A stretch of 53,663 bases of DNA from positions 1 to 53,663 of the IMG/VR virus record IMGVR_UViG_3300023178_000063; one strand, 5' to 3'. Both the position numbers and the translations under genes were made by a program. This stretch comes from a virus. Below, piece by piece: positions 1 to 53,663 of this stretch. How positions within the stretch are numbered: position 1 is the first letter of the stretch; each line of letters starts with the position of its first letter. The notes below the pieces were generated by a model that saw only the letters and a program-made list of their open reading frames with translations, ran no database searches and was not told the DNA's origin.

Positions 1-805
1 TAGCATCAAGTCTGTAGCTGTGTCTTTCTTCATATGTGTATTTACGATATAATTCCAAACTATCTAAATGCACTCTACCTATTAGGTCAAAGGTAACAGC
101 TGATTTGCCATACTTTTCATATTCACGTTTCTTAGGAAGTTGTCCCCACAGACAAAAACGTCTTGTGTCGTCCTTGCTTAGTACACGACTTACACGATTA
201 ACTGTATACGGAATATCATAACCTTCACTGTTCCAACCTGACAAGATATCTGCATCTTGTATCAAGTCTAAGAAGGTGTTTAGCATTTCACCTTCATCTT
301 CAAACAGTACAACACCTTCTAAGCCTTCAACTTCTTTTTGTGCTTGCTCCATAGTAAGTGTCTTAGGCGGAACAGCAAGACACACCATAGTTTCTAACCA
401 TTGCAAATATACAGATACAGATGTAATAGGCATAAAAGGATCTGCTGGATCAGCAAATCCACGCTCTGGATCAAAGTCCGTCTCAATATCGAAGAATGCA
501 ATGTTTAGTTTAGGTGCATCTTGGTTGAGATAGTTCTCACTTAGGCATTGAAAGATTGGATTAATATCGCTTTCGAACAAGTTCTTGCCTTTGTTAATAG
601 CAACTTCTTTGCGAAAGTCTTTGGTGTTCTTACAAACAATACGACTCAAAGGATCGCCGTACACACTTTTGTACTTTCCTCGTGGATCTTCATAGTAAAA
701 AGTATATTTTGCAGGATATTCAGTAAAATGTCGTTTACCGTCGCGTCTTTCAACTACACGAATAATGTCCTGATCGCGGTCAAACATTGCATCAACGTAC
801 GGCAT
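1..805 (-). CDS. 43: Family B DNA polymerase, N-terminal part (gp43-like), cut by window edge
   Basis: This is the phage replicative DNA polymerase with 3'-5' proofreading. The reading frame is open from an ATG at 805 to the left window edge, about 268 residues. The exonuclease I motif FDIETDFD and the exonuclease II motif SGWNSEGYDIPY are clear, so the N-terminal and proofreading domains are present; the palm, fingers and thumb lie outside the window. The start is supported by a GGAG ribosome site nine bases upstream. The gene overlaps the end of the preceding gene by 14 bases, suggesting translational coupling. The match to T4-type gp43 is family knowledge; the identification of a family B polymerase is secure from the two motifs. 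Confidence 0.95.
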   Translation of the reverse strand, partial: MPYVDAMFDRDQDIIRVVERRDGKRHFTEYPAKYTFYYEDPRGKYKSVYGDPLSRIVCKNTKDFRKEVAINKGKNLFESDINPIFQCLSENYLNQDAPKLNIAFFDIETDFDPERGFADPADPFMPITSVSVYLQWLETMVCLAVPPKTLTMEQAQKEVEGLEGVVLFEDEGEMLNTFLDLIQDADILSGWNSEGYDIPYTVNRVSRVLSKDDTRRFCLWGQLPKKREYEKYGKSAVTFDLIGRVHLDSLELYRKYTYEERHSYRLDA

Positions 806-1502
806 TTAATTTTTCTCCTAATTGCATTGCTTTTTTATAGTCGTTATTACTAAAACTAAAGTTATATAAAATAAAACTATTAATGCGTTCTTGACTTACC
901 CATTTAGTTTTAATATCTATCTTTTCATTTGTTATTGGTGTTAAGTATGCGATAATTGTACCTGCTTTTATAATAATTGTTTTTTCTTCTGAGCTACTTG
1001 GCAAAATCATATTGATGTGAGAAGCATGTTGAACATTAAAGTTTAACATACCGGGCAACGTTTGATAATCGTCTGCAACTGGTTTATGCCATATAGCGTC
1101 ATGCATCATAAATTGTGTTTTTTTATTGCTGGTAATGTACCATGGTGAGATAAGTTTTATCTGAGTACAACCTGGAAATGCATCTCCCCATTGTGATGGA
1201 TGATGCGGTTGTATCATATTAGGAACTTCTTCTGCTGGAAGACCGGCAATAGATGCATTTTTTAATTGTCCGTTCTGATGGGTTATTTCATAATCAGCCC
1301 ATAACGGAATTCCTATAGAGTTTTTTAAGAGATCTACGAATCCTGGACAGTGGCGCAATGTTCTTGCACCAGGTTCTTTAGTAATACTGCCATACCAGTC
1401 AGGAATTAGATCCGGCAGTGAATATTTTGGAGGGAATAAATCGAGCACATGCTGACTACCAGAAATGTGAAAGGTCAGACTTGTTTTCTTTTTCTTAAAC
1501 AT
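792..1502 (-). CDS. Hypothetical protein upstream of DNA polymerase
   Basis: A 236-residue protein that I do not recognise with confidence. It begins with a lysine cluster (MFKKKKT), then a stretch with PPKYSLPDLIPDWYG that resembles a proline-rich N-terminal signature in uncharacterised phage proteins. Many His and Trp residues occur in the middle (HHPSQWGDAFPG, MMHDAIWHKP). There is no signal peptide or membrane segment. A ribosome site (AAGGAA) lies just before the ATG. The stop overlaps the start of the polymerase gene, so both are probably on one transcript. An enzyme or a beta-rich binding fold is possible; no function is claimed. Confidence 0.8.
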   Translation of the reverse strand: MFKKKKTSLTFHISGSQHVLDLFPPKYSLPDLIPDWYGSITKEPGARTLRHCPGFVDLLKNSIGIPLWADYEITHQNGQLKNASIAGLPAEEVPNMIQPHHPSQWGDAFPGCTQIKLISPWYITSNKKTQFMMHDAIWHKPVADDYQTLPGMLNFNVQHASHINMILPSSSEEKTIIIKAGTIIAYLTPITNEKIDIKTKWVSQERINSFILYNFSFSNNDYKKAMQLGEKLNAVR

Positions 1503-1571
1503 ATTTTCCTTCGTTGCTTGTGGCCAACTTAACCTTCATACATGCCCGGCAATTGCCATTGGCGTTACTAT

Positions 1572-1579
1572 TATTTATT
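1572..1579 (-). promoter_or_regulatory. Candidate late promoter box (AATAAATA)
   Basis: On the minus strand this reads AATAAATA, close to the T4 late consensus TATAAATA. It overlaps the stop codon of the upstream membrane-protein gene and sits about 70 bases before the gene starting at 1502. The leader would be long compared with the other boxes in this window, so the call is weaker. Confidence 0.4.
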
Positions 1580-1829
1580 GTGCAAGTAATCCAACTAAGT
1601 AAATTATGGTTAAACCTGCATTCAATGTAATCAAACTTTTTTCTTTCCAAAGTATACCTATTGCTACCCACATAAAATTTGCCACTGTAAATGCATAATG
1701 ATGCAAATTACCTGGTAAATCAAAGTACATTGGCTCTGATGGATATAAACTTGCTATTGCTGCCGCACCAATAAGAAATGCTGTAGCAATCCATGCAAAA
1801 ATTTGATATGGTTTTTGTTCTACCACCAT
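1575..1829 (-). CDS. Small integral membrane protein
   Basis: An 84-residue protein with about three hydrophobic segments (roughly residues 9-27, 43-60 and 65-83), so it is almost certainly inserted in the cytoplasmic membrane. I see no catalytic motif. It overlaps the preceding gene, which also encodes a small membrane protein, by ten bases; the pair is probably co-translated and may act together. It follows the DsbA-like gene on what looks like one early transcript from the promoter at 2390-2418. Function is unknown: transporter half, holin-like factor or superinfection-exclusion protein are all possible. Confidence 0.75.
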   Translation of the reverse strand: MVVEQKPYQIFAWIATAFLIGAAAIASLYPSEPMYFDLPGNLHHYAFTVANFMWVAIGILWKEKSLITLNAGLTIIYLVGLLAQ

Positions 1830-2104
1830 TGCATTGCTACTCCAAAACCAAGTATATTAACAAATACAAACCAACCTGTTAGTGCCATAGGCCAAGCAAG
1901 TTTTCGTCTGTAATAACCTAATACACCTGTAACACTTCCTATAAAAAAGAAAGGATATACAATACGCATATCAGGTGCATCTGCTGTTAAGGCCAGAGAA
2001 GCACTTGCGGTCACAGTAAACACAAAACTAAGTAGTTCGAATATAAATGCTACACGATCTGTTTGGTAACTGTGTAGCCAAAAGTTTTTAATTTTATCTA
2101 TCAC
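1820..2104 (-). CDS. Small integral membrane protein
   Basis: A 94-residue protein with a short polar N-terminus followed by three or four hydrophobic segments (about residues 17-40, 48-63, 70-92). The pattern of tight turns (TADAPDM, YYRRKLAWP) recalls small multi-pass transporter-like proteins, but no family signature is visible. Its start overlaps the end of the dsbA-like gene by four bases and its end overlaps the next membrane protein by ten, so the three genes form a coupled unit. Function is unassigned. Confidence 0.75.
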   Translation of the reverse strand: MIDKIKNFWLHSYQTDRVAFIFELLSFVFTVTASASLALTADAPDMRIVYPFFFIGSVTGVLGYYRRKLAWPMALTGWFVFVNILGFGVAMQWW

Positions 2105-2361
2105 TTATCATAACCAAGTGTAGTAATAAGTGTTTCGAGATCGTCAAACTCATCATAATGACGATTCCAATCTCTATTTTTAGCAACTTTAATTGCTTTA
2201 TTAATTAATGAAGGCTTAATATCCATTTCTTCTGCTACTGCTTTTACAGTATCTTTTAGTCCTGCCTGCAAATCTTCAACTTCTTGCATAACTGTTACGC
2301 CTTCTTGTACAATTCTTTCAAGTTTTGCTTTTTCGTCAGCACCGTATACTCGGTCACCCAT
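2101..2361 (-). CDS. dsbA: DsbA-like small DNA-binding / transcription protein
   Basis: An 86-residue protein with an acidic, helical N-terminal half and a C-terminal part (KAVAEEMDIKPSLINKAIK) that looks like a helix-turn-helix. It resembles T4 DsbA, a double-stranded DNA-binding protein implicated in late transcription, in size and in the arrangement AKDELGI..FNRLL versus AEEMDI..LINKAI. The ATG is preceded by AAAGGAG at ideal spacing and a strong sigma70-type promoter 29 bases further up. It is the first gene of a short transcript with two membrane proteins. Similarity is judged by eye, so the gene name is tentative; a generic small helix-turn-helix protein is the alternative. Confidence 0.65.
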   Translation of the reverse strand: MGDRVYGADEKAKLERIVQEGVTVMQEVEDLQAGLKDTVKAVAEEMDIKPSLINKAIKVAKNRDWNRHYDEFDDLETLITTLGYDK

Positions 2362-2389
2362 AGGTTACTCCTTTGTTAATTTAAGTTAT

Positions 2390-2418
2390 ATTATAAATGA
2401 TTATTGTGGAAAGGTCAA
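2390..2418 (-). promoter_or_regulatory. Sigma70-type promoter for the dsbA-like gene
   Basis: On the minus strand: -35 TTGACC (2418-2413), a 17-base spacer, -10 TATAAT (2395-2390). Transcription would start near 2383, leaving a leader of about 22 bases with AAAGGAG before the ATG at 2361. The -35 box overlaps the stop codon of the upstream gene. Confidence 0.85.
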
Positions 2419-2681
2419 GACTTTTCTGAGTCTTTTTTAGAGTTTTTGATTAAATCTCTCATGTATTCTAATCTGCGTCTATATGTAGGATTGCGTAGTA
2501 ATTCTTGAAATAATTCAGCATATCCTTTGATAGCATCACGTTCAATAGATGATAAATGTTTTCCTTGAGCAGATTTTTCAATAGCCATAGCGGCAATGGC
2601 TGCACTTTGTTCAGGATCTAAATCTACTGCACCTTGAGCAACTAAACCGTCTAATTCTTTAAGTAATTTATGAAAATCCAT
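2415..2681 (-). CDS. Small helical protein with possible capsid-targeting N-terminus
   Basis: An 88-residue, mainly helical protein. Its N-terminus (MDFHKLLKE) fits the pattern of a short peptide ending in L-x-E, as on T4 internal head proteins, though less well than the neighbours. The C-terminal half is rich in Arg (NPTYRRRLEYMRDLI). No enzyme motif is visible. It starts one base into the stop region of the preceding gene, so it is translated with the 141-residue protein upstream. It is the last gene of the head-core-like cluster. Role inferred from context: a minor head or core component. Confidence 0.7.
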   Translation of the reverse strand: MDFHKLLKELDGLVAQGAVDLDPEQSAAIAAMAIEKSAQGKHLSSIERDAIKGYAELFQELLRNPTYRRRLEYMRDLIKNSKKDSEKS

Positions 2682-3106
2682 TATTTTCTTAATCCTAATT
2701 CTTTTTCTTGCTCAATACCTTTTTGCTCAATTTCAGCTACTTTATTAGGTAATACACGATTTATAAGTGACGGATTAGCTCTTAATATTGCTCTTGCTCT
2801 TGCCCAACGATCTTGACTCATTAGTTGAAATATTACAACTTTAGCTTCTTGATCTGTTTTACCTTGTACTGCTGTAGCTGGGCCGCTATAGGATTTCCAT
2901 TTATTAAAAGATTTAGCTGTTTCCGCTTGAGAAATTGTGCTCATATCCATTGTGCGATCTGTACCGCTGTAATCGCCTTGTGCAGGATGATCCCATGCTG
3001 TTTGCCGATCAGTAGTACCTTTTGTAGTCTTGGTTACAAGACTGGCAAGCGCACCGGCGTCGAAGTTTGGCGATTCTTCTTGAAGCGTTATTTCAAATAC
3101 TTTCAT
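2681..3106 (-). CDS. Putative internal head protein with capsid-targeting-like N-terminus
   Basis: A 141-residue protein starting MKVFEITLQE followed by E. This matches the M-K-x-x-E...L-x-E form of T4 capsid-targeting sequences, which the prohead protease gp21 cuts after (L/I)-x-E. The rest is polar: a disordered middle (residues 25-75) and a helical C-terminus (QDRWARARAILRANPSLINR) that looks like a small basic bundle. Start and stop overlap the neighbours by one base each. Function is not known; packaging into the head is inference from the N-terminus and the neighbours. Confidence 0.75.
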   Translation of the reverse strand: MKVFEITLQEESPNFDAGALASLVTKTTKGTTDRQTAWDHPAQGDYSGTDRTMDMSTISQAETAKSFNKWKSYSGPATAVQGKTDQEAKVVIFQLMSQDRWARARAILRANPSLINRVLPNKVAEIEQKGIEQEKELGLRK

Positions 3107-3294
3107 TATAAATCGACCTTATTAAGATCAACTCTTGAGTTTATTCTACTTTTATTGTTATGTCGTTTTTTAAGTAAAAGAAGTTTATCAAGTGAATCTT
3201 TAGACTTTACTGCCAGGTCTAATCCTATATCAGCCGCCTCTTTAACTGTGTTGTTATTTTCTTTTATATTACTAAAAACTTCAAATGCTTTCAC
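3106..3294 (-). CDS. Very small putative internal head protein
   Basis: A 62-residue protein with N-terminus MKAFEVFSNIKE, again ending in I-x-E at the expected place. After the putative cleavage site the mature part would be about 50 residues, helical and strongly basic (LLLLKKRHNNKSRINSR), like the small basic internal proteins packaged with T4 DNA. It lies between the 938-residue repeat protein and the 141-residue protein and is coupled to the latter. The assignment as a packaged peptide is inference; the coding call rests on tight packing, the shared N-terminal motif and good codon fit. Confidence 0.65.
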   Translation of the reverse strand: MKAFEVFSNIKENNNTVKEAADIGLDLAVKSKDSLDKLLLLKKRHNNKSRINSRVDLNKVDL

Positions 3295-3310
3295 TTTAAA
3301 TATCCTTTAA

Positions 3311-6127
3311 TTATTGAGCAAGCAATCTTATATTTGATTTCATGTTTGCTGGAAATAATGCAAACGCATCAGCATCTGCAATTATTTTCTTTGCAAGTGC
3401 TTGAACATCAGCAGTGTCTGCATTAGGATCGTTAGCCATAGCAATTATTTGATCATTGTATGCAAATGCTCTTGCTGTAGCATCAGAGCCTGTAGTTGCG
3501 TTAGTATCACCACCAGTTGCTTCTGGATCATCTGCGTTAGCACTATCAGCCGCACTATTATCATCTGAAGGATTCATTGAATTTCTCAAAGCATCCATTA
3601 ACTGCCCACGTTTAAATGATTTTAATACTTCGGCTGCTTCTGATTTGTTTACTATTTTGCCGCCATTTGGTTCACCAGCAGAGTCTGGAACTCTTTGGTT
3701 ACCGTTTAGGACACTTATTACTCGATCAAAGTCGTTTTGTAAATCCATTAATTGATTCATATCTGCGCCCTGTAATTGAAGTGCTCCAACAAGTGCTTCT
3801 GCCTCTGCTTTGCTCATATCTGATTTGTAAAAAGTATCTACGTCTAAGAAATCACCTGATACGTAAGAAGATGCACCGCCACCAGTTGCTTCTGGATCAT
3901 CTGCGTTAGCACTATCAGCCGCACTATCATCGTCTTTTGGTTTAGATCTTATTGGAAGATTAGGACCAACCCCTTCGCCGCTACTAATCTCATTTCCGTC
4001 GTCGTCGTATACTGTATATCGTTTCATTTGGCCACTACCAGTAACTTCTTTATATGCTGGAGGACCTACTTCATCTTCGGAGTCTTGGCTTCCTGGATCT
4101 TCACTACCTTGTTGTGCTTCCCATTCTTCTTTAGTAGGTAAGTTTGTTGGTCCTGCACCTCTACCATTGCGTAGTTCATTACCGTCTTTGTCAAATACTT
4201 TATAGCGTTTGCTTTGACCTGAACCTGTTACTTCTTTATATGCCGCTTCACCTCTTGTACCATCGTCTGGTCCTGAAGTTGGTTCTTCGTCGTCTTCTGG
4301 TGGACGTTCCACACCAACACCGTCAATAGTACCGTAAGTAATTTCTGGAGGAATTTTATCCCAGTCTGGGTTACCATCAGCGTCTAAATATTCTGCTGGA
4401 ATTTCGTCACCATTTTCAAAGTCACCAGTATCTGCATTTCCATCTAACGCTTGTTTTGCATCTTTCATTATATCTGCAAATCGTTTTTGTGCTGGTTTCG
4501 GCAGTACTTGATTCCATTCAGGGTCATCGTATGCTGGTTTTAATTCATTATATAGTGTTTGTAATTCTTGTTTTTCTGCATCAGACAATGCTTCAGTTAA
4601 CATACGTTCTACAAGATTAATCATATCACGTATATTGACGTTTGCAGATTCTGCAGAAACATTATTAGAACCTATTGCTCCGCCTGATTGTAAATCTGGA
4701 TCGTTTGCATTAATAGCACTACCGTCTGTTTGCCCAGATGATGTTGTGCCGCCAGTTCCGCTTTTCTTAACAAGCTCTTCCATGCGTGTCATTGCTCTAC
4801 GGAAATCTGCAAATGATTTATTATTACCGTATTTGATAGATCTTAGTTTAACAATCATGCCAATAGTTTCTGGACCTGCATCGCCGTCAACTTTTGCACC
4901 TGTGTATTCTTGGAATTCTTTAACAGCTGAAATAGTATTGCTACCGTAAGTGCCGTCTGCACCTTTGGTATCAAACCCTAAATCAGTTAAGAATTGTTGC
5001 AATTCTTTAATAGCATCTACTTCTTCTGGATCGTTAGCAAGACCGCCTTTGCCTGATTTGGCAAATGCTTCTAAATCACCCGATGGAGTATCGTCATCTT
5101 TTGAATCATCTGCTCCTTTATCATTGCTATCGTCGCTTGCTTTTTGTGCTTCCGGATCAACTTCGTCATCTGCTTTGTCATCTGCTTTGTCATCTGCTTT
5201 GTCATCTGAATCAGCTGATCTCATTTCTTTAACTCGATCAATAACTGGTTGATATTGATTTAATCTTCTTAGTAAGTTAGTACGATCAAATCTGCTGATT
5301 AAATATTCGTTATCTCCCATATTGGGATCTTGGAAGTTAGCAATTTTGTTTAAGTCATCAAATATTTTTAATAACTCTTCCATTTCAGAATTGCTTAATG
5401 CTTCAATTAATATAATTGCTTGGTCTGATTCAGTAAGCATGCCTTTTAAACTATTTGGAATGCTTTCGTTCATCTTACGAATTAGCTCATCTAATCTTCT
5501 TACGAGCTGACCTGCTTTTGTATCTAAATTACGTTTGCTTCTACTGTCGTTTGTAAAGGTAGAACCGTCTGATAATACTAATTTATACGGATCTTCGTTA
5601 GGTGTTGCGTTATCTGCCGCATCAGCATCTAACTCATCGTTACTTTGTGGTGCACCATCAATTTGAGCATCGCCAGTTTTTGCTCCGGTCATGCCTCCCC
5701 AAATTTCCCAATCTGGATATTTTTCTTTTGCTTTTTCTAATCTTTTTGGAGGTAGCATGTTAAGCTCTGCAAGTTTCTTAACATCTTTTTCTTTCATTCC
5801 TAAACCAAATGCTGTACCTGTTTCTGCAAACCGTGTACTATTTTCGTCTGGCTTAGTAGTTACAATACCGCCGAGTGTTGCACTGTCAGGTTTATACATT
5901 CCAACAACACCTAATTTTTGTGCAACCTTGCCTAAAAAGTAGTTACGATGGCCGTGCCAAAACTTTCCAGGTAAACTATTGTATATTTTTTCTACATCTG
6001 CATAAGTACTTCCAGAACCGATAGTATCTACTTTAGCATCAATTTCAGCTTTATCATTTCTGCTTACTTCATCTAACTGCTGATTGGCTTCGTCTAAGAT
6101 ATCGATATATTGTCTAAGATTGTTCAT
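3311..6127 (-). CDS. Giant acidic repeat protein of the head-core cluster with peptidoglycan-binding-like domain
   Basis: A 938-residue, acidic, modular protein. Residues 1-14 end in ILDEA, a possible targeting peptide with an L-x-E cut. Residues about 366-430 form a PG_binding_1-like domain (DGTYGSNTISAVKEFQ, then KVDGDAGPETIG). A helical module occurs twice (IEALSNSEMEELL; TEALSDAEKQELQ) and again in the 1,228-residue neighbour, each time just after L-x-E. A 35-residue module AYKEVTGSGQ(S/M)KRY is present twice, and ADSANADDPEATGG is duplicated. Acidic linkers carry three ADDK repeats. It overlaps the upstream gene by 14 bases. It could be a scaffold/core protein or a packaged polyprotein; both are inferred. 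A wall-degrading enzyme is unlikely because no catalytic domain is visible. Confidence 0.8.
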   Translation of the reverse strand: MNNLRQYIDILDEANQQLDEVSRNDKAEIDAKVDTIGSGSTYADVEKIYNSLPGKFWHGHRNYFLGKVAQKLGVVGMYKPDSATLGGIVTTKPDENSTRFAETGTAFGLGMKEKDVKKLAELNMLPPKRLEKAKEKYPDWEIWGGMTGAKTGDAQIDGAPQSNDELDADAADNATPNEDPYKLVLSDGSTFTNDSRSKRNLDTKAGQLVRRLDELIRKMNESIPNSLKGMLTESDQAIILIEALSNSEMEELLKIFDDLNKIANFQDPNMGDNEYLISRFDRTNLLRRLNQYQPVIDRVKEMRSADSDDKADDKADDKADDEVDPEAQKASDDSNDKGADDSKDDDTPSGDLEAFAKSGKGGLANDPEEVDAIKELQQFLTDLGFDTKGADGTYGSNTISAVKEFQEYTGAKVDGDAGPETIGMIVKLRSIKYGNNKSFADFRRAMTRMEELVKKSGTGGTTSSGQTDGSAINANDPDLQSGGAIGSNNVSAESANVNIRDMINLVERMLTEALSDAEKQELQTLYNELKPAYDDPEWNQVLPKPAQKRFADIMKDAKQALDGNADTGDFENGDEIPAEYLDADGNPDWDKIPPEITYGTIDGVGVERPPEDDEEPTSGPDDGTRGEAAYKEVTGSGQSKRYKVFDKDGNELRNGRGAGPTNLPTKEEWEAQQGSEDPGSQDSEDEVGPPAYKEVTGSGQMKRYTVYDDDGNEISSGEGVGPNLPIRSKPKDDDSAADSANADDPEATGGGASSYVSGDFLDVDTFYKSDMSKAEAEALVGALQLQGADMNQLMDLQNDFDRVISVLNGNQRVPDSAGEPNGGKIVNKSEAAEVLKSFKRGQLMDALRNSMNPSDDNSAADSANADDPEATGGDTNATTGSDATARAFAYNDQIIAMANDPNADTADVQALAKKIIADADAFALFPANMKSNIRLLAQ

Positions 6128-6473
6128 TGTCTTTTCTACCTGTTTTTTCTTTTAAGCGTTGAGATAATGAATGTTTATAATCAGCACCTTCTAATGTTGG
6201 AGCATTTTTTTGTACAAAGTTTTCTTCGTAATCAAGGTGATGATATACAGATCCTAAATAATCAGCGGCTTTGGTAATTTTTGATTGTACCCAGCCTTCT
6301 AAACCTTCTTGCTCGCTTACGCCTTTTAGCATTTCGTGCAATTTAATTGAATATTTGGCAATTTTGTACAAATCAGCCCTTGCCATTTGTACTTCGTGAT
6401 CTTGTTCGGCTCGCTGTGCTAAATCTGCTAAGCCTTCGTCTGCACGAGTTTTTTGTAGATCGTGTCTGTTCAT
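6114..6473 (-). CDS. Conserved-looking helical protein, role unknown
   Basis: A 119-residue helical protein with the block MARADLYKIAKYSIKLHEML and the block GWVQSKITKAADYLGSVYHH. I recall similar blocks in uncharacterised structural proteins of marine T4-like phages, which is recollection and not a search result. Unlike most of its neighbours it has no clear capsid-targeting peptide. The start follows an NATAAATA late box by about 36 bases. Its stop overlaps the start of the 938-residue gene. A role in head assembly is inferred from position only. Confidence 0.75.
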   Translation of the reverse strand: MNRHDLQKTRADEGLADLAQRAEQDHEVQMARADLYKIAKYSIKLHEMLKGVSEQEGLEGWVQSKITKAADYLGSVYHHLDYEENFVQKNAPTLEGADYKHSLSQRLKEKTGRKDNEQS

Positions 6474-6508
6474 TTAAAATACTCCAAAAAGTTATAACTT
6501 TATTGTAG

Positions 6509-6516
6509 TATTTATC
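6509..6516 (-). promoter_or_regulatory. Candidate late promoter box (GATAAATA)
   Basis: Minus strand GATAAATA in the gap between two head-cluster genes, 36 bases before the ATG at 6473. It matches the T4-type late box at seven of eight positions. Confidence 0.6.
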
Positions 6517-6528
6517 AGATTGATAAAG

Positions 6529-6711
6529 TTATGACTTAGTTTTGTTTTTTGATTTTTTAGGTTTTTTAGTGCCTAACATATTGTCTTGATCTAATGCATT
6601 TTTTGCAGTACCGTCTGGATTTTTCATTTGACGGCTAACCATACCACCTACTGGTGTAGCAACACTTGCAATTGATCCTGCTGTTGTTTCACATAGTTCT
6701 TTTATTTTCAT
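6529..6711 (-). CDS. Small protein with capsid-targeting-like N-terminus
   Basis: A 60-residue protein starting MKIKELCE followed by TT. After the possible L-C-E cleavage site comes TTAGSIASVATPVGGM, a Thr/Ala/Gly-rich sequence, and a very basic tail (KKPKKSKNKTKS). The basic tail suggests nucleic-acid binding, in keeping with packaged internal proteins. It overlaps the metalloprotease gene by four bases (ATGA type). No known domain. Confidence 0.7.
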   Translation of the reverse strand: MKIKELCETTAGSIASVATPVGGMVSRQMKNPDGTAKNALDQDNMLGTKKPKKSKNKTKS

Positions 6712-7430
6712 GATTTATTCCTACCTGATTTCATATTAGCACACCAATGATACATTTTTGCCTTTTCACCACTTGCGTTTTTAGCACGTTTGCGTAAACT
6801 TGTTACACTTCCATTGCAACTTGCACCTGCACGTTTTACACGCCCTGGTCTGCTTTTGCCTTTTTCCTTACCATCAGCAAAGTTTTCTGTAAACAACCTT
6901 GGATTATGTTCTGCCCATCGTCTTAGTAAAACCCCTGCCATTGCATTTGCTTCATTTTCGTCTGGACTTCCATCTGAACCGTCTAATTCTTCTTTTTCTT
7001 CACGCTGTTTACAATGTACAAGCTCGTGTGCCAGTGTACGCATTGTATCCATTTGATGTCTACCATTATAACTTACAGTAATACTATCTTCATCTATATT
7101 ATAAAATCCAAATGTTTTAGGTAGAGCTTTATTGGTTACTGTGATTGGAGGTAATTTTTCTATACCTAATCTTTTAGCACAAAATCTAATAAATTCTTTA
7201 TAATTATTTTTTGTTTTATCGTCAATTGATTCAGCAAGACCTAAATTAAATAATACGTTTGTTTTAGAACCTTTTACTTTTTTGCTTAGTGTAGGAGGTC
7301 TTCCGTTTTTGTCTACAGTGTTACCAAACTTACTTGCCTCAATAGGAATCTGATCAACACCTACGTCTACTGTAGTGTTAACGCCTTTTACAATTCTTCC
7401 ATCTTCGTTTAGTATTTCGTAGACTTTCAT
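6708..7430 (-). CDS. Putative packaged zinc metalloprotease (HELVH)
   Basis: A 240-residue protein. The N-terminus MKVYEILNE is a model capsid-targeting-like peptide. A second L-A-E lies at residues 65-67, just before the folded part. The zinc motif H-E-L-V-H is at about residues 135-139, followed some 20 residues later by ENEANAMAG, a likely third-ligand glutamate region as in gluzincins. The C-terminus is a basic module with spaced cysteines and a HWCANMKSGR signature, which may bind a second metal or nucleic acid. Family: M-type metallopeptidase, exact family not assigned. If packaged it could act inside the head or in the host after entry; that is inference. Confidence 0.8.
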   Translation of the reverse strand: MKVYEILNEDGRIVKGVNTTVDVGVDQIPIEASKFGNTVDKNGRPPTLSKKVKGSKTNVLFNLGLAESIDDKTKNNYKEFIRFCAKRLGIEKLPPITVTNKALPKTFGFYNIDEDSITVSYNGRHQMDTMRTLAHELVHCKQREEKEELDGSDGSPDENEANAMAGVLLRRWAEHNPRLFTENFADGKEKGKSRPGRVKRAGASCNGSVTSLRKRAKNASGEKAKMYHWCANMKSGRNKS

Positions 7431-7847
7431 TTACAACTTAGGACCTTTTAGTGTTTGTGATGCTGTTGGTCTTGCGTAAGGTTCAGCATTTTTAATAATG
7501 TCTTTTATTTGACCAATAGTTTTTTCTTGATCTCTAATAACTCTACCAAGATTACGAAGTTCGCCTTGTGTTAACATTTGATCAGGTTTGGCTTGTAATT
7601 TACCAATAAAGTCTTTACTTTCAATAAATTCTTGATTGTCTTTAGCACGTTTTTGTAATTTGTCTAATTGCTTTAGTTTATCAGGACTTAGTTTAACAGG
7701 AGTCTTACCCCAAATCTGTTGCCAGTATCTATGTATAAGAACGTGTCCTCTTTCAAACATGCTGGGCTTTACTATTCCTCGTAAGATATTTACTATAGCA
7801 AATAATAGCGGTGGCATCATTTCACTTAATACTTCGTTTGCCTTCAT
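7431..7847 (-). CDS. Putative internal head protein with hydrophobic N-terminal segment
   Basis: A 138-residue protein starting MKANEVLSE, another L-x-E peptide. The next 20 residues (MMPPLLFAIVNILRGIV) are hydrophobic and could insert in a membrane once the peptide is removed. The remainder is a long, charged helical region (residues 50-125) likely to form a coiled coil. It abuts the metalloprotease gene with no spacing. A protein stored in the head that later interacts with the host membrane is one reading, but this is inferred from the sequence pattern alone. Confidence 0.7.
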   Translation of the reverse strand: MKANEVLSEMMPPLLFAIVNILRGIVKPSMFERGHVLIHRYWQQIWGKTPVKLSPDKLKQLDKLQKRAKDNQEFIESKDFIGKLQAKPDQMLTQGELRNLGRVIRDQEKTIGQIKDIIKNAEPYARPTASQTLKGPKL

Positions 7848-8065
7848 TTCTTACGTCCTCTAAATTGAGTAGGGCCTGTCATATAAGGCTTACTAAACCA
7901 TAACTTAAACCAGTCAGCATCTCCTGGTTTTAGTCCTAAATCTTTTTCTTTTTTCTTAAGTGCTGTAGCAGTTTCACTTGGATTTTCGTCAATTTTGTAC
8001 TCCGAGTATCCTTTGAACTCGTTTACACCTGCAAGACGTTTTAGTTCTTCAATACTATCATACAT
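7844..8065 (-). CDS. Small basic hypothetical protein
   Basis: A protein of 73 residues if it starts at the ATG at 8065 (MYDSIEELKRLAGVNEF); a TTG two codons earlier is possible but less likely. The block LKRLAGV also closes the 1,228-residue protein nearby as RLKVLAGV, hinting at a shared short docking motif. The C-terminus is basic (FRGRKK). The start overlaps the stop of the preceding gene and the stop overlaps the next start, so it is translated within the head cluster. No function is assigned. Confidence 0.65.
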   Translation of the reverse strand: MYDSIEELKRLAGVNEFKGYSEYKIDENPSETATALKKKEKDLGLKPGDADWFKLWFSKPYMTGPTQFRGRKK

Positions 8066-8723
8066 CGCCAAATGCTTTCCTTGATAGTTCTAATCCTTCT
8101 TCTTGTGAAATAACTTTACCGTTGTTTTTAAATATAACTTCACCACCTGTAGAGTTTGCTATATTCACAAGATCCTTCATACTTCTGGCACCGCGGCCTG
8201 CCTCTTGTGCTATTGCCTTGGCGTTTTGTAGTTGTTTTGGTGATGCCTTAGTAGCGTCAAACTTTGCCTCGAAAGAGAACTGACCAAGGTTATAGTAAAG
8301 GCTTATAGTATTACCTGTTTGTTTGGCACTAACACCGCCCATTGAGTAACTTGTAGAATCGCTATCGTCTGATATTTTATTGCCTTGCTGATCGTAGGTT
8401 GCTTTTATATCAAATCCTTTGTTTGAATAGTTAACAACAAATGTTTTCTTTTTAATATTATGTACTTGTTTTAATCCACCAATACTTGGTGTAATATACA
8501 TACTTGGTTGACCGTTTTTATCCCAGATAAAAGTTCCTGCACCACTATCTAAACGTGTGCCACCTGTCTTGGTTGTCTTAATTGTTTCACCATTCTCGGT
8601 ACTGTATGGTTGTGGTTTTGCTTCTGGCTTCTTTGGAAATGGTTCAAGCATTGGTTTGATTTTTTCAGGAGCAGCCTTTCCTAATGGAGATAATGCGTTT
8701 TCAATAATTTCGTATACCTTCAT
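8058..8723 (-). CDS. Putative internal head protein, beta-rich
   Basis: A 221-residue protein starting MKVYEIIE, almost identical to the metalloprotease N-terminus, with an I-I-E cut. A proline-rich linker (residues 25-45) leads to a Gly/Ser-rich beta region with alternating hydrophobics (about 55-165), then a helical C-terminal end. No catalytic motif is visible. It overlaps the 1,228-residue gene by one base and the next gene by eight. A packaged protein of unknown activity is the best reading. Confidence 0.75.
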   Translation of the reverse strand: MKVYEIIENALSPLGKAAPEKIKPMLEPFPKKPEAKPQPYSTENGETIKTTKTGGTRLDSGAGTFIWDKNGQPSMYITPSIGGLKQVHNIKKKTFVVNYSNKGFDIKATYDQQGNKISDDSDSTSYSMGGVSAKQTGNTISLYYNLGQFSFEAKFDATKASPKQLQNAKAIAQEAGRGARSMKDLVNIANSTGGEVIFKNNGKVISQEEGLELSRKAFGDV

Positions 8724-11700
8724 TAGACACCTGCCAATACTTTAAGTCTATTTATAACAGCACTTTCGTTTCTGCTTCTACGAGTTTTTCCTTTGAAGTT
8801 TGGATCAAACTGTTCTCCGTCCCAAGTTCCGTCTTTGTTAGCACCTTTTCCGTAATACTTGATATTTCCTTCACTGTCCATTTCGCCAGCCGGATGCAAT
8901 AGTTCTTTTGATTGTTCAATCTTACCATCCATTCCTCTATATGAATCATATTCTTTTTCAAGAGCTTGGTATTCTGGAGTATCCATTGCGCCAAATCTAT
9001 CACCATCTGGATTATCTTTTTTCCATTGCTTTGCAAAGTCACGCATCTTCTTACGCACTTCTTTTTTCTCCTGACGTAATTTTTCTGTGTCTGGACCGTC
9101 TTTCATTCTCTTTGAAAAACGTGTTGTACTGCCACCACCTGATTGACTTACAGTTTTACTTGATCCGCCAGTTGTAGTTACTGAACTTGAACTTGAACTT
9201 GATCTCGTTGATGTAGAATTGCTATTACTTGTTTTTTTAGTTCCTGTTGTAGTCTTACTACCTTCGCCGTCAGTTTTGAATATATCATCAAATTTATCAT
9301 CGTCTCCGTCTAATAATTTATCAAAGTCATCTTTGCCACCGTCGTCGATAAACTTTTTAACTTCAGGGTCTTTAATCATTTCTTCAGCCTTTGCTTGCAA
9401 GCGTTCGCCTTTTGCTTTATACTTGTCGTCAATTGCTTTTAATTCTTCTGGATAATCAGGATCTTCTGGCTCTGTTGGAACACCTTGATAGTATTCACTG
9501 TCTGGATTATCCAACTGCTCTCGTGTCCACTTATCTTTTTCGTCACGAGCTTGTTTTGCTAATCCTTCAATCTGCTGTTTTATCTTTTTATAATCGTTTG
9601 CTCTACCTGACAGATCCTTACCAAAAGTTTTTTCGTATTCGTCTCTGCTTACTTTTTTACCGTCTAATGTATATGAGCTACCTGATTGAAAATCGTCATC
9701 ACCACCTTGTTGATCAGTTTGTGGCTCTTCACCTCTTGTGCCGTCATCAGGTCCTGAAGTTGGTTCTTGTGTTGACGCACTTTGTCCACCGTTGTATTGC
9801 ACACCAGCGGCTTGTAATTTATCTGTTATTCTATTAAGGAATGTTTGGAAGTATGGTTCACTTTGTACAGCATTAATAAGAGATTGTAATTCTTGTTTTT
9901 CTGCATTACTTAATGCTTCTTCAAGATGCTGTGCTATAGAACTTTTATATGAGATACTTTCAGATGCTCCTTGTTTTTTAAGTAAATCGTTAATTCGTTT
10001 TGAAATGTCATTTCCAGACATCTGTTTTCCGTTAACATCATACATTTTTTCACGAGGTGGAATAGGCTTTTCGTCTTGTGGCTCTTCACCACCTTGTTGA
10101 TCAGTTTGTGGCTCTTCACCACCTTGTTGATCAGTTTGTGGCTCTTCACCACCTTGTTGATCAGTTTGTGGCTCTTCACCTCTTGTGCCGTCATCAGGTC
10201 CTGAAGTTGGTTCTTCACCACTTGTTCCTTTTTGTTTATTTGCTTGGCTTACAAGAAGATCGTAAATAGGCTTTCCACTCTTTGATTTTTTATTTTGCAT
10301 TTTTTCTTTAAGTTGTGGATCTGCTTCAACTTGTTCAAGAGCGCCTGCATAATCTTTTTCTTTAACTAATTTTTGGAAGTTAGCAATATTTTCTTTGTGC
10401 TGTTCTGGTGTAATTGCACCATTGTCCTGAGCATCGGCATCTAATTCGCTGTCAGTTTGAGGTGCATCTTGTGCTGGCGCAGCCGCTGTTGCACCACCAC
10501 TTAATTTAAGTCCTTTTCCTCTGCGATCAGTATCAATAAATGCTTGTAAATTTTTCTCAGGTCCATATGCTCTTGTTACTGTACCGTCATCGTTTGGAAT
10601 ATCTAAGTAAGGCTCTGGATACTTTGCTTTCATTTGCTTAACATTAAAGTTTGCAAGACCAGGACCTTGGTCGTTCATTTGCATATATCTTTCTGCACTT
10701 ACTGTAGGTTCAGCCGCAGGTTGCTCTGCATCAGCCGCAGGTTGCTCTGCATCAGCCGCTGGTTGTTCTGCATCAGCCGCTGGTTGTTCTGCATCAGCCG
10801 CTGGTTGTTCTGCATTAGTCGGATTGTCTACTTCTTGCCCGCCTCTATTACCGTCATCTGGAACATTACTATTAGTATTTGTATCTGCAGGTTCTGTATT
10901 TTGTTGAGACTGTTGTTGGTCAGTTTGCGGTGCTCCAGCATTTGCTGTTGCTTGGTCAGCTGTTTGTGGCGGAGTAGATGCATCACTTGCACCTGCATTT
11001 GCTGTTGCATCGGCAGCACCGTCAGTACCGGCTTGTGCATCGCCAGATTGTTGTGCTGGTGCGTTTGCTCCACCGCCTGACATTGCTGTTTTCATAGCGC
11101 CTGTTGTTTCAGGCCCTACTTTACCGTCAACTGCAATACCGGCTTTTGTTTGGAAATTTTTAACTGCACCTTGTAGTGTTTCAACAGCGGCTTTTTGATT
11201 TGGATCAGCAATCATTTCTTTTGCTTTGGCTCTTGTATTAGGTCCTACAACTCCATCAACTTTTAAGCCAGCGGCTTGTTGAAATGTTTTAATTGCTGTA
11301 GTTAATGCTTCTGCATCAGCGGCTGTTGCTTGTTCTGCTAATATGTTTTCGTTTTTCTTTGGCTTACCGTGTTTGTTGTGTTGTGCCCAAGCAATAGCAT
11401 AAGGTGCTCCAGGATCGTCAAACTTGCCCTTTAATTTTTTGACTTGTTTTTCTCTACCTGGGGGTGCCTTCTCCATTTGCTTTTTCTTTTTAGATTTGCA
11501 AGATTCAAATGCTTGTACAACGTCTTCATTTGAAATAACGTAACGATAATTACTGCCTTTTCGAAGATTTATTTCCTTGCCAACAATTAATTTAAGCCAT
11601 TCTGCTAATTGGTCAATATCATCTGTTTGTGCAATCTTATCTGCAATCATACTAATAATATGTGATCGTAAACGACTCTGATCAAGTACAAGATCACCTT

Positions 11701-12409
11701 CTTTAACTTTGCGCATTTTCTTTTTCATTTTCTCCTCATCAGGAGAATCACCAAAGTATTTGTGTACTAAATTGTCAAGTTCGTTGTGAAATTTCTTTTC
11801 ATTTTCGGGGCTAACGTCTTCTTTGACAGTATCTTTGATACCCATACCTTGTCTAACTGCGGCAAACATTTCGTCAGCTACTTCATCACGCGGCACACCT
11901 TGTTTAAACGATTCTAAATCATTGTCAGCCGCTGCCTGACGCATTTTACTTGCACTCATTCCTTCTGCACCATCTGCATCTGGATCACGTTCACCTGCAC
12001 TTACAACTTGAATGTTGTCAAATGCATATGCTACTTTTCCTTCTTTGTCTGGAGAATTATTATATTTGTTAATTAATTCTTCAAATGCTTTTACACGATC
12101 GCTACCAGCTACATAAATTAAATGTTTGTATCCTAACTGATATATTTTTTCTAACGCTTGAATAATAGTTTTAACATCGGGGTGACCAATGCTTACTGCT
12201 GGAAAAAAGAATTTAGCATATCGTAGTTTATCTTCAAATGCTAATGGATCTGTTTTAGGTTTTTGTGACTGACTTAAAAATACATAATGATCGCCAGGTA
12301 GGCTTTTGATCTTGTCAACTAATTTTTGATGACCAATAGTGGGAGGATTCATTCTTCCAAATGCAATTACGGCTGTTCTTGGTTCTTCGTATAGTTGACG
12401 TAGTTTCAT
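8723..12409 (-). CDS. Giant head-core-cluster protein with NMN adenylyltransferase-like domain and peptidoglycan-binding-like repeats
   Basis: A 1,228-residue modular protein. Residues 1-9 (MKLRQLYEE) are a capsid-targeting-like peptide. Residues 10-190 form a nucleotidyltransferase fold: T-I-G-H at 24-27 is the (H/T)xGH motif, with AGSDR and SASKMR further on, as in NMN/cytidylyl-transferases. Residues about 320-350 carry a basic block (PPGREKQVKKLKGKF). Residues about 360-441 hold two PG_binding_1-like units (KVDGVVGPNT; AVDGKVGPET). Then follow five EQPAADA repeats, three GGEEPQTDQQ repeats, the ALSNAEKQELQ module shared with the 938-residue protein, a Ser/Thr-rich stretch and a charged helical C-terminus. 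The enzyme activity is inferred from fold motifs; the rest could be a scaffold. Confidence 0.85.
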   Translation of the reverse strand: MKLRQLYEEPRTAVIAFGRMNPPTIGHQKLVDKIKSLPGDHYVFLSQSQKPKTDPLAFEDKLRYAKFFFPAVSIGHPDVKTIIQALEKIYQLGYKHLIYVAGSDRVKAFEELINKYNNSPDKEGKVAYAFDNIQVVSAGERDPDADGAEGMSASKMRQAAADNDLESFKQGVPRDEVADEMFAAVRQGMGIKDTVKEDVSPENEKKFHNELDNLVHKYFGDSPDEEKMKKKMRKVKEGDLVLDQSRLRSHIISMIADKIAQTDDIDQLAEWLKLIVGKEINLRKGSNYRYVISNEDVVQAFESCKSKKKKQMEKAPPGREKQVKKLKGKFDDPGAPYAIAWAQHNKHGKPKKNENILAEQATAADAEALTTAIKTFQQAAGLKVDGVVGPNTRAKAKEMIADPNQKAAVETLQGAVKNFQTKAGIAVDGKVGPETTGAMKTAMSGGGANAPAQQSGDAQAGTDGAADATANAGASDASTPPQTADQATANAGAPQTDQQQSQQNTEPADTNTNSNVPDDGNRGGQEVDNPTNAEQPAADAEQPAADAEQPAADAEQPAADAEQPAAEPTVSAERYMQMNDQGPGLANFNVKQMKAKYPEPYLDIPNDDGTVTRAYGPEKNLQAFIDTDRRGKGLKLSGGATAAAPAQDAPQTDSELDADAQDNGAITPEQHKENIANFQKLVKEKDYAGALEQVEADPQLKEKMQNKKSKSGKPIYDLLVSQANKQKGTSGEEPTSGPDDGTRGEEPQTDQQGGEEPQTDQQGGEEPQTDQQGGEEPQDEKPIPPREKMYDVNGKQMSGNDISKRINDLLKKQGASESISYKSSIAQHLEEALSNAEKQELQSLINAVQSEPYFQTFLNRITDKLQAAGVQYNGGQSASTQEPTSGPDDGTRGEEPQTDQQGGDDDFQSGSSYTLDGKKVSRDEYEKTFGKDLSGRANDYKKIKQQIEGLAKQARDEKDKWTREQLDNPDSEYYQGVPTEPEDPDYPEELKAIDDKYKAKGERLQAKAEEMIKDPEVKKFIDDGGKDDFDKLLDGDDDKFDDIFKTDGEGSKTTTGTKKTSNSNSTSTRSSSSSSSVTTTGGSSKTVSQSGGGSTTRFSKRMKDGPDTEKLRQEKKEVRKKMRDFAKQWKKDNPDGDRFGAMDTPEYQALEKEYDSYRGMDGKIEQSKELLHPAGEMDSEGNIKYYGKGANKDGTWDGEQFDPNFKGKTRRSRNESAVINRLKVLAGV
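10078..10180 (-). repeat. 30-base tandem repeat, three full copies plus a partial
   Basis: In-frame repeats encode GGEEPQTDQQ at 10078-10107, 10108-10137 and 10138-10167, identical at DNA level, followed by a 13-base partial copy. A related segment occurs at about 9700-9768 together with the block EPTSGPDDGTRGE, so the array has been copied within the gene. No spacers are present; it is not a CRISPR array. Confidence 0.95.
10711..10815 (-). repeat. 21-base tandem repeat, five copies
   Basis: Five adjacent 21-base units (10711-10731 through 10795-10815) encode EQPAADA. The units form two sequence versions: the first two carry CAGGTTGC and the last three CTGGTTGT, which suggests stepwise expansion by slippage or unequal recombination. 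Confidence 0.95.
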
Positions 12410-12741
12410 TAGTAGCCACCTTTATTAATTTCTTCTAATTCTTCAGAACAAATTCTTTCAATCATAGATAATCTGTCTTCTGGTGTGAATATATCAGCCG
12501 GACCTTTTGCTAAGTTATATTTTTTACAATAGGTATTCATACCACTATCAATTACTGATCCAATTCTGTCTCGATCAAAATCTTTACCATTCCTAATATT
12601 ATCTGCCATACTTGCCATTGCTGGAAAATATGTCTTACGATAAAATTGAGGATCATTACGCATAAAAACAATAAGGTCGTCAGCTACATCAAATGGTAGA
12701 TTATTTTTTTCTTGAGATTGTGTAAATTCATCTATTTTCAT
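12409..12741 (-). CDS. Hypothetical protein of the head cluster
   Basis: A 110-residue, mostly helical, acidic protein. The core VFMRNDPQFYRKTYFPAM looks like a conserved block of marine T4-like phage proteins, by recollection only. The N-terminus MKIDEFTQSQE has the M-K-x-x-E opening of the cluster but lacks the L/I before x-E, so cleavage is doubtful. It abuts the 1,228-residue gene by one base and overlaps the next by four. Function unknown. Confidence 0.75.
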   Translation of the reverse strand: MKIDEFTQSQEKNNLPFDVADDLIVFMRNDPQFYRKTYFPAMASMADNIRNGKDFDRDRIGSVIDSGMNTYCKKYNLAKGPADIFTPEDRLSMIERICSEELEEINKGGY

Positions 12742-12974
12742 ATTCTATGACCTTGTTCTTTTTGTACTTGTTGTATTGCTCTTTTAATATCTACAGGTTT
12801 GGCTTTTGGAAAAGATTTTAACATTCGTTTATATAATTGTTTTGCTGGATGAATCTCAATAAACTTTCTTGCATAATTTAAATATGCTTTAAAATCTTCG
12901 TCACCTGACCAGTCAAAAGCTCGTTTAAATATATCTAAATAACTTTCTTCATTGAGCAATTCATTAATACGCAT
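12738..12974 (-). CDS. Small putative internal head protein
   Basis: I place the start at the ATG at 12974, one base after the stop of the upstream gene and behind AGGAAG; a longer frame to 13046 exists but would run deep into that gene. The product is 78 residues and begins MRINELLNE, a clear L-x-E peptide. The rest is helical and basic (KQLYKRMLKSFPKAKPVDIK), as expected for a small DNA-associated internal protein. The function is inferred from the N-terminal motif and neighbours. Confidence 0.7.
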   Translation of the reverse strand: MRINELLNEESYLDIFKRAFDWSGDEDFKAYLNYARKFIEIHPAKQLYKRMLKSFPKAKPVDIKRAIQQVQKEQGHRI

Positions 12975-12975
12975 A

Positions 12976-13545
12976 TTACCACTTCCTACATGACCAGTAA
13001 CGTGCTTTGTGTCTTGGTCCTGGATTATCACAGTTATGTCTTGCACGAAAACTTCTTCTGCGCTCTGGATTAGACTTTTTAATCTTCATATCAGGATCAC
13101 CAAAGTTAACCTTAACTACGTTACCTTTAGGATTCTTAACATATACTTTAAACTTCTTCACATCACCTTGCATAGGCTTACCAAGTTTAACTTTGCGTCC
13201 TTGGTATTCTGCTTCGTCTAAATCGTCATCTTCATTAAACCACATAACACCAAATTCTTCGTAAAAATCATTACCGTCTAAAGTTATTTCATCTGTAACT
13301 TCTTCAGCCATGTCGCTACTAATTTCAATATCAAAATCATCGTAACCTTCATTAAACATATGATCGGCTAATTTCTGTGCCATTTCTTCAGCTTGTTCTT
13401 CGTTTAGAGAAACAGAAAGTGGAATATGGATCACTGTAGCACCTTGATCAGATTCAAATACTTGATGATCTGGAAATATAGATTCATTAAGTCCTTCACT
13501 TAAGACTTCTTGTTTTTCCATTACTATTCTTACAAAATGTTCCAT
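12976..13545 (-). CDS. Hypothetical head-cluster protein with C-terminal Cys/His motif
   Basis: A 189-residue protein in two parts. The N-terminal half is acidic, with VLSEGLNESIF near the start that contains two L-x-E sites. The C-terminal domain (residues about 113-189) opens YQGRKVKLGKP and closes with RARHNCDN...ARYWSCRKW, a Cys/His/Trp signature I recall from structural proteins of marine myoviruses. The C-terminal spacing could bind zinc. AAGG precedes the ATG; another ATG lies eight codons in. It is the first gene of the head-core-like run. Function unknown. Confidence 0.75.
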   Translation of the reverse strand: MEHFVRIVMEKQEVLSEGLNESIFPDHQVFESDQGATVIHIPLSVSLNEEQAEEMAQKLADHMFNEGYDDFDIEISSDMAEEVTDEITLDGNDFYEEFGVMWFNEDDDLDEAEYQGRKVKLGKPMQGDVKKFKVYVKNPKGNVVKVNFGDPDMKIKKSNPERRRSFRARHNCDNPGPRHKARYWSCRKW

Positions 13546-13554
13546 GTTAATACC

Positions 13555-13899
13555 TTAATGATTTAATTTAATGCTGTCTACAGTGCCGTCTGTCCAGTTA
13601 GTAATATTTGCTCTTATCCATACATAGTTACCTGTAAAATTTGCAAACTTACTGCCAGTTTCAACTGATGAAGTTGAGTAACTATGTACTTCAAACCAGT
13701 CGTCATCTGTTGGATCAATTGCAAGAGTTGCATAGATAGTGATAGTGCCAATCAAACCTGTATAGGTATATTGGACAGTATGAAAACCGTCACTACGTCC
13801 GTAATAACCGTCGCCTTTGTATTTGTCCCCGGTTACAGACTCTGTGGTACTGTCACCTGGATGTGTTTGCTGTGATAATATTGTTTCTGAACTCGACAT
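13555..13899 (-). CDS. Small beta-rich, structural-looking protein
   Basis: A 114-residue protein rich in Thr, Ser, Gly and aromatic residues, with alternating strands (VQYTYTGLIGTITIYATL; NYVWIRANITNW) that suggest a jelly-roll or Ig-like beta sandwich. Proteins of this look are often capsid or fibre decorations. No capsid-targeting peptide is present. It is separated from its neighbours by about ten bases on either side. A decoration or short-tail-fibre part is possible; nothing in the sequence decides it. Confidence 0.7.
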   Translation of the reverse strand: MSSSETILSQQTHPGDSTTESVTGDKYKGDGYYGRSDGFHTVQYTYTGLIGTITIYATLAIDPTDDDWFEVHSYSTSSVETGSKFANFTGNYVWIRANITNWTDGTVDSIKLNH

Positions 13900-13904
13900 G
13901 CAAG

Positions 13905-13912
13905 TATTTATG
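13905..13912 (-). promoter_or_regulatory. Weak late-promoter-like box (CATAAATA)
   Basis: CATAAATA on the minus strand, only five bases before the ATG at 13899. A transcript from it would be leaderless or start inside the gene, so the box is reported with low confidence. Confidence 0.25.
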
Positions 13913-14558
13913 CATTTTTGTCTTCAATGACTATTTTGTCGACTCGCTGAATTCCTCGGCCTAAAACCAATGAAACTAAACTTAACATTTTTTCATTACG
14001 AACATAAAAGTACATTCCGCTTAGATAATTTTTGTTATTTTTAATAAGAGAACGCAATTTATTGCCTATTTTTAATTTATTTTGATTTTCTATTGCCCAG
14101 GTGAAAAATTCGGAAGGTACAGAATTACCTAATGTAATCCTGTATTCCCATCCTCGCATTTTCTCACCCATAACAAGAATATTAGGTTCTAAAGTAGATT
14201 CCGGCTCCCACCACTCAGATGCTTCAAGAATTCTACCTAAATTCTTTAGCCAATCTTTATCTGTTGAATAAATGGCCACACCTATATTTTCTACACGTAA
14301 TTTATAATTATTATTTTTTGATAATTCTTGATAGGCTTTTTGTGCCTTATATAAATCATTAGGGTGTAAATGAATAGTTTTACGCCATTTTGTAAAAGTA
14401 ATTACTTTTTCTTCTCTGTATTTTTGATGATAAAGATCTAATACTTCTCTAATAAATGTTAAATCGTTGCCACGAAAATAATTGGAAAAATGTGTTTGCC
14501 AATGTATTTTATACGGATATTTTCCGTAAAAAAGTTTGGTGGTATTAAATCTCTTCAA
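13908..14558 (-). CDS. Hypothetical protein translated with ClpA
   Basis: The best start is a TTG at 14558, seven bases after AAGGGG, giving 216 residues that begin MKRFNTTKLFYGKYPYK. It overlaps the end of clpA by 14 bases, so translation is probably coupled. The protein is mixed alpha/beta and basic, with a middle block EWWEPESTLEPNILVMGEKM. No catalytic motif or membrane segment is visible. A ClpA adaptor or a structural protein would fit the position, but there is no direct sign of either. Confidence 0.7.
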   Translation of the reverse strand: MKRFNTTKLFYGKYPYKIHWQTHFSNYFRGNDLTFIREVLDLYHQKYREEKVITFTKWRKTIHLHPNDLYKAQKAYQELSKNNNYKLRVENIGVAIYSTDKDWLKNLGRILEASEWWEPESTLEPNILVMGEKMRGWEYRITLGNSVPSEFFTWAIENQNKLKIGNKLRSLIKNNKNYLSGMYFYVRNEKMLSLVSLVLGRGIQRVDKIVIEDKNA

Positions 14559-16785
14559 ATACTTTCCCCTTACAAACAATTTTTATTGTGTTATCATCGA
14601 TATCAATATGTGCTTCACCGCCATTTTTTAAATCACCAAATAATAGTTCTCTGGAAAGTGAACGTTTAATTTCATTATCAATTACACGTTGTAAGGGTCT
14701 TGCACCCATTTTAGGATCGAAACCTTGATCTACAAGATAATCAATAGCTTCGTCGGAAATGGTAATAGCAACATTTTTGCTAACAACCATCTGTTTAAGT
14801 TCAAGTAAAAACTTACCAACAATCTTAATCATAACTTCTTTGCTTAATTTAGCAAATGTAACTGTTGCATCAAGTCTATTTCTAAATTCAGGAGCAAAGA
14901 ACTTTTTAAGCTCTGTATCTTCATAATCTTTTTCAAAGTCGTCATTAAAGCCAATAGTGTTTTTCTCTGCATCCTTGGCGCCAAGGTTAGTTGTAAGAAT
15001 TAGGATACTATTGCGAGCATCTGCTTCTTTACCGTTACTACCTGTAACTTTACCGTTGTCCATAACTTGTAGTAAGATTTGAGAAACATCTGGATGAGCT
15101 TTTTCAATCTCGTCAAGTAGTAATACACAGCCAGGATTTTCTTGTAATTTAGTAATTAACAGTCCGCCATTTTCTTCGTGACCAACATAGCCTGGAGGAG
15201 AACCAATTAATTTAGCAACTGAATGCTTTTCTTGATATTCTGACATATCAAAGCGTACAAGGTTTACTCCTAATTCGTTTGCAAGTTGTTTTGCTGTTTC
15301 TGTTTTACCAGTACCTGTTGGACCCATAAATACAAATGATCCAATTGGTTTTTCTGGACTTTTAAGACCTGCTTGAGCAACAAGAATTTTATCCACTACT
15401 GTTTCAATTGCTTTATCTTGACCAAATACAATCTTTTTAAGATTATGTTCTAAAGTTGCAAGACTTTCGCTTTCTGTTTGTGCAATAAGTTCTTCTTTAA
15501 TTTTTACACTCTTAGAAAGTTCAAACTCAATGTTTTTATTTGAAACAATTCGATTCTCTTCAGGTGCATCATTTACTTTAAATCTTGAACAAGCCTGATC
15601 AATTAAGTCAATTGCTTTATCTGGTAATTTCTTGTCTGCTTGATATTTAATTGAAAGATCTACTGCCGCAACAATAGCTTCTGATGTAATTTCAGTTTTA
15701 TGATAATCTTCATAGTATTTCTTCAAACCTTCAAGAATTTCTATAGTATCCTGACGTGAAGGTTCGTCAACTGTAATACGCTGGAATCTGCGCATAAGAG
15801 CACGATCTTGTTCAAAGTTTTTGCGGTATTCATCCCAAGTAGTACTTGCAACAACTTTTAAATTGCCCTTTGCTAATGCAGGCTTTAGCATATTAGCAAG
15901 ATCGTTTGGACTGTCTTTACTACCAGCACCTGCACCATTAATCATATGTGCTTCGTCAATAAACATAATAGTCTTGCCTTTTTTCATCAAACCATTAATG
16001 ACAAGTTTTAAACGCTCTTCAAAATCGCCACGGTATTTTGAACCTGCAAGCATAGCACCAATGTCAAGATTATATACTTCGTATTCATGCAAGAATGATG
16101 GAACATCTTTGTTTACAATTTTAAATGCAAGTCCTTCTGCAATAGCAGTTTTACCAACACCTGGATCACCTACAAGAATAGCATTATTTTTACTACGGCG
16201 TCCCAGTGCCAATGCAATAAGTTCTAATTCTTCTGAACGACCAATAACTGGATCAATTTTCTTTTTATTAACTTCTCTATTAAGATTGGTTGTAAATGCG
16301 TTTAATGCTTTTTGTTGTGCTCCAGAAATTTCAGTATCTTCAAGAGCTGAGTCAAATTCATTACTAATATATTCAGCAAACGAGTCTTTGTTAATTCCAC
16401 CTTCTTCTGCATAAAATGTTGCATAACTTTTCTTTTCGTGTAACATACTTAGAAGAACATCACTTAACTCAATTTCTGGTCTGCCTGCAAACAGTACTTG
16501 TGTAAATGCTCGATTAAGAACACGTTCAACAGTTTGTGTTTTTTTAGGCTTAAATTTTTCAGCAGTGGTTACTAAATCTTGACACTTGTCTTTTAGATAG
16601 TGTTCTAAGTTAGATTTGAGGTAATTAATATCTGCTCCGTACCCCTCTAATAGTTTTTCAAAGTTATCCGAACATAGCATTGAAAAGAATAGATGTTCAA
16701 GTGTTACATATTCATGTTTTAACTTCCGTGCATCTTTAATAGCTTTTTCAAATACTAATTGCAGTTCTTTGCTTGGTTCTACCAT
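14545..16785 (-). CDS. clpA: ClpA-type AAA+ unfoldase
   Basis: A 746-residue, full-length ClpA-like protein that unfolds substrates and feeds them to a ClpP-type peptidase. It has an N-terminal Clp_N double repeat (1-150), a first AAA module with Walker A GDPGVGKTA and Walker B IMFIDEAH, and a second module with GPTGTGKTE and VLLLDEIEKAH, plus the C-terminal D2-small domain. An I-G-F tripeptide at about residue 611 is where E. coli ClpA has its IGL ClpP-docking loop. No clpP is in the window, so host ClpP is the likely partner (inference). A strong sigma70-type promoter and GAGG precede the ATG, suggesting early expression. Confidence 0.95.
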   Translation of the reverse strand: MVEPSKELQLVFEKAIKDARKLKHEYVTLEHLFFSMLCSDNFEKLLEGYGADINYLKSNLEHYLKDKCQDLVTTAEKFKPKKTQTVERVLNRAFTQVLFAGRPEIELSDVLLSMLHEKKSYATFYAEEGGINKDSFAEYISNEFDSALEDTEISGAQQKALNAFTTNLNREVNKKKIDPVIGRSEELELIALALGRRSKNNAILVGDPGVGKTAIAEGLAFKIVNKDVPSFLHEYEVYNLDIGAMLAGSKYRGDFEERLKLVINGLMKKGKTIMFIDEAHMINGAGAGSKDSPNDLANMLKPALAKGNLKVVASTTWDEYRKNFEQDRALMRRFQRITVDEPSRQDTIEILEGLKKYYEDYHKTEITSEAIVAAVDLSIKYQADKKLPDKAIDLIDQACSRFKVNDAPEENRIVSNKNIEFELSKSVKIKEELIAQTESESLATLEHNLKKIVFGQDKAIETVVDKILVAQAGLKSPEKPIGSFVFMGPTGTGKTETAKQLANELGVNLVRFDMSEYQEKHSVAKLIGSPPGYVGHEENGGLLITKLQENPGCVLLLDEIEKAHPDVSQILLQVMDNGKVTGSNGKEADARNSILILTTNLGAKDAEKNTIGFNDDFEKDYEDTELKKFFAPEFRNRLDATVTFAKLSKEVMIKIVGKFLLELKQMVVSKNVAITISDEAIDYLVDQGFDPKMGARPLQRVIDNEIKRSLSRELLFGDLKNGGEAHIDIDDNTIKIVCKGKVFEEI

Positions 16786-16818
16786 TTTTATTTTTACCTC
16801 TTTACTATAATTTTACAT

Positions 16819-16847
16819 AGTATACTACTATTTACGTTAAAAGTCAA
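16819..16847 (-). promoter_or_regulatory. Sigma70-type promoter for clpA
   Basis: Minus strand: -35 TTGACT (16847-16842), 17-base spacer, -10 TATACT (16824-16819). The expected start is near 16812, giving a leader of about 27 bases before the clpA ATG at 16785. It sits in the 74-base gap between dnaJ and clpA. Confidence 0.85.
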
Positions 16848-16859
16848 TGACTTAAACAC

Positions 16860-17675
16860 TCAATTTAATTGACTTTTAAAAAATTCAATCTGGTTTAAAA
16901 TATTGCTATCGTTTACCTTTGGAACAGTACCTTTAATTGTTACATATATTGTACCTCGATGATTACTTCTACTGTCAGGCAATCCGTATCCGCCTATACT
17001 AAAAGTAGTGTTAGGTTGTGTTCCTTTAGGTATTTTTAAATTTATTTGTTTTCCTTCAGGAGTAGTTATAATTTTTTCAGCCCCGGTTATAAGATCAAAA
17101 ACACTAACATGTGTAGTATGTAAAAGATTTAGCCCGTCAAGGTCCCAGCCTTCTATTCGATTTATTCTAACTTTTAATAGTAAATTTCCTCTTGGAATAT
17201 TTGGTATACTGTCATCACCATAATTACTAATTCGTATAACATCTCCAAGTTTAACACCAGGTGGAATATTTACTTCAACAAATTCATTTCTGCCACTTGG
17301 TAATTGATATTGTAGTGTTACAGTTTTACCAGTAAAGCAATCTTTTAATTCTAATGTATATTGTAATTGTACATCTCTATTTTGATGTCTTCTTTGTTGT
17401 GCAAATCCTCGACCAAATGCATGAGCAAAAATATCTTCAAATCCTCCCATGCCTCCAAAGTCTTGAGAATTAAAACTATATTGAGGTTGTGGATTATCGT
17501 AAGCCGCACGTTTTTGCGGATCACTTAAATTTTGGTACGCTTCGTTAACTTTTTTAAATTGTTCTTCATCACCACCTCTATCGGGATGATGCTTCATACT
17601 TTGCGTCTTGTATGCTTTTTTAATTTCTTTATCCGAAGCGTCTCGACTGACACCTAAAATAGAATAATAGTCCAT
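16860..17675 (-). CDS. dnaJ: DnaJ-type co-chaperone (no zinc finger)
   Basis: A 271-residue J-domain protein that would stimulate DnaK/Hsp70. The J domain (1-65) has the essential HPD (MKHHPDRGGDE). A Gly/Phe-type linker (about 70-95) leads to the two C-terminal beta domains (about 100-270, DVQLQYTLELKDCFTGK). The CxxCxGxG zinc repeats are absent, so it is a type II (CbpA/DnaJB-like) protein. The dimerisation tail is short. A 10-base-pair inverted repeat covers the start codon (see 17666-17700). It lies between the lysis cassette and clpA; a role in folding phage proteins or in replication is inferred. Confidence 0.95.
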   Translation of the reverse strand: MDYYSILGVSRDASDKEIKKAYKTQSMKHHPDRGGDEEQFKKVNEAYQNLSDPQKRAAYDNPQPQYSFNSQDFGGMGGFEDIFAHAFGRGFAQQRRHQNRDVQLQYTLELKDCFTGKTVTLQYQLPSGRNEFVEVNIPPGVKLGDVIRISNYGDDSIPNIPRGNLLLKVRINRIEGWDLDGLNLLHTTHVSVFDLITGAEKIITTPEGKQINLKIPKGTQPNTTFSIGGYGLPDSRSNHRGTIYVTIKGTVPKVNDSNILNQIEFFKSQLN

Positions 17676-17700
17676 ACAATTACTTATCGCATGGACTATT
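17666..17700 (-). promoter_or_regulatory. Perfect hairpin over the dnaJ start codon
   Basis: In the dnaJ mRNA AAUAGUCCAU (17700-17691) can pair fully with AUGGACUAUU (17675-17666), leaving a 15-base loop. The second arm contains the AUG and the next two codons. No strong Shine-Dalgarno is present outside the loop. Such a structure could control translation; a temperature-sensing role is a hypothesis. Confidence 0.6.
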
Positions 17701-17718
17701 GTATAAAGTTAGTACTGA

Positions 17719-18048
17719 TTACTTCTTCTTAGAGGTTAACGCTTGACCACCAAAGAATGCCGCTACGATTGCCGCAACTGACACAAAGTATGTGGCTGCC
17801 ATATCACCTAAGATTTTAGCCGCACTATCTAAACTTAATAGCACTGCTAATACAACAGCAAAAGGATATAGTAGCATACCAAACAATGCAAACCATGCCA
17901 TGTTGCGTTGTGCATCACGCATTGCATCTGCATCTTCAAGTTCTTTTCTTTTGAACTCAAGATACATCTTTTCTTCTGCTTCGCTTACTTTGCCGTCGCC
18001 GTTAGTGTCTGCTGGATGATGCCCTGCTGATTTAATTTCTTCACTCAT
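17719..18048 (-). CDS. EF-hand membrane protein of the lysis cassette (holin-like)
   Basis: A 109-residue protein. Residues 14-25 (DTNGDGKVSEAE) are a canonical 12-residue EF-hand calcium loop with acids at positions 1, 3, 5 and 12. A charged helix follows, then two membrane segments (about 50-71 and 83-104) and a basic end (TSKKK). Two segments plus a basic tail and a location next to spanins and endolysin suggest a holin, but this is inference. It overlaps the next upstream small membrane gene by four bases. The alternative is a membrane anchor with another role in lysis timing. Confidence 0.8.
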   Translation of the reverse strand: MSEEIKSAGHHPADTNGDGKVSEAEEKMYLEFKRKELEDADAMRDAQRNMAWFALFGMLLYPFAVVLAVLLSLDSAAKILGDMAATYFVSVAAIVAAFFGGQALTSKKK

Positions 18049-18329
18049 TTAGATTTCCCCTCTAATTTTTTAATACGAGATTCTAACTCGTCAATCTTTG
18101 AAGTTATTTTAGGATACTTTACACGCCATGCATTTGGATCATTTTGAAACCAAGTCCAGCCCCAACGTATTGCAAGGTATTCTAAAAAAGAATCAAACTT
18201 AGTTACAGCCCAAGTCGCCATTCTTGTATCTTTGAACCAAAATAAGAATGCCGCACCGAATAACGAACCAAAGATACCTGTGTAAATCCACAGTCTATCG
18301 CTTGCCATGTTTTGTATCATTTCCCACAT
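18045..18329 (-). CDS. Small membrane protein of the lysis cassette
   Basis: A 94-residue protein with one clear membrane segment (about residues 13-31, LWIYTGIFGSLFGAAFLFW), an aromatic middle (IRWGWTWFQNDP) and a C-terminal coiled helix (IDELESRIKKLEG). It starts after GAGGGAG and a late box at 18355-18362. It is translated with the EF-hand protein. A holin, antiholin or other membrane partner is possible. No family is recognised. Confidence 0.75.
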   Translation of the reverse strand: MWEMIQNMASDRLWIYTGIFGSLFGAAFLFWFKDTRMATWAVTKFDSFLEYLAIRWGWTWFQNDPNAWRVKYPKITSKIDELESRIKKLEGKSK

Positions 18330-18354
18330 AATAACTCCCTCGTGTTACTATGTG

Positions 18355-18362
18355 TATTTATT
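18355..18362 (-). promoter_or_regulatory. Late promoter box (AATAAATA)
   Basis: Minus strand AATAAATA, 25 bases before the ATG at 18329, with GAGGGAG between. It overlaps the stop codon of the small lipoprotein gene. The position gives a normal leader for the two small membrane genes. Confidence 0.65.
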
Positions 18363-18519
18363 AGAAATCACACTGAACTACGCCCTTAGGCGTTACTATA
18401 TCTTCTATAGATTTTGCTTGGGGGTTTGGCTCAATGCCAGGTTTTACGATACAAGTAGATTTATGTCCGCAACTACTCAGAGTCAGCAGTATCAGTATCA
18501 GGCTTAACTGCTTCTTCAT
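18361..18519 (-). CDS. Small lipoprotein overlapping the spanin genes
   Basis: The frame starts best at ATG 18519 and gives 52 residues: a lysine start (MKKQ), a hydrophobic stretch and a lipobox LSSC with the modified cysteine at residue 17. The mature part is about 36 residues with two further cysteines. It overlaps the end of the Rz1-like gene by 47 bases in a different frame. It looks like a second outer-membrane lipoprotein in the lysis region. It could assist the spanin or be an unrelated surface lipoprotein. Confidence 0.65.
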   Translation of the reverse strand: MKKQLSLILILLTLSSCGHKSTCIVKPGIEPNPQAKSIEDIVTPKGVVQCDF

Positions 18520-18859
18520 AGTATACAATGATTTCTTTTTGCTGTTCAATATAACGTCTTAGTTCAGCAAAGTTTAAAGATAGGTTTTCGTAATCTTTTA
18601 CACCAATAGCAATGTATGCTGTCTTGCCGTTCTTAGCATAAAATTCTTCGAGGAATTCTTCGTAGTTTTCTTCTGTAACCACATAGATTTTGACATCGTT
18701 CAACTGCACCTTTTTAGGGTGTGGAACAATCGGTACTACCGTACGTTGTACATCAGTTACTGTTACTATCTGTGGTTCCGGAGTCAGTAGACTGCACCCC
18801 GCTGTTAGCGTTAGGGTCAGTAATAGACTCAAGATCATCCCAAAGTTTGTTAGTCGCAC
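18473..18859 (-). CDS. Outer-membrane spanin subunit (Rz1-like lipoprotein)
   Basis: A 128-residue protein with a signal peptide and lipobox (LTAGC; cysteine at residue 22). A GTG start at 18859 is supported by GAGG seven bases upstream. The mature protein has a Pro/Val-rich segment typical of o-spanins, then a helical part with many Tyr and Glu. It is longer than lambda Rz1. The gene starts inside the i-spanin gene in another frame, overlapping by 107 bases, which is a hallmark arrangement for Rz/Rz1 pairs. It would join the inner-membrane partner and fuse the membranes at lysis. Confidence 0.8.
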   Translation of the reverse strand: MRLTNFGMILSLLLTLTLTAGCSLLTPEPQIVTVTDVQRTVVPIVPHPKKVQLNDVKIYVVTEENYEEFLEEFYAKNGKTAYIAIGVKDYENLSLNFAELRRYIEQQKEIIVYYEEAVKPDTDTADSE

Positions 18860-19184
18860 TTTGCATCCTCTGTTCTATTAAACCTGGCTTTTTAGTAGCC
18901 AAGTGTGTTAAATTATGACGTTGTAGAGTAGCACGAAGTTCATCTCCGTACTGCTCTGCCTTTTGTAAGTCACTCTGTAGTTGTCCGTTTAGTTCACCAA
19001 TACGAACATTTTCTTCCTGCAATGTTTTTACACTGGCTTCTGCTGTTTGTACAGCAACTTCCATTTTAGCAACATTAGCACGAGCTGTTTCTAAATCACT
19101 TTGTAATTTTTTAACGTATAAGAATCCGCCGCCGGCTAATCCGATAAGTGTTAAAATAATTGCAATTCTTATTGATGTAAACAT
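18753..19184 (-). CDS. Inner-membrane spanin subunit (Rz-like)
   Basis: A 143-residue protein with a single N-terminal membrane anchor (residues 6-24, IAIILTLIGLAGGGFLYV) and a long periplasmic coiled coil (about 28-95). This is the usual form of an i-spanin. The end of the gene overlaps the Rz1-like lipoprotein gene. It follows the endolysin gene by only 11 bases. Rz-like proteins vary greatly in sequence; the call rests on topology, coiled coil and gene arrangement. Confidence 0.8.
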   Translation of the reverse strand: MFTSIRIAIILTLIGLAGGGFLYVKKLQSDLETARANVAKMEVAVQTAEASVKTLQEENVRIGELNGQLQSDLQKAEQYGDELRATLQRHNLTHLATKKPGLIEQRMQSATNKLWDDLESITDPNANSGVQSTDSGTTDSNSN

Positions 19185-19195
19185 AACATTACTAT

Positions 19196-20068
19196 TTAGT
19201 CAAGTAATTTAGCAAATGTTGCAGGTCCGGCTATGCCATCTGCTGTTAAGCCGTTTGCCGCTTGCCACTCTTTTAATGCACGTTCTGTACCTGGGCCAAA
19301 GTCGCCATCTGCACTAACACCTAATGCTTCCTGCATGATTTTTACACCGTCGCCCTTACAGCCTTTGCGTAATACACCAATGTCATCTAAAATTTCTTGG
19401 ATGTCATCATCGTCTTGTGCAAGGTCTTCTGCATCCATGCCTAATACTTTCATTGCATGTACATAACGTTTTTGACGATCTTCAAGACCAATGCTTCCGC
19501 CGTTGATCTTTTTAGTCATACGCTTAACATCATCTGTGTCAGCAATGTCGTTTAGGTTGTTAGCGTCCCAGAACCAGCAAGCTGATTCAATAGCACCTGC
19601 TGGAGTTGCTACATAGTCTGCCGCTTCTTCTGCTGTCATATCTACAGTTGCGCCAAAACGTGTATAGTTGTCACGACCAGTCAACTGCTTTAGTCCACGT
19701 CCGCGGAATCTCCAACCGTCACCTTCTTCAGTGTTGCCCATTTTGTATTTACGGAACTCATCGTTGTAAACACGGTTAGCAATCATTTCTGGATTGCGAG
19801 CATATTCGTCTGCGTCTGCCTTTGGTGGTTCGCCAAAGTAACGTCCAAACACTGCACGAAGTGCTTTTGCTGAATAGTTTAAATTTTCTTCAAGACGTTT
19901 AAAGCCTGCTGATTCGTGAGCGCACTGGCTAAGGAAGTGTGCTACTCTACGTTCTGTTGTAATGCCATATTTTGGAAGTAGTTCGCATAATGCGTCATAC
20001 CAATCGTCTGCGTCAGCAGAGATAATTTCTCCAAGGTGTTCCTTGGTAAAATCAAATTCAAAACTCAT
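19196..20068 (-). CDS. Endolysin: GH19 chitinase-like domain plus peptidoglycan-binding domain
   Basis: A 290-residue peptidoglycan hydrolase. The GH19 domain spans residues 1-215 and shows HESAGF with E52 as the likely catalytic acid, a second acid in LEENLNYS (60-61), and RFRGRGLKQLTG lining the substrate cleft. Residues about 225-290 are a PG_binding_1 domain (SADGDFGPGTERALKEWQ). There is no signal peptide, so export would need a holin. The gene opens the lysis cassette, and the spanin genes follow directly. The family is clear; the exact bond cleaved is presumed to be the MurNAc-GlcNAc link. Confidence 0.93.
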   Translation of the reverse strand: MSFEFDFTKEHLGEIISADADDWYDALCELLPKYGITTERRVAHFLSQCAHESAGFKRLEENLNYSAKALRAVFGRYFGEPPKADADEYARNPEMIANRVYNDEFRKYKMGNTEEGDGWRFRGRGLKQLTGRDNYTRFGATVDMTAEEAADYVATPAGAIESACWFWDANNLNDIADTDDVKRMTKKINGGSIGLEDRQKRYVHAMKVLGMDAEDLAQDDDDIQEILDDIGVLRKGCKGDGVKIMQEALGVSADGDFGPGTERALKEWQAANGLTADGIAGPATFAKLLD

Positions 20069-20071
20069 ATT

Positions 20072-20788
20072 TTAGATCCTTTTTACTACGAGAGCCTTGC
20101 CGTTGTTCTCAAAGACAAGTTTATCTCCATACTTACTTATGTTGTAATCACCAATGTATTTGGTTAAAAAGAGTATTTCTGGATAAGATTCCATTAAATC
20201 AAATTTACCTTCAATTTTGTTTACTGTTTGTAAAGTATCTCCAAAATCAATAAATTCAAACTTTAATGGGTCTGCATATTTTTTTGTTATCTTTAATGTG
20301 TTTTCATTAAGCTCAACTGAATCTAAAAAGCTGTTGGTAAAGAAATTTTTATAATTATTTAAAGAGCTTTCTTGAATCTTCAATCCATAATTATCTGGAT
20401 CTTCAGGAACTGAATTTTTTAAGTTTTCAAGAGTTGCGTGTTCAGATCTCCAATTTTTATAATAACGAAATTTAAACTCGTCTTTGTCTGATAGTTTAGA
20501 CACGCCGTCTATAATTTCAAAAATATTATCGTTGACGTCTCTGTTACGCTCAAGCTCAACGAATACTTTGTATGTACCGTCGCTTTGTTCGCCTGCTGTT
20601 ACATCACTATCTAAAATAAAAGAGTAACCTTTTTCTAAAAAGTTAGATAAATCTGTAGCGGCTTCTTTACCTGTTAAACTAAAACTTAATGTAACAATGT
20701 TTTGGTCATCGCCCATTTTACTTTTATAAGAATCAATTTCAAAAACTCTATCTATTGTATCTCTTAAATCGCCTGCTAAAAGTCCCAT
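20072..20788 (-). CDS. Hypothetical protein upstream of the endolysin
   Basis: A 238-residue acidic protein with mixed strands and helices, no signal peptide and no enzyme motif that I recognise. It ends three bases before the endolysin gene and begins at the stop of the next gene, so it belongs to the same late transcript. Proteins of this size in the same place in marine myoviruses are usually listed as structural or unknown. No function is claimed. Confidence 0.75.
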   Translation of the reverse strand: MGLLAGDLRDTIDRVFEIDSYKSKMGDDQNIVTLSFSLTGKEAATDLSNFLEKGYSFILDSDVTAGEQSDGTYKVFVELERNRDVNDNIFEIIDGVSKLSDKDEFKFRYYKNWRSEHATLENLKNSVPEDPDNYGLKIQESSLNNYKNFFTNSFLDSVELNENTLKITKKYADPLKFEFIDFGDTLQTVNKIEGKFDLMESYPEILFLTKYIGDYNISKYGDKLVFENNGKALVVKRI

Positions 20789-21339
20789 TAGATAACTGCC
20801 TCCTCACCGCCGGCCTCTGGTGCTGCCGCGTCTGGTGCTGCCGCGTCTGGTGCTGCCGCCGCTGCCTCGTCTGCTGCCTGAGCAGGATTTTCTGCAGCCA
20901 TTTCACCGTCTACATCATATTTTTCTTCATAGCCTGTCCAAATATCTGCAATTAATTTTTTAGGCATTCTAATTTCAACTATCCAAATAGGTTCTAAATC
21001 AAGTTTTCCTTTTTTGGTGCCTGGACGAATATCGTCTGGAGTACGAATTTTTCTTGGCTTAACCATTGATGTTTTTAAATACCCAACTTTGCAATCATAA
21101 TCTAATAGACGCTTACCACCCATTGGATCAGGCATTTTTTCTAAAGGCCAAAAGAAGCGACAAGTTACCCAATGTCTGCTAATTTGTGGTCCTGATGCTA
21201 ATTCACCATCGAGCCAATTTTCATAAACATAAAGATCTAACTCGTCAAGAACTCTTTCAAAATCTTTAAGAACTTGAAATGAAGTATTTGAGTCATATAC
21301 TCTTTCTACGTTTTTGATAATATCTTCTACGTCTTGCAT
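20788..21339 (-). CDS. Hypothetical protein with Ala/Pro-rich tail
   Basis: The ATG at 21339, eight bases after AGGA, is preferred over an upstream TTG; the product is 183 residues. The first 145 residues are a folded region with aromatic blocks (HWVTCRFFWPLEK; PIWIVEIRMPKKL). The last 35 are Ala/Pro/Asp-rich with a triple APDAA-type repeat, probably disordered. It is the first gene after a late box and is coupled to the next gene. No family is recognised. Confidence 0.75.
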   Translation of the reverse strand: MQDVEDIIKNVERVYDSNTSFQVLKDFERVLDELDLYVYENWLDGELASGPQISRHWVTCRFFWPLEKMPDPMGGKRLLDYDCKVGYLKTSMVKPRKIRTPDDIRPGTKKGKLDLEPIWIVEIRMPKKLIADIWTGYEEKYDVDGEMAAENPAQAADEAAAAAPDAAAPDAAAPEAGGEEAVI

Positions 21340-21370
21340 TATTACTGTCCTATCCAAACCGTTACATACT

Positions 21371-21378
21371 TATTTATC
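21371..21378 (-). promoter_or_regulatory. Late promoter box (GATAAATA)
   Basis: Minus strand GATAAATA in the 146-base divergent gap between this late operon and phoH. A start near 21364 gives a leader of about 25 bases to the ATG at 21339. It probably drives the endolysin transcript. Confidence 0.65.
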
Positions 21379-21485
21379 GTATCTCAGATATTAACAAATA
21401 CTTTTTCTCTGATATCCAAATGGTAAATAAAATTGTAGGCAATCAAAAGTTTACAATATCATAACACTCTTTAGGAGGAAACTGA

Positions 21486-22211
21486 ATGGGTGCAAAGCGC
21501 AAATCTCGAGAGAGAAACAATCAGAATAATAACTACGCAAATGTAGTTAACTTTAATACTTTCCAAAAAAAACACACAGTAGACATAATTCCAAGAAATA
21601 AACATCAAGAATCGTATGTAGTAAAATTATTAGATTCTACGAAAGATGTTGTATTTGGTATTGGTCCTGCAGGAACAGGTAAAACGTTACTTGCTGTACA
21701 AACTGCTGTAAAAATGTTTAAAGAAGGCAAAGTAGACAAAATTATCGTAACTCGACCAGCAGTATCGGTTGACGAAGATTTAGGATTTTTACCAGGGACA
21801 TTAGAACAAAAAATGGCACCGTGGACACGACCTATTTTTGATGTGTTACGTGAATATTTTGATGCAAGACAAATAGAAGGAATGATAGAAGAAGGGATTA
21901 TTGAAATCGCTCCATTAGCATATATGCGAGGCAGAACTTTTAAAAACGCATTTATCTTAGCAGATGAAATGCAAAACGCAACACAAAACCAAATGAAAAT
22001 GCTACTAACACGATTAGGTGAAGGCTCAAGGATGGCAGTAACAGGCGACTTAGCCCAAGCAGATAGATTGAAGGACAACGGACTTATTGACTTTGTAAAA
22101 CTACTTCAATCTAAACAGGCTACTCATTTGGACATAGTCCAGTTTGAACAAGGAGACATCGAAAGACACGAAGCTGTTAAAGAAATCTTACAAATTTACG
22201 GAGACGAATAA
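21486..22211 (+). CDS. phoH: PhoH-family ATPase
   Basis: A 241-residue PhoH-like P-loop ATPase, one of the few plus-strand genes. Walker A is GPAGTGKT and Walker B lies in FILADEMQNAT; TRPAVSVDEDLGFLPG is typical of the family. A basic, Asn-rich N-terminus (residues 1-20) precedes the core. AGGAGG before the ATG is a strong ribosome site. PhoH genes are common in marine phages and have been linked to phosphate stress and RNA metabolism, but their role in infection is unsettled. The stop codon abuts the stop of the convergent dCMP deaminase gene with no terminator between. Confidence 0.95.
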   Translation: MGAKRKSRERNNQNNNYANVVNFNTFQKKHTVDIIPRNKHQESYVVKLLDSTKDVVFGIGPAGTGKTLLAVQTAVKMFKEGKVDKIIVTRPAVSVDEDLGFLPGTLEQKMAPWTRPIFDVLREYFDARQIEGMIEEGIIEIAPLAYMRGRTFKNAFILADEMQNATQNQMKMLLTRLGEGSRMAVTGDLAQADRLKDNGLIDFVKLLQSKQATHLDIVQFEQGDIERHEAVKEILQIYGDE

Positions 22212-22664
22212 TTAGACTTTAACAACTTCTATATCAGAACGATTTAGAAACTCAATACCCTGTGTACTACGATAATCATTTTTGTAGTACACAGTGGTTA
22301 TGCCACTTTGATAGATTAGTTTAGCACAATCTATACAAGGTGAGTGTGTAATAAAGATACTTGCACCTTCACCGCTTTCCGACGATCGTGCAAGTTTTGC
22401 AATCGCATTTGATTCTGCGTGTAATACTTCCGGTTTTGATTTTAAAGTTGTTGTTGTAAGTTTAGAACCTTTATCAGTTATAGTAACTTCTTGAACTGCT
22501 TCTTCACAACAATTATCCCAACCAGTAGGCATACCATTGTAACCAATTGAAATAATACGATCATCCTTAACAACAATCGCACCTACCTTTAAACGGTTGG
22601 CAGAACTAAGTTGACTAAACCGTTCTGCTACATCCATATAAGCATCTACAAACTTCTGTTTCAT
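22212..22664 (-). CDS. cd: dCMP deaminase
   Basis: A 150-residue zinc-dependent deoxycytidylate deaminase that makes dUMP, the substrate of thymidylate synthase next door. The zinc site is seen as HAESNAI (His plus catalytic Glu) and SPCIDC (two Cys). The N-terminal block ANRLKVGAIVVKDDRIIS and GYNGMPTGWDN is typical of the family. It is coupled to thyA by a four-base overlap. Length and motifs match T4 Cd. Confidence 0.95.
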   Translation of the reverse strand: MKQKFVDAYMDVAERFSQLSSANRLKVGAIVVKDDRIISIGYNGMPTGWDNCCEEAVQEVTITDKGSKLTTTTLKSKPEVLHAESNAIAKLARSSESGEGASIFITHSPCIDCAKLIYQSGITTVYYKNDYRSTQGIEFLNRSDIEVVKV

Positions 22665-23539
22665 ACTGCCATCGGCGCCTTTATACTATCCATTGGATTA
22701 TAGTTTAATAGTTTATAATCACTTGTAGTAGTTTCTAATAGCTCTGCAAGATTTTCAAATGCAGGCATTTCTAATATAGGACCTTTAACTGGTGTGCGTT
22801 CAAGTTGCTGTTTAACTTGTTCAAAATGATTTTGATAGATGTGACAATCACCTCCAGTCCATACAAATTCACCTACTTGTAAATTACAAATTTGTGCAAG
22901 CATATGTGTAAGCAAACTGTACGAAGCAATGTTAAAAGGTACACCTAAGAACATGTCTGCTGAACGCTGATACAGTTGACAACTTAGTTTGCCGTTAATA
23001 ACTTTAAACTGTGCCATTGTATGACAAGGTGGCAGTGCCATTAAATGTAGTTGATTAGGATTCCATGCACTTAGAATAATACGGCGACTATCTGGCTCGC
23101 TTTTAATTTGTTCTATAATATTAGAAATTTGATCTTGCTTACCAAATGTATCATCTCCCATTGCATCAAAATGACGCCATTGGTGTCCGTATACAGGACC
23201 TAAATTTTTCTTAAAGTCGGTATTAACATAACCTAATTCTACACCTTGTTTGTCTGCATTAGCAGTCCAAATAGTTTTCTTTTCCCAAATCTCAGTCTTA
23301 TCTGCTTCAAATGTAATTTCTGCAAGTCTACGTTCATCTGTTGAACCTTCTAAGAACCATAATAATTCTCCTACAACAGCTCGCCATGCAAGTTTCTTAG
23401 TAGTAACAGCAGGAAAGTCTTCTTGTAGATTAAAACGCATTTGATAACCAAATACGGTACGTGTACCTACACCTGTTCTATCTTTTACATCTTCGCCATT
23501 GTCTAAAATATATTGTAGTGCATCAAGATACTGCTTCAT
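22661..23539 (-). CDS. td: Thymidylate synthase (ThyA)
   Basis: Converts dUMP to dTMP with methylene-tetrahydrofolate, giving dihydrofolate to the DHFR encoded upstream. The ATG at 23539, after GGAG, is preferred to a TTG 18 bases earlier; the product is 292 residues. The catalytic cysteine is in LPPCHTMAQF, and DRTGVGTRTVFG near the N-terminus and QRSADMFLGVPFNIASY are standard ThyA signatures. The gene overlaps dhfr by 17 bases. Together with dCMP deaminase and MazG it supplies nucleotides for phage replication. Confidence 0.95.
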   Translation of the reverse strand: MKQYLDALQYILDNGEDVKDRTGVGTRTVFGYQMRFNLQEDFPAVTTKKLAWRAVVGELLWFLEGSTDERRLAEITFEADKTEIWEKKTIWTANADKQGVELGYVNTDFKKNLGPVYGHQWRHFDAMGDDTFGKQDQISNIIEQIKSEPDSRRIILSAWNPNQLHLMALPPCHTMAQFKVINGKLSCQLYQRSADMFLGVPFNIASYSLLTHMLAQICNLQVGEFVWTGGDCHIYQNHFEQVKQQLERTPVKGPILEMPAFENLAELLETTTSDYKLLNYNPMDSIKAPMAV

Positions 23540-24029
23540 GGTTTCTCCAAACTTCAAAGTTTACTTCTTCGTGTTCCATGAGCCATACTCGTTTAAAAGT
23601 TGATTCAATTTCATCTAAAGGTAAAAATGTATCGCAATTATATTTCCCTGGAATACGACTTAGATAAAATTGATCAATACTTTCTAAAGTTTGTTTAATA
23701 ATATCAGGACCGCCAATTATCCAAATTTTTAATCCTGGGTAAGTATTTTTTAATGCTTTAAGGTGTGTATTTAAATCACCTTGAATAATTGAGTCTGCTC
23801 CACAGTTTGAATATTTTGATACTTTTGATGTAACAAGAATATTAATGCGCTTAGGCAACGGCTTTGGCATATCTGAAGCATTCCAAGTAGTAGACCCCAT
23901 TACAACAACATGTCCTGCTGTGTTTTCTTTAAACCATTGTAAGTCTGTACTGTTATGCGGCCAAGGCATTGTGCCGTCTTTGCTTACTCCGCCTTCTTCG
24001 TCACATGCTAAAATTGCATTAATCGTCAT
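23523..24029 (-). CDS. frd: Dihydrofolate reductase
   Basis: A 168-residue DHFR that regenerates tetrahydrofolate for ThyA. The N-terminal [20 protein letters not shown], the VVMGSTTW block and IWIIGGPDI (NADPH and substrate loop) are clear. It lies between the ferredoxin gene (11-base overlap) and thyA (17-base overlap). Length is normal for the family. Confidence 0.93.
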
Positions 24030-24396
24030 ATCCGCTATCGTCCTTTAATACGTCCTTACCTGAACCAATTGGAGTAAAGAATTTTTCATATTTGTCTACT
24101 AAGCCGTCGTACTCTTCCCAATCATCAGGAGGATCTTTTTTGTCAGTAATATTTGGCCATTCATAACTATAGGTTGTATTAATTTCAAGCCATTTAATAC
24201 GTTCTGGCTCTGGTAATGCGTCTTCTAAAAAGATAGCATCTGCTGGGCATTCTGGTTCACACACTCCACAATCAATACATTCGTCTGGATTAATTACAAG
24301 CATGTCGTCACCTTCGTAGAAACAATCTACAGGACATACAGATACGCAGTCTGTATGCTTACATTTGATACAATTATCAGTTACTAAGTATGTCAC
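24019..24396 (-). CDS. Seven-iron ferredoxin (FdxA type)
   Basis: A 125-residue electron carrier. Cysteines are arranged as [14 protein letters not shown] and [12 protein letters not shown], the pattern of a 3Fe-4S plus 4Fe-4S ferredoxin. The C-terminal extension ([14 protein letters not shown]...KYEKFF) matches bacterial FdxA along its whole length, so this is a complete protein acquired from a host lineage. It overlaps both neighbours (gp44-like and DHFR). A partner enzyme is not shown; the radical SAM enzymes at 47-49 kb need reduced electron donors and are candidates (inference). Confidence 0.95.
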
Positions 24397-25310
24397 TATA
24401 ACCTCGCTAATCTAATAAGCGTTGCCGCTAAGTTAATCTCTGGATCTACGACCAAAGTATGATCGACCATCCCTTGTTTAATTGTAAGCACTGCCTTATC
24501 TTGTTGTTCTTCATCTCCAAACATATCTATGTTATCATAAAGCCAACGATAAATTTCTTCCATCTCTTCTGGACGGACAGTGCCGCATAGAAGTTTACGA
24601 GCATCTTGAATTTTTCCAGCCTTGAAAAGTTCAACCATGTCTAACTTCCAATCCTGTTCCCCACTATCCCCTTCGTGAGGTGCAAGCAACTGTCCGTCCT
24701 GCGAATTCATTTGTACCATATTAATACACTTACGCAAGTCTGGATATGTTGCTTTTACATAAGTGTCAAGTGTATCAAGGTCCGGGTTAACTCCTTCTGT
24801 AATAAGAATCTCTGCAACACGAGCAGTAAACTCTGTTTGATCAATTTTTGCAATATGAAAACCTTGACACCTACTGTGAATAGCAGGAATAATTCTGTTT
24901 GGGTAGTTACAAGTAAGAATAAAACGTGCAGTAGTATGATATTCTTCCATCACACCACGTAGTGCCGCTTGTGCGTTTGGACTTAGATAGTCTGCCTCAT
25001 CAAGTAGTACAACTTTAAATTCACCAAATGGAATCATTTGCACAAAGTTTACAATTTTATCACGAACGTCATCAACTGAGTTTGTTCTACTTGCGTTTAT
25101 TTCTAAAATGTCTAAGTCGTTGACTTCGAGTTCGTTGAATAATAGCTTTGCTAAAGTTGTTTTGCCGATTCCTGCGTTGCCACTGAATAGCAAGTGCGGA
25201 ATTGTCTTGTCCTTGATCCATGTTTTCACTTGTGCTTTCTGTGCTTCGTCCCTGAAAACGTAACCATCTACCGTCTTTGGTCTGTATTTTTCTACCCATA
25301 ATTCTTTCAT
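24396..25310 (-). CDS. 44: Clamp-loader ATPase subunit (gp44-like)
   Basis: A 304-residue AAA+ protein that loads the sliding clamp for gp43. Walker A is [10 protein letters not shown], Walker B is [10 protein letters not shown], and the sensor and arginine-finger region is [19 protein letters not shown]. The C-terminal helical collar (about 225-304) is present. It starts within an ATGA overlap with the 52-residue gene upstream. A gp62 partner and the clamp are not in the window. Confidence 0.95.
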
Positions 25311-25465
25311 TCGCTTTTCCCGTATTTAGATTCCATTCGAAGGACTTCGTTTAGTCGATCTGCTATTTTACGAATGTCTAAAGACAAAGCGCCGTTGCCT
25401 AAATCTTTTTCAACCAAACGTGCAATCTCGTGCATTTTCATTACTGCATCATCTAAGGTCATCAT
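25307..25465 (-). CDS. Small helical protein between the exonuclease and clamp-loader genes
   Basis: A 52-residue frame from ATG 25465 to TGA at 25307. Both ends use ATGA overlaps with their neighbours, a strong sign that it is translated. The product is helical and charged (MHEIARLVEKDLG; IADRLNEVLRMESKYG). It is too small for gp62 (187 residues in T4). A regulatory or structural peptide of the replication apparatus is possible; no function is assigned. Confidence 0.7.
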   Translation of the reverse strand: MMTLDDAVMKMHEIARLVEKDLGNGALSLDIRKIADRLNEVLRMESKYGKSE

Positions 25466-26004
25466 GCATTTACTCCAAAGTGTTTATATGATTGTTGTAC
25501 ACATTTAGCCTGATAATAACAATCAGCCAATGCGTTGTGAAGACTTTCTTGTATTGCCTTACGAGGATCACTTGGCATCATAGCAAACAATGTTCTACTA
25601 TCTCTAATCTGCCAATAGTTCCATGGTACAGGTTTTTCTGCTTCTTTATACAAATGTTGTAGTATTACAAAGTCAAAGGTAGGACCTTGACACCAAATGT
25701 AATCTAAACCTACTGCCCATTTGTTTAATTGACGTAGCATTTCTTGTACACTTACTCTTTCGTGTTCGTCACCAAATGCTTCGTCTTGTATTTCTTGAGG
25801 TTGTTTTGCCCACCAAGCAAGAGTGTTATCATCGATACTACGATTGTAGTCTGTAGTTTGTTCTTCTACATCTCCACGCAAGTATAATGGACTATGCGGT
25901 TCAGCATCTGAAAATGGATCAAATTTGATTGCACCAAGTGTCATAATAACACTATCAGGCTCAACGCCAAGTGTCTCCAAATCAATCATTCCGTGTGTAG
26001 CCAA
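25462..26004 (-). CDS. dexA: DEDDh 3'-5' exonuclease (DexA-like)
   Basis: A 180-residue exonuclease. Motif I is MIDLETLG, motif II CQGPTFDFVIL, motif III HNALADCYYQA, giving the D, E, D, D and H residues. It resembles T4 DexA, an exonuclease. The start is a TTG at 26004 placed six bases after AAGGAG; the next ATG would be too far from it. A strong sigma70-type promoter lies 27 bases upstream, so this begins an early operon running through the clamp loader, ferredoxin and nucleotide genes. Confidence 0.92.
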   Translation of the reverse strand: MATHGMIDLETLGVEPDSVIMTLGAIKFDPFSDAEPHSPLYLRGDVEEQTTDYNRSIDDNTLAWWAKQPQEIQDEAFGDEHERVSVQEMLRQLNKWAVGLDYIWCQGPTFDFVILQHLYKEAEKPVPWNYWQIRDSRTLFAMMPSDPRKAIQESLHNALADCYYQAKCVQQSYKHFGVNA

Positions 26005-26030
26005 GATAAACTCCTTACATTTAAGTTATA

Positions 26031-26059
26031 ATTATAACGTAAAAAATGTAAAAGGTCAA
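26031..26059 (-). promoter_or_regulatory. Sigma70-type promoter for the dexA operon
   Basis: Minus strand: -35 TTGACC (26059-26054), 17-base spacer, -10 TATAAT (26036-26031). The start is expected near 26024, giving a 20-base leader with AAGGAG before the TTG start at 26004. Confidence 0.85.
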
Positions 26060-26060
26060 G

Positions 26061-26732
26061 TTATAATTTGCCAAAACCCCAAATTCTTTCTTTACAAAAC
26101 CAACATTCGCCGCAGTTTCCGTTAGTATAATGTAGAGTATTACAACTTACAGTTAATGGAAATAATGTATCTAAAAGATTGTGCTGTTTGTACAATTCTG
26201 CAATTTGTTTTTTATTTAAATTAAAAAATGGTCGTATTTCGCCAAATTCAATAAGCTCACCGTCATGTACAATAACAGCAGAAAAGATTAGTAATTTATC
26301 GGCTTCTTCAGATCGAGTTCGATCTAAGTCGTCATGTTTTGGCCAAGCATTATTGTAGGCTTCAAAATCAGGAGTTTGATTAATTCCAGTATAGATATAT
26401 TTGTATTTTCCTTTTAAGATGTTCTCTTCGTTAACTTTTTGAAAACTTGTATCGTACGTTGATGCATCAGTTTCATATATAATAGGGTCATTAAATATAT
26501 CATTGCAGTCAAGCTCTTTTTTTATAAAATTTATAACGTCTAAATGACAAGTATCAGTAGAACGTTTTGGAATACTTACTGGTTGTAGTTTAAATGGGAG
26601 ATTATTTGATTTTATTTTTTTAGCAAGTAGGTAGCATAATAAACTACTATCTACGCCGCCGGAAATCCAAATACCTAAAGTATTATTTTTATTACTTAAT
26701 AGTTGTCCATTGGGTATTAGTAGTTCTATCAT
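26061..26732 (-). CDS. QueC-like PP-loop ATPase
   Basis: A 223-residue member of the adenine-nucleotide alpha-hydrolase (PP-loop) family. SGGVDSS at residues 24-30 is the ATP pyrophosphatase motif. The C-terminus has CNTLHY..NGNCGECWFCKER, a cysteine cluster like the zinc site of QueC, which makes 7-cyano-7-deazaguanine. No companion QueD, QueE or transglycosylase gene is seen in the window, so the pathway is uncertain: tRNA or DNA base modification, or a thiolation or amidation reaction, are all possible. It follows the MazG-like gene by 36 bases. Confidence 0.75.
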   Translation of the reverse strand: MIELLIPNGQLLSNKNNTLGIWISGGVDSSLLCYLLAKKIKSNNLPFKLQPVSIPKRSTDTCHLDVINFIKKELDCNDIFNDPIIYETDASTYDTSFQKVNEENILKGKYKYIYTGINQTPDFEAYNNAWPKHDDLDRTRSEEADKLLIFSAVIVHDGELIEFGEIRPFFNLNKKQIAELYKQHNLLDTLFPLTVSCNTLHYTNGNCGECWFCKERIWGFGKL

Positions 26733-26768
26733 AGATAGGGGCGTTCCACAAGTTAATAGGAGGAAAAG

Positions 26769-27131
26769 TTAGTTCTGGCCAATGAAAGGTGTTAGTTCTG
26801 GTGCCTTCCAACCTTCTGGCTTCAACACCTTGCCATCTTCTCTCTTGCGTACTTTGCCTGTCTCTGGATCGATCTTTGCAAAGTTCGTATCCATTACTTC
26901 TTTCCACGCACCTTCTCCGTTAAAGCCGCCTGCACGAATAGCACCCATAGTAACAACAAGAATGTCAATAAGTGCATCAAGTTGTTCTACAGTGTCATTT
27001 GCTTCGACTGCTTCTTGTAGTTCTTCGTATTCTTCTTTGATCAAACTAAGATACATTTTATAGTTTGCTTCACTTGGTTCTTGATCACACGCAGAACCAA
27101 ACGTGTCAATATCTTTAAATGGGTTTGTCAT
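26769..27131 (-). CDS. MazG-like nucleotide pyrophosphohydrolase
   Basis: A 120-residue all-alpha NTP pyrophosphohydrolase. The metal site is the EEYEEL...EQLDALIDILV arrangement (ExxE plus xxD). The C-terminal PETGKVRKREDGKVLKPEGW is a substrate-side motif seen in phage MazG-like and HisE-like proteins. It would hydrolyse (d)NTPs or a modified nucleotide, changing pools or helping evade host signals. The substrate cannot be told from sequence. It lies four bases after the co-chaperonin gene. Confidence 0.85.
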   Translation of the reverse strand: MTNPFKDIDTFGSACDQEPSEANYKMYLSLIKEEYEELQEAVEANDTVEQLDALIDILVVTMGAIRAGGFNGEGAWKEVMDTNFAKIDPETGKVRKREDGKVLKPEGWKAPELTPFIGQN

Positions 27132-27135
27132 TAAA

Positions 27136-27546
27136 TTACATCTCCGGCCTTACAAAACTACTTGGGTCAATAGTTGCATGTTCGCCATCTGCATACTCTG
27201 CACCAATATAAACATCTGAAGGTTTTTCGTCTGAGTATGCTAAGATACTTTCAGTTTCGATCATTCTTAATTCGTGTTCGACACCGTCCCATTCAAATTT
27301 CATACCTCGAGTCCAACGTCCATGTTCGATTAGAATCCAATCTCCTACTTCGTAAGGATCGTTATTTTGCGGACCTTTTGAAAATACTTTACCCCATCGA
27401 GGATAAATGCCTCGTGTAGTTCCGTCATCGTCTTTAATAATTAAGCCGCTTTTAGTTTTTTGTTCGCCAAAATGCATATCAGTTACAATTACACGATTTC
27501 CTATAGCTCGTGGTTTGCCGCTGATGTTATTAATGTTAATAGCCAT
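27136..27546 (-). CDS. GroES-like co-chaperonin (gp31-like)
   Basis: A 136-residue protein with a Cpn10-type beta barrel: AIGNRVIVTDMHFGEQKTKSG at the start, a mobile-loop region (about 25-45) and YEVGDWILIEHGRW. T4 gp31 replaces GroES to fold the major capsid protein with host GroEL, and this is the expected role. The extra C-terminal 35 residues are not part of the barrel. It overlaps the previous gene by one base. Confidence 0.8.
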   Translation of the reverse strand: MAININNISGKPRAIGNRVIVTDMHFGEQKTKSGLIIKDDDGTTRGIYPRWGKVFSKGPQNNDPYEVGDWILIEHGRWTRGMKFEWDGVEHELRMIETESILAYSDEKPSDVYIGAEYADGEHATIDPSSFVRPEM

Positions 27547-27902
27547 TAGTCACCTTTTTTTACAAAGTTGCCGTCTTCATCTTCTACCCAGTTGTCTGTA
27601 TCTTCAGTTGTTGCTTCTGGTTCTACCCAGTCATCTGTAAGATCTTTCTCAACGGGCGCATTAGTGTCTGTTTTTTTAACTGCAAGTTCTTCAGGTAGTG
27701 CATTTTCTTGGTAATAATCAGCAAGAACTTCTTCACGCTTTTTAATAATTTTACCACCTGGGCCTAATTCGTCTCCACGTGCATTTACCTTTGCATTGCC
27801 TACTGCTTGTGTTAATTCGTTACGTTGACGCAACAAATCCATATCAACAGTTTTGCCTTGCATACTTTTATAGACTTTACGTCCTGTTTGTTTCATTGGC
27901 AT
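27546..27902 (-). CDS. Conserved-looking structural or assembly protein
   Basis: A 118-residue, largely disordered acidic protein. The block VDMDLLRQRNELTQAVGNAK followed by VNARGDELGPGG resembles a family I recall from T4-like marine phages, with no known function. Two Trp-Val-Glu repeats (DDWVEPE, DNWVEDEDGN) lie at the C-terminus. It starts after AGGAG and overlaps the co-chaperonin gene by one base. Virion association is likely from the family, not from this sequence. Confidence 0.75.
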   Translation of the reverse strand: MPMKQTGRKVYKSMQGKTVDMDLLRQRNELTQAVGNAKVNARGDELGPGGKIIKKREEVLADYYQENALPEELAVKKTDTNAPVEKDLTDDWVEPEATTEDTDNWVEDEDGNFVKKGD

Positions 27903-27929
27903 AATTTTTCTCCTAAATTATATATGTAC

Positions 27930-28460
27930 TTATCTCAAGAACTCATGCCAGTCCAGGTCAAACTGGATTGAGTTTATTTTGTGTACACCTATCAAATACA
28001 GCACATAACTTGCTACACTTGATCCACGTCCTACACCCCATACAATGTTATTCTCACGCATAAAGTCTACAAGATAGATCATATAACGTAATAAGTTGTG
28101 CATATCACGTTCTTTAAAAGCATCTAATTCTTCCCATATACGGTCTTGTATGTGTTGCGGACAAGGTGTTTCTGCTTTGCCCAGCACATATTCATATACA
28201 TTAATGTCTTTGTATTCATCAGGCATAAACCATTCACCTTGACATACACCGTCAAAAGACTTTTGATCTACATCTAATGGAATATACTTTTGTAGTTTGT
28301 CAAAGCCTTGTTCTTCCATAGCGGCATTAAATTTATTAATGTCATCAGATTCGTCACAAAGTACAACGTGTACCTTGTCTGCATGACCACTATAGATCAT
28401 ATCTATAAGATCGCGGTTAGAGAATCGTGGAATACCTAAATCATCTGTTTTCATTAGCAT
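27930..28460 (-). CDS. DNA polymerase III alpha-like fragment
   Basis: A 176-residue protein whose C-terminal part (WGVGRGSSVASYVLYLIGVH...FDLDWHEFLR) matches the start of the palm of bacterial DnaE/PolC. In full DnaE the catalytic aspartates follow shortly after this point, but here the protein ends. It therefore lacks a polymerase active site and the PHP domain. It is not a simple decay product, since it has its own strong promoter and a clean frame. A role as a decoy, a regulator or a DNA-binding module is open. The phage also encodes a family B polymerase. Confidence 0.8.
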   Translation of the reverse strand: MLMKTDDLGIPRFSNRDLIDMIYSGHADKVHVVLCDESDDINKFNAAMEEQGFDKLQKYIPLDVDQKSFDGVCQGEWFMPDEYKDINVYEYVLGKAETPCPQHIQDRIWEELDAFKERDMHNLLRYMIYLVDFMRENNIVWGVGRGSSVASYVLYLIGVHKINSIQFDLDWHEFLR

Positions 28461-28466
28461 ACATGT

Positions 28467-28495
28467 ATTTTAACTGATATTAATCAGATTGTCAA
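28467..28495 (-). promoter_or_regulatory. Sigma70-type promoter, leaderless start for the DnaE-like gene
   Basis: Minus strand: perfect -35 TTGACA (28495-28490), 17-base spacer, -10 TAAAAT (28472-28467). The expected start base coincides with the ATG at 28460, and no ribosome site lies before it. The spacer contains the inverted repeat CTGAT/ATCAG, a possible operator. The promoter sits over the end of the upstream gene. Confidence 0.8.
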
Positions 28496-28709
28496 GTCCA
28501 GATTCGCCATTTTGTTCATCTTTTATTCTCTGCATTTCTTTTGCAGATCGCGTTCTGGCTTCTTGTTTATACATTTCAAGAATTGTTGAAATTTGCTGTT
28601 GGACTTGTGGATTGCGTGATTGAAAATATTTTTTGGAGAGATCCCTAATAGACTCGTCTATTTGTGCATTAGTTAAATCATCAAACGAATCTACTAAGGG
28701 ATTAAACAT
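28470..28709 (-). CDS. Small helical tail-region protein
   Basis: A 79-residue helical protein (FDDLTNAQIDESIRDLSKKYF; a Gln-rich stretch; QNGESGLDNLINIS at the end). It starts at the stop of the fibre-type gene upstream and is likely co-translated. Proteins like this are seen beside tail-fibre genes in marine myoviruses by recollection. No function is known; an assembly chaperone or baseplate part would fit. Confidence 0.7.
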   Translation of the reverse strand: MFNPLVDSFDDLTNAQIDESIRDLSKKYFQSRNPQVQQQISTILEMYKQEARTRSAKEMQRIKDEQNGESGLDNLINIS

Positions 28710-29278
28710 TAACTAAACTGTCCTAAGTAGTGTGCATAAACTGATTGCCCGCCGTCATCTGTCCAAAAGTCGATAATTACAGGATCAGTATTTGAACTTA
28801 ACTGTAAAGGATCTGGAAATCCTTCGCCGTACTTAATTACACCTGGCGCTTCTGTTGCCCATGTTACTGTTCTTGGACTACTTTCAGATGCAACATCAGA
28901 ACGTAACACTATTCTAATTTTGCCATATTTTCCAGCATCTGGCCAAAGTGCCAAACGTAAAGTTAAATCGTCCTCAACAGTGATTGTTTGATAATGACCG
29001 TTAGTAAAGTTAATATCATTCTGTGAATCAACGGTGCCAATGTTATTAACTTCATCTGTTGTGTTTTCAAAACTTACATCTCGAATAACTGTTCCGTTAA
29101 AATCATTATCGCTATCTAATTTAGCAGTTGTATCTTGCAGTGCTTCAATTTCTTGTTTAGATGCTATAAAGTTATCTTTTATAGTACTAAAGTTATCGCG
29201 GAAGCCCTGCGAATCGTTATCTTGACCAGCTACAGGATATTCTGCATCTATGTCGGTTGTGTTTATATTACTTGCCAT
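28709..29278 (-). CDS. Tail-fibre or baseplate-associated protein
   Basis: A 189-residue protein with an N-terminal tag (AGQDNDSQGFRDNFSTIKDNF) related to the NDGTGDxxRExFxKVN tags of the two fibre proteins downstream in the window, followed by a coiled-coil stretch and a beta-rich C-terminus. The tag is probably how these proteins attach to the same baseplate or fibre partner (inference). The gene follows a late box and GGAGAG. Confidence 0.75.
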   Translation of the reverse strand: MASNINTTDIDAEYPVAGQDNDSQGFRDNFSTIKDNFIASKQEIEALQDTTAKLDSDNDFNGTVIRDVSFENTTDEVNNIGTVDSQNDINFTNGHYQTITVEDDLTLRLALWPDAGKYGKIRIVLRSDVASESSPRTVTWATEAPGVIKYGEGFPDPLQLSSNTDPVIIDFWTDDGGQSVYAHYLGQFS

Positions 29279-29295
29279 TGTTTATCTCTCCAAAA

Positions 29296-29303
29296 TATTT
29301 ATT
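29296..29303 (-). promoter_or_regulatory. Late promoter box (AATAAATA)
   Basis: Minus strand AATAAATA 18 bases before the ATG at 29278, with GGAGAG between. It overlaps the stop of the Ig-repeat protein gene. Confidence 0.6.
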
Positions 29304-31803
29304 ATATATTAAAATCGTAATTAGCAAATACGAAGTATTTAGGCACTGAAATACCTTCTGTACTGTCAATTAAGAATCGATCTATGTCTAATTCAAATTG
29401 TCTATAGTCAAACTCAGAAAAGTTAATTGCCGCTTTAATTGTCTCAGCTCCACCTGGTTTACAAAAACATAATGGCAATGCTAAAACGTACCCTAATTCT
29501 TGAATACTATCTTCTTGTGCTGTTCGCATCCATAGCGGTAAGAAATTTCGTTCTGTACGTCCTAACTTTCTTAATTCATTACGTATGTTACTTATGTTGC
29601 TAACAAATTTTGTAATTTTATTTGGATCACTAACTAACACAGCATTGCTGTCAGCTCTTACAGTGTTTTCTGGAATAGGTCTTTGAAATAAGTTAGTTTC
29701 AGAACCTCTACTGTAAAGAGCTAACACATTGCCTTCTCTGGTTCCTATAGATGCTTGTGAACCGATACGCCAACTTACATCGTTGTTTCTGGTTCCTATT
29801 ATTAATTCATCATCTGCTTCTATTTTTTGTGTAGGTTTTCCTCGCAATCCAATAGGTATAAATGATTGTGAAGTTGTATCATAGTTTGGATCGTTAGGTG
29901 TAGTCCTAATAGTATTTGCTAATATTTTATAATTATTTTTAATTGTAATTCTGTTAGCAACCTTACCATCCTTTTCATAAGGATCTTTAAGCTCTAAATA
30001 AACAACCTCGTACACAACATTATTAGTACCAGGATCTTTTGCTACTGCTGTTTTTAAATCTGCAATTTTAAGATTTTTTCTATTTGTATTAAGAGCGGTT
30101 GCCGCAACATATTGTTCTGCTAATTTTGTTTCGATACCTGGATAAACTAATAATTTTATATCCTTTGTTAATCCAAACTCTGGATCATTTGGTCTATATA
30201 ATAACTCTGGAGGGAATATTGCAGGATCTGTAATAAATTCATTATATGTAATTCTTTGTTCTGTTTTAAGTAATGGCTTAAAATATACATTAGAATATAA
30301 CTTATCATCAGGATCGGATACATTTATTGTAAACGTTCTTCTATCAGCACTATATCCAAAATGATCTCTAACTTCGGCTGTAAATGTATATCCTCTATCA
30401 ATAGATGTAGTATTACCGTCAAGTACAAAATTTGCACTATCAAATACAGTAAGTCCCAGATTATCAGTATCTCCAAAACTGGTTATCTTACCAATTATTT
30501 CGCCGTCATACGCTAATTCTAATCCTGGAGGCAATCTACCATCAACTAATCTATATAACAGTGTTGCATCAGGAACGCTTGTTTCTGCTTTTACACTTAA
30601 TGTTGAAATATAGTTTGCACTAATATCACCTAAGTCATTAGATGTTAACCATGTAATATTACTATCTACTTCACCAAGCAACCTTACTCTAAATGTTTTT
30701 TGTGTTTCGGCTCTTTCTGTACTTCCGCCTGTAACACGAACAGCATTTACAGTAAATTTATATTCTTTTGTTACTTGTGGCTGATATGGAACTTTACCAG
30801 ATACTTCTCCCGATTGTTCATCAAGTGATGTTCCTGGAGGTAATTGGCTTTCACTACCATCGTCATTAGTATCTAATAATTCATAATATGTAAATCCTGT
30901 AAGTGAGTTAGGATCTATAACATCTAAGAAAAGTGTCATATAATTATTAGCTCTTCTAAAACCAAGGTCACTTGGTGTTAGCCAAATAGGAGTTCTAATA
31001 TGTGTATTGTCAGCTGTAAATATACCTGTACCAACTTGCATAATAGTATTATCTGTACGCAAGAAGTCATCACCTACTACATATATTCTAAATGTCCTAT
31101 CTGAAATACTGTCGCCGTCTGTAACACTTACAGTAAATTGATAAAAACGATTTAATTTTTTTGGAACTTGGGTAGGTGTAGCAAAATCATATATTGCTAT
31201 GTCATAAAAGAAACTGTCAAAACCTTGTGCGCTTTTTATACTAAAATCAAAAGGATAACGGTCAAAATTATTTTCGTCGTATAGTCCGCTCTTTGCTTGT
31301 TTTTCAAGAGCTAACACAGGATCTACAACACCAACAAGTCTTCCGTCTTTTGTAAGTTGTATACCTGGCGGCAGTTCGCCCGAGTCATGGCCAAGATAGT
31401 ATGTAAGTGTTTGTCCAGAACTTGTATCTCTATCTATTACTTGTAATTGAAATTCAAGTGGAGTACTATCTAAAATATAATATGTGTCATTTCGGCCAAC
31501 TGGTAATAAATCTTCGGGTGTGATCCAAACTGGTTCATCTGCACCTGCTACATCTATAGAAAACGTTCTGTCTTGTATTACATCGTTAAGTGTAGCTCTT
31601 AATACAAATCTATAATTTGTTAGTCGAGGAACTTCAAGTGGTGTTCCTTCTAAAATTACACCATTAAGACGCATACCTTTAGGAAGTTCTCCGCCTAAAA
31701 GTTTTATTGTAGCATTACTATCTACAGGTAATGTAACAGTAGTTGTAATACGCTCTTGAAGTTGAGCTATCTTAGTACCAGATTTTTTAGTCCAAATTGC
31801 CAT
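29302..31803 (-). CDS. Tail protein with repeated Ig-like (He_PIG) domains
   Basis: An 833-residue structural protein with at least four Ig-like repeats, each with the cadherin-like signature LPxGxxL...G.(I/V).G (LPKGMRL, LPPGIQL, LPPGTSL, LPPGLEL, at about residues 37, 150, 325 and 430). Each repeat follows a W(I/L)T(P/S)xDL motif. Residues beyond about 560 form a separate region. Such domains are common in fibres and adhesins and bind carbohydrates or proteins. The gene lies in the fibre cluster, after a late box. Confidence 0.85.
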   Translation of the reverse strand: MAIWTKKSGTKIAQLQERITTTVTLPVDSNATIKLLGGELPKGMRLNGVILEGTPLEVPRLTNYRFVLRATLNDVIQDRTFSIDVAGADEPVWITPEDLLPVGRNDTYYILDSTPLEFQLQVIDRDTSSGQTLTYYLGHDSGELPPGIQLTKDGRLVGVVDPVLALEKQAKSGLYDENNFDRYPFDFSIKSAQGFDSFFYDIAIYDFATPTQVPKKLNRFYQFTVSVTDGDSISDRTFRIYVVGDDFLRTDNTIMQVGTGIFTADNTHIRTPIWLTPSDLGFRRANNYMTLFLDVIDPNSLTGFTYYELLDTNDDGSESQLPPGTSLDEQSGEVSGKVPYQPQVTKEYKFTVNAVRVTGGSTERAETQKTFRVRLLGEVDSNITWLTSNDLGDISANYISTLSVKAETSVPDATLLYRLVDGRLPPGLELAYDGEIIGKITSFGDTDNLGLTVFDSANFVLDGNTTSIDRGYTFTAEVRDHFGYSADRRTFTINVSDPDDKLYSNVYFKPLLKTEQRITYNEFITDPAIFPPELLYRPNDPEFGLTKDIKLLVYPGIETKLAEQYVAATALNTNRKNLKIADLKTAVAKDPGTNNVVYEVVYLELKDPYEKDGKVANRITIKNNYKILANTIRTTPNDPNYDTTSQSFIPIGLRGKPTQKIEADDELIIGTRNNDVSWRIGSQASIGTREGNVLALYSRGSETNLFQRPIPENTVRADSNAVLVSDPNKITKFVSNISNIRNELRKLGRTERNFLPLWMRTAQEDSIQELGYVLALPLCFCKPGGAETIKAAINFSEFDYRQFELDIDRFLIDSTEGISVPKYFVFANYDFNI

Positions 31804-31822
31804 CTACACGCTCTCCGTATAG

Positions 31823-31830
31823 TATTTATC
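31823..31830 (-). promoter_or_regulatory. Late promoter box (GATAAATA)
   Basis: Minus strand GATAAATA 20 bases before the ATG at 31803, with GGAGAG between. It lies in the short gap between two tail genes. Confidence 0.6.
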
Positions 31831-31834
31831 GGCT

Positions 31835-32551
31835 TTAAGTACTAATAGTGCCAAGGTCAATTTCGATATCTGAAACATCTTGGCCAATAAACGCTCCCAT
31901 GTCTACTGTATAATCTCTAATAATCAAATCAAGAATAGATGTAAAACGTCTTTCAATTAGTTTTCCAAAGTCCCAGTTATTATCAAAGTACGCATCAAGA
32001 TAGCGGATATCAATTCCATGCACTAAACCTGTAAGGTTTCCTAAGAATGAAGCCGCATTAATTGTACCAACATTGCTAATATTATTATAGTCAACATTTA
32101 ATGTTCCGCCTAATTTAGGATTAGTATCTTGTTCAACTAAATTTGTAGGATCAAGATCAACAAATAAATGTGTATTAGAAACTCTGGTATTAATACTATT
32201 ACCTCCCATTATACCGAGGTAATTGTTATTGTTTACAGTAATACTTCCATTATCGGAAAGAACTAAAATTCCGCTAATTCCGCCTGTGGAGTTAATTGTA
32301 ATTGTATCGTTATTTGCCGTTAATGAAACGTTTTGGCCTGCTTGTAGTTTTTTAAATTGTAGCACATTATTAACAGTTTGTGCATAAATGCCTTCTCCTG
32401 ATGTACCAATGTTTTCTACAGACAACGGAATATTTGTAATACGACTGTCAAGGTCATTTAAGTTGTCGTTTACCTTAATAAACGCTTCACGGAGATCATC
32501 ACCGGTCCCGTCGTTTGCAATATTTCCTACATTAATTTCATTAATAGCCAT
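31835..32551 (-). CDS. Tail-fibre protein with NDGTGD tag
   Basis: A 238-residue protein. Residues 1-35 (NDGTGDDLREAFIKVNDNL) form the tag found also at the start of the 2,888-residue fibre. A beta-rich centre with many Asn and Gly (ISGILVLSDNGSITVNNNN) suggests a fibre shaft or baseplate attachment. No enzyme motif is present. It starts 24 bases after a late box. Confidence 0.8.
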   Translation of the reverse strand: MAINEINVGNIANDGTGDDLREAFIKVNDNLNDLDSRITNIPLSVENIGTSGEGIYAQTVNNVLQFKKLQAGQNVSLTANNDTITINSTGGISGILVLSDNGSITVNNNNYLGIMGGNSINTRVSNTHLFVDLDPTNLVEQDTNPKLGGTLNVDYNNISNVGTINAASFLGNLTGLVHGIDIRYLDAYFDNNWDFGKLIERRFTSILDLIIRDYTVDMGAFIGQDVSDIEIDLGTIST

Positions 32552-32574
32552 TTAAAAGTATCTCCGTTATACTG

Positions 32575-32582
32575 TATTTATT
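32575..32582 (-). promoter_or_regulatory. Late promoter box (AATAAATA)
   Basis: Minus strand AATAAATA 24 bases before the ATG at 32551. It overlaps the stop codon of the subtilisin-like gene. Confidence 0.6.
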
Positions 32583-34639
32583 TAATTTTTGTATCTAATC
32601 CCCAAGCCGCCTCGAACTGTTAATGAGCCTCTTAGAAATGGCGTTGTTGGAGCAACATAACCAACCGTATCATTTGGGTACGGAGTTGTTAACGGAACAG
32701 TACCAAGAAATGCTACGCGAGCATCACCGCCTTGTAATCTATTACGATCTGACCATTCTGTACCTTCTGCTGTAGTACCTCTTGTGCCGTCATAAAAGTC
32801 TGCACTATCCTGTATATCTACGTTTGATTCTATCCAATTTCTTAAATCATTATATGTCCAACCTCTGTTGTACTGCATTACAGTTGCTAAAAATCCACAA
32901 GCAACTGGACATGCCGCTGATGTTCCACTAAATCGTGTATCGCGACTGTCATAAGTTGTAGATAAATCTGCATAAGTGTCATCATAACGTGCAATATCAG
33001 TACCATATAAACCTACAGTTGCCGCAAGTGTTCCGTCTGCTGGGGCATATAAATCAATAGCATTGCCCATATCACTATAGGTTACTTTTCTTTCTCTTCC
33101 GTCAATTGAAAATTGATCATCTAATGCTCCTATATTAATAGCAGGAAATTCTACAGTTGTATTTCCTTGCAATGTTTGGCTTTCAGTTTTTCCAATGTGT
33201 TGCGGAAAGCCTCGTCTATTTGTTGTACCTGTAACAGTATATCCAAAACTAACAAACGTTTGAGCGCCTGAAGTATTGTAAACACCGTCATTTGAATCAT
33301 CACTAATATGATTGTCATAGTTAGGATCATCAGGATTAACTTGCATTTGTCCTGAATTGCCAGCGGCAACAACAAATATAAAACCACTGTCTGTTAGCTC
33401 TTTGCCAGCTTCAGTCATAGAATTGTCATACATTTCTGATTTCCAACGACCGGCGTCACCATCATAGCCCATCCATCTCATAAACTCTGGCTCGTCTGAT
33501 GATCCAGGGTATGCTGTTCCTGTAGCACTTTGAAAGTAATAAAAACTTGAGCTCTTTCCTGCTCTAAATCCCCAGCTGTTTGATCCTAATGTTGGATCTT
33601 TTGTACCGTACAGAGGATTTACGGGTTTATAAAGATGGAATATTTTACAAATATCAAACCCTATTTCAAAACTTCCAATATTTCCGTTACTATATAAATT
33701 CATGTGCCATTTGTTAGCATTGTAAGCCCAGCCGTGTGTGCGGCCATAAATTAGACTTGCACATTGAGTTCCGTGGGTTGCAGATGCAACTGTAGGATAT
33801 GTCGAGTTAGATCCGTGCGACCCGTCTCTTGTATATCCTGTGTTTGTAAGTATGTTACCAAATTCTGCAAACTGTGCTGAACGCTGTGTACTATCTCTCC
33901 ACCAGTTGTGTGCGGCAGTTTCTGTAGGTACTATTGTGCCGTCCCATCGAGTTTCTAATCTATTTCCTGGATCTGCATCAAACCAGTCTGGGTCAATATA
34001 ATACGGTCCATCTAATAACACGTCAAGTACGTCACAATAACCATCTCCTGGTAATACATTTCCGCCAATATAATCTTGCGGATTAACAGCATTTACTACA
34101 CCTGTATTGATAAATTCTGTATGTCCGATCCAAGTACCATTATCCATACAAATTATGTCAACGTTTTCGCCCGCGCCTTGTTGTGTTGGATTTCTCTCAA
34201 TGTATTGATTAGTAGCCGTTGATGTTGCTACCCAAGGATTTCTTTTTTGTTTACATCGTATAAGTTGTGCAGATGCTCTATTCAAATCATCAATACCAGA
34301 AGTAATTGCTGAATTTCCCCAGTCGTGATAGTTTCTTACAGTATCAGTATAGCGACCATAATCAGCACCATTTACTTCCATTTTTAAATCATCTTCAGTT
34401 GCATTAAATATCTCTGGATATCTTGCTGGAGTTAAATTTATAAATTTTACACGATGATCTTGTTTTAAAGTATCTGCTTCGTCGTCAGTTAATAAAAATT
34501 CTCCTCTTGTAGGACTGTGATCTGTATGATTTTCACAAACAATAATTCTGCTTAATAAAGAACCATTAACTAATTGGTCGTGTAGTTCGTCAAATTGTTC
34601 AGCAGTATTTGTACTTAGGGTATAATATTTTTCGCTCAT
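32582..34639 (-). CDS. Subtilisin-family (S8) serine protease in the tail cluster
   Basis: A 685-residue protein with a subtilase domain. The triad is visible: Asp in VDIICMDNG (about residue 165), His in THGTQCASL (about 289) and Ser in SGTSAACPVACG (about 573), plus the oxyanion Asn in VVAAGNSG (about 428). The N-terminal 130 residues may be a pro-region. The C-terminus ends in a short module (LRGSLTVRGGLGIRYKN) typical of fibre association. There is no signal peptide. It could digest host surface protein during attachment or process fibres; both are inferred from its place between fibre genes. Confidence 0.9.
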   Translation of the reverse strand: MSEKYYTLSTNTAEQFDELHDQLVNGSLLSRIIVCENHTDHSPTRGEFLLTDDEADTLKQDHRVKFINLTPARYPEIFNATEDDLKMEVNGADYGRYTDTVRNYHDWGNSAITSGIDDLNRASAQLIRCKQKRNPWVATSTATNQYIERNPTQQGAGENVDIICMDNGTWIGHTEFINTGVVNAVNPQDYIGGNVLPGDGYCDVLDVLLDGPYYIDPDWFDADPGNRLETRWDGTIVPTETAAHNWWRDSTQRSAQFAEFGNILTNTGYTRDGSHGSNSTYPTVASATHGTQCASLIYGRTHGWAYNANKWHMNLYSNGNIGSFEIGFDICKIFHLYKPVNPLYGTKDPTLGSNSWGFRAGKSSSFYYFQSATGTAYPGSSDEPEFMRWMGYDGDAGRWKSEMYDNSMTEAGKELTDSGFIFVVAAGNSGQMQVNPDDPNYDNHISDDSNDGVYNTSGAQTFVSFGYTVTGTTNRRGFPQHIGKTESQTLQGNTTVEFPAINIGALDDQFSIDGRERKVTYSDMGNAIDLYAPADGTLAATVGLYGTDIARYDDTYADLSTTYDSRDTRFSGTSAACPVACGFLATVMQYNRGWTYNDLRNWIESNVDIQDSADFYDGTRGTTAEGTEWSDRNRLQGGDARVAFLGTVPLTTPYPNDTVGYVAPTTPFLRGSLTVRGGLGIRYKN

Positions 34640-34647
34640 TTTTCACC

Positions 34648-35838
34648 TTAATGCAAGTCGACCCAAGAACCATTAGCCCAGCCTTGGAATTTATTTGTAT
34701 CGGTATTGTAAACCATGTCCCCGTTTAATACGTCTGTAAGTGTATCACGTATAGCTGTAGTAACATTTACAAGTCTAAATGGACTTGAAGTTACTGACAC
34801 CCTGCCACCACAACTAAGTAAAATGTCACTTTCTGAAGTTATCTCTGGCGAACCTGTTCCAGTTGTAACTAATTCTCCAGTCACGGCCATATCGCCATCA
34901 ACAATCACAGTTCCTGGTACAGAAACATTTATATCACCTGGTGATGTTAATTGAGGTGTTTTTGAAAATGTAATATCTCCGGTTGTTAATACGTTTTCAA
35001 CAGTTAGATCACTATTCATAATTACAGCCGGAGTAATACTAATAGCAGAACTGTCGTCAGTGTCAATTACACTATTTGCAAAACTAAAGTTTCCAACAGT
35101 GTCTCCTACAATACCAGACAAGTCAACAGTATTTCCATTAGTAATAGACAAGTCTGTTCCTACTAAGTTGAGCGACTGTGAATCAGTATTGTCTAATAAT
35201 GATGTTAAATCAACACTATTACCTCCTGTAATAGAAAGCGTAGTTCCTACAAATGATAGTGTTTGATTATCACTTTCTGCTGTAATAAATCCTACATCGT
35301 TTATTAATTCAGATAATACTGTTGGTGCACCTTGCACATCACTGTAAGTAATGCCCGAAGGTCTCCATGCTCCTGAATAAAATTTAAAAAATTTATTTGT
35401 AGTATCGCCACTAACAATTACATTGTTTAATTCTTGTATATTTTTTGTACTTATATCTGTTTCGCCTTGTGGCCCTGGTTCAAACCTATTTGTAATAGAA
35501 TTAAAAATTAAAACATCGCCTTCGTTTGGAGCAGTATCTTCTACATCATCTAACTGTCTTGTAGTTTGCGGAAGTGTTGGCTTATTAATTAGATCATTAT
35601 AATCACCACTAAACGAAACTGGAGTATTATTAAGATCATCAAAGTTACCAGTAAATGCAACATTAGCCAAAGACTGTCCGTTTACTGTTAAAGAGCCACT
35701 TGATATATTTCCTATGCTAATAATACTATTAACATTAATTAAACCATTGCCTGATAAATCTAAATTATCTCCTGGCGGTAGTTCTTTTATTTTATTGTTG
35801 TCACTTGTGTCAACTATGAGTGGAAATCTGTTTGCCAT
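34648..35838 (-). CDS. Tail-fibre protein
   Basis: A 396-residue beta-rich protein. Repeats of NQTLSFVGTTLSITGGNSVDLT type (about 190-245) indicate a triple-beta-spiral or beta-helix shaft. The C-terminus (LTDVLNGDMVYNTDTNKFQG) is a module found at the ends of fibre proteins. It starts at the stop of the 2,888-residue fibre gene and ends just before the protease gene. Confidence 0.85.
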   Translation of the reverse strand: MANRFPLIVDTSDNNKIKELPPGDNLDLSGNGLINVNSIISIGNISSGSLTVNGQSLANVAFTGNFDDLNNTPVSFSGDYNDLINKPTLPQTTRQLDDVEDTAPNEGDVLIFNSITNRFEPGPQGETDISTKNIQELNNVIVSGDTTNKFFKFYSGAWRPSGITYSDVQGAPTVLSELINDVGFITAESDNQTLSFVGTTLSITGGNSVDLTSLLDNTDSQSLNLVGTDLSITNGNTVDLSGIVGDTVGNFSFANSVIDTDDSSAISITPAVIMNSDLTVENVLTTGDITFSKTPQLTSPGDINVSVPGTVIVDGDMAVTGELVTTGTGSPEITSESDILLSCGGRVSVTSSPFRLVNVTTAIRDTLTDVLNGDMVYNTDTNKFQGWANGSWVDLH

Positions 35839-38800
35839 TATGTTCTTCCTACAACTATTTCAATTGTTCCTTTGTCACCGTCATCTTTTGATTCAAGTGC
35901 TTTACCAATTATTCTACCAACCCCCGGATTGTTATCTACCATAGCATATCCTGGAATAGCACTTGTTACAAGCATATCACCTTTTTCAACTTTGCCAATT
36001 ACTTTACAAGGTACACGACCTGTTAGTGCTACTGCTACTGTATTTACTTCATCTAACTCTGAGTTCATTAAATATGCTGGATTTGTTGATATAACACCTG
36101 CAACTCTATGATCTCCTTTTTGCGAAGTAAGTGTTACTTCTGCTTCGCCACCAAATACAACAACTGTTCCTGGATCATATGGCATATCAGCTATATATTT
36201 TTCTGCTAAGTCAGCATATTTTGCTTCTGTTGCAACACCATTAAATGTGTTAGCATACATAACGTCCCAGCGAGAACCAGTTGAACCAATATTACGTGTA
36301 CCAGTTGCGTCTGGAATAATATTACTTGCAATATCTGCATTAAAATCAACAGTGTCAGATGCGGCATTACCAAGTGTAACATTACCGTTAACTTGTAATG
36401 TGCCGTTAATTGTAGTGTTACCGTTATCTGTATCAACTAAGAATCTATTTACAGTATCGCTGCCGTTTCTAATTCTAAACACACTGTTTGAACGATTAAT
36501 ATCTAAGTTACCTTCAACAGTTAAACTTGCAGTATCGATTTCGACGTTTTCAGTCATCTTAATAGCTGTATTACTTACTGATAATCTTGGCTCACCACTT
36601 GCAATTAATTGAATTGTATTGGCAGCATGTCCCTCATATTGTGATCCGTTACCTAATCCAATACCTGTTGTGCTATTTGCTGTTTCACCTGACTCCGAAG
36701 CCGCCTCAATAAAGTTTGTATACATCCAACTTGATGCAACATAACTTCCAATATTAAATGATGAATCTGTTTTGGCTTCTGATTCAACAAATGCATCATT
36801 TGTTGCATTATTTGTAATTCCACCTAATACAATATGTCCAGGGAATTTTGTTTGTAAGTTGGCACTTGAGTTACCTGTTGCTGTAAATATTGTTGCGCCA
36901 CCTGGTGAGCTAACAGTTACAGTACTTGTAGAACTATTAGCTTCGATAGTATCAAAGCCTGCAACTTTTAATCCTGCACAATTTAGATATCCATCCGGAT
37001 CACGTCTTGCAATAGTGTTTGCACCAGTTGCTATACTAATTTCAGTTGTTGCATAAATTCCGTCTTTGGTTTTTATTAATGCAGATCCAACTGTAGTATC
37101 AGTAGGTGCTGATGTTGGAGTTCCTAAATTAGCATTGTCAGCAGTTGTGTTTATTACATCTGCTGATGTACCGAATATACCACTTACGTTTTTAACATAG
37201 ATAGATGTTTCAAGGTATGTGTCTCCTTGTACTATACCACTTGCGCCGCCTTGTTGTAAAGCATCACCATTGTTTGCGCTTACAGGTGTTGCAAAAATTA
37301 GTTCAGTAGTAGAAGCTTCAGTCCATTCTCTATCGTTAAAGTCTCTATCTTCAAGACCTTGGCCGTACTTGACCACATCGCTGTAATCAACTGCTTCTGG
37401 ATCTCCAGTACCAGTAGTTTGTCTACCAAATACTTGATACTGATCAACATCATTCATTTCGGCAAATGCAATACCGTTTTCTTTAATACGAATGAAACCT
37501 GCTAAAGCATCAAAGTTTTCGTCACTGAAAGTAGCAACACCTAAATCTGACTGTAGTTTGTTTGGCTTAGCCCAACCTGTTGATGGATCGTCTTCGTCAA
37601 ATGTAGTTGACTTATCCATTAATAGTTTACTTTGACGTATGTTTGCACCGCTGTTAACATCGCCGTCTCTTATACTATCTGACTCGTATTGTAAATTAAT
37701 TAATGTACTTCCTGCTCCCCTTGATACAATTATGTCAATATCACTTGCAGGGTCTTTAGATGCATTTGCAACTTCGTCAATTACACCATCAACTATTGTA
37801 GCAAAAATACTTTCACCTGGTTGATCAAAAAGTGTTTCTCCAATTTGGAATACACCACTAATAGGAGTATACGTAACAATAACACTACTTCCTAAAATAG
37901 AATCTGTAAAGACTTCTAAATCAACAATTTCTCCTGTTTTTGTTCCGCCGCTAATACCAATTGTATCACCAATATTCCAAGATCCGCCTTGTACTGGTTC
38001 TACAATTACTCTTTTTTTACCAGTTGCAACTAATACATCATTTTCTGAAATATTATTAAATTCTATATTTCTTAAGTTTTCAAGTTGGTCAAATGCTTGT
38101 GCCTTACTGTCTACGTAATTTTTATTTGTTGCCGCTTGTCCATCTGAACCAGGTAATGCCAAATTAGTGATTTGATTTTGTCCCATATCAATATCACCTT
38201 CCATTGCACTGCCGCCGTTAAGTGGAAGGAATCCAGTACCAATTCTATTACCAGTTGGAGCTGGGTCAATTTGACTTCCGGCACCTACATTATATCCTAA
38301 AACACGATTAATATAACCAACTACTGATTTTTCTGTTGGTACTGCTTGACCGGAGTTATCACTCATTGAGTCATCTGCTGAGAACTCGTTAATTGTTACA
38401 CCACGTTTGAATCCTAACGAGTTAGCGTTTGTAATACCAATCTCGCCAGCAAACTCAATATCACCTGTTGCCTGGTCAACGCTAAAGAACTTACCTACAC
38501 GGAAGAAACCGTATTGGTCAGTTGACATCCAGAACACACGCCCTTTGCGTCTTTCCCATACTTGAGCACTTGTAGCAGTTGGTGCATCTGAGTAGCTGTC
38601 AGCAAGATCATTTTCAGCATCACCTAATAAAACGTTTGGATAGTTTGAATCGTTAAATCCACCTGTACCAATCTGTGTAAAGTCATGGCCAGTTGCACGA
38701 CATAATGAAATAGCAACAGTAATTTCAGCAGTAGCACCTTGATCTAATCCTGCAAAAAACACTCTATCGGACGGGTTAACTGCAACTGCAAGTCCAGTCC

Positions 38801-41800
38801 CGCCATAACCACTAATATCAGAACCGTGGTCTTCAATGTCAATATATACAAATGCACCGCTATCGTCATAACCAGTAATCCTGTGGGTTTTACCTCTCCA
38901 TGTAAATATCATACCGCCTGTGTATCCGGCTTCACCGGGTTGTTTACCAGCATTATCTCTTGTAAGTCTTGTTACAGTAGTTGGATTAGTAATTTGTTTA
39001 ATTGCAAGTTTAGTATCACCTTGTGCGCCGCCATAGCCGCCGCCAAGATTTGCAGTATCAATTTCCATTTGAACAAAATTGTAACCAATTTCAAACGCAG
39101 TATTGATTTCTTCTGCTACTAAAGGTTGTCCAAAAGTATCTAAATTTTGGAAACTTAAACTACGATATGTGACATCGTCACTTTCGTCAAAGTTAATAGC
39201 AGTTGACGGGCGAGTTACAAGTTTACCTTGATCTCTAACGCCATCAAATTGGTGGCTAAAATTATGTCTATATTCTATTGTAGCACCATTAGGAACAGTA
39301 TCTCTTAAACTACCAAAAAAGTCTGTAGCACTAACATCGTCAGCACGTATTTCTAACTTATAAACTGTACCGTTGTATACATTTCCAACAGCAACTATAT
39401 CATCTACACTGTCACCTTCAGTACCATCATTATCTGTGTCTGATACGTTAGTTACATTAGAAATAACATAGTTTAGAACACCAACTGAGCCGCCATGATC
39501 AATTGTAATTTGACTGTTTACAGATGGAGGATACTCCATGTCAGTTACAAATAAAGAACTTTCATCAAATGCATTTGGTGTATCAACAGTTGTATATGCC
39601 TTTGCAGGAATAGTCATTGGATATTTCAGTGTAACCTGATCTGGAATTTCGTTAGGATCAGCACCTTCAGATACAAGTCCAAAGAAGCCGTAACCGTTAG
39701 AACCGTTTAGTGATCTAATCTCTGAACCGTTCTTCGCATAGTACGCTGCCTGACAGTAGTATGTAAACATAGATACCATCTCTGAGAACGCACCGTTGTT
39801 TGTAACAAGTCCATAACCTAAGTCGTTAATTTGTGTAAAGTCGTTACCGAGCATAGAACGGTTACCAGCAGTCTGTAAGAAAATGCTTCTGTAATATAAT
39901 CCATCTGGGAATTGACTTTCGTCATAGCCGTCACCGTCATTTGAATCAGCATCAAGGAATATTCTACACCAACCGTTTCCTGAGTCGTAGTCTGAAATAG
40001 CGTTAACCTGATAACGTCTACCTTCTACATAGAACGGACACGGTAGTTCTGGCGGACGAATAAACAAACCATTTCCTGGTGTTGATCTTACCCATAGCTC
40101 AAAATTATTAACTTTACCAGGACCGTTATAAGTGCCTGTGTTAATATTCTGCGGAACATAAACTGGAATGTTACCAGTAAACGCATCAACATACATACCG
40201 CCTCTAAAACGTTTTTTGTTATCACTCTTAGAGAAACTTGAACCAGTTTGGATATATGGTGATTTAGTTAGAATCTGTCCTGAAGGATCAAGAACAATCA
40301 TAAATCCGCCTTGTCCTTGAACTGTAACATTACGTAAAATAGTAGCATCTGACATCATAAACACGTCTACGCCATCATCATCGTTACGCTTTGGAGGATT
40401 ATATGCCGGATCAAAAGCAAAGTTTACAACATCAATCAATGCACTTGCTATTTGAACTGTTCCGGCTTCAGCTGAATCTTGTGATACGTCAGGTTCAGTA
40501 GAACCGTTTTGTGCAGGTGCTGTTCCTACAAGTAAATCACTTAATAAGGTTGAAATATGCTGAATAGCGGCTTTTGTAATATTTGCTTGTCCGTCAAATC
40601 CGCCTGTGTCATCAGTTTCGTCAACATTAAATTGACTAATGTAATTTGAAAAATACTCGCCTTGTGATTCTAATATAAACTCTTGTCCGCCAATAGTCAT
40701 ATCTTTTATTAAGGCGTCTACAATTAAACCAACATCTCTACGGCATTTTGCTACATTATATACAAAATTAATATTATCGTCAAGATAATCAATTCCTTCA
40801 GTTGCTAAATTATTAGTTTCAGTAATAATTTGATTAGCACCGTCTTCAATACTATCTGCTACCCATGCAATAGGAGCAGTAATTTCTGTAGATAGATTTC
40901 CAATTCCTTCGTCAGTTATAACTGTTTCAATTTCTGCTACTAATCCGTCAAGTAAGTTGCCTTCAACTGCTGTTGCATCTGTTCCAGTTGTGTCTTGTGT
41001 TTCAAAATTTCCTGTTGTTGGAGTAATTGCTGTACCTTCAACAACATCTTTAACTATATCCCCTAAATGATCGTATGCTGCCGCAGTTGCAACTGATTCG
41101 CCAACTCCGCCTTGATAAATTCCATCTTTATAGTAAGTTGTTGCTACATTAAGAGTGGCACTATTGCTACCATATAAAATATCATATGATAATGCATCTA
41201 CTATGTAACCAACATCACGTGAACATTTTGCAGAATCATAATCTAATAGTGGAAAGTTTTCTTCTATCCATGCAGTTATTTCTGCTTTGATAAACTCTTT
41301 ATTACTTTGTAATCTGTCATGTGCATCACTTGCATTTGGAGTTGGTAATGCTCCTGGTACAGGGAAGCTAAGTGCATCTTCTGTGTCGTTTTCAAGAATG
41401 TCAATAATTTCATCAAATGCTTGATTTGATCTTGTTGTTGCTGTAGTATCTGCTGATACCGCTGAAAGGCTTGCTACTTCAGTTTTAAGATGTGTTAGTG
41501 CATCTACTAAGTAACCTCTTGCAGACGATCTATGACGTAATATTCTTCCTGCTACAACAGCTCTGTAATTGGATCCTAAGGCAACGTCATATGCTACTGC
41601 ATCTACTGCAAATCGTAAATCTTGATTAAATGTAGTTCTATTATATAACAGTTCATTTTTGTTATTGTCAATATAATAGATTACTTCGTCTTGAATAAAT
41701 TCTTTATTAAGGCGCATTATCTCTGCGGCAATTAGGTAATTACCTGTATTAGTTACTGTTGCGCCAGTATTTTTAACTCTTTCATTGTCTGTTAGGTAGT

Positions 41801-44504
41801 GTCTACCAAAGTATCCTTGCAATTCACCGTTTTGATTATAGAATGGTGCACCGTCTTGAATTAGAGGTATTTCGTCAAACTCATTATCACGGAAGAAATA
41901 AGTATCTGCCCAAGGTGATTGCGAAACACGTCTCTTAGGACGAATAATTACTCGTCTAAATTCATCACCTTTTAATGATACATTGTTAGCAAGTTTAATT
42001 GGAAAATCTTCTTCGTAAATGCCTGACTCAACAAAGATTGTAACTTGCTTTTCTTTTACAAAATTACCATATTCTACAGTTTCGTTTTGAATAAAATCTT
42101 TACCATTAAGCTGTATTAATTCAAATGTGTCATTGTTACTTTCTGTTCCATCATTGTTAGTTATTTTAACAATTCTACCTTGTGCACCAGATATCTTACC
42201 AACCATAATTTTACCAGGTAATGTATCTGTGTTGTCTGGATCGCCTTGATCTACAAATGTTCTTGCACCATTGTCTAATACAACTTTATAGTTTGATCCA
42301 TATACAATATCTTCGCCAGCATCAATACCGTTTTCCATAATGTTAAGGATAAGATCAAATTTGCCGCCGTTTCCTGTAATTGATAATCTTGCTGTGTCGC
42401 TTGCATTAGGATCGTCAAATACTTGCGGTACCTTAATACTATCAAAATCTTCTACTCTATCTTGGAACACTTGACCAATTACGCCACCTGTTGTATATGG
42501 AGTATAAGTGCTAATATCCCATAGTTCAAGTAAATTTGGATCTTTGTAAAGTTCAAATACTTTCCCATCAAGTGCTACATCACTTTGTGGAATATTTTTA
42601 ATGTAAGCAGTCTGTCCTTCAATTTCAACCATACCGCCCATATTTTTAAATACAACATGATCTCCGTCATCAAGACCGTGATCAGTAACAGTTTGTACTC
42701 TTGCACGTTCATTAGTAGCGCCACTGAGTGTAACAAAACTAACATCCTTTTCGAGATAAACTTTATTTTGTAGTACAGAATTAACAAGTTGTTTTAATTG
42801 TTCTATTGAACCTAACGTCTCAGTTTTTTGCTGTGTAATAGCAATTCTGCCACTTGTACTTGAGTAATATCTTTCAGCTGCCTCTCTTGACAAGAAGTTT
42901 GCTGTTAGTCCTCTTTGGATATCAAATGATAGTGCATCAAGAATTAACCCAGTGTCTCTTTCACAAGTGTCAATATTGTAAACAAATTCTGGGAATGTAT
43001 ATTTGATCCAACCTGAAATTTCTTTAATTAAGTAATCTCTGTTTAATTGAATTAATGCCGCAGTTTGAATGCCATCTGTATATGGTGAAACAATACCTAC
43101 ATTTGTAACTTCTGCTGGGCTATCACCGTTTTCTTTTGTTACAGTTTGAAAATACGGACCTGGCTCCGGTGCTGATGTTTGAATAATTTCTTCTGCACGT
43201 CTTGCTGCCGCATTAATAGTTCTAAAGGCATAATTTAATGATGAGCCTTCTTTGCCTGGAGGAACACCAATCATTCTATCATCGCCGTCAGTACTTACAT
43301 AAAGATTGGATATTGATGCATATCCCGAATTATCAACATAAAATTTAGTAGCGGCTTGTAAGTCGTCGTCGCCATTTGGAGTACCAAACCCTTCAAGCTC
43401 TCCTGGATGATCTGCTAAGGTTAGCTTGCCTTCCATTGTGTCACCTTGTCTACGTACAATAGAATTCCTTGGCATTGCAACATCTGCTAAGAAGTTTCCT
43501 GATAGTCTTTCGTCTACACCTGTGTCAACCATCTGATGTGTATCATCATCTGCTATAGCACCACTAACAAATATTTTTGCTGTTTCTGCCGCAGTATCAC
43601 TTACAATAGAAGCTTCATCTCTTGTGTAAAAAACTGATAGTAAATTTTCACTTACAAATCGTAGGAAATAAACAGGCTGAACTAATCCTGTATCAGCAGT
43701 TGTTCCGGTTGCTGTAAATACTTCACCAACAGTACCAAATTTAGCACCAATTGATAACCAATCAACATTACCAACTGTTTTAATTTTATAGGTATTGCCA
43801 GTTTGTATTAGCGAAGCAACAACTTCTGATTCTAAATTAATTGGATCGTTGTATACACTATCAAAAACAAATTTTAATCCGTTGATACTTGTATCATATC
43901 CATGATTAACAACTTCAAGATTACCGTTTATATAACGTGAGATGTTTAATTTGTATGCATCTTGCGTTAGTGGCTCAGGACTAACACGAATTGGCAAGCC
44001 TGAACTAATATAACGTCTATCACTGTAACCTTTAGTAACTACAAGATCATCAATATTAATATTTGTGTTGTGTATGTTGTTAAATTGTTCCGCCGCTTGA
44101 TCGGATATTGCAACATTAGCAATAGCGTTACCAGCACCATTTAATGGAGCACCTAATGCTGGCCTAATGTCGTCTGCTAATTGTGTAAATGCTGTAGAAA
44201 TTACAAGTTTGCCGCCTGAACTATAATTAAATGTAATTGTGTCTGCGGCTTGCGAATCTAATGCACTGTTAGATGCTAATTCAACTAATTGTATTTCGCT
44301 TCCTGCATCGTTTACTAACGGAATAGTATTTGGAAGTAATGTGTCTGGAGTATCACTTAATGCTGTAAACGAAATAGTACCACTTTGGCCAAAAATAGCA
44401 TATATTTCTTGGAAATTTTCGTTTACTTTGCGGAATGATTCTCTAATACTATCGCCGGTGCCGTCATTACCCTCAACACCAATATTAATGTCTTGTCTTG
44501 CCAT
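35838..44504 (-). CDS. Giant tail-fibre protein (2,888 residues)
   Basis: The largest gene in the window. Residues 1-40 carry the NDGTGDSIRESFRKVNENF tag. A module with the core C.RD.G.I.DAL..D...G is present four times, at about residues 508, 968, 1091 and 1251. The centre is a right-handed beta-type region (residues 1400-2100) and the C-terminus (residues about 2760-2888) has VVVFGGEAEVTLTSQKGDHR and GDMLVTSAIPGYAM, a terminal module of marine phage fibres. No protease-like S74 dyad is seen. It is one uninterrupted frame. Host recognition is the likely role. Confidence 0.92.
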   Translation of the reverse strand: MARQDINIGVEGNDGTGDSIRESFRKVNENFQEIYAIFGQSGTISFTALSDTPDTLLPNTIPLVNDAGSEIQLVELASNSALDSQAADTITFNYSSGGKLVISTAFTQLADDIRPALGAPLNGAGNAIANVAISDQAAEQFNNIHNTNINIDDLVVTKGYSDRRYISSGLPIRVSPEPLTQDAYKLNISRYINGNLEVVNHGYDTSINGLKFVFDSVYNDPINLESEVVASLIQTGNTYKIKTVGNVDWLSIGAKFGTVGEVFTATGTTADTGLVQPVYFLRFVSENLLSVFYTRDEASIVSDTAAETAKIFVSGAIADDDTHQMVDTGVDERLSGNFLADVAMPRNSIVRRQGDTMEGKLTLADHPGELEGFGTPNGDDDLQAATKFYVDNSGYASISNLYVSTDGDDRMIGVPPGKEGSSLNYAFRTINAAARRAEEIIQTSAPEPGPYFQTVTKENGDSPAEVTNVGIVSPYTDGIQTAALIQLNRDYLIKEISGWIKYTFPEFVYNIDTCERDTGLILDALSFDIQRGLTANFLSREAAERYYSSTSGRIAITQQKTETLGSIEQLKQLVNSVLQNKVYLEKDVSFVTLSGATNERARVQTVTDHGLDDGDHVVFKNMGGMVEIEGQTAYIKNIPQSDVALDGKVFELYKDPNLLELWDISTYTPYTTGGVIGQVFQDRVEDFDSIKVPQVFDDPNASDTARLSITGNGGKFDLILNIMENGIDAGEDIVYGSNYKVVLDNGARTFVDQGDPDNTDTLPGKIMVGKISGAQGRIVKITNNDGTESNNDTFELIQLNGKDFIQNETVEYGNFVKEKQVTIFVESGIYEEDFPIKLANNVSLKGDEFRRVIIRPKRRVSQSPWADTYFFRDNEFDEIPLIQDGAPFYNQNGELQGYFGRHYLTDNERVKNTGATVTNTGNYLIAAEIMRLNKEFIQDEVIYYIDNNKNELLYNRTTFNQDLRFAVDAVAYDVALGSNYRAVVAGRILRHRSSARGYLVDALTHLKTEVASLSAVSADTTATTRSNQAFDEIIDILENDTEDALSFPVPGALPTPNASDAHDRLQSNKEFIKAEITAWIEENFPLLDYDSAKCSRDVGYIVDALSYDILYGSNSATLNVATTYYKDGIYQGGVGESVATAAAYDHLGDIVKDVVEGTAITPTTGNFETQDTTGTDATAVEGNLLDGLVAEIETVITDEGIGNLSTEITAPIAWVADSIEDGANQIITETNNLATEGIDYLDDNINFVYNVAKCRRDVGLIVDALIKDMTIGGQEFILESQGEYFSNYISQFNVDETDDTGGFDGQANITKAAIQHISTLLSDLLVGTAPAQNGSTEPDVSQDSAEAGTVQIASALIDVVNFAFDPAYNPPKRNDDDGVDVFMMSDATILRNVTVQGQGGFMIVLDPSGQILTKSPYIQTGSSFSKSDNKKRFRGGMYVDAFTGNIPVYVPQNINTGTYNGPGKVNNFELWVRSTPGNGLFIRPPELPCPFYVEGRRYQVNAISDYDSGNGWCRIFLDADSNDGDGYDESQFPDGLYYRSIFLQTAGNRSMLGNDFTQINDLGYGLVTNNGAFSEMVSMFTYYCQAAYYAKNGSEIRSLNGSNGYGFFGLVSEGADPNEIPDQVTLKYPMTIPAKAYTTVDTPNAFDESSLFVTDMEYPPSVNSQITIDHGGSVGVLNYVISNVTNVSDTDNDGTEGDSVDDIVAVGNVYNGTVYKLEIRADDVSATDFFGSLRDTVPNGATIEYRHNFSHQFDGVRDQGKLVTRPSTAINFDESDDVTYRSLSFQNLDTFGQPLVAEEINTAFEIGYNFVQMEIDTANLGGGYGGAQGDTKLAIKQITNPTTVTRLTRDNAGKQPGEAGYTGGMIFTWRGKTHRITGYDDSGAFVYIDIEDHGSDISGYGGTGLAVAVNPSDRVFFAGLDQGATAEITVAISLCRATGHDFTQIGTGGFNDSNYPNVLLGDAENDLADSYSDAPTATSAQVWERRKGRVFWMSTDQYGFFRVGKFFSVDQATGDIEFAGEIGITNANSLGFKRGVTINEFSADDSMSDNSGQAVPTEKSVVGYINRVLGYNVGAGSQIDPAPTGNRIGTGFLPLNGGSAMEGDIDMGQNQITNLALPGSDGQAATNKNYVDSKAQAFDQLENLRNIEFNNISENDVLVATGKKRVIVEPVQGGSWNIGDTIGISGGTKTGEIVDLEVFTDSILGSSVIVTYTPISGVFQIGETLFDQPGESIFATIVDGVIDEVANASKDPASDIDIIVSRGAGSTLINLQYESDSIRDGDVNSGANIRQSKLLMDKSTTFDEDDPSTGWAKPNKLQSDLGVATFSDENFDALAGFIRIKENGIAFAEMNDVDQYQVFGRQTTGTGDPEAVDYSDVVKYGQGLEDRDFNDREWTEASTTELIFATPVSANNGDALQQGGASGIVQGDTYLETSIYVKNVSGIFGTSADVINTTADNANLGTPTSAPTDTTVGSALIKTKDGIYATTEISIATGANTIARRDPDGYLNCAGLKVAGFDTIEANSSTSTVTVSSPGGATIFTATGNSSANLQTKFPGHIVLGGITNNATNDAFVESEAKTDSSFNIGSYVASSWMYTNFIEAASESGETANSTTGIGLGNGSQYEGHAANTIQLIASGEPRLSVSNTAIKMTENVEIDTASLTVEGNLDINRSNSVFRIRNGSDTVNRFLVDTDNGNTTINGTLQVNGNVTLGNAASDTVDFNADIASNIIPDATGTRNIGSTGSRWDVMYANTFNGVATEAKYADLAEKYIADMPYDPGTVVVFGGEAEVTLTSQKGDHRVAGVISTNPAYLMNSELDEVNTVAVALTGRVPCKVIGKVEKGDMLVTSAIPGYAMVDNNPGVGRIIGKALESKDDGDKGTIEIVVGRT

Positions 44505-44543
44505 TTATGTACGCTCCACTATGGTTTTTGTGCTTAACATACT

Positions 44544-44551
44544 TATTTATC
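44544..44551 (-). promoter_or_regulatory. Late promoter box (GATAAATA)
   Basis: Minus strand GATAAATA 40 bases before the fibre ATG at 44504. GGAG lies nine bases before that ATG. The box is in the 80-base divergent gap shared with the plus-strand zinc-ribbon gene. Confidence 0.65.
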
Positions 44552-44584
44552 GTATCATTTTATAATCTTAATGTAAATAGTTAT

Positions 44585-44872
44585 ATGTTCATTCGAGAAT
44601 ACACATTAAAAAAGATATACGAACGTCTTAGTAAATTAGGTAAACTGCACAAGTATTACCGTGATGTTACTATGATTGTATTACGATGTGATAATTGTGA
44701 TGTTGAATTTGAAAGATCACGGGGTAGTATGGATCCTAAACGTCTAAACAATAACTATTTTCATGTGTGCAAAAATTGTGATGCAAAGGTATTTGCACAA
44801 AAAAAAGGAGTAGAACGCAAACAAGTATGGAATTTGTCTGCAAGTTCTGACATCCCTATTAGTAAACTTTAG
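44585..44872 (+). CDS. Small zinc-ribbon protein
   Basis: The ATG at 44585 gives 95 residues; a longer frame to 44498 would run into the divergent promoter region. Two CxxC pairs (RCDNCDVEF and HVCKNCDAK) form a zinc ribbon. The N-terminus is basic and helical (REYTLKKIYERLSKLGK). This shape is seen in small DNA- or RNA-binding phage proteins and in HNH-like proteins, but the catalytic histidine pair of an HNH nuclease is not evident. The stop overlaps the stop of the convergent IscA-like gene by four bases. Confidence 0.75.
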   Translation: MFIREYTLKKIYERLSKLGKLHKYYRDVTMIVLRCDNCDVEFERSRGSMDPKRLNNNYFHVCKNCDAKVFAQKKGVERKQVWNLSASSDIPISKL

Positions 44873-45219
44873 ATTTGTAAATTATCTGCAAAATTAACAC
44901 TAACTCCGCAGCCGCATGAACTTTGTGCGTTTGGATTTTGTATTTCAAACATAGACCCAAGAATATCTTTTTTGTAATTGATAGTTGATCCTATCATAAA
45001 CATAATACTATGAGGGCCTATAACAAAACTATTTCCTTCTGGGGTAGGAATAATTTCGCTTCCTTCTTCAATATTGTCAGGATTGCTAATCGTGCTCCAG
45101 TCATATTCAAACCCAGCACAACCGCCGCCCTTCATATTCAACGCAACACCGATAACATTATTTTCTTTACAAATATTATCGATTTGAGACGTAGCAGTCT
45201 CAGTTAAGGTAACAACCAT
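44869..45219 (-). CDS. A-type iron-sulfur carrier (IscA/ErpA-like)
   Basis: A 116-residue HesB/IscA-family protein. The ligand cysteines are in GGCAGFEY and SSCGCGVS, the normal three-cysteine set, and MVVTLTETATSQI is a typical N-terminus. It would carry Fe-S or iron to target proteins during infection; a seven-iron ferredoxin and two radical SAM enzymes in the same window are possible clients (inference). It follows a 55-residue membrane-protein gene directly. Length is normal. Confidence 0.93.
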   Translation of the reverse strand: MVVTLTETATSQIDNICKENNVIGVALNMKGGGCAGFEYDWSTISNPDNIEEGSEIIPTPEGNSFVIGPHSIMFMIGSTINYKKDILGSMFEIQNPNAQSSCGCGVSVNFADNLQI

Positions 45220-45387
45220 TTAGTCTTCTTTTTTCCAAATAGTCCAAGCACCGTATGCAATAGCCGCATATGCCGCAATGGCTGCAATTGGTTTAAAAAT
45301 TAAAAATGCAATGCCTGCTCCAATAAGAATAGCACCGTCTAAAGTTGTACGCTCGCTTAAACGAGCATTAATCCACTTACGTATCAT
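45220..45387 (-). CDS. Small membrane protein
   Basis: A 55-residue protein (MIRKWINARL at the start) with a hydrophobic stretch from about residue 19 to 47 (ILIGAGIAFLIFKPIAAIAA) and a charged end (WKKED). GGAG lies six bases before the ATG, a late box lies 21 bases further up, and the stop codon lies directly against the iscA-like start. The tight spacing supports translation. Function unknown. Confidence 0.7.
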   Translation of the reverse strand: MIRKWINARLSERTTLDGAILIGAGIAFLIFKPIAAIAAYAAIAYGAWTIWKKED

Positions 45388-45407
45388 AATCGTCTCCTTT
45401 GTTAGTT

Positions 45408-45415
45408 TATTTATT
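45408..45415 (-). promoter_or_regulatory. Late promoter box (AATAAATA)
   Basis: Minus strand AATAAATA 21 bases before the ATG at 45387, in the short divergent gap next to the plus-strand dioxygenase gene. Confidence 0.6.
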
Positions 45416-45426
45416 TAAATACATTT

Positions 45427-46017
45427 ATGCAAGAAAATAATCTTAAATCGTATCCAATATTTGTATCAAATTTACTTGGTTCTACATTTAGCAATCACCA
45501 AGAGCTCAAACAGTCTATGGTAGAGTTAGTTCATAACGCTAAAGAGCATGACTATACCAATCGAAAAGGGTTTATTACAACAAGTGATTTACAACACCAC
45601 CCAGTTTTTGAACCTTTAATACAAACAATTACAAACCTAAGCAACGAGATTAAAAAATCTTGGGAGTTAGATGAAAGTATTAAATTAGGAATACAGCAAA
45701 TGTACGGTGCAGTAGCAGAACCAGGCGGCACAACAATTTCACATGAAGTTCCTTATACATTTTTACATGGAATGTATTTTTTAAATACACCGCCAGATGC
45801 AGGAAATTTGATTATCACACACCCCGCCGATAGGGTAGACTTTTATGCTAATCTCAAATTCAAAACGCCAAATTTAGATAACACTTTTAGATTTGAAACA
45901 CCTATGCCTGAAGGAGATATTATTTTTCTCCCAGGCTATTTAAAAAATCATACATCTTTTAACGACAGCAACGAAAACAGAATAGTCATTAATTTTAGTA
46001 TCAAGGCGTTAAAATGA
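45427..46017 (+). CDS. Putative 2-oxoglutarate/Fe(II)-type oxygenase
   Basis: A 196-residue protein resembling the TIGR02466-type family. The strand TTISHEVPYTFLHGMYFLNT, then GDIIFLPGYLKNHTSF and RIVINFS, give the order of a double-stranded beta-helix with a distal His and a substrate Arg. The first metal ligand pair is H-E-V, not the usual HxD, so metal binding is uncertain. No ribosome site is visible before the ATG. It is coupled by ATGA to the next gene. It may modify a small molecule or a protein; unassigned. Confidence 0.65.
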   Translation: MQENNLKSYPIFVSNLLGSTFSNHQELKQSMVELVHNAKEHDYTNRKGFITTSDLQHHPVFEPLIQTITNLSNEIKKSWELDESIKLGIQQMYGAVAEPGGTTISHEVPYTFLHGMYFLNTPPDAGNLIITHPADRVDFYANLKFKTPNLDNTFRFETPMPEGDIIFLPGYLKNHTSFNDSNENRIVINFSIKALK

Positions 46018-46361
46018 TATTAGAAAAAGTTACAAGTATATACATTGAAGATTTGGATATTAAAGAAGATCTATCTAAATTACTTTCTCCATATTTTAAT
46101 ATTATAGACACAAAAGAAGACAGTCATTTTTTAGTTACTAAAACATTTGATAATCAATATCAAGGGATTCAACTTGTATTAGACGAATCAAATGTGTTTA
46201 AAGAATCAAGTCATAACACAATTTTTGTACAGCCGTTTTTAAACGGTAAAGAAGGACAAGTAGAAGATATTCCTTTATCTATTAGAAACTTTATATGGAA
46301 TATATCAAATGTATTAGATTACCCAATTAAGACTGATAAAAGAATTTTAGTACTTTGTTAA
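46014..46361 (+). CDS. Hypothetical protein coupled to the oxygenase gene
   Basis: A 115-residue acidic alpha/beta protein. It starts in an ATGA overlap with the upstream oxygenase gene, so they are likely co-translated. No motif is recognised. The 3' end overlaps the convergent glycosyltransferase-like gene by 35 bases, which would make antisense ends of both transcripts complementary. Confidence 0.65.
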   Translation: MILEKVTSIYIEDLDIKEDLSKLLSPYFNIIDTKEDSHFLVTKTFDNQYQGIQLVLDESNVFKESSHNTIFVQPFLNGKEGQVEDIPLSIRNFIWNISNVLDYPIKTDKRILVLC

Positions 46362-47553
46362 CAAGAACACTACACATGTAGTTTTGATTTAGTTTTTGAT
46401 ATGTTTCTCTGTTGTGTTCAAGTATAGGCAACAATTCTAAATAGGTATTATAATGCCAAGAGTAATTTTTATTTGCTAAAAAATCAATTTGTTTCTTTAT
46501 TTCAGCCATACGTTCATGGTGATCTTCAATACTATCGTAGCTTTCATCAATTACAGATTCAAATGTAATAAACCCAAGCTCCCTTAGAGATTTTAATGTA
46601 TGTGGTAGTCCTACAACAATAAATGGATGATAGTAAAATAATGCCTTTAATACTTTTTCAGTAAATCCTAAATACTCATTGCTGTAAAAGTCTCTTTCTC
46701 CAATAATGCTCCAATAGGTTTTTTGAAACATCTCCGATGGATTAGGCATATGTTGCTGAAAGTTAAGATCTGTATTATCCTCCATGTCAATTTTTAATGG
46801 TAGTGATTTTTCTAACCTTTGTAAACTTTCTTTTGACAAAGTTTTATACAACATATTATCATCAAAAATATTATTAGTCTTGTAAAAATCTTTAACACTA
46901 TCTTCAACTTCGCTTGGAGATGATTGCAGTATCTCAAATTCATATTTGTTACAACTTGCTAAAGTATGATTGATATATCCGTTTTCTAATAAATGATCAA
47001 TAATTTGAAAACGATGATATCGAGCTTGCCTATTTAAAGTTAAAAAGATTTTAGGTCTTGGATAAAGATAAGGTTCAGTTTGATCATTCTGCACATCAAT
47101 GTTATCAAAGTTTTTATATGTAAGATGAAAGTTAAAATAATATGTTTGTTTGCCTTTTAATGCTTGATTACTCGAGTATATCAAATATTGAATATTATTT
47201 TCTTCAGCCCACTCTGAAATTTCATCAGACTGTTTTTGTGTTAGTAACCCTTCATACGTATCATCTACAATTACAAAAGTATCCTTAGACGCAATACTTT
47301 TTACAGTATCAAACTTTTTAAAATTGTTACCTATAAATTCAAAAAATAACACATATCGATCAGCATCGTAAGAAGTATCTTGATAAAAATTAACAACTTT
47401 TTTTAGGTCAGTATATTTTATAGAGTCTAACAATCTATTAGTTGGTGTTATACTTCTATAAGGTACCTCGAGAGAAGTTCTGGATGTATTCCTTGTTCGG
47501 GTAGGTAAATCCGTCAATCCTCGATAGATATTTTTGTATTTCTTGTCTGTCAT
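46327..47553 (-). CDS. Glycosyltransferase-like protein, last gene of the seven-gene operon
   Basis: A 408-residue protein. The C-terminal region (EKVLKALFYYHPFIVVG...LRELGFITFESVIDESYD) is characteristic of a glycosyltransferase-like family found in marine bacteria and phages, with the acceptor/donor site near the Glu of EKVL. The N-terminal 150 residues are not recognised. The start used overlaps the radical SAM gene by 98 bases and shows no ribosome site; a later TTG is possible. The substrate is unknown; sugar transfer to DNA, a small molecule or cell-surface glycan would all fit. Confidence 0.7.
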   Translation of the reverse strand: MTDKKYKNIYRGLTDLPTRTRNTSRTSLEVPYRSITPTNRLLDSIKYTDLKKVVNFYQDTSYDADRYVLFFEFIGNNFKKFDTVKSIASKDTFVIVDDTYEGLLTQKQSDEISEWAEENNIQYLIYSSNQALKGKQTYYFNFHLTYKNFDNIDVQNDQTEPYLYPRPKIFLTLNRQARYHRFQIIDHLLENGYINHTLASCNKYEFEILQSSPSEVEDSVKDFYKTNNIFDDNMLYKTLSKESLQRLEKSLPLKIDMEDNTDLNFQQHMPNPSEMFQKTYWSIIGERDFYSNEYLGFTEKVLKALFYYHPFIVVGLPHTLKSLRELGFITFESVIDESYDSIEDHHERMAEIKKQIDFLANKNYSWHYNTYLELLPILEHNRETYQKLNQNYMCSVLVNKVLKFFYQS

Positions 47554-48394
47554 GTTTTGTAAATCTTAATGATTCGGGATAAGTTAGTACATTTATATAC
47601 CATTTATTGTCATAGTTTTTCATAAACTTGATAAGATCGTGTAGATGAAATATATTATTGTAATGTAAAACAGTATTAAATTCAAATTCATAATTGTTTA
47701 TTTTACAATAGTCAATAAAATTAAGTGTATCTTGCCAAACACTGCCGCCTCTAACTTTTTCATTGACAGCACCAACGCCATCAATGCTAATAATAAATTT
47801 AACTTGTTTAAAGTTATTCCAAACTTGGTTACAATCTTCAGTAGGAAGATATGTAGCATTAGTATTATAAATTACAACACAGTTTTGCGGACAGGGATGT
47901 AAATTTAATACATCTAAATGCCTATTTAAAATTAAAGGTTCGCCACCTAAGAATAAAATTTTATTTACACTTGATGGTATAGTTGTAATTTCGTCAACAA
48001 CTAATTTTTTATGACTTGCCTTTCCGTATATTAATTCTTCTTTGGCAATCCAACTTGTACTAAATTCTGAATTGCATCCATCGCAAGTAAGATTGCAAAG
48101 ATTATCTAAGCCAATTTCAAGATATTTGAGTTCAACTGAGTTTGTATTGTATTTCTCATTAAACTCTTGACGTAGACTTTTATGTTGAATTGATTCTTCG
48201 TAGTAACATTTTTCACAACCTTGTATATGCTCTCCAGCAAGGCTTTTTTCACGTAATTCTTTATATGCTTCTGAGTGTAATACGTTTTCTATATCGCCAT
48301 TAAAGGTATCAATAGAATGTTTAAAACGACAACACGGATATACTCTGTTTCCAGGCCTAATGTTAGTGTGATTCCAAAATGCACTACACTTCAT
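47456..48394 (-). CDS. Radical SAM enzyme 1
   Basis: A 312-residue radical SAM protein. The cluster motif is CNLTCDGC (CxxxCxxC) at about residue 95. A preceding N-terminal region (MKCSAFWNHTNIRPG...YPCCRF, CEKCYYE) holds five more cysteines, suggesting an auxiliary Fe-S site of the SPASM/twitch kind placed N-terminally. LFLGGEPL is the SAM-binding GGE. It overlaps the second radical SAM gene by 11 bases and has AAGG before the ATG. Such proteins modify peptides, nucleotides or small molecules; the substrate is not shown. Confidence 0.88.
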   Translation of the reverse strand: MKCSAFWNHTNIRPGNRVYPCCRFKHSIDTFNGDIENVLHSEAYKELREKSLAGEHIQGCEKCYYEESIQHKSLRQEFNEKYNTNSVELKYLEIGLDNLCNLTCDGCNSEFSTSWIAKEELIYGKASHKKLVVDEITTIPSSVNKILFLGGEPLILNRHLDVLNLHPCPQNCVVIYNTNATYLPTEDCNQVWNNFKQVKFIISIDGVGAVNEKVRGGSVWQDTLNFIDYCKINNYEFEFNTVLHYNNIFHLHDLIKFMKNYDNKWYINVLTYPESLRFTKHDRQEIQKYLSRIDGFTYPNKEYIQNFSRGTL

Positions 48395-49253
48395 GTATCT
48401 TACCTTTTAGAATAGCATCTTCTTGTGGTTTTAAGTTTGGATTTGCAGGACACATCTCACAAATAGGATGTGGATGAAATATATTATTAATAAACCCATT
48501 CAATTCATACTCGGAGCAGTTAACATCTAAACCTTCGTATTTTAAATACGGTTCCCAATCCTTGTCATCTAACATATTATATTTTTCAGCATGAGTTCTT
48601 AACATACTAATTGGCGGACATTTATATAGTTTATTTTTGTATATAATAGGATAGATGTTTGCACTACAGTTGTGGTAACTTGATTCAGCATCTCTGTCAT
48701 TCCACGGTTTTAGCACACCATTTAAGTTTTGTCTGTAATCATACCATCCTCCTTGAGTAGGGTCAGATACTTCTAATTCTACATCTTGGTATCTCCATAT
48801 ATGGTTTTCTTCTTCTACCCAAGGAAGATCTTTTATAATATACTTTCGAATATTATCTTCAATTTTTTGTCTAATTGCTGTATCTCTATTATGCAATGTA
48901 ATACTAATTTTAGCAGGCTGGTTTTCTAACAGAATATCTAAAAGTTTATCACGTTTAGGCAAGAAAAATCCATTAGAATAAATTTCTATTCTTGCATGAT
49001 CAAAACAGTGCCTACTGTGTTTTATAATATCGTAAATGCCAGGATGTATTAACGGTTCTCCGCCTATGATTGTAAAGTTGTCTGGATCAAGACGGGATCC
49101 CCATTCAAACATATTTGATTTCAGCTCTTGTAAATCTTCATGCCAGGAATGGTTGTAGTCAATAAAACGGTCACAACCCGGACATGCTAAGTCGCACGAG
49201 GTTGTGACCATCCATTCTAAATAAGGTAAATGAAATCCTCTTGGATCAAGCAA
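48384..49253 (-). CDS. Radical SAM enzyme 2
   Basis: A TTG at 49253, six bases after GAGG, is the best start and gives 289 residues; an ATG at 49310 would overlap the upstream gene by 65 bases. CDLACPGC holds the Fe-S cluster and FTIIGGEPLIHPG the SAM site. C-terminal cysteines (YKCPPIS, CEMCPAN) suggest a further Fe-S cluster. The protein differs from radical SAM 1 in length and cysteine layout, so the two are not recent duplicates. It is coupled to the amidinotransferase and to radical SAM 1. Confidence 0.85.
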   Translation of the reverse strand: MLDPRGFHLPYLEWMVTTSCDLACPGCDRFIDYNHSWHEDLQELKSNMFEWGSRLDPDNFTIIGGEPLIHPGIYDIIKHSRHCFDHARIEIYSNGFFLPKRDKLLDILLENQPAKISITLHNRDTAIRQKIEDNIRKYIIKDLPWVEEENHIWRYQDVELEVSDPTQGGWYDYRQNLNGVLKPWNDRDAESSYHNCSANIYPIIYKNKLYKCPPISMLRTHAEKYNMLDDKDWEPYLKYEGLDVNCSEYELNGFINNIFHPHPICEMCPANPNLKPQEDAILKGKIHEV

Positions 49254-50307
49254 AATAATCCTCGCAGTTACCTTTACGTTTTGTGTCAAGTGTAACACAA
49301 TGAAAGCCACCGCTTAATGTACGTGCTTGACGCATAGGCATGCCAATCGATTCAATGCCGTGCTTGTCTAACTCTTTACGTACATATTCCTGATTTTCAT
49401 CAATAATAACTAATTCTTCGTTTACACTTAACATATTTAAACCAATGTATTTAGAACAAGGTGATACATTACCTTCTAAGTTAGATCCAATGTCAACTAC
49501 CTGATCACCTGGTACAAAGATTTTATCCCAGTCTTTAAAGATTGGTGGATACCAGTCTGGAGTACAGCGATCGCCGTTAAACAACACCAATCCAGGACGT
49601 AGTGGAATAACTGTACTGTCAAAGTGCGAATAGCTATAAAACTTTTCTGCTAAATGAATACGGTAACCACGTGGTTCAAGCAAATTACGTAACCACTTAT
49701 AACCCCATAAATTACCAGAGTTACTTACTTGATAAATTAGATCCTTGCCTAAACGTACTACGTTAGGAGCATCAAAAACAATTTCTTCATTAGTAAGTGT
49801 AGGAATACTTAGGTCGTCAAGTTGATAACTGCTATCTAATAATCTTGGTCTTGGCGCACTTAACCATTCTCCACCATTATCTACTACATCGTATAAAAAA
49901 TCACGATATGCAAGTGTTTCATATTGTCTTGCCCGCATAGCACCCGGACAATCAATAATTAGATTATCTAATGGCAACAGCAAGTCACGTGGACAATATG
50001 TGTACCATCCTGTTGTTTCCCAGTCTGGCGATTTGAATGTTTTACTATGATCAATTGCCTCAGGTCTACGAACTGTTACACCCAGCTTTCTTAATTGATC
50101 TGATAAGTTGTCAAGATCCTCGTTTGCTTCATCAATCACCCATTGCGGTGAAGGTCCTTCAAGATCTTTAATTTGATCGTAGGTACAATCTGCAAACCCA
50201 AAAGAATGCGTACTTGCATCAATAGTAGGAATACGTGCATGATCTGCAACACCTACAAAAATTTCTTCTAATGGATCCCAGTCGTTATGACTACTGACTA
50301 CTGTCAT
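49246..50307 (-). CDS. Arginine:glycine amidinotransferase-like enzyme
   Basis: A 353-residue, full-length member of the AGAT/amidinotransferase fold. The catalytic cysteine is in LSGGFHCVTLD (about residue 337), a His in YSYSHFDSTV and an Asp in DCPGAMRARQYE complete the triad region. Such enzymes move an amidino group from arginine to an amine and give a guanidino compound and ornithine. The acceptor is not known. AGGAG lies just before the ATG. It sits between the PLP enzyme (17-base overlap) and radical SAM 2 (8-base overlap). Confidence 0.93.
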   Translation of the reverse strand: MTVVSSHNDWDPLEEIFVGVADHARIPTIDASTHSFGFADCTYDQIKDLEGPSPQWVIDEANEDLDNLSDQLRKLGVTVRRPEAIDHSKTFKSPDWETTGWYTYCPRDLLLPLDNLIIDCPGAMRARQYETLAYRDFLYDVVDNGGEWLSAPRPRLLDSSYQLDDLSIPTLTNEEIVFDAPNVVRLGKDLIYQVSNSGNLWGYKWLRNLLEPRGYRIHLAEKFYSYSHFDSTVIPLRPGLVLFNGDRCTPDWYPPIFKDWDKIFVPGDQVVDIGSNLEGNVSPCSKYIGLNMLSVNEELVIIDENQEYVRKELDKHGIESIGMPMRQARTLSGGFHCVTLDTKRKGNCEDYFA

Positions 50308-51163
50308 ATATTTTTTCTCCTATTATTTCTGAAACACAAACTCTGTTAACTTTTGTGCCTCTATTATACTCTTTATATTCATCTCCGCCTAACCCAAACA
50401 TAACACAATCTGTGTTTTTTAAGTTGTACTCTTTACACACTTCTTTATAAAGATCACCATATGATAACCAATTATGATCTATGCTATAATTTTTAATTAA
50501 ACTTGATGCTATACTTAACGATATGCGATTGACCATTTCAACAGAATTGATTAAATCTATACCATCATCAGTATCTTCTCTTTCTAATCTTAGTCCAACA
50601 CGTAAAAACTCAGCACCATAAAATGCTTTTGATAATGAAAATGTAACTGTTTGAACACAATTATATTTTGTTAAATCTAACGTAATATTTTTAGTACAAG
50701 GATAATATGCAAAGTCTAATAAGACAGGAATATCCATAGCATTACAATTATGTAACAAAAACTCTAAATGTGTATGTTGCGATCCATAATCTGAAAACGG
50801 TACGCTAATAATTAAAGCATCGTTTGGTTGTAAACGTCTGTCATCAAGGTATGCCCAAACTCCGCCATGCTTAAGAACTGCACTATGATACATAAACTCG
50901 CCGCGAAAGAATCTAAATGTACGATTCTTGTGACGCCAATAAAAATGGTCAAATGTTTGTGCTGTTCCTGCAACTAATCTGTGTATTGGAAACTTATCAA
51001 GTCCTATTAAATTATTCAGCTTACTTGAATTAATCCAGTTATAAAAATCATTAGTAAACTGGTCTTGTATATCATTATTATATAAATCATTAGTAGGATT
51101 CAATCCTACTATAAAATCTTTTACACGATGATCTGCAATAGGTTTAGCGCCTCTTAAATTCAT
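50291..51163 (-). CDS. PLP-dependent aminotransferase-like enzyme (short)
   Basis: A 290-residue protein of PLP fold type I. The Schiff-base lysine is in TFSLSKAFYGAEFLRVGL (about residue 179) and the pyridine-N aspartate in IPVLLDFAYY (about 148). It is shorter than the usual 380-430 residues: the N-terminal arm and part of the C-terminal small domain appear reduced. It could be an aminotransferase, a decarboxylase or a lyase. GGAG precedes the ATG. It overlaps the oxygenase-like gene upstream by 20 bases and the amidinotransferase by 17. Confidence 0.82.
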   Translation of the reverse strand: MNLRGAKPIADHRVKDFIVGLNPTNDLYNNDIQDQFTNDFYNWINSSKLNNLIGLDKFPIHRLVAGTAQTFDHFYWRHKNRTFRFFRGEFMYHSAVLKHGGVWAYLDDRRLQPNDALIISVPFSDYGSQHTHLEFLLHNCNAMDIPVLLDFAYYPCTKNITLDLTKYNCVQTVTFSLSKAFYGAEFLRVGLRLEREDTDDGIDLINSVEMVNRISLSIASSLIKNYSIDHNWLSYGDLYKEVCKEYNLKNTDCVMFGLGGDEYKEYNRGTKVNRVCVSEIIGEKIYDSSQ

Positions 51164-51653
51164 CTAACACTCCAGTCACTTGCATAGTATATTTTTCAGT
51201 CATACCCATGTTTCCGCTAAGATGCGGCTCATTATATTTTATTAGTATAGCATCACCTTGCTTCCAATGCAAGACCGAATTTTGATTTATTTCAAAATAA
51301 TGTCCACTTTGCCAATCTTCTAAAAATATATTAATTCTTACACATTCTGACGGATGAACATCATTAACACTGGCAAATTTAAAAAATGTATCTTCGTGTA
51401 AAGGTAAAGTCTGGCCAGGAGACTGTTTCATTATACCTACTGAATAACGGTCAAATAGAGTACGACAAAAATTATGTATATCATCGCCTACTTCAAATGC
51501 ACGTTCGTATTTTGTGTTATGATGTGTAAAACCTACTTTACGATACATTTCGTTTTGTTTTTCAAACTCACGAGACCTTCCATAAGACGAAACATTATCT
51601 TCAACAATCCAGTTTAAGTCTTTATAATTAAAATTAGGTAATTTTATATTCAT
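51144..51653 (-). CDS. Putative 2-oxoglutarate/Fe(II) oxygenase, cupin-like
   Basis: A 169-residue protein with a double-stranded beta-helix pattern: TLPLHEDTFFKF (H-E-D as HxD), CVRINIFLEDWQSGHYF, WKQGDAILIKYNEPHLSGN (distal His) and KYTMQVTG. This looks like an aspartyl-hydroxylase or cupin-like dioxygenase. It begins in an ATGA overlap with the first gene of the operon. The substrate is unknown. Confidence 0.72.
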   Translation of the reverse strand: MNIKLPNFNYKDLNWIVEDNVSSYGRSREFEKQNEMYRKVGFTHHNTKYERAFEVGDDIHNFCRTLFDRYSVGIMKQSPGQTLPLHEDTFFKFASVNDVHPSECVRINIFLEDWQSGHYFEINQNSVLHWKQGDAILIKYNEPHLSGNMGMTEKYTMQVTGVLDEFKRR

Positions 51654-52405
51654 TTTTCTGTTCTAATATCGTATGGTGCTTTTTCATCTTTATCATACCA
51701 ATATAGACTACGATGAGGTGGGAAGTGATCATCGTGTTTTGCATTACTTACATAATAAAATAGTCTTAAATTTTTGCGACATGTTCCTTCTGGATTTTTC
51801 ATAGGATCAGGATAACCGTGAAATGCTAAATTATGATAACTCCATACAACTAAATTACCTGCTCCTGGAACAACTCTACTAATTCTATCTTCTCGATTTA
51901 TATCATAAAAGTCTAAATTTCCTCCCCAATCTTCGTTCCATTCTTCATTTAAATAAACAATAGCACTAAGACGTCTATGTAATTTTAATTCTTCATTCCA
52001 GTTAAAGTCTGTGTGTATTTTTAAACTATCGCCAGTATATGCTTTTGCATAACCGGCACCAATCAAATGAGGATCAGGAATCAAGTCAATTGTGTCAGTT
52101 ACTTCTTGTAGCCATTTTAAAAACGGGCCGCTGTGTAATGCATTTACAACTTCATCTTGTATTGGTGTTATTTCTAAGTCGTTGTATTCATACATACAAC
52201 TACCTTTACGAGTAAACTTTTTTCCTTGTTCTAACGGTAAAGAATCAAGTTCTTTTGCCATCTCTTGAACAATGTTTAATGGTAAAAAGTTTTTTATTTC
52301 TATTTTACTATAAGATGGATGGCTTCTATATTCTACTTGTAAGTCGTGAGTATTTGAAAAATGTGTTTTTATATGATCTAAAATTTGATTTTTAATTTTA
52401 GGCAA
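51650..52405 (-). CDS. 2-oxoglutarate/Fe(II) dioxygenase (prolyl-4-hydroxylase-like), first gene of the operon
   Basis: A 251-residue dioxygenase with the 2OG-Fe(II) facial triad: H131 and D133 in KIHTDF, and H196 in LAFHGYP, followed by an Arg in CRKNLRLFYY for 2-oxoglutarate. RRLSAIVYLNEEW is the strand after the HxD. A TTG start at 52405 lies seven bases after GGAG and is the only start fitting that ribosome site. A sigma70-type promoter lies 26 bases upstream and probably drives the six genes that follow. Hydroxylation of a small molecule, nucleotide or peptide is expected; the substrate is unknown. Confidence 0.9.
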   Translation of the reverse strand: MPKIKNQILDHIKTHFSNTHDLQVEYRSHPSYSKIEIKNFLPLNIVQEMAKELDSLPLEQGKKFTRKGSCMYEYNDLEITPIQDEVVNALHSGPFLKWLQEVTDTIDLIPDPHLIGAGYAKAYTGDSLKIHTDFNWNEELKLHRRLSAIVYLNEEWNEDWGGNLDFYDINREDRISRVVPGAGNLVVWSYHNLAFHGYPDPMKNPEGTCRKNLRLFYYVSNAKHDDHFPPHRSLYWYDKDEKAPYDIRTEK

Positions 52406-52430
52406 TTCATGACTCCTTTATTTTACTTAT

Positions 52431-52459
52431 ATAATAACATCTTTTCCACTATTAGTCAA
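52431..52459 (-). promoter_or_regulatory. Sigma70-type promoter for the seven-gene operon
   Basis: Minus strand: -35 TTGACT (52459-52454), 17-base spacer, -10 TATTAT (52436-52431). The start is expected near 52424, with AAAGGAG in the short leader before the TTG at 52405. Confidence 0.85.
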
Positions 52460-52497
52460 GGATTCATTTTTACATCGATGTTCTTTTTATTTTATTA

Positions 52498-52505
52498 AAT
52501 AAATG
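52498..52505 (+). promoter_or_regulatory. Weak late-promoter-like box on the plus strand (AATAAATG)
   Basis: AATAAATG lies 19 bases before the ATG at 52525, and AGGAGG lies between. It matches the T4 late consensus at six of eight positions. It would drive the SAP-like gene away from the early operon. Confidence 0.35.
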
Positions 52506-52524
52506 TTCCTATAGGAGGAAAATT

Positions 52525-52785
52525 ATGATTAAATGGTTAAAATCACTTTTTAGTTTTGAACAACCTTTAGAGCCTACATTACAGGCTGATAAAGAAACGG
52601 CAGAAGCACCTAAAGCAAAGGCGCCTGCTAAGAAAACAACTAAAAAGAAAACAACTAAAAGCAAGTCATGTGACTTTAGCAAGTTAACAAAAACTCAACT
52701 GCTTGCAGAAGCAAAACACCGTGGTGTTAAAGCTAACGCAAGTTTATCAAAAGCTGAGATTTTGAAACGAGTTAAGAACGGTTAA
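52525..52785 (+). CDS. Basic SAP/HeH-like DNA-binding protein
   Basis: An 86-residue protein. Residues 1-20 are a hydrophobic/acidic start, residues 28-48 are an Ala/Lys/Thr-rich linker (KKTTKKKTTKSK), and residues 50-86 (KLTKTQLLAEAKHRGVK...LSKAEILKRV) look like a two-helix SAP/HeH-type DNA-binding motif. The histone-tail-like linker suggests binding to DNA, possibly to condense it. The ribosome site is AGGAGG. The 3' end overlaps the convergent coiled-coil gene by 14 bases. Confidence 0.8.
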   Translation: MIKWLKSLFSFEQPLEPTLQADKETAEAPKAKAPAKKTTKKKTTKSKSCDFSKLTKTQLLAEAKHRGVKANASLSKAEILKRVKNG

Positions 52786-53062
52786 TTACAGCCGCTTGCA
52801 ACTGCTGAATTGCAGTATCTTGGCGAGCCAGCTTACGCTCTAAAACAGTGATAGCGGCTCGCTGTTTTTTTGACTGTTCTTCCAAAGAACGAACATATTG
52901 AAGTGTAGGAAGTTCTTGAGAGCTACCATCCTCGCCAAGCATAGTAATAGTGTCTACACCTTGGGCACGTAACCCACCAGTTACACGATTTGGATTTTTA
53001 TCATTAGTAGACGGTTGTGTGCTCTTGGATCGAGGACCGTACATCTTGTTCAAATAGCTCAT
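52772..53062 (-). CDS. Small coiled-coil protein
   Basis: The ATG at 53062, after AAGGAAG, is preferred to one 12 codons earlier; the product is 96 residues. Residues 1-40 are Gly/Pro/Ser-rich and probably flexible, and residues 50-95 form a coiled coil (LEEQSKKQRAAITVLERKLA). It overlaps the end of the UV-endonuclease gene by 59 bases. It may be a small structural protein. No family is recognised. Confidence 0.7.
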   Translation of the reverse strand: MSYLNKMYGPRSKSTQPSTNDKNPNRVTGGLRAQGVDTITMLGEDGSSQELPTLQYVRSLEEQSKKQRAAITVLERKLARQDTAIQQLQAAVINRS

Positions 53063-53663
53063 AATCTTCCTTTGCTTTCTTATATTTATACAAGTCAATG
53101 CTTGCTAAATTCTTACACTTAGACTCTACCATAATGTCTGCATAGTCGTTAAACTCTAATGCCCAATCGTTGACAGCATTGTTCCACATCATATCCGAGT
53201 GAGCACGTAGTTTCTGTTTCTTAAATCCATTCATAAGCAAGAACTCCATATCAGGTAGTTCGTTGTCGGGCCATTCTGCAAGTAAATCTTCTTTGCTTAC
53301 ACTGTAATGTATAACAGGACGCACACCGCGCCACGATTCAATTACGCGATCAAATCTACGGTCGGTTGGTAGAATGTATTCTCCTGTACGCACCCAGTGA
53401 TGGTGTATGTCAAGAACGAGGGCAACGTGTTTTTCAAGTTCGAGGCTTGCGTCGAGTCCCCACGACATTTCGTCGTTTTCGATCGTGATGGTGTTTCTTG
53501 CTTCGGGCGATAGTCTTGGTAGGACGTCGATGATGCCTTGTGGACCTTTTCGACCCGATATGTGTACATTGCATTTAAAGTCTTGAAATGTCTGTCCGTA
53601 TCCCATCCAGCGTATGACATCCACATGATACTCAAACTCCTCTATACTTCTATTTACTATATC
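53004..53663 (-). CDS. uvsE: UV-damage endonuclease (UvdE-like), cut by window edge
   Basis: A TIM-barrel UV-damage endonuclease that nicks DNA next to photoproducts. The frame is open to the right edge, so the N-terminus is missing; a GTG at 53624 is not a likely start because the coding continues without a stop beyond it. Signature segments are TIENDEMSWG (metal Glu), LVLDIHHHWV (metal Asp/His) and PVIHYSVSKE, and ADIMVESKCKN near the end. At least 219 residues are visible. It would repair sunlight damage to the phage genome, as in other surface-ocean phages. Confidence 0.92.
   Translation of the reverse strand, partial: DIVNRSIEEFEYHVDVIRWMGYGQTFQDFKCNVHISGRKGPQGIIDVLPRLSPEARNTITIENDEMSWGLDASLELEKHVALVLDIHHHWVRTGEYILPTDRRFDRVIESWRGVRPVIHYSVSKEDLLAEWPDNELPDMEFLLMNGFKKQKLRAHSDMMWNNAVNDWALEFNDYADIMVESKCKNLASIDLYKYKKAKEDYELFEQDVRSSIQEHTTVY

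Follow-up and report, generated by a model that had tools for sequence, protein, structure and literature searches.

The window analysed here, that is, the whole stretch of 53,663 nucleotides presented above, carries on its minus strand an open reading frame of 1228 amino acids in which a short leader, a nucleotidyltransferase domain, a linker, two PG_binding_1 repeats and a low-complexity C-terminal part follow one another, with an N-terminus that reads MKLRQLYE|EPRTAVIAFGRMNPPTIGHQKL. A first-pass annotation had delimited positions 11838-12409 as the feature; its frame, strand and motifs were correct, but these 572 bp are not the whole gene, of which the nucleotidyltransferase makes up only the N-terminal sixth. 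The main elements are:

8723-12409, minus strand: the 1228-aa open reading frame (ORF table, Pfam, PHROGs)
12386-12409, minus strand: leader MKLRQLYE, with predicted cleavage after E8 (LYE|E), from the pattern in relatives
11840-12382, minus strand: nucleotidyltransferase domain, residues 10-190 (PHROGs, AF2 model, Foldseek PDB)
12329-12340, minus strand: T-I-G-H (HxGH-type) motif, residues 24-27; T24, G26 and H27 invariant in 61 relatives
12095-12106, minus strand: G-S-D-R motif, residues 102-105, a hallmark of the family; G102, D104 and R105 invariant
11939-11956, minus strand: SASKMR (ISSTxxR-type), residues 152-157; S152, S154 and K155 invariant, position 157 being R or K
11333-11341, minus strand: putative second prohead-protease site LAE|Q, residues 357-359
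11078-11326, minus strand: two PG_binding_1 repeats, residues 362-444 (Pfam PF01471, E=2.5e-15)

The LAE|Q sequence is one of six [LIF]xE sites in the whole protein and lies immediately ahead of the PG-binding pair; cleavage at residue 359 may split the enzyme from the tail.

The nucleotidyltransferase domain and its family

PHROG matches, an AF2 model and PDB folds all agree on the nucleotidyltransferase that the first-pass annotation had recognized at about residues 10-190. Over these residues the protein matches the cytidyltransferase families PHROG 3041 (E=5e-53) and 395 (E=6e-39) as well as PHROG 455 (E=4e-17), and the profile match to the PHROG 395/3041 (T4-GC190) family spans the full domain. 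The Pfam model PF01467 (CTP_transf_like) gives a match below the Pfam cut-off with the 205-aa window domain (E 0.0031), whereas individual scans of 61 relatives detect it in 60. Structure prediction, which had been suggested as a check, was done with an alignment of relatives as AF2 input and yielded a Rossmann-like nucleotidyltransferase fold (pLDDT 91.2, pTM 0.83). A Foldseek search of the PDB with this model produced 104 matches at E<=0.001, the best 50 of which are all PPAT, NadD or NadM-type enzymes; among the matches listed, E values are about 1e-5 to 1e-4 and target-normalised TM-scores are mostly 0.55-0.7. Weak sequence matches in the PDB to clostridial S-layer proteins, which cover residues ~75-138 alone and are not confirmed by the fold search, were discarded.

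Eighty IMG/VR loci were fetched, 61 relatives were aligned and 68 distinct relatives entered the leader count given below. Invariant in the alignment are G18, R19, N21, P22, P23, T24, G26, H27 and K61, likewise G102, D104, R105, N117, G139, R141, S152, S154 and K155, so that M20 and I25 alone vary within the GRMNPPTIGH motif, and the later motif takes the form SxSK(M/L)(R/K) throughout. By computation, the window domain is shown to be a predicted nucleotidyltransferase of the HIGH (cytidylyltransferase-like) superfamily with its catalytic set intact. This bears on the idea of a structural core or scaffold protein built on a dead nucleotidyltransferase fold, which would suit the long low-complexity tail with its PG-binding repeats and the published detection of homologues in the head by mass spectrometry (MS), but which we consider highly improbable: catalytic-motif residues that are all invariant in 61 diverse sequences are not demanded by a structural use, and the tail is variable, whole proteins ranging from 195 to 1228 aa.

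At least 554 phage records contain the domain; most come from cyanophages or further T4-like phages of marine origin, and Rak2-like and PA5oct-like jumbo phages are represented too. A search of plasmid records gave no match. The T4-GC190 family is already known, and the window protein is a further member of it. Its cyanophage proteins (S-SM1 gp190, S-SCSM1 ORF91, S-CREM2 ORF154) have the same domain, at about 33-48% identity in most, together with the same catalytic set and an N-terminal leader, and MS places them in the virion in those isolates that were analysed. In comparison with them, the leader of the window protein is shorter, at 8 residues, and adjoins the domain directly, the C-terminal part with its PG-binding repeats is far longer, and the protein belongs to a PA5oct-like lineage. 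CBB_73 of a Rak2-like phage (30% identity, E=2e-19 in a single comparison) and Deifobo_0106 of a PA5oct-like phage, the latter within a gene order common with the window, fall into the same family by BLAST, although, unlike the window protein, both lack a leader and consist of the enzyme by itself (179-190 aa). The 'NMNAT' of S-CBWM1, which the literature describes as virion-associated, is related only distantly, at 15% identity in the fold search, and was left out of the family. Several members are evidently misnamed 'ribonucleotide reductase A' or 'NrdB' in public records, among them KY945241.1, a protein of phage 121Q and UniProt H8ZNG8.

Candidate substrates

The label of NMN adenylyltransferase given in the first-pass annotation found no specific support, since PPAT and NadD/NadM fit equally well. 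With NadD, NadM and NadR the family shares the superfamily fold and motifs of the HxGH, ISSTxxR and GxD types, but the window protein has TIGH instead of HxGH, no NadD Trp, and the family-specific GSDR and GERDPDADG, and the matches of its family to these enzymes are no stronger than those to PPAT. CoaD/PPAT enzymes, which provide the best Foldseek matches and have the T/HxGH motif, show 10-18% identity among the fold matches listed, and their RGLR is replaced by AGSDR. Alignments with hhalign to E. coli NadD, CoaD and NadR and to a phage NadM gave E values of 0.004-0.010 for all four, with no discrimination. The position of the Trp that stacks on nicotinamide in NadD, at the place where we take it to lie, is not a Trp in the alignment, nor is any Trp conserved elsewhere; another aromatic residue could serve.

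Reconstitution of NAD+ by phages is an established counter-defence (PMC12774641), and a packaged NMN/NaMN adenylyltransferase would restore NAD+ early and blunt a defence that depletes it. Such an activity would agree with the rank of NadD and NadM near the top of the PDB fold matches, with the alignment of GSDR (present also in CBB_73) to the IGQD motif of NadD, and with the NCBIfam models touched by the 61 members, all of them weakly: NadD in 43, NadM in 9, NadR in 6 and CoaD in 2. The window protein itself scores 13.5 bits against NadD TIGR00482, whose cut-off is 112, and stays under the curated cut-offs of the NadD, NadM and NadR models. On the other side, PPAT is equal or better in the fold search and level in hhalign, and the nicotinamide position lacks a conserved Trp. 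Moreover, a published survey found NadV in every phage that had NadM (PMC9503650), whereas NAPRTase/NadV is absent from 14 of the 15 phage genomes or contigs searched (the window, Deifobo, Melnitz-3, S-CREM2, S-SCSM1, S-SM1 and eight window relatives, where the window and its close relatives are fragments). CBB alone is positive: this phage holds NadM and NadV besides its separate member of the nucleotidyltransferase family (together L085 8013-8552 and L134/L135), a gene set which suggests that NadM and this family differ in function. Because of the tie with PPAT in fold and profile, the missing NadD Trp, the absence of NadV and the CBB gene set, the NMNAT reading is not favoured; NAD synthesis is possible as one candidate activity of the nucleotidyltransferase, and early NAD+ restoration by the packaged enzyme looks doubtful. 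Likewise, 'cytidyltransferase' in the databases is only the name of a domain.

The enzyme might also nucleotidylate a host protein or RNA, in the manner of Alt, which ADP-ribosylates RNA polymerase. The logic of injected effectors and the acidic loop GERDPDADG, specific to the family, would speak for such a target, but the known members of the HIGH superfamily act mostly on small molecules or, in the case of aminoacyl-tRNA synthetases, on amino acid and tRNA, and we hold this role to be quite improbable.

The leader and its genomic setting

The capsid targeting peptide of phage T4 is MKTYQEFIAE. In it, residues 4 and 7 serve targeting, and residues 8 and 10 serve processing (PMC9026906). A capsid-targeting peptide had also been proposed for the window protein on account of MKLRQLYE, and indeed this T4-like leader follows a pattern, M-(0-3)-hydrophobic-x-x-hydrophobic(1-2)-x-Glu shortly ahead of the enzyme, that recurs in 62 of 68 distinct viral relatives, while within these proteins it follows 15 of the 624 internal Met. 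Since the pattern and the limits of the gene block discussed below were both fixed after inspection of the data, the p-values for the leader are exploratory. Near-exact T4-type signals, with the strict 10-residue spacing, are found in cyanophage homologues such as those of S-SM1 (MKKFSAFLNE|A), S-SCSM1 (MKSFLQFLKE|A), ACG-2014d (MKKFSDFLSE|A), S-N03 (MKGFSNFLIE|A), S-CREM2 (MKNFSSFLTE|A) and P-RSM4 (MKKFNAFLIE|A), the leader of Melnitz-3 being MKKFSEIIE|A; that of the window, with 8 residues (L3/L6/E8), is a variant shorter than the T4 form. In the cyanophage isolates, roughly 20-105 residues of varying sequence lie between leader and enzyme core; as this spacer varies in length, the conservation of the leader does not depend on the sequence beside it. 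No leader occurs in the members from CBB, G17 and Deifobo, the last being the nearest isolate, nor in the Syn1 protein. The window protein shares with T4 IPI-III and Alt a short N-terminal peptide ending in hydrophobic-x-Glu. The T4 peptides direct their proteins to the head and are cleaved by gp21, and the proteins are injected; the relation of the window protein to them is limited to the leader, Alt being an ADP-ribosyltransferase and the window protein a nucleotidyltransferase. Altogether, it is plausible that MKLRQLYE is a capsid targeting signal of the T4 type.

Leaders of this kind are concentrated in the neighbourhood of the gene. Between 2.4 and 13.6 kb of the window, 8 of 15 genes begin with one, compared with 1 of 44 elsewhere (p 2e-5, with limits set post hoc), and two related contigs (G004 and G008) group them in a similar way. 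The block (2415-13545, minus strand) comprises small and large leader-bearing genes and resembles a set of internal head proteins. Its members include:

12738-12974, minus strand: leader MRINELLNE, by the leader pattern
8058-8723, minus strand: leader MKVYEIIE, by the leader pattern
7431-7847, minus strand: leader MKANEVLSE, which matches only a variant pattern allowing Ala3
6708-7430, minus strand: leader MKVYEILNE, with HELVHC; weak likeness to M78/IrrE-like metallopeptidases
6529-6711, minus strand: leader MKIKELCE, by the leader pattern
3311-6127, minus strand: protein of 938 aa whose PG-binding segment is of endolysin type and whose start, MNNLRQYIDILDE, is longer and leader-like, though the pattern does not count it as a match

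The product of 6708-7430 is possibly an injected protease. PG-binding repeats in two large proteins of the cluster (3311-6127 and 8723-12409) are unusual for internal head proteins.

With regard to lineage, the clamp loader of the window shares 54.6% identity with its counterparts in PA5oct-type jumbo phages, and the window and Deifobo have one gene order in common: clamp loader, PhoH, two virion proteins, DnaJ-like gene, Clp ATPase, nucleotidyltransferase. This identity and the gene order at 14545-25310 place the window, as far as sequence can tell, as a marine relative of the PA5oct-like jumbo phages (Arenbergviridae), which are giant phages of Pseudomonas. The nearest isolates (PA5oct-type, Deifobo) encode an S77 protease of the T4 type as well as a gp23 bearing the site LVE|N, and protease and gp23 were found also in a further contig (G011). 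Head genes were seen neither in the window nor in its relatives of 94-124 kb, all contigs of the lineage being fragments, and queries from S-CREM2 and S-SM1 gave no convincing homologues of T4 gp17-gp23 in two relatives of 123-124 kb; for this reason, the protease specificity of the window lineage is taken from Deifobo.

Virion association and the proposed route into the host

The homologous nucleotidyltransferase has been detected by MS in virions of S-SM1 (PMC3037559), S-SCSM1 (PMC9602691) and S-CREM2 (PMC10665884), and delivery of an 'NMNAT' was already proposed for the cyanophage proteins, with carry-over also allowed (PMC9602691, PMC10665884). These published virion data lend support to the packaging and injection, in the style of T4 Alt, that had been suggested from the window alone. 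In S-CREM2, a T4-spaced leader starts 5 of 51 MS-positive genes versus 1 of 167 MS-negative ones (p=0.003, exploratory, as the T4-spaced pattern was written after the list from the loose pattern had been seen), and 1 of 791 internal Met. The five are a SAM hydrolase, an APH-like kinase, the nucleotidyltransferase and two unknown proteins, whereas the loose pattern is not significantly enriched among all S-CREM2 MS-positive proteins (p=0.12). Apart from the nucleotidyltransferase, the leader-bearing virion proteins of this phage are gp6, gp12, gp13 and gp14 (L086), with gp136 (L087) also listed, and its virion Cas9 carries LRFASFMAE some 25 residues from its start. Among the annotated genes in the 229 kb of S-SCSM1, only two have starts that match the leader pattern, one of them the nucleotidyltransferase and the other without a virion-protein label, two cases being too few for a statistic of leader versus MS detection.

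An ordinary cytosolic auxiliary metabolic enzyme, whose N-terminus is part of the fold and whose detection in virions reflects carry-over, would be in keeping with the leaderless, stand-alone members of 177-190 aa in jumbo phages and Syn1, and with the caution about carry-over already in print (PMC10665884). Nevertheless, the leader falls beyond the confidently modelled residues (pLDDT of 61 for residues 1-10, >90 for the domain), variable insertions separate it from the domain in cyanophages, and it is also present on neighbouring proteins unrelated to the enzyme and on further enzymes of the virion, which makes this explanation unlikely.

We rather propose, with a probability of roughly three in four, that the gene product is an internal head protein, that is, a competent nucleotidyltransferase behind a capsid-targeting leader that is packaged and injected. 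The leader would dock the protein into the prohead core, where a T4-type (S77) prohead protease would cut after Glu8 (LYE|E). The processed enzyme would then remain in the head alongside the DNA, enter the host at infection and use an NTP to nucleotidylate a phosphorylated acceptor ahead of any phage gene expression.

The family, its virion association and the idea of injection linked to NAD are already published (PMC9602691, PMC10665884). A search for 'capsid targeting' together with cyanophage enzymes found no paper linking them, in a literature coverage that is incomplete and leaves most subscription journals outside; in the literature searched we found neither the T4-type leader on the nucleotidyltransferase family, nor the grouping of such leaders in the window, nor the overlap between leader and MS detection in S-CREM2 virions. 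Cyanophage virion proteomics has found the enzyme repeatedly, its authors being unable to separate packaging from carry-over, and a leader of the T4 CTS type would supply a mechanism for its presence there. On balance, we lean slightly towards the broader view that T4-like phages beyond coliphages, here marine cyanophages and a marine PA5oct-like lineage, load sets of enzymes into the head by a common leader, with the nucleotidyltransferase as the most conserved member and, in S-CREM2, a SAM hydrolase, an APH-type kinase and possibly Cas9 beside it. The nucleotidyltransferase belongs to the core genes of phages that are very abundant in the ocean. If this view is true, their injected early-takeover proteome would be readable directly from sequence through the leader, which, if general, would predict injected proteins of marine phages that are otherwise hard to learn.

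Follow-up and report, generated by a model that had tools for sequence, protein, structure and literature searches.

The amidinotransferase of streptomycin biosynthesis, StrB1 (L-arginine:inosamine-phosphate amidinotransferase), is among the closest described relatives of a system encoded in the viral DNA analyzed here (IMG/VR record IMGVR_UViG_3300023178_000063, the whole stretch of 53,663 nucleotides being referred to as the window). The amidinotransferase of the window (AMT) resembles StrB1 in full-length homology and in its catalytic Asp, His and Cys residues, and neither enzyme has a Met at the flap position preceding the catalytic His. The systems differ in that the window has no streptomycin aminotransferase or inositol genes. 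A streptomycin-like aminoglycoside pathway was considered and rejected, as aminocyclitol genes (DegT aminotransferase, inositol enzymes) are absent from the operon and a StrG-like fusion is found only in relatives.

The host-recognition clusters of pelagimyophages and cyanomyophages also resemble this locus. In the consulted passages of their description, they are hypervariable islands with tail fibers, glycosyltransferases, nucleotide-sugar genes and radical SAM gene cassettes, the cassettes of pelagimyophages adjoining the glycosyltransferases, whereas those passages contain neither an OxyB-PLP-AMT core nor guanidine chemistry (PMC7029224). The corresponding island of Pelagibacter phage Mosig EXVC030M (MT647606) carries a distant PLP homologue (25%) near tail fibers, together with a carbamoyltransferase, MoaA-like radical SAM genes and Asp/Arg hydroxylases, but no annotated amidinotransferase. 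In a glycan-type cluster of the cultured cyanophage Synechococcus phage S-SCSM2R, an AMT gene directly follows an OxyB homologue and is accompanied by a radical SAM gene and several glycosyltransferases; however, this AMT is 40% identical and belongs to a separate (second) AMT clade, and its PLP-type neighbor is a DegT-like fragment outside the PLP family of the window. The preliminary description of this DNA, made from its sequence, knew of no phage pathway combining these enzymes, and the literature searched, including amidinotransferases with phages, likewise yielded no description of the OxyB/PLP/AMT/radical SAM/glycosyltransferase combination.

Operon layout and enzyme assignments

Seven genes, OxyA, OxyB, PLP, AMT, rS1, rS2 and GTx in 5' to 3' order, extend on the minus strand from position 52405 down to 46327 (Table 1). 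Each junction overlaps, by 4, 20, 17, 8, 11 and 98 bases in order. All seven reading frames proposed in the preliminary description were recovered at the same positions, as were the overlaps, the one of 8 bases being conditional on an rS1 start at the TTG at 49253, which is immediately preceded by GAGGA (65 bases if rS1 begins at the first GTG). The proposed sigma70-type promoter (TTGACT-17-TG-TATTAT, 52459-52431) is well positioned for the operon, but it is the weak element of the arrangement, since the promoter scan, with 43 such sites against 41.9 expected, was uninformative. In every gene a predicted fold or a catalytic motif is recognizable, and dN << dS throughout indicates purifying selection. 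Since the gene set is also conserved in many phages, the operon is not a chance arrangement. The encoded enzyme classes, all of which had been named correctly as judged by Pfam and profile matches, catalytic motifs and, for PLP and more tentatively GTx, Foldseek, would provide oxidation, PLP amine chemistry, amidino transfer, two radical SAM reactions and sugar transfer. OxyB, PLP and AMT constitute a virus-specific core, and OxyA, the two radical SAM enzymes and GTx make up the rest.

Table 1. Predicted genes of the operon and its flank, in order of position in the window.
Gene	Predicted product	Coordinates	Strand	Length (aa)	Remarks
	Tail-fiber-like giant gene	35838..44504	-	2888	Adjoins cluster; partial tblastn matches
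	A-type Fe-S carrier, SufA/IscA/ErpA-like	44869..45219	-		PF01521, 4e-12
OxyC	Third 2OG oxygenase, TIGR02466-like	45427..46017	+		PF13759, 3e-8; convergent with operon
GTx	GT-B fold glycosyltransferase-like	46327..47553	-	408	Assigned from Foldseek only
rS2	Radical SAM with N-terminal SPASM/twitch domain	47456..48394	-	312	NF033640
rS1	Radical SAM	48384..49310	-	308	From first GTG; 289 aa from likelier TTG at 49253
AMT	StrB1-type pentein amidinotransferase	49246..50307	-	353	Core gene; 1bwd match
PLP	Short fold-type I PLP enzyme, HisC/CobD-like	50291..51163	-	290	Core gene; AlphaFold/Foldseek, invariant Lys179
OxyB	Cupin-like 2OG oxygenase	51144..51653	-	169	Core gene; virus-specific family; invariant HxD...H
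OxyA	2OG-Fe(II) oxygenase	51650..52405	-	251	Operon gene 1; TTG start; PF13640

AMT matches StrB1 (1bwd) with an E-value of 1e-94 across residues 2-351. Asp179 is nearly invariant, and His228 and Cys337 are invariant; this triad and the full-length homology assign AMT, at the sequence level, to the StrB1/AGAT pentein family. The viral AMTs form one clade containing viruses only, with a flap consensus of FY(S/A)(F/Y)(S/A)HF before the catalytic His. The flap of the window AMT, FYSYSHF, is unlike those of AGAT (DPNPM), CyrA (DIFPS) and AmtA (DMHPM) (PMC4887976) or the LYAST of Streptomyces StrB1-type enzymes. It thus fits no characterized acceptor type, and a sugar acceptor is not established by the flap. 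Bacterial StrB1-type enzymes are 40-47% identical to AMT and have OCD- and PALP-family neighbors, as in diaminopropionate synthesis, which indicates that the family can serve amino acids too. No PLP or OxyB homologue was found beside the bacterial AMT homologues, except on a 3.7-kb, phage-fragment-like contig of Synechococcus lacustris. Creatine-type metabolism (AGAT) was ruled out, AMT being StrB1-like with a flap that lacks the Met302 of AGAT, and no guanidinoacetate methyltransferase is present among the annotated genes. The viral GAMT that a marine survey read as creatine-type metabolism (PMC11360552) is a different gene from AMT.

The PLP enzyme has no Pfam match. Its AlphaFold model (pLDDT 92.5), a check proposed in the preliminary description, is most similar in Foldseek to HisC (E 1e-11) and Thr-P decarboxylase, with TM scores of 0.6-0.7. 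Lys179, Asp150 and Arg188, which correspond to the Schiff-base Lys, the Asp for the pyridine N and the Arg for the phosphate, are invariant among relatives, and the C-terminal Arg274 is nearly so. The modeled fold and these Lys, Asp and Arg residues identify the protein as a predicted fold-type I enzyme.

OxyA matches 2OG-FeII_Oxy_3 (PF13640, E 8e-14), with its HxD, H and R invariant in 46 alignment rows, and is found in all 35 close relatives with flank. OxyB has no family match; its HxD...H triad (His86, Asp88, His144) is invariant across 25 divergent relatives. OxyC, which was absent from the preliminary description, lies within 6 kb of the operon in 31 of the 35 close relatives. Both rS1 and rS2 are assigned to the radical SAM superfamily by CX3CX2C motifs. 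In rS1, which matches Radical_SAM (PF04055, E 4.5e-9), the motif and four more Cys are invariant (46 rows); in rS2, which scores 205 bits against NF033640 (N_Twi_rSAM, cut-off 170), the motif is invariant in 51 rows. The model of GTx (pLDDT 85) gave EXT1/EXT2, alpha-1,3-fucosyltransferase and OtsA as top Foldseek matches, with a best E-value of 9e-4 and modest TM scores of 0.36-0.42. GTx has no Pfam match, and its E...TEK...PF..G motif presumably resembles that of GT10 fucosyltransferases. Searches of the PDB with OxyB and GTx sequence profiles returned nothing convincing.

Conservation and genomic setting of the gene set

Conservation was counted over 29 AMT lineages (less than 90% identical, with enough flank). 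PLP is kept in 28 of these and OxyB in 27, while a glycosyltransferase of the GTx superfamily (related GT families) occurs in 21 and a SPASM-type radical SAM gene in 18; PLP, OxyB, a radical SAM gene and a same-superfamily glycosyltransferase are jointly present in 16. Distances between partner genes follow those between AMTs (Mantel r 0.56-0.85, not reached in any of 500 permutations). By these sequence comparisons the genes are inherited and moved together as one unit, as originally suggested; a search for the same set in other phages had been named beforehand as a test, and the genes are not scattered singly in relatives. The cassette is seen in several phage backbones, by tail fibers, recombination/ssDNA-binding-like genes or GCH1/QueE-type genes. 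Its core is common to scores of uncultured phages and is hardly present in cultured ones; the cassette occurs in hundreds of phage contigs. PLP occurs without AMT at 11 loci, mostly accompanied by OxyB or OxyA.

The locus displays features of a pelagimyophage-type host-recognition island, with a tail-fiber-like gene nearby and an operon that includes glycosyltransferase-like and radical SAM genes. The giant gene has partial tblastn matches to annotated tail fiber proteins of Pelagibacter phage Mosig and of cyanophages. Among 80 PLP loci of relatives, 35 have nucleotide-sugar dehydratase/epimerase genes and 16 have nucleotide-sugar dehydrogenase genes in or beside the cluster, and 15 have a StrG/LIC12192-like "sporadic carbohydrate cluster" fusion near AMT. 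A carbamoyltransferase is found in 7 of 35 close relatives, and glycosyltransferases are numerous.

Candidate products of the cassette

Enzymes of the AMT class transfer the amidino group of arginine to an amine, yielding a guanidine and ornithine. Very probably, the seven-gene set produces a building block with a guanidine group and joins it to a sugar chain or other structure. In the reading that we favor, at somewhat less than an even chance, a large marine-type myovirus uses the operon as a self-contained tailoring cassette, putting a guanidino unit on a virion or host glycan. The PLP enzyme would produce or remodel an amine, AMT would convert that amine into a guanidine, OxyB would hydroxylate the substrate or product, and rS1 and rS2 would alter the carbon skeleton or sugar. 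GTx would then couple the unit bearing the guanidino group to a glycan carried, most likely, by virion fibers or the host surface, and the modified glycan may change adsorption or exclude competing phages. The cassette lies beside the giant tail-fiber-like gene, most likely in a tail-fiber/host-recognition island like those of pelagimyophages. A glycan-linked product is favored because of the nucleotide-sugar dehydratases and dehydrogenases, carbamoyltransferase, StrG-like proteins and many glycosyltransferases of the relatives. Against it count the absence of a nucleotide-sugar gene from the operon of the window, the AMT flap, the OCD- and PALP-family neighbors of bacterial StrB1-type enzymes, the modest fold match of GTx and the loci with PLP but no AMT.

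The same PLP and AMT enzymes could instead convert a diamine or diamino acid into a non-protein guanidino amino acid, to be hydroxylated by the 2OG oxygenases and released or attached. We consider this unlikely, although the PLP model is nearest to HisC, CobD-type Thr-P decarboxylase and other amino-acid enzymes, its near-invariant Arg274 is as in alpha-carboxylate binding, and OCD and PALP enzymes adjoin bacterial StrB1-like enzymes; an AMP-ligase (PF00501) is also present in 13 relatives and Asp/Arg-hydroxylase-type oxygenases in many. The glycosyltransferase superfamily kept in 21 of 29 lineages would not be needed for a free amino acid, and the operon of the window has no transporter, NRPS or ligase. 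It appears quite unlikely that the radical SAM and 2OG enzymes modify a virion protein or ribosomal peptide after translation, with side-chain amines being amidinated as well. The SPASM-type domain of rS2 belongs to a class rich in peptide maturases, and the cluster adjoins fiber genes that are Cys/Gly-rich in some relatives; OxyA matches the peptide oxygenase YhhC weakly, far below the cut-off (25.8 of 150 bits). However, the overlaps leave no gap for a precursor-like small ORF within the operon, and the characterized AMTs of the StrB1-type family use small molecules.

Hypermodification of phage DNA bases, such as a guanidinylated 7-deazaguanine or thymine, is very unlikely. A QueC-like protein is encoded in the window (26061-26732), QueD in a near-identical record, and a phosphoribosyltransferase, GCH1 and a QueE-like gene closely after AMT in about 20 other relatives. 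Some Campylobacter phages carry 7-deazaguanine in their DNA, and a distant AMT homologue (25% identity) is found in Campylobacter phages. Yet QueD was detected in 7 of 48 related records and QueC above cut-off in one, and QueD is absent from six cassette-bearing contigs of 80-110 kb. The TGT family (PF01702), from which a divergent DpdA could escape, was found in 0 of 48 records with 14 of 14 controls positive. The 5-hmdU kinase (PF18723) was found in 0 of 38 records by a search that gave no positive control, and the thymidylate synthase of the window is an ordinary full-length ThyA match. The QueD, QueC and TGT searches did not reveal a preQ0 set with a TGT/DpdA-type transferase and were not consistent with 7-deazaguanine DNA modification. 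Of the three products originally envisaged, a guanidino product is the safest part, relatives suggesting that it is glycan-linked and not a free metabolite; a modified DNA nucleotide is the least supported, and for a modified peptide the operon contains no precursor gene.

The cassette represents a conserved, movable viral enzyme set whose chemical signature, a guanidine formed from arginine, can be predicted. Routine annotation would label AMT "glycine amidinotransferase" and take the cassette as host metabolism. It is possible, if doubtful, that uncultured aquatic phages have a guanidinylation pathway peculiar to viruses, for which no cellular counterpart is known and whose product, a new guanidino sugar or amino acid, remodels their own or the host surface. 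As three genes are enough for a test of the core reaction, the role of the numerous radical SAM and 2OG genes in marine phages becomes directly testable.

The A-type Fe-S carrier family is found at seven loci, as a conserved neighbor only within the nearest subgroup, and may possibly provide rS1 and rS2 with Fe-S clusters.

Operon layout and enzyme assignments

The preliminary description reported seven overlapping genes in this region, and every junction was confirmed to overlap. The overlap between AMT (amidinotransferase) and rS1 (radical SAM enzyme) is 8 bases if rS1 starts at TTG 49253; a good ribosome-binding sequence precedes this codon, and a start near it is also found in many relatives.

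Features of the operon, its surroundings and related records
Feature	Record	Coordinates	Strand	Remarks
OxyA-OxyB-PLP-AMT-rS1-rS2-GTx	window	52405 down to 46327	minus	seven genes
OxyC, third 2OG oxygenase	window	45427..46017	plus	convergent with operon
Lys-rich small protein, SAP-like C-terminus	window	52525-52785	plus	flanks operon, kept in nearest subgroup
UvdE-type UV endonuclease	window	53004-53624	minus	flanks operon, kept in nearest subgroup
QueC-like protein	window	26061-26732	minus	
QueD (6-pyruvoyl-tetrahydropterin synthase)	L002	2113-2562		near-identical record
Modification-type island, 20 kb	Mosig (L249)	48933-69613		near tail fibres

AMT is assigned unambiguously, from sequence, to the StrB1-type pentein amidinotransferases, with catalytic residues preserved across 17 aligned viral forms. 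A Pfam match identifies OxyA as a 2OG oxygenase, and OxyB is predicted to be another from the motif of its invariant HxD...H triad. A Pfam search with PLP gave no match; its AlphaFold model (pLDDT 92.5) is compact and nearest to HisC and Thr-P decarboxylase, the cofactor residues are preserved, and motifs and model together predict a fold-type I enzyme. Both radical SAM enzymes, rS1 and rS2, have invariant cysteine clusters. GTx, homologous to two other glycosyltransferase-like families of relatives, is a putative GT-B glycosyltransferase from motifs and models, with a modest structural match to exostosins and fucosyltransferases as the nearest folds. In comparisons with relatives, dN is well below dS for all seven genes, a ratio that is qualitative only, since dS is near saturation.

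Elsewhere in the window, the clamp loader is nearest (55%) to its counterparts in large Pseudomonas phages of the PA5oct type, and another virion-region gene is nearest to cyanophages. A 2888-aa tail-fibre-like gene lies near the operon.

Conservation and distribution of the cassette

A search with AMT found at least 212 viral loci, and one with a PLP profile found 311. Every one of the 35 close loci having 4 kb on both sides carries OxyA, OxyB and PLP; 32 carry rS1, and 31 each carry rS2, GTx and OxyC. When AMT sequences 90% identical were merged, 29 lineages had 2.5 kb or more of flank, and these retain PLP (28), OxyB (27), a glycosyltransferase (21), rS2 (18), rS1 (12) and OxyA (7). Fragmentary records are common, so all such presence counts are lower bounds, and the contigs counted are partly related. 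Based on this retention, OxyB-PLP-AMT form a core and OxyA, rS1, GTx and rS2 a variable coat. Partner-gene distances track AMT distances. The surroundings differ, comprising tail fibres, recombination and ssDNA-binding-like genes, or GCH1/QueE-type genes; therefore, the set moves as a cassette.

Against 50,697 phage records, neither the window PLP nor GTx had a match, a divergent PLP matched only Pelagibacter phage Mosig, weakly, and OxyB matched only Synechococcus phage S-SCSM2R. Of the cultured phages, the latter comes closest to this gene arrangement. The island of Mosig, a cultured SAR11 phage, contains a carbamoyltransferase, three MoaA-like radical SAM genes, ArnB-like and other aminotransferases, and hydroxylases.

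Possible products of the cassette

Enzymes of the AMT family transfer an amidino group from arginine to an amine. The acceptor is unreadable from the AMT sequence, because the flap before the catalytic histidine, FY(S/A)(F/Y)(S/A)HF, is unlike that of every characterised enzyme compared (PMC4887976). Gene context in relatives leans towards carbohydrate: nucleotide-sugar dehydratase and dehydrogenase genes lie within or adjoining the cluster, StrG-like 'sporadic carbohydrate cluster' fusions lie close to AMT, carbamoyltransferases are also present, and S-SCSM2R carries several glycosyltransferases. The location near tail fibres resembles that of the pelagimyophage host-recognition islands, for which a host-surface change against coinfection is proposed (PMC7029224). 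On this context and position, we tentatively favor a guanidino-bearing glycan decoration.

The leading rival, itself rather unlikely, is a guanidino amino acid; PLP resembles an amino-acid enzyme, and the commonest neighbor families of bacterial StrB1-type amidinotransferases, OCD and PALP, are those expected for diaminopropionate, which suggests a bacterial guanidino-amino-acid pathway from that compound. Modification of a protein or peptide is improbable. DNA base modification is a weak reading and quite improbable: some relatives have preQ0-type genes close to the cassette, but most of the records searched yielded no such gene, and none yielded a TGT. The window phage may carry part of the preQ0 pathway, given its QueC-like protein and the QueD of L002.

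In about 20 relatives (including L177, L183-L185, L188, L189, L197, L199 and L241), rS2-OxyB-PLP-AMT is closely followed by a phosphoribosyltransferase, GTP cyclohydrolase I and a QueE-like radical SAM gene. The clusters of about 13 relatives (L181, L193, L201, L230 and others) contain a PF00501-like AMP-ligase of about 490 aa, often paired with an 80-90 aa gene, and several contain a tryptophan halogenase.

Viral and bacterial amidinotransferases

The viral AMT sequences form a single clade separate from 61 bacterial rows. The sole 'bacterial' row grouping with them, a 3736-base Synechococcus lacustris assembly contig (L083) with the order PLP-AMT-OxyB-OxyB, is probably phage DNA in a cyanobacterial assembly; at the other bacterial loci, no PLP or OxyB relatives were found. 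Gene pairs lie directly upstream of StrB1-like genes in Halieaceae, Hyphomicrobiaceae and others (L100, L115, L125, L133). In Pseudomonas (L095, L102, L109, L110, L114, L120), a carbamoyltransferase lies about 700 bases downstream, a pairing that resembles that of some phage clusters. The Streptomyces griseus homologue (L092) has the active-site motif GGGFHG, without the catalytic cysteine, and is perhaps the StrB2 paralogue.
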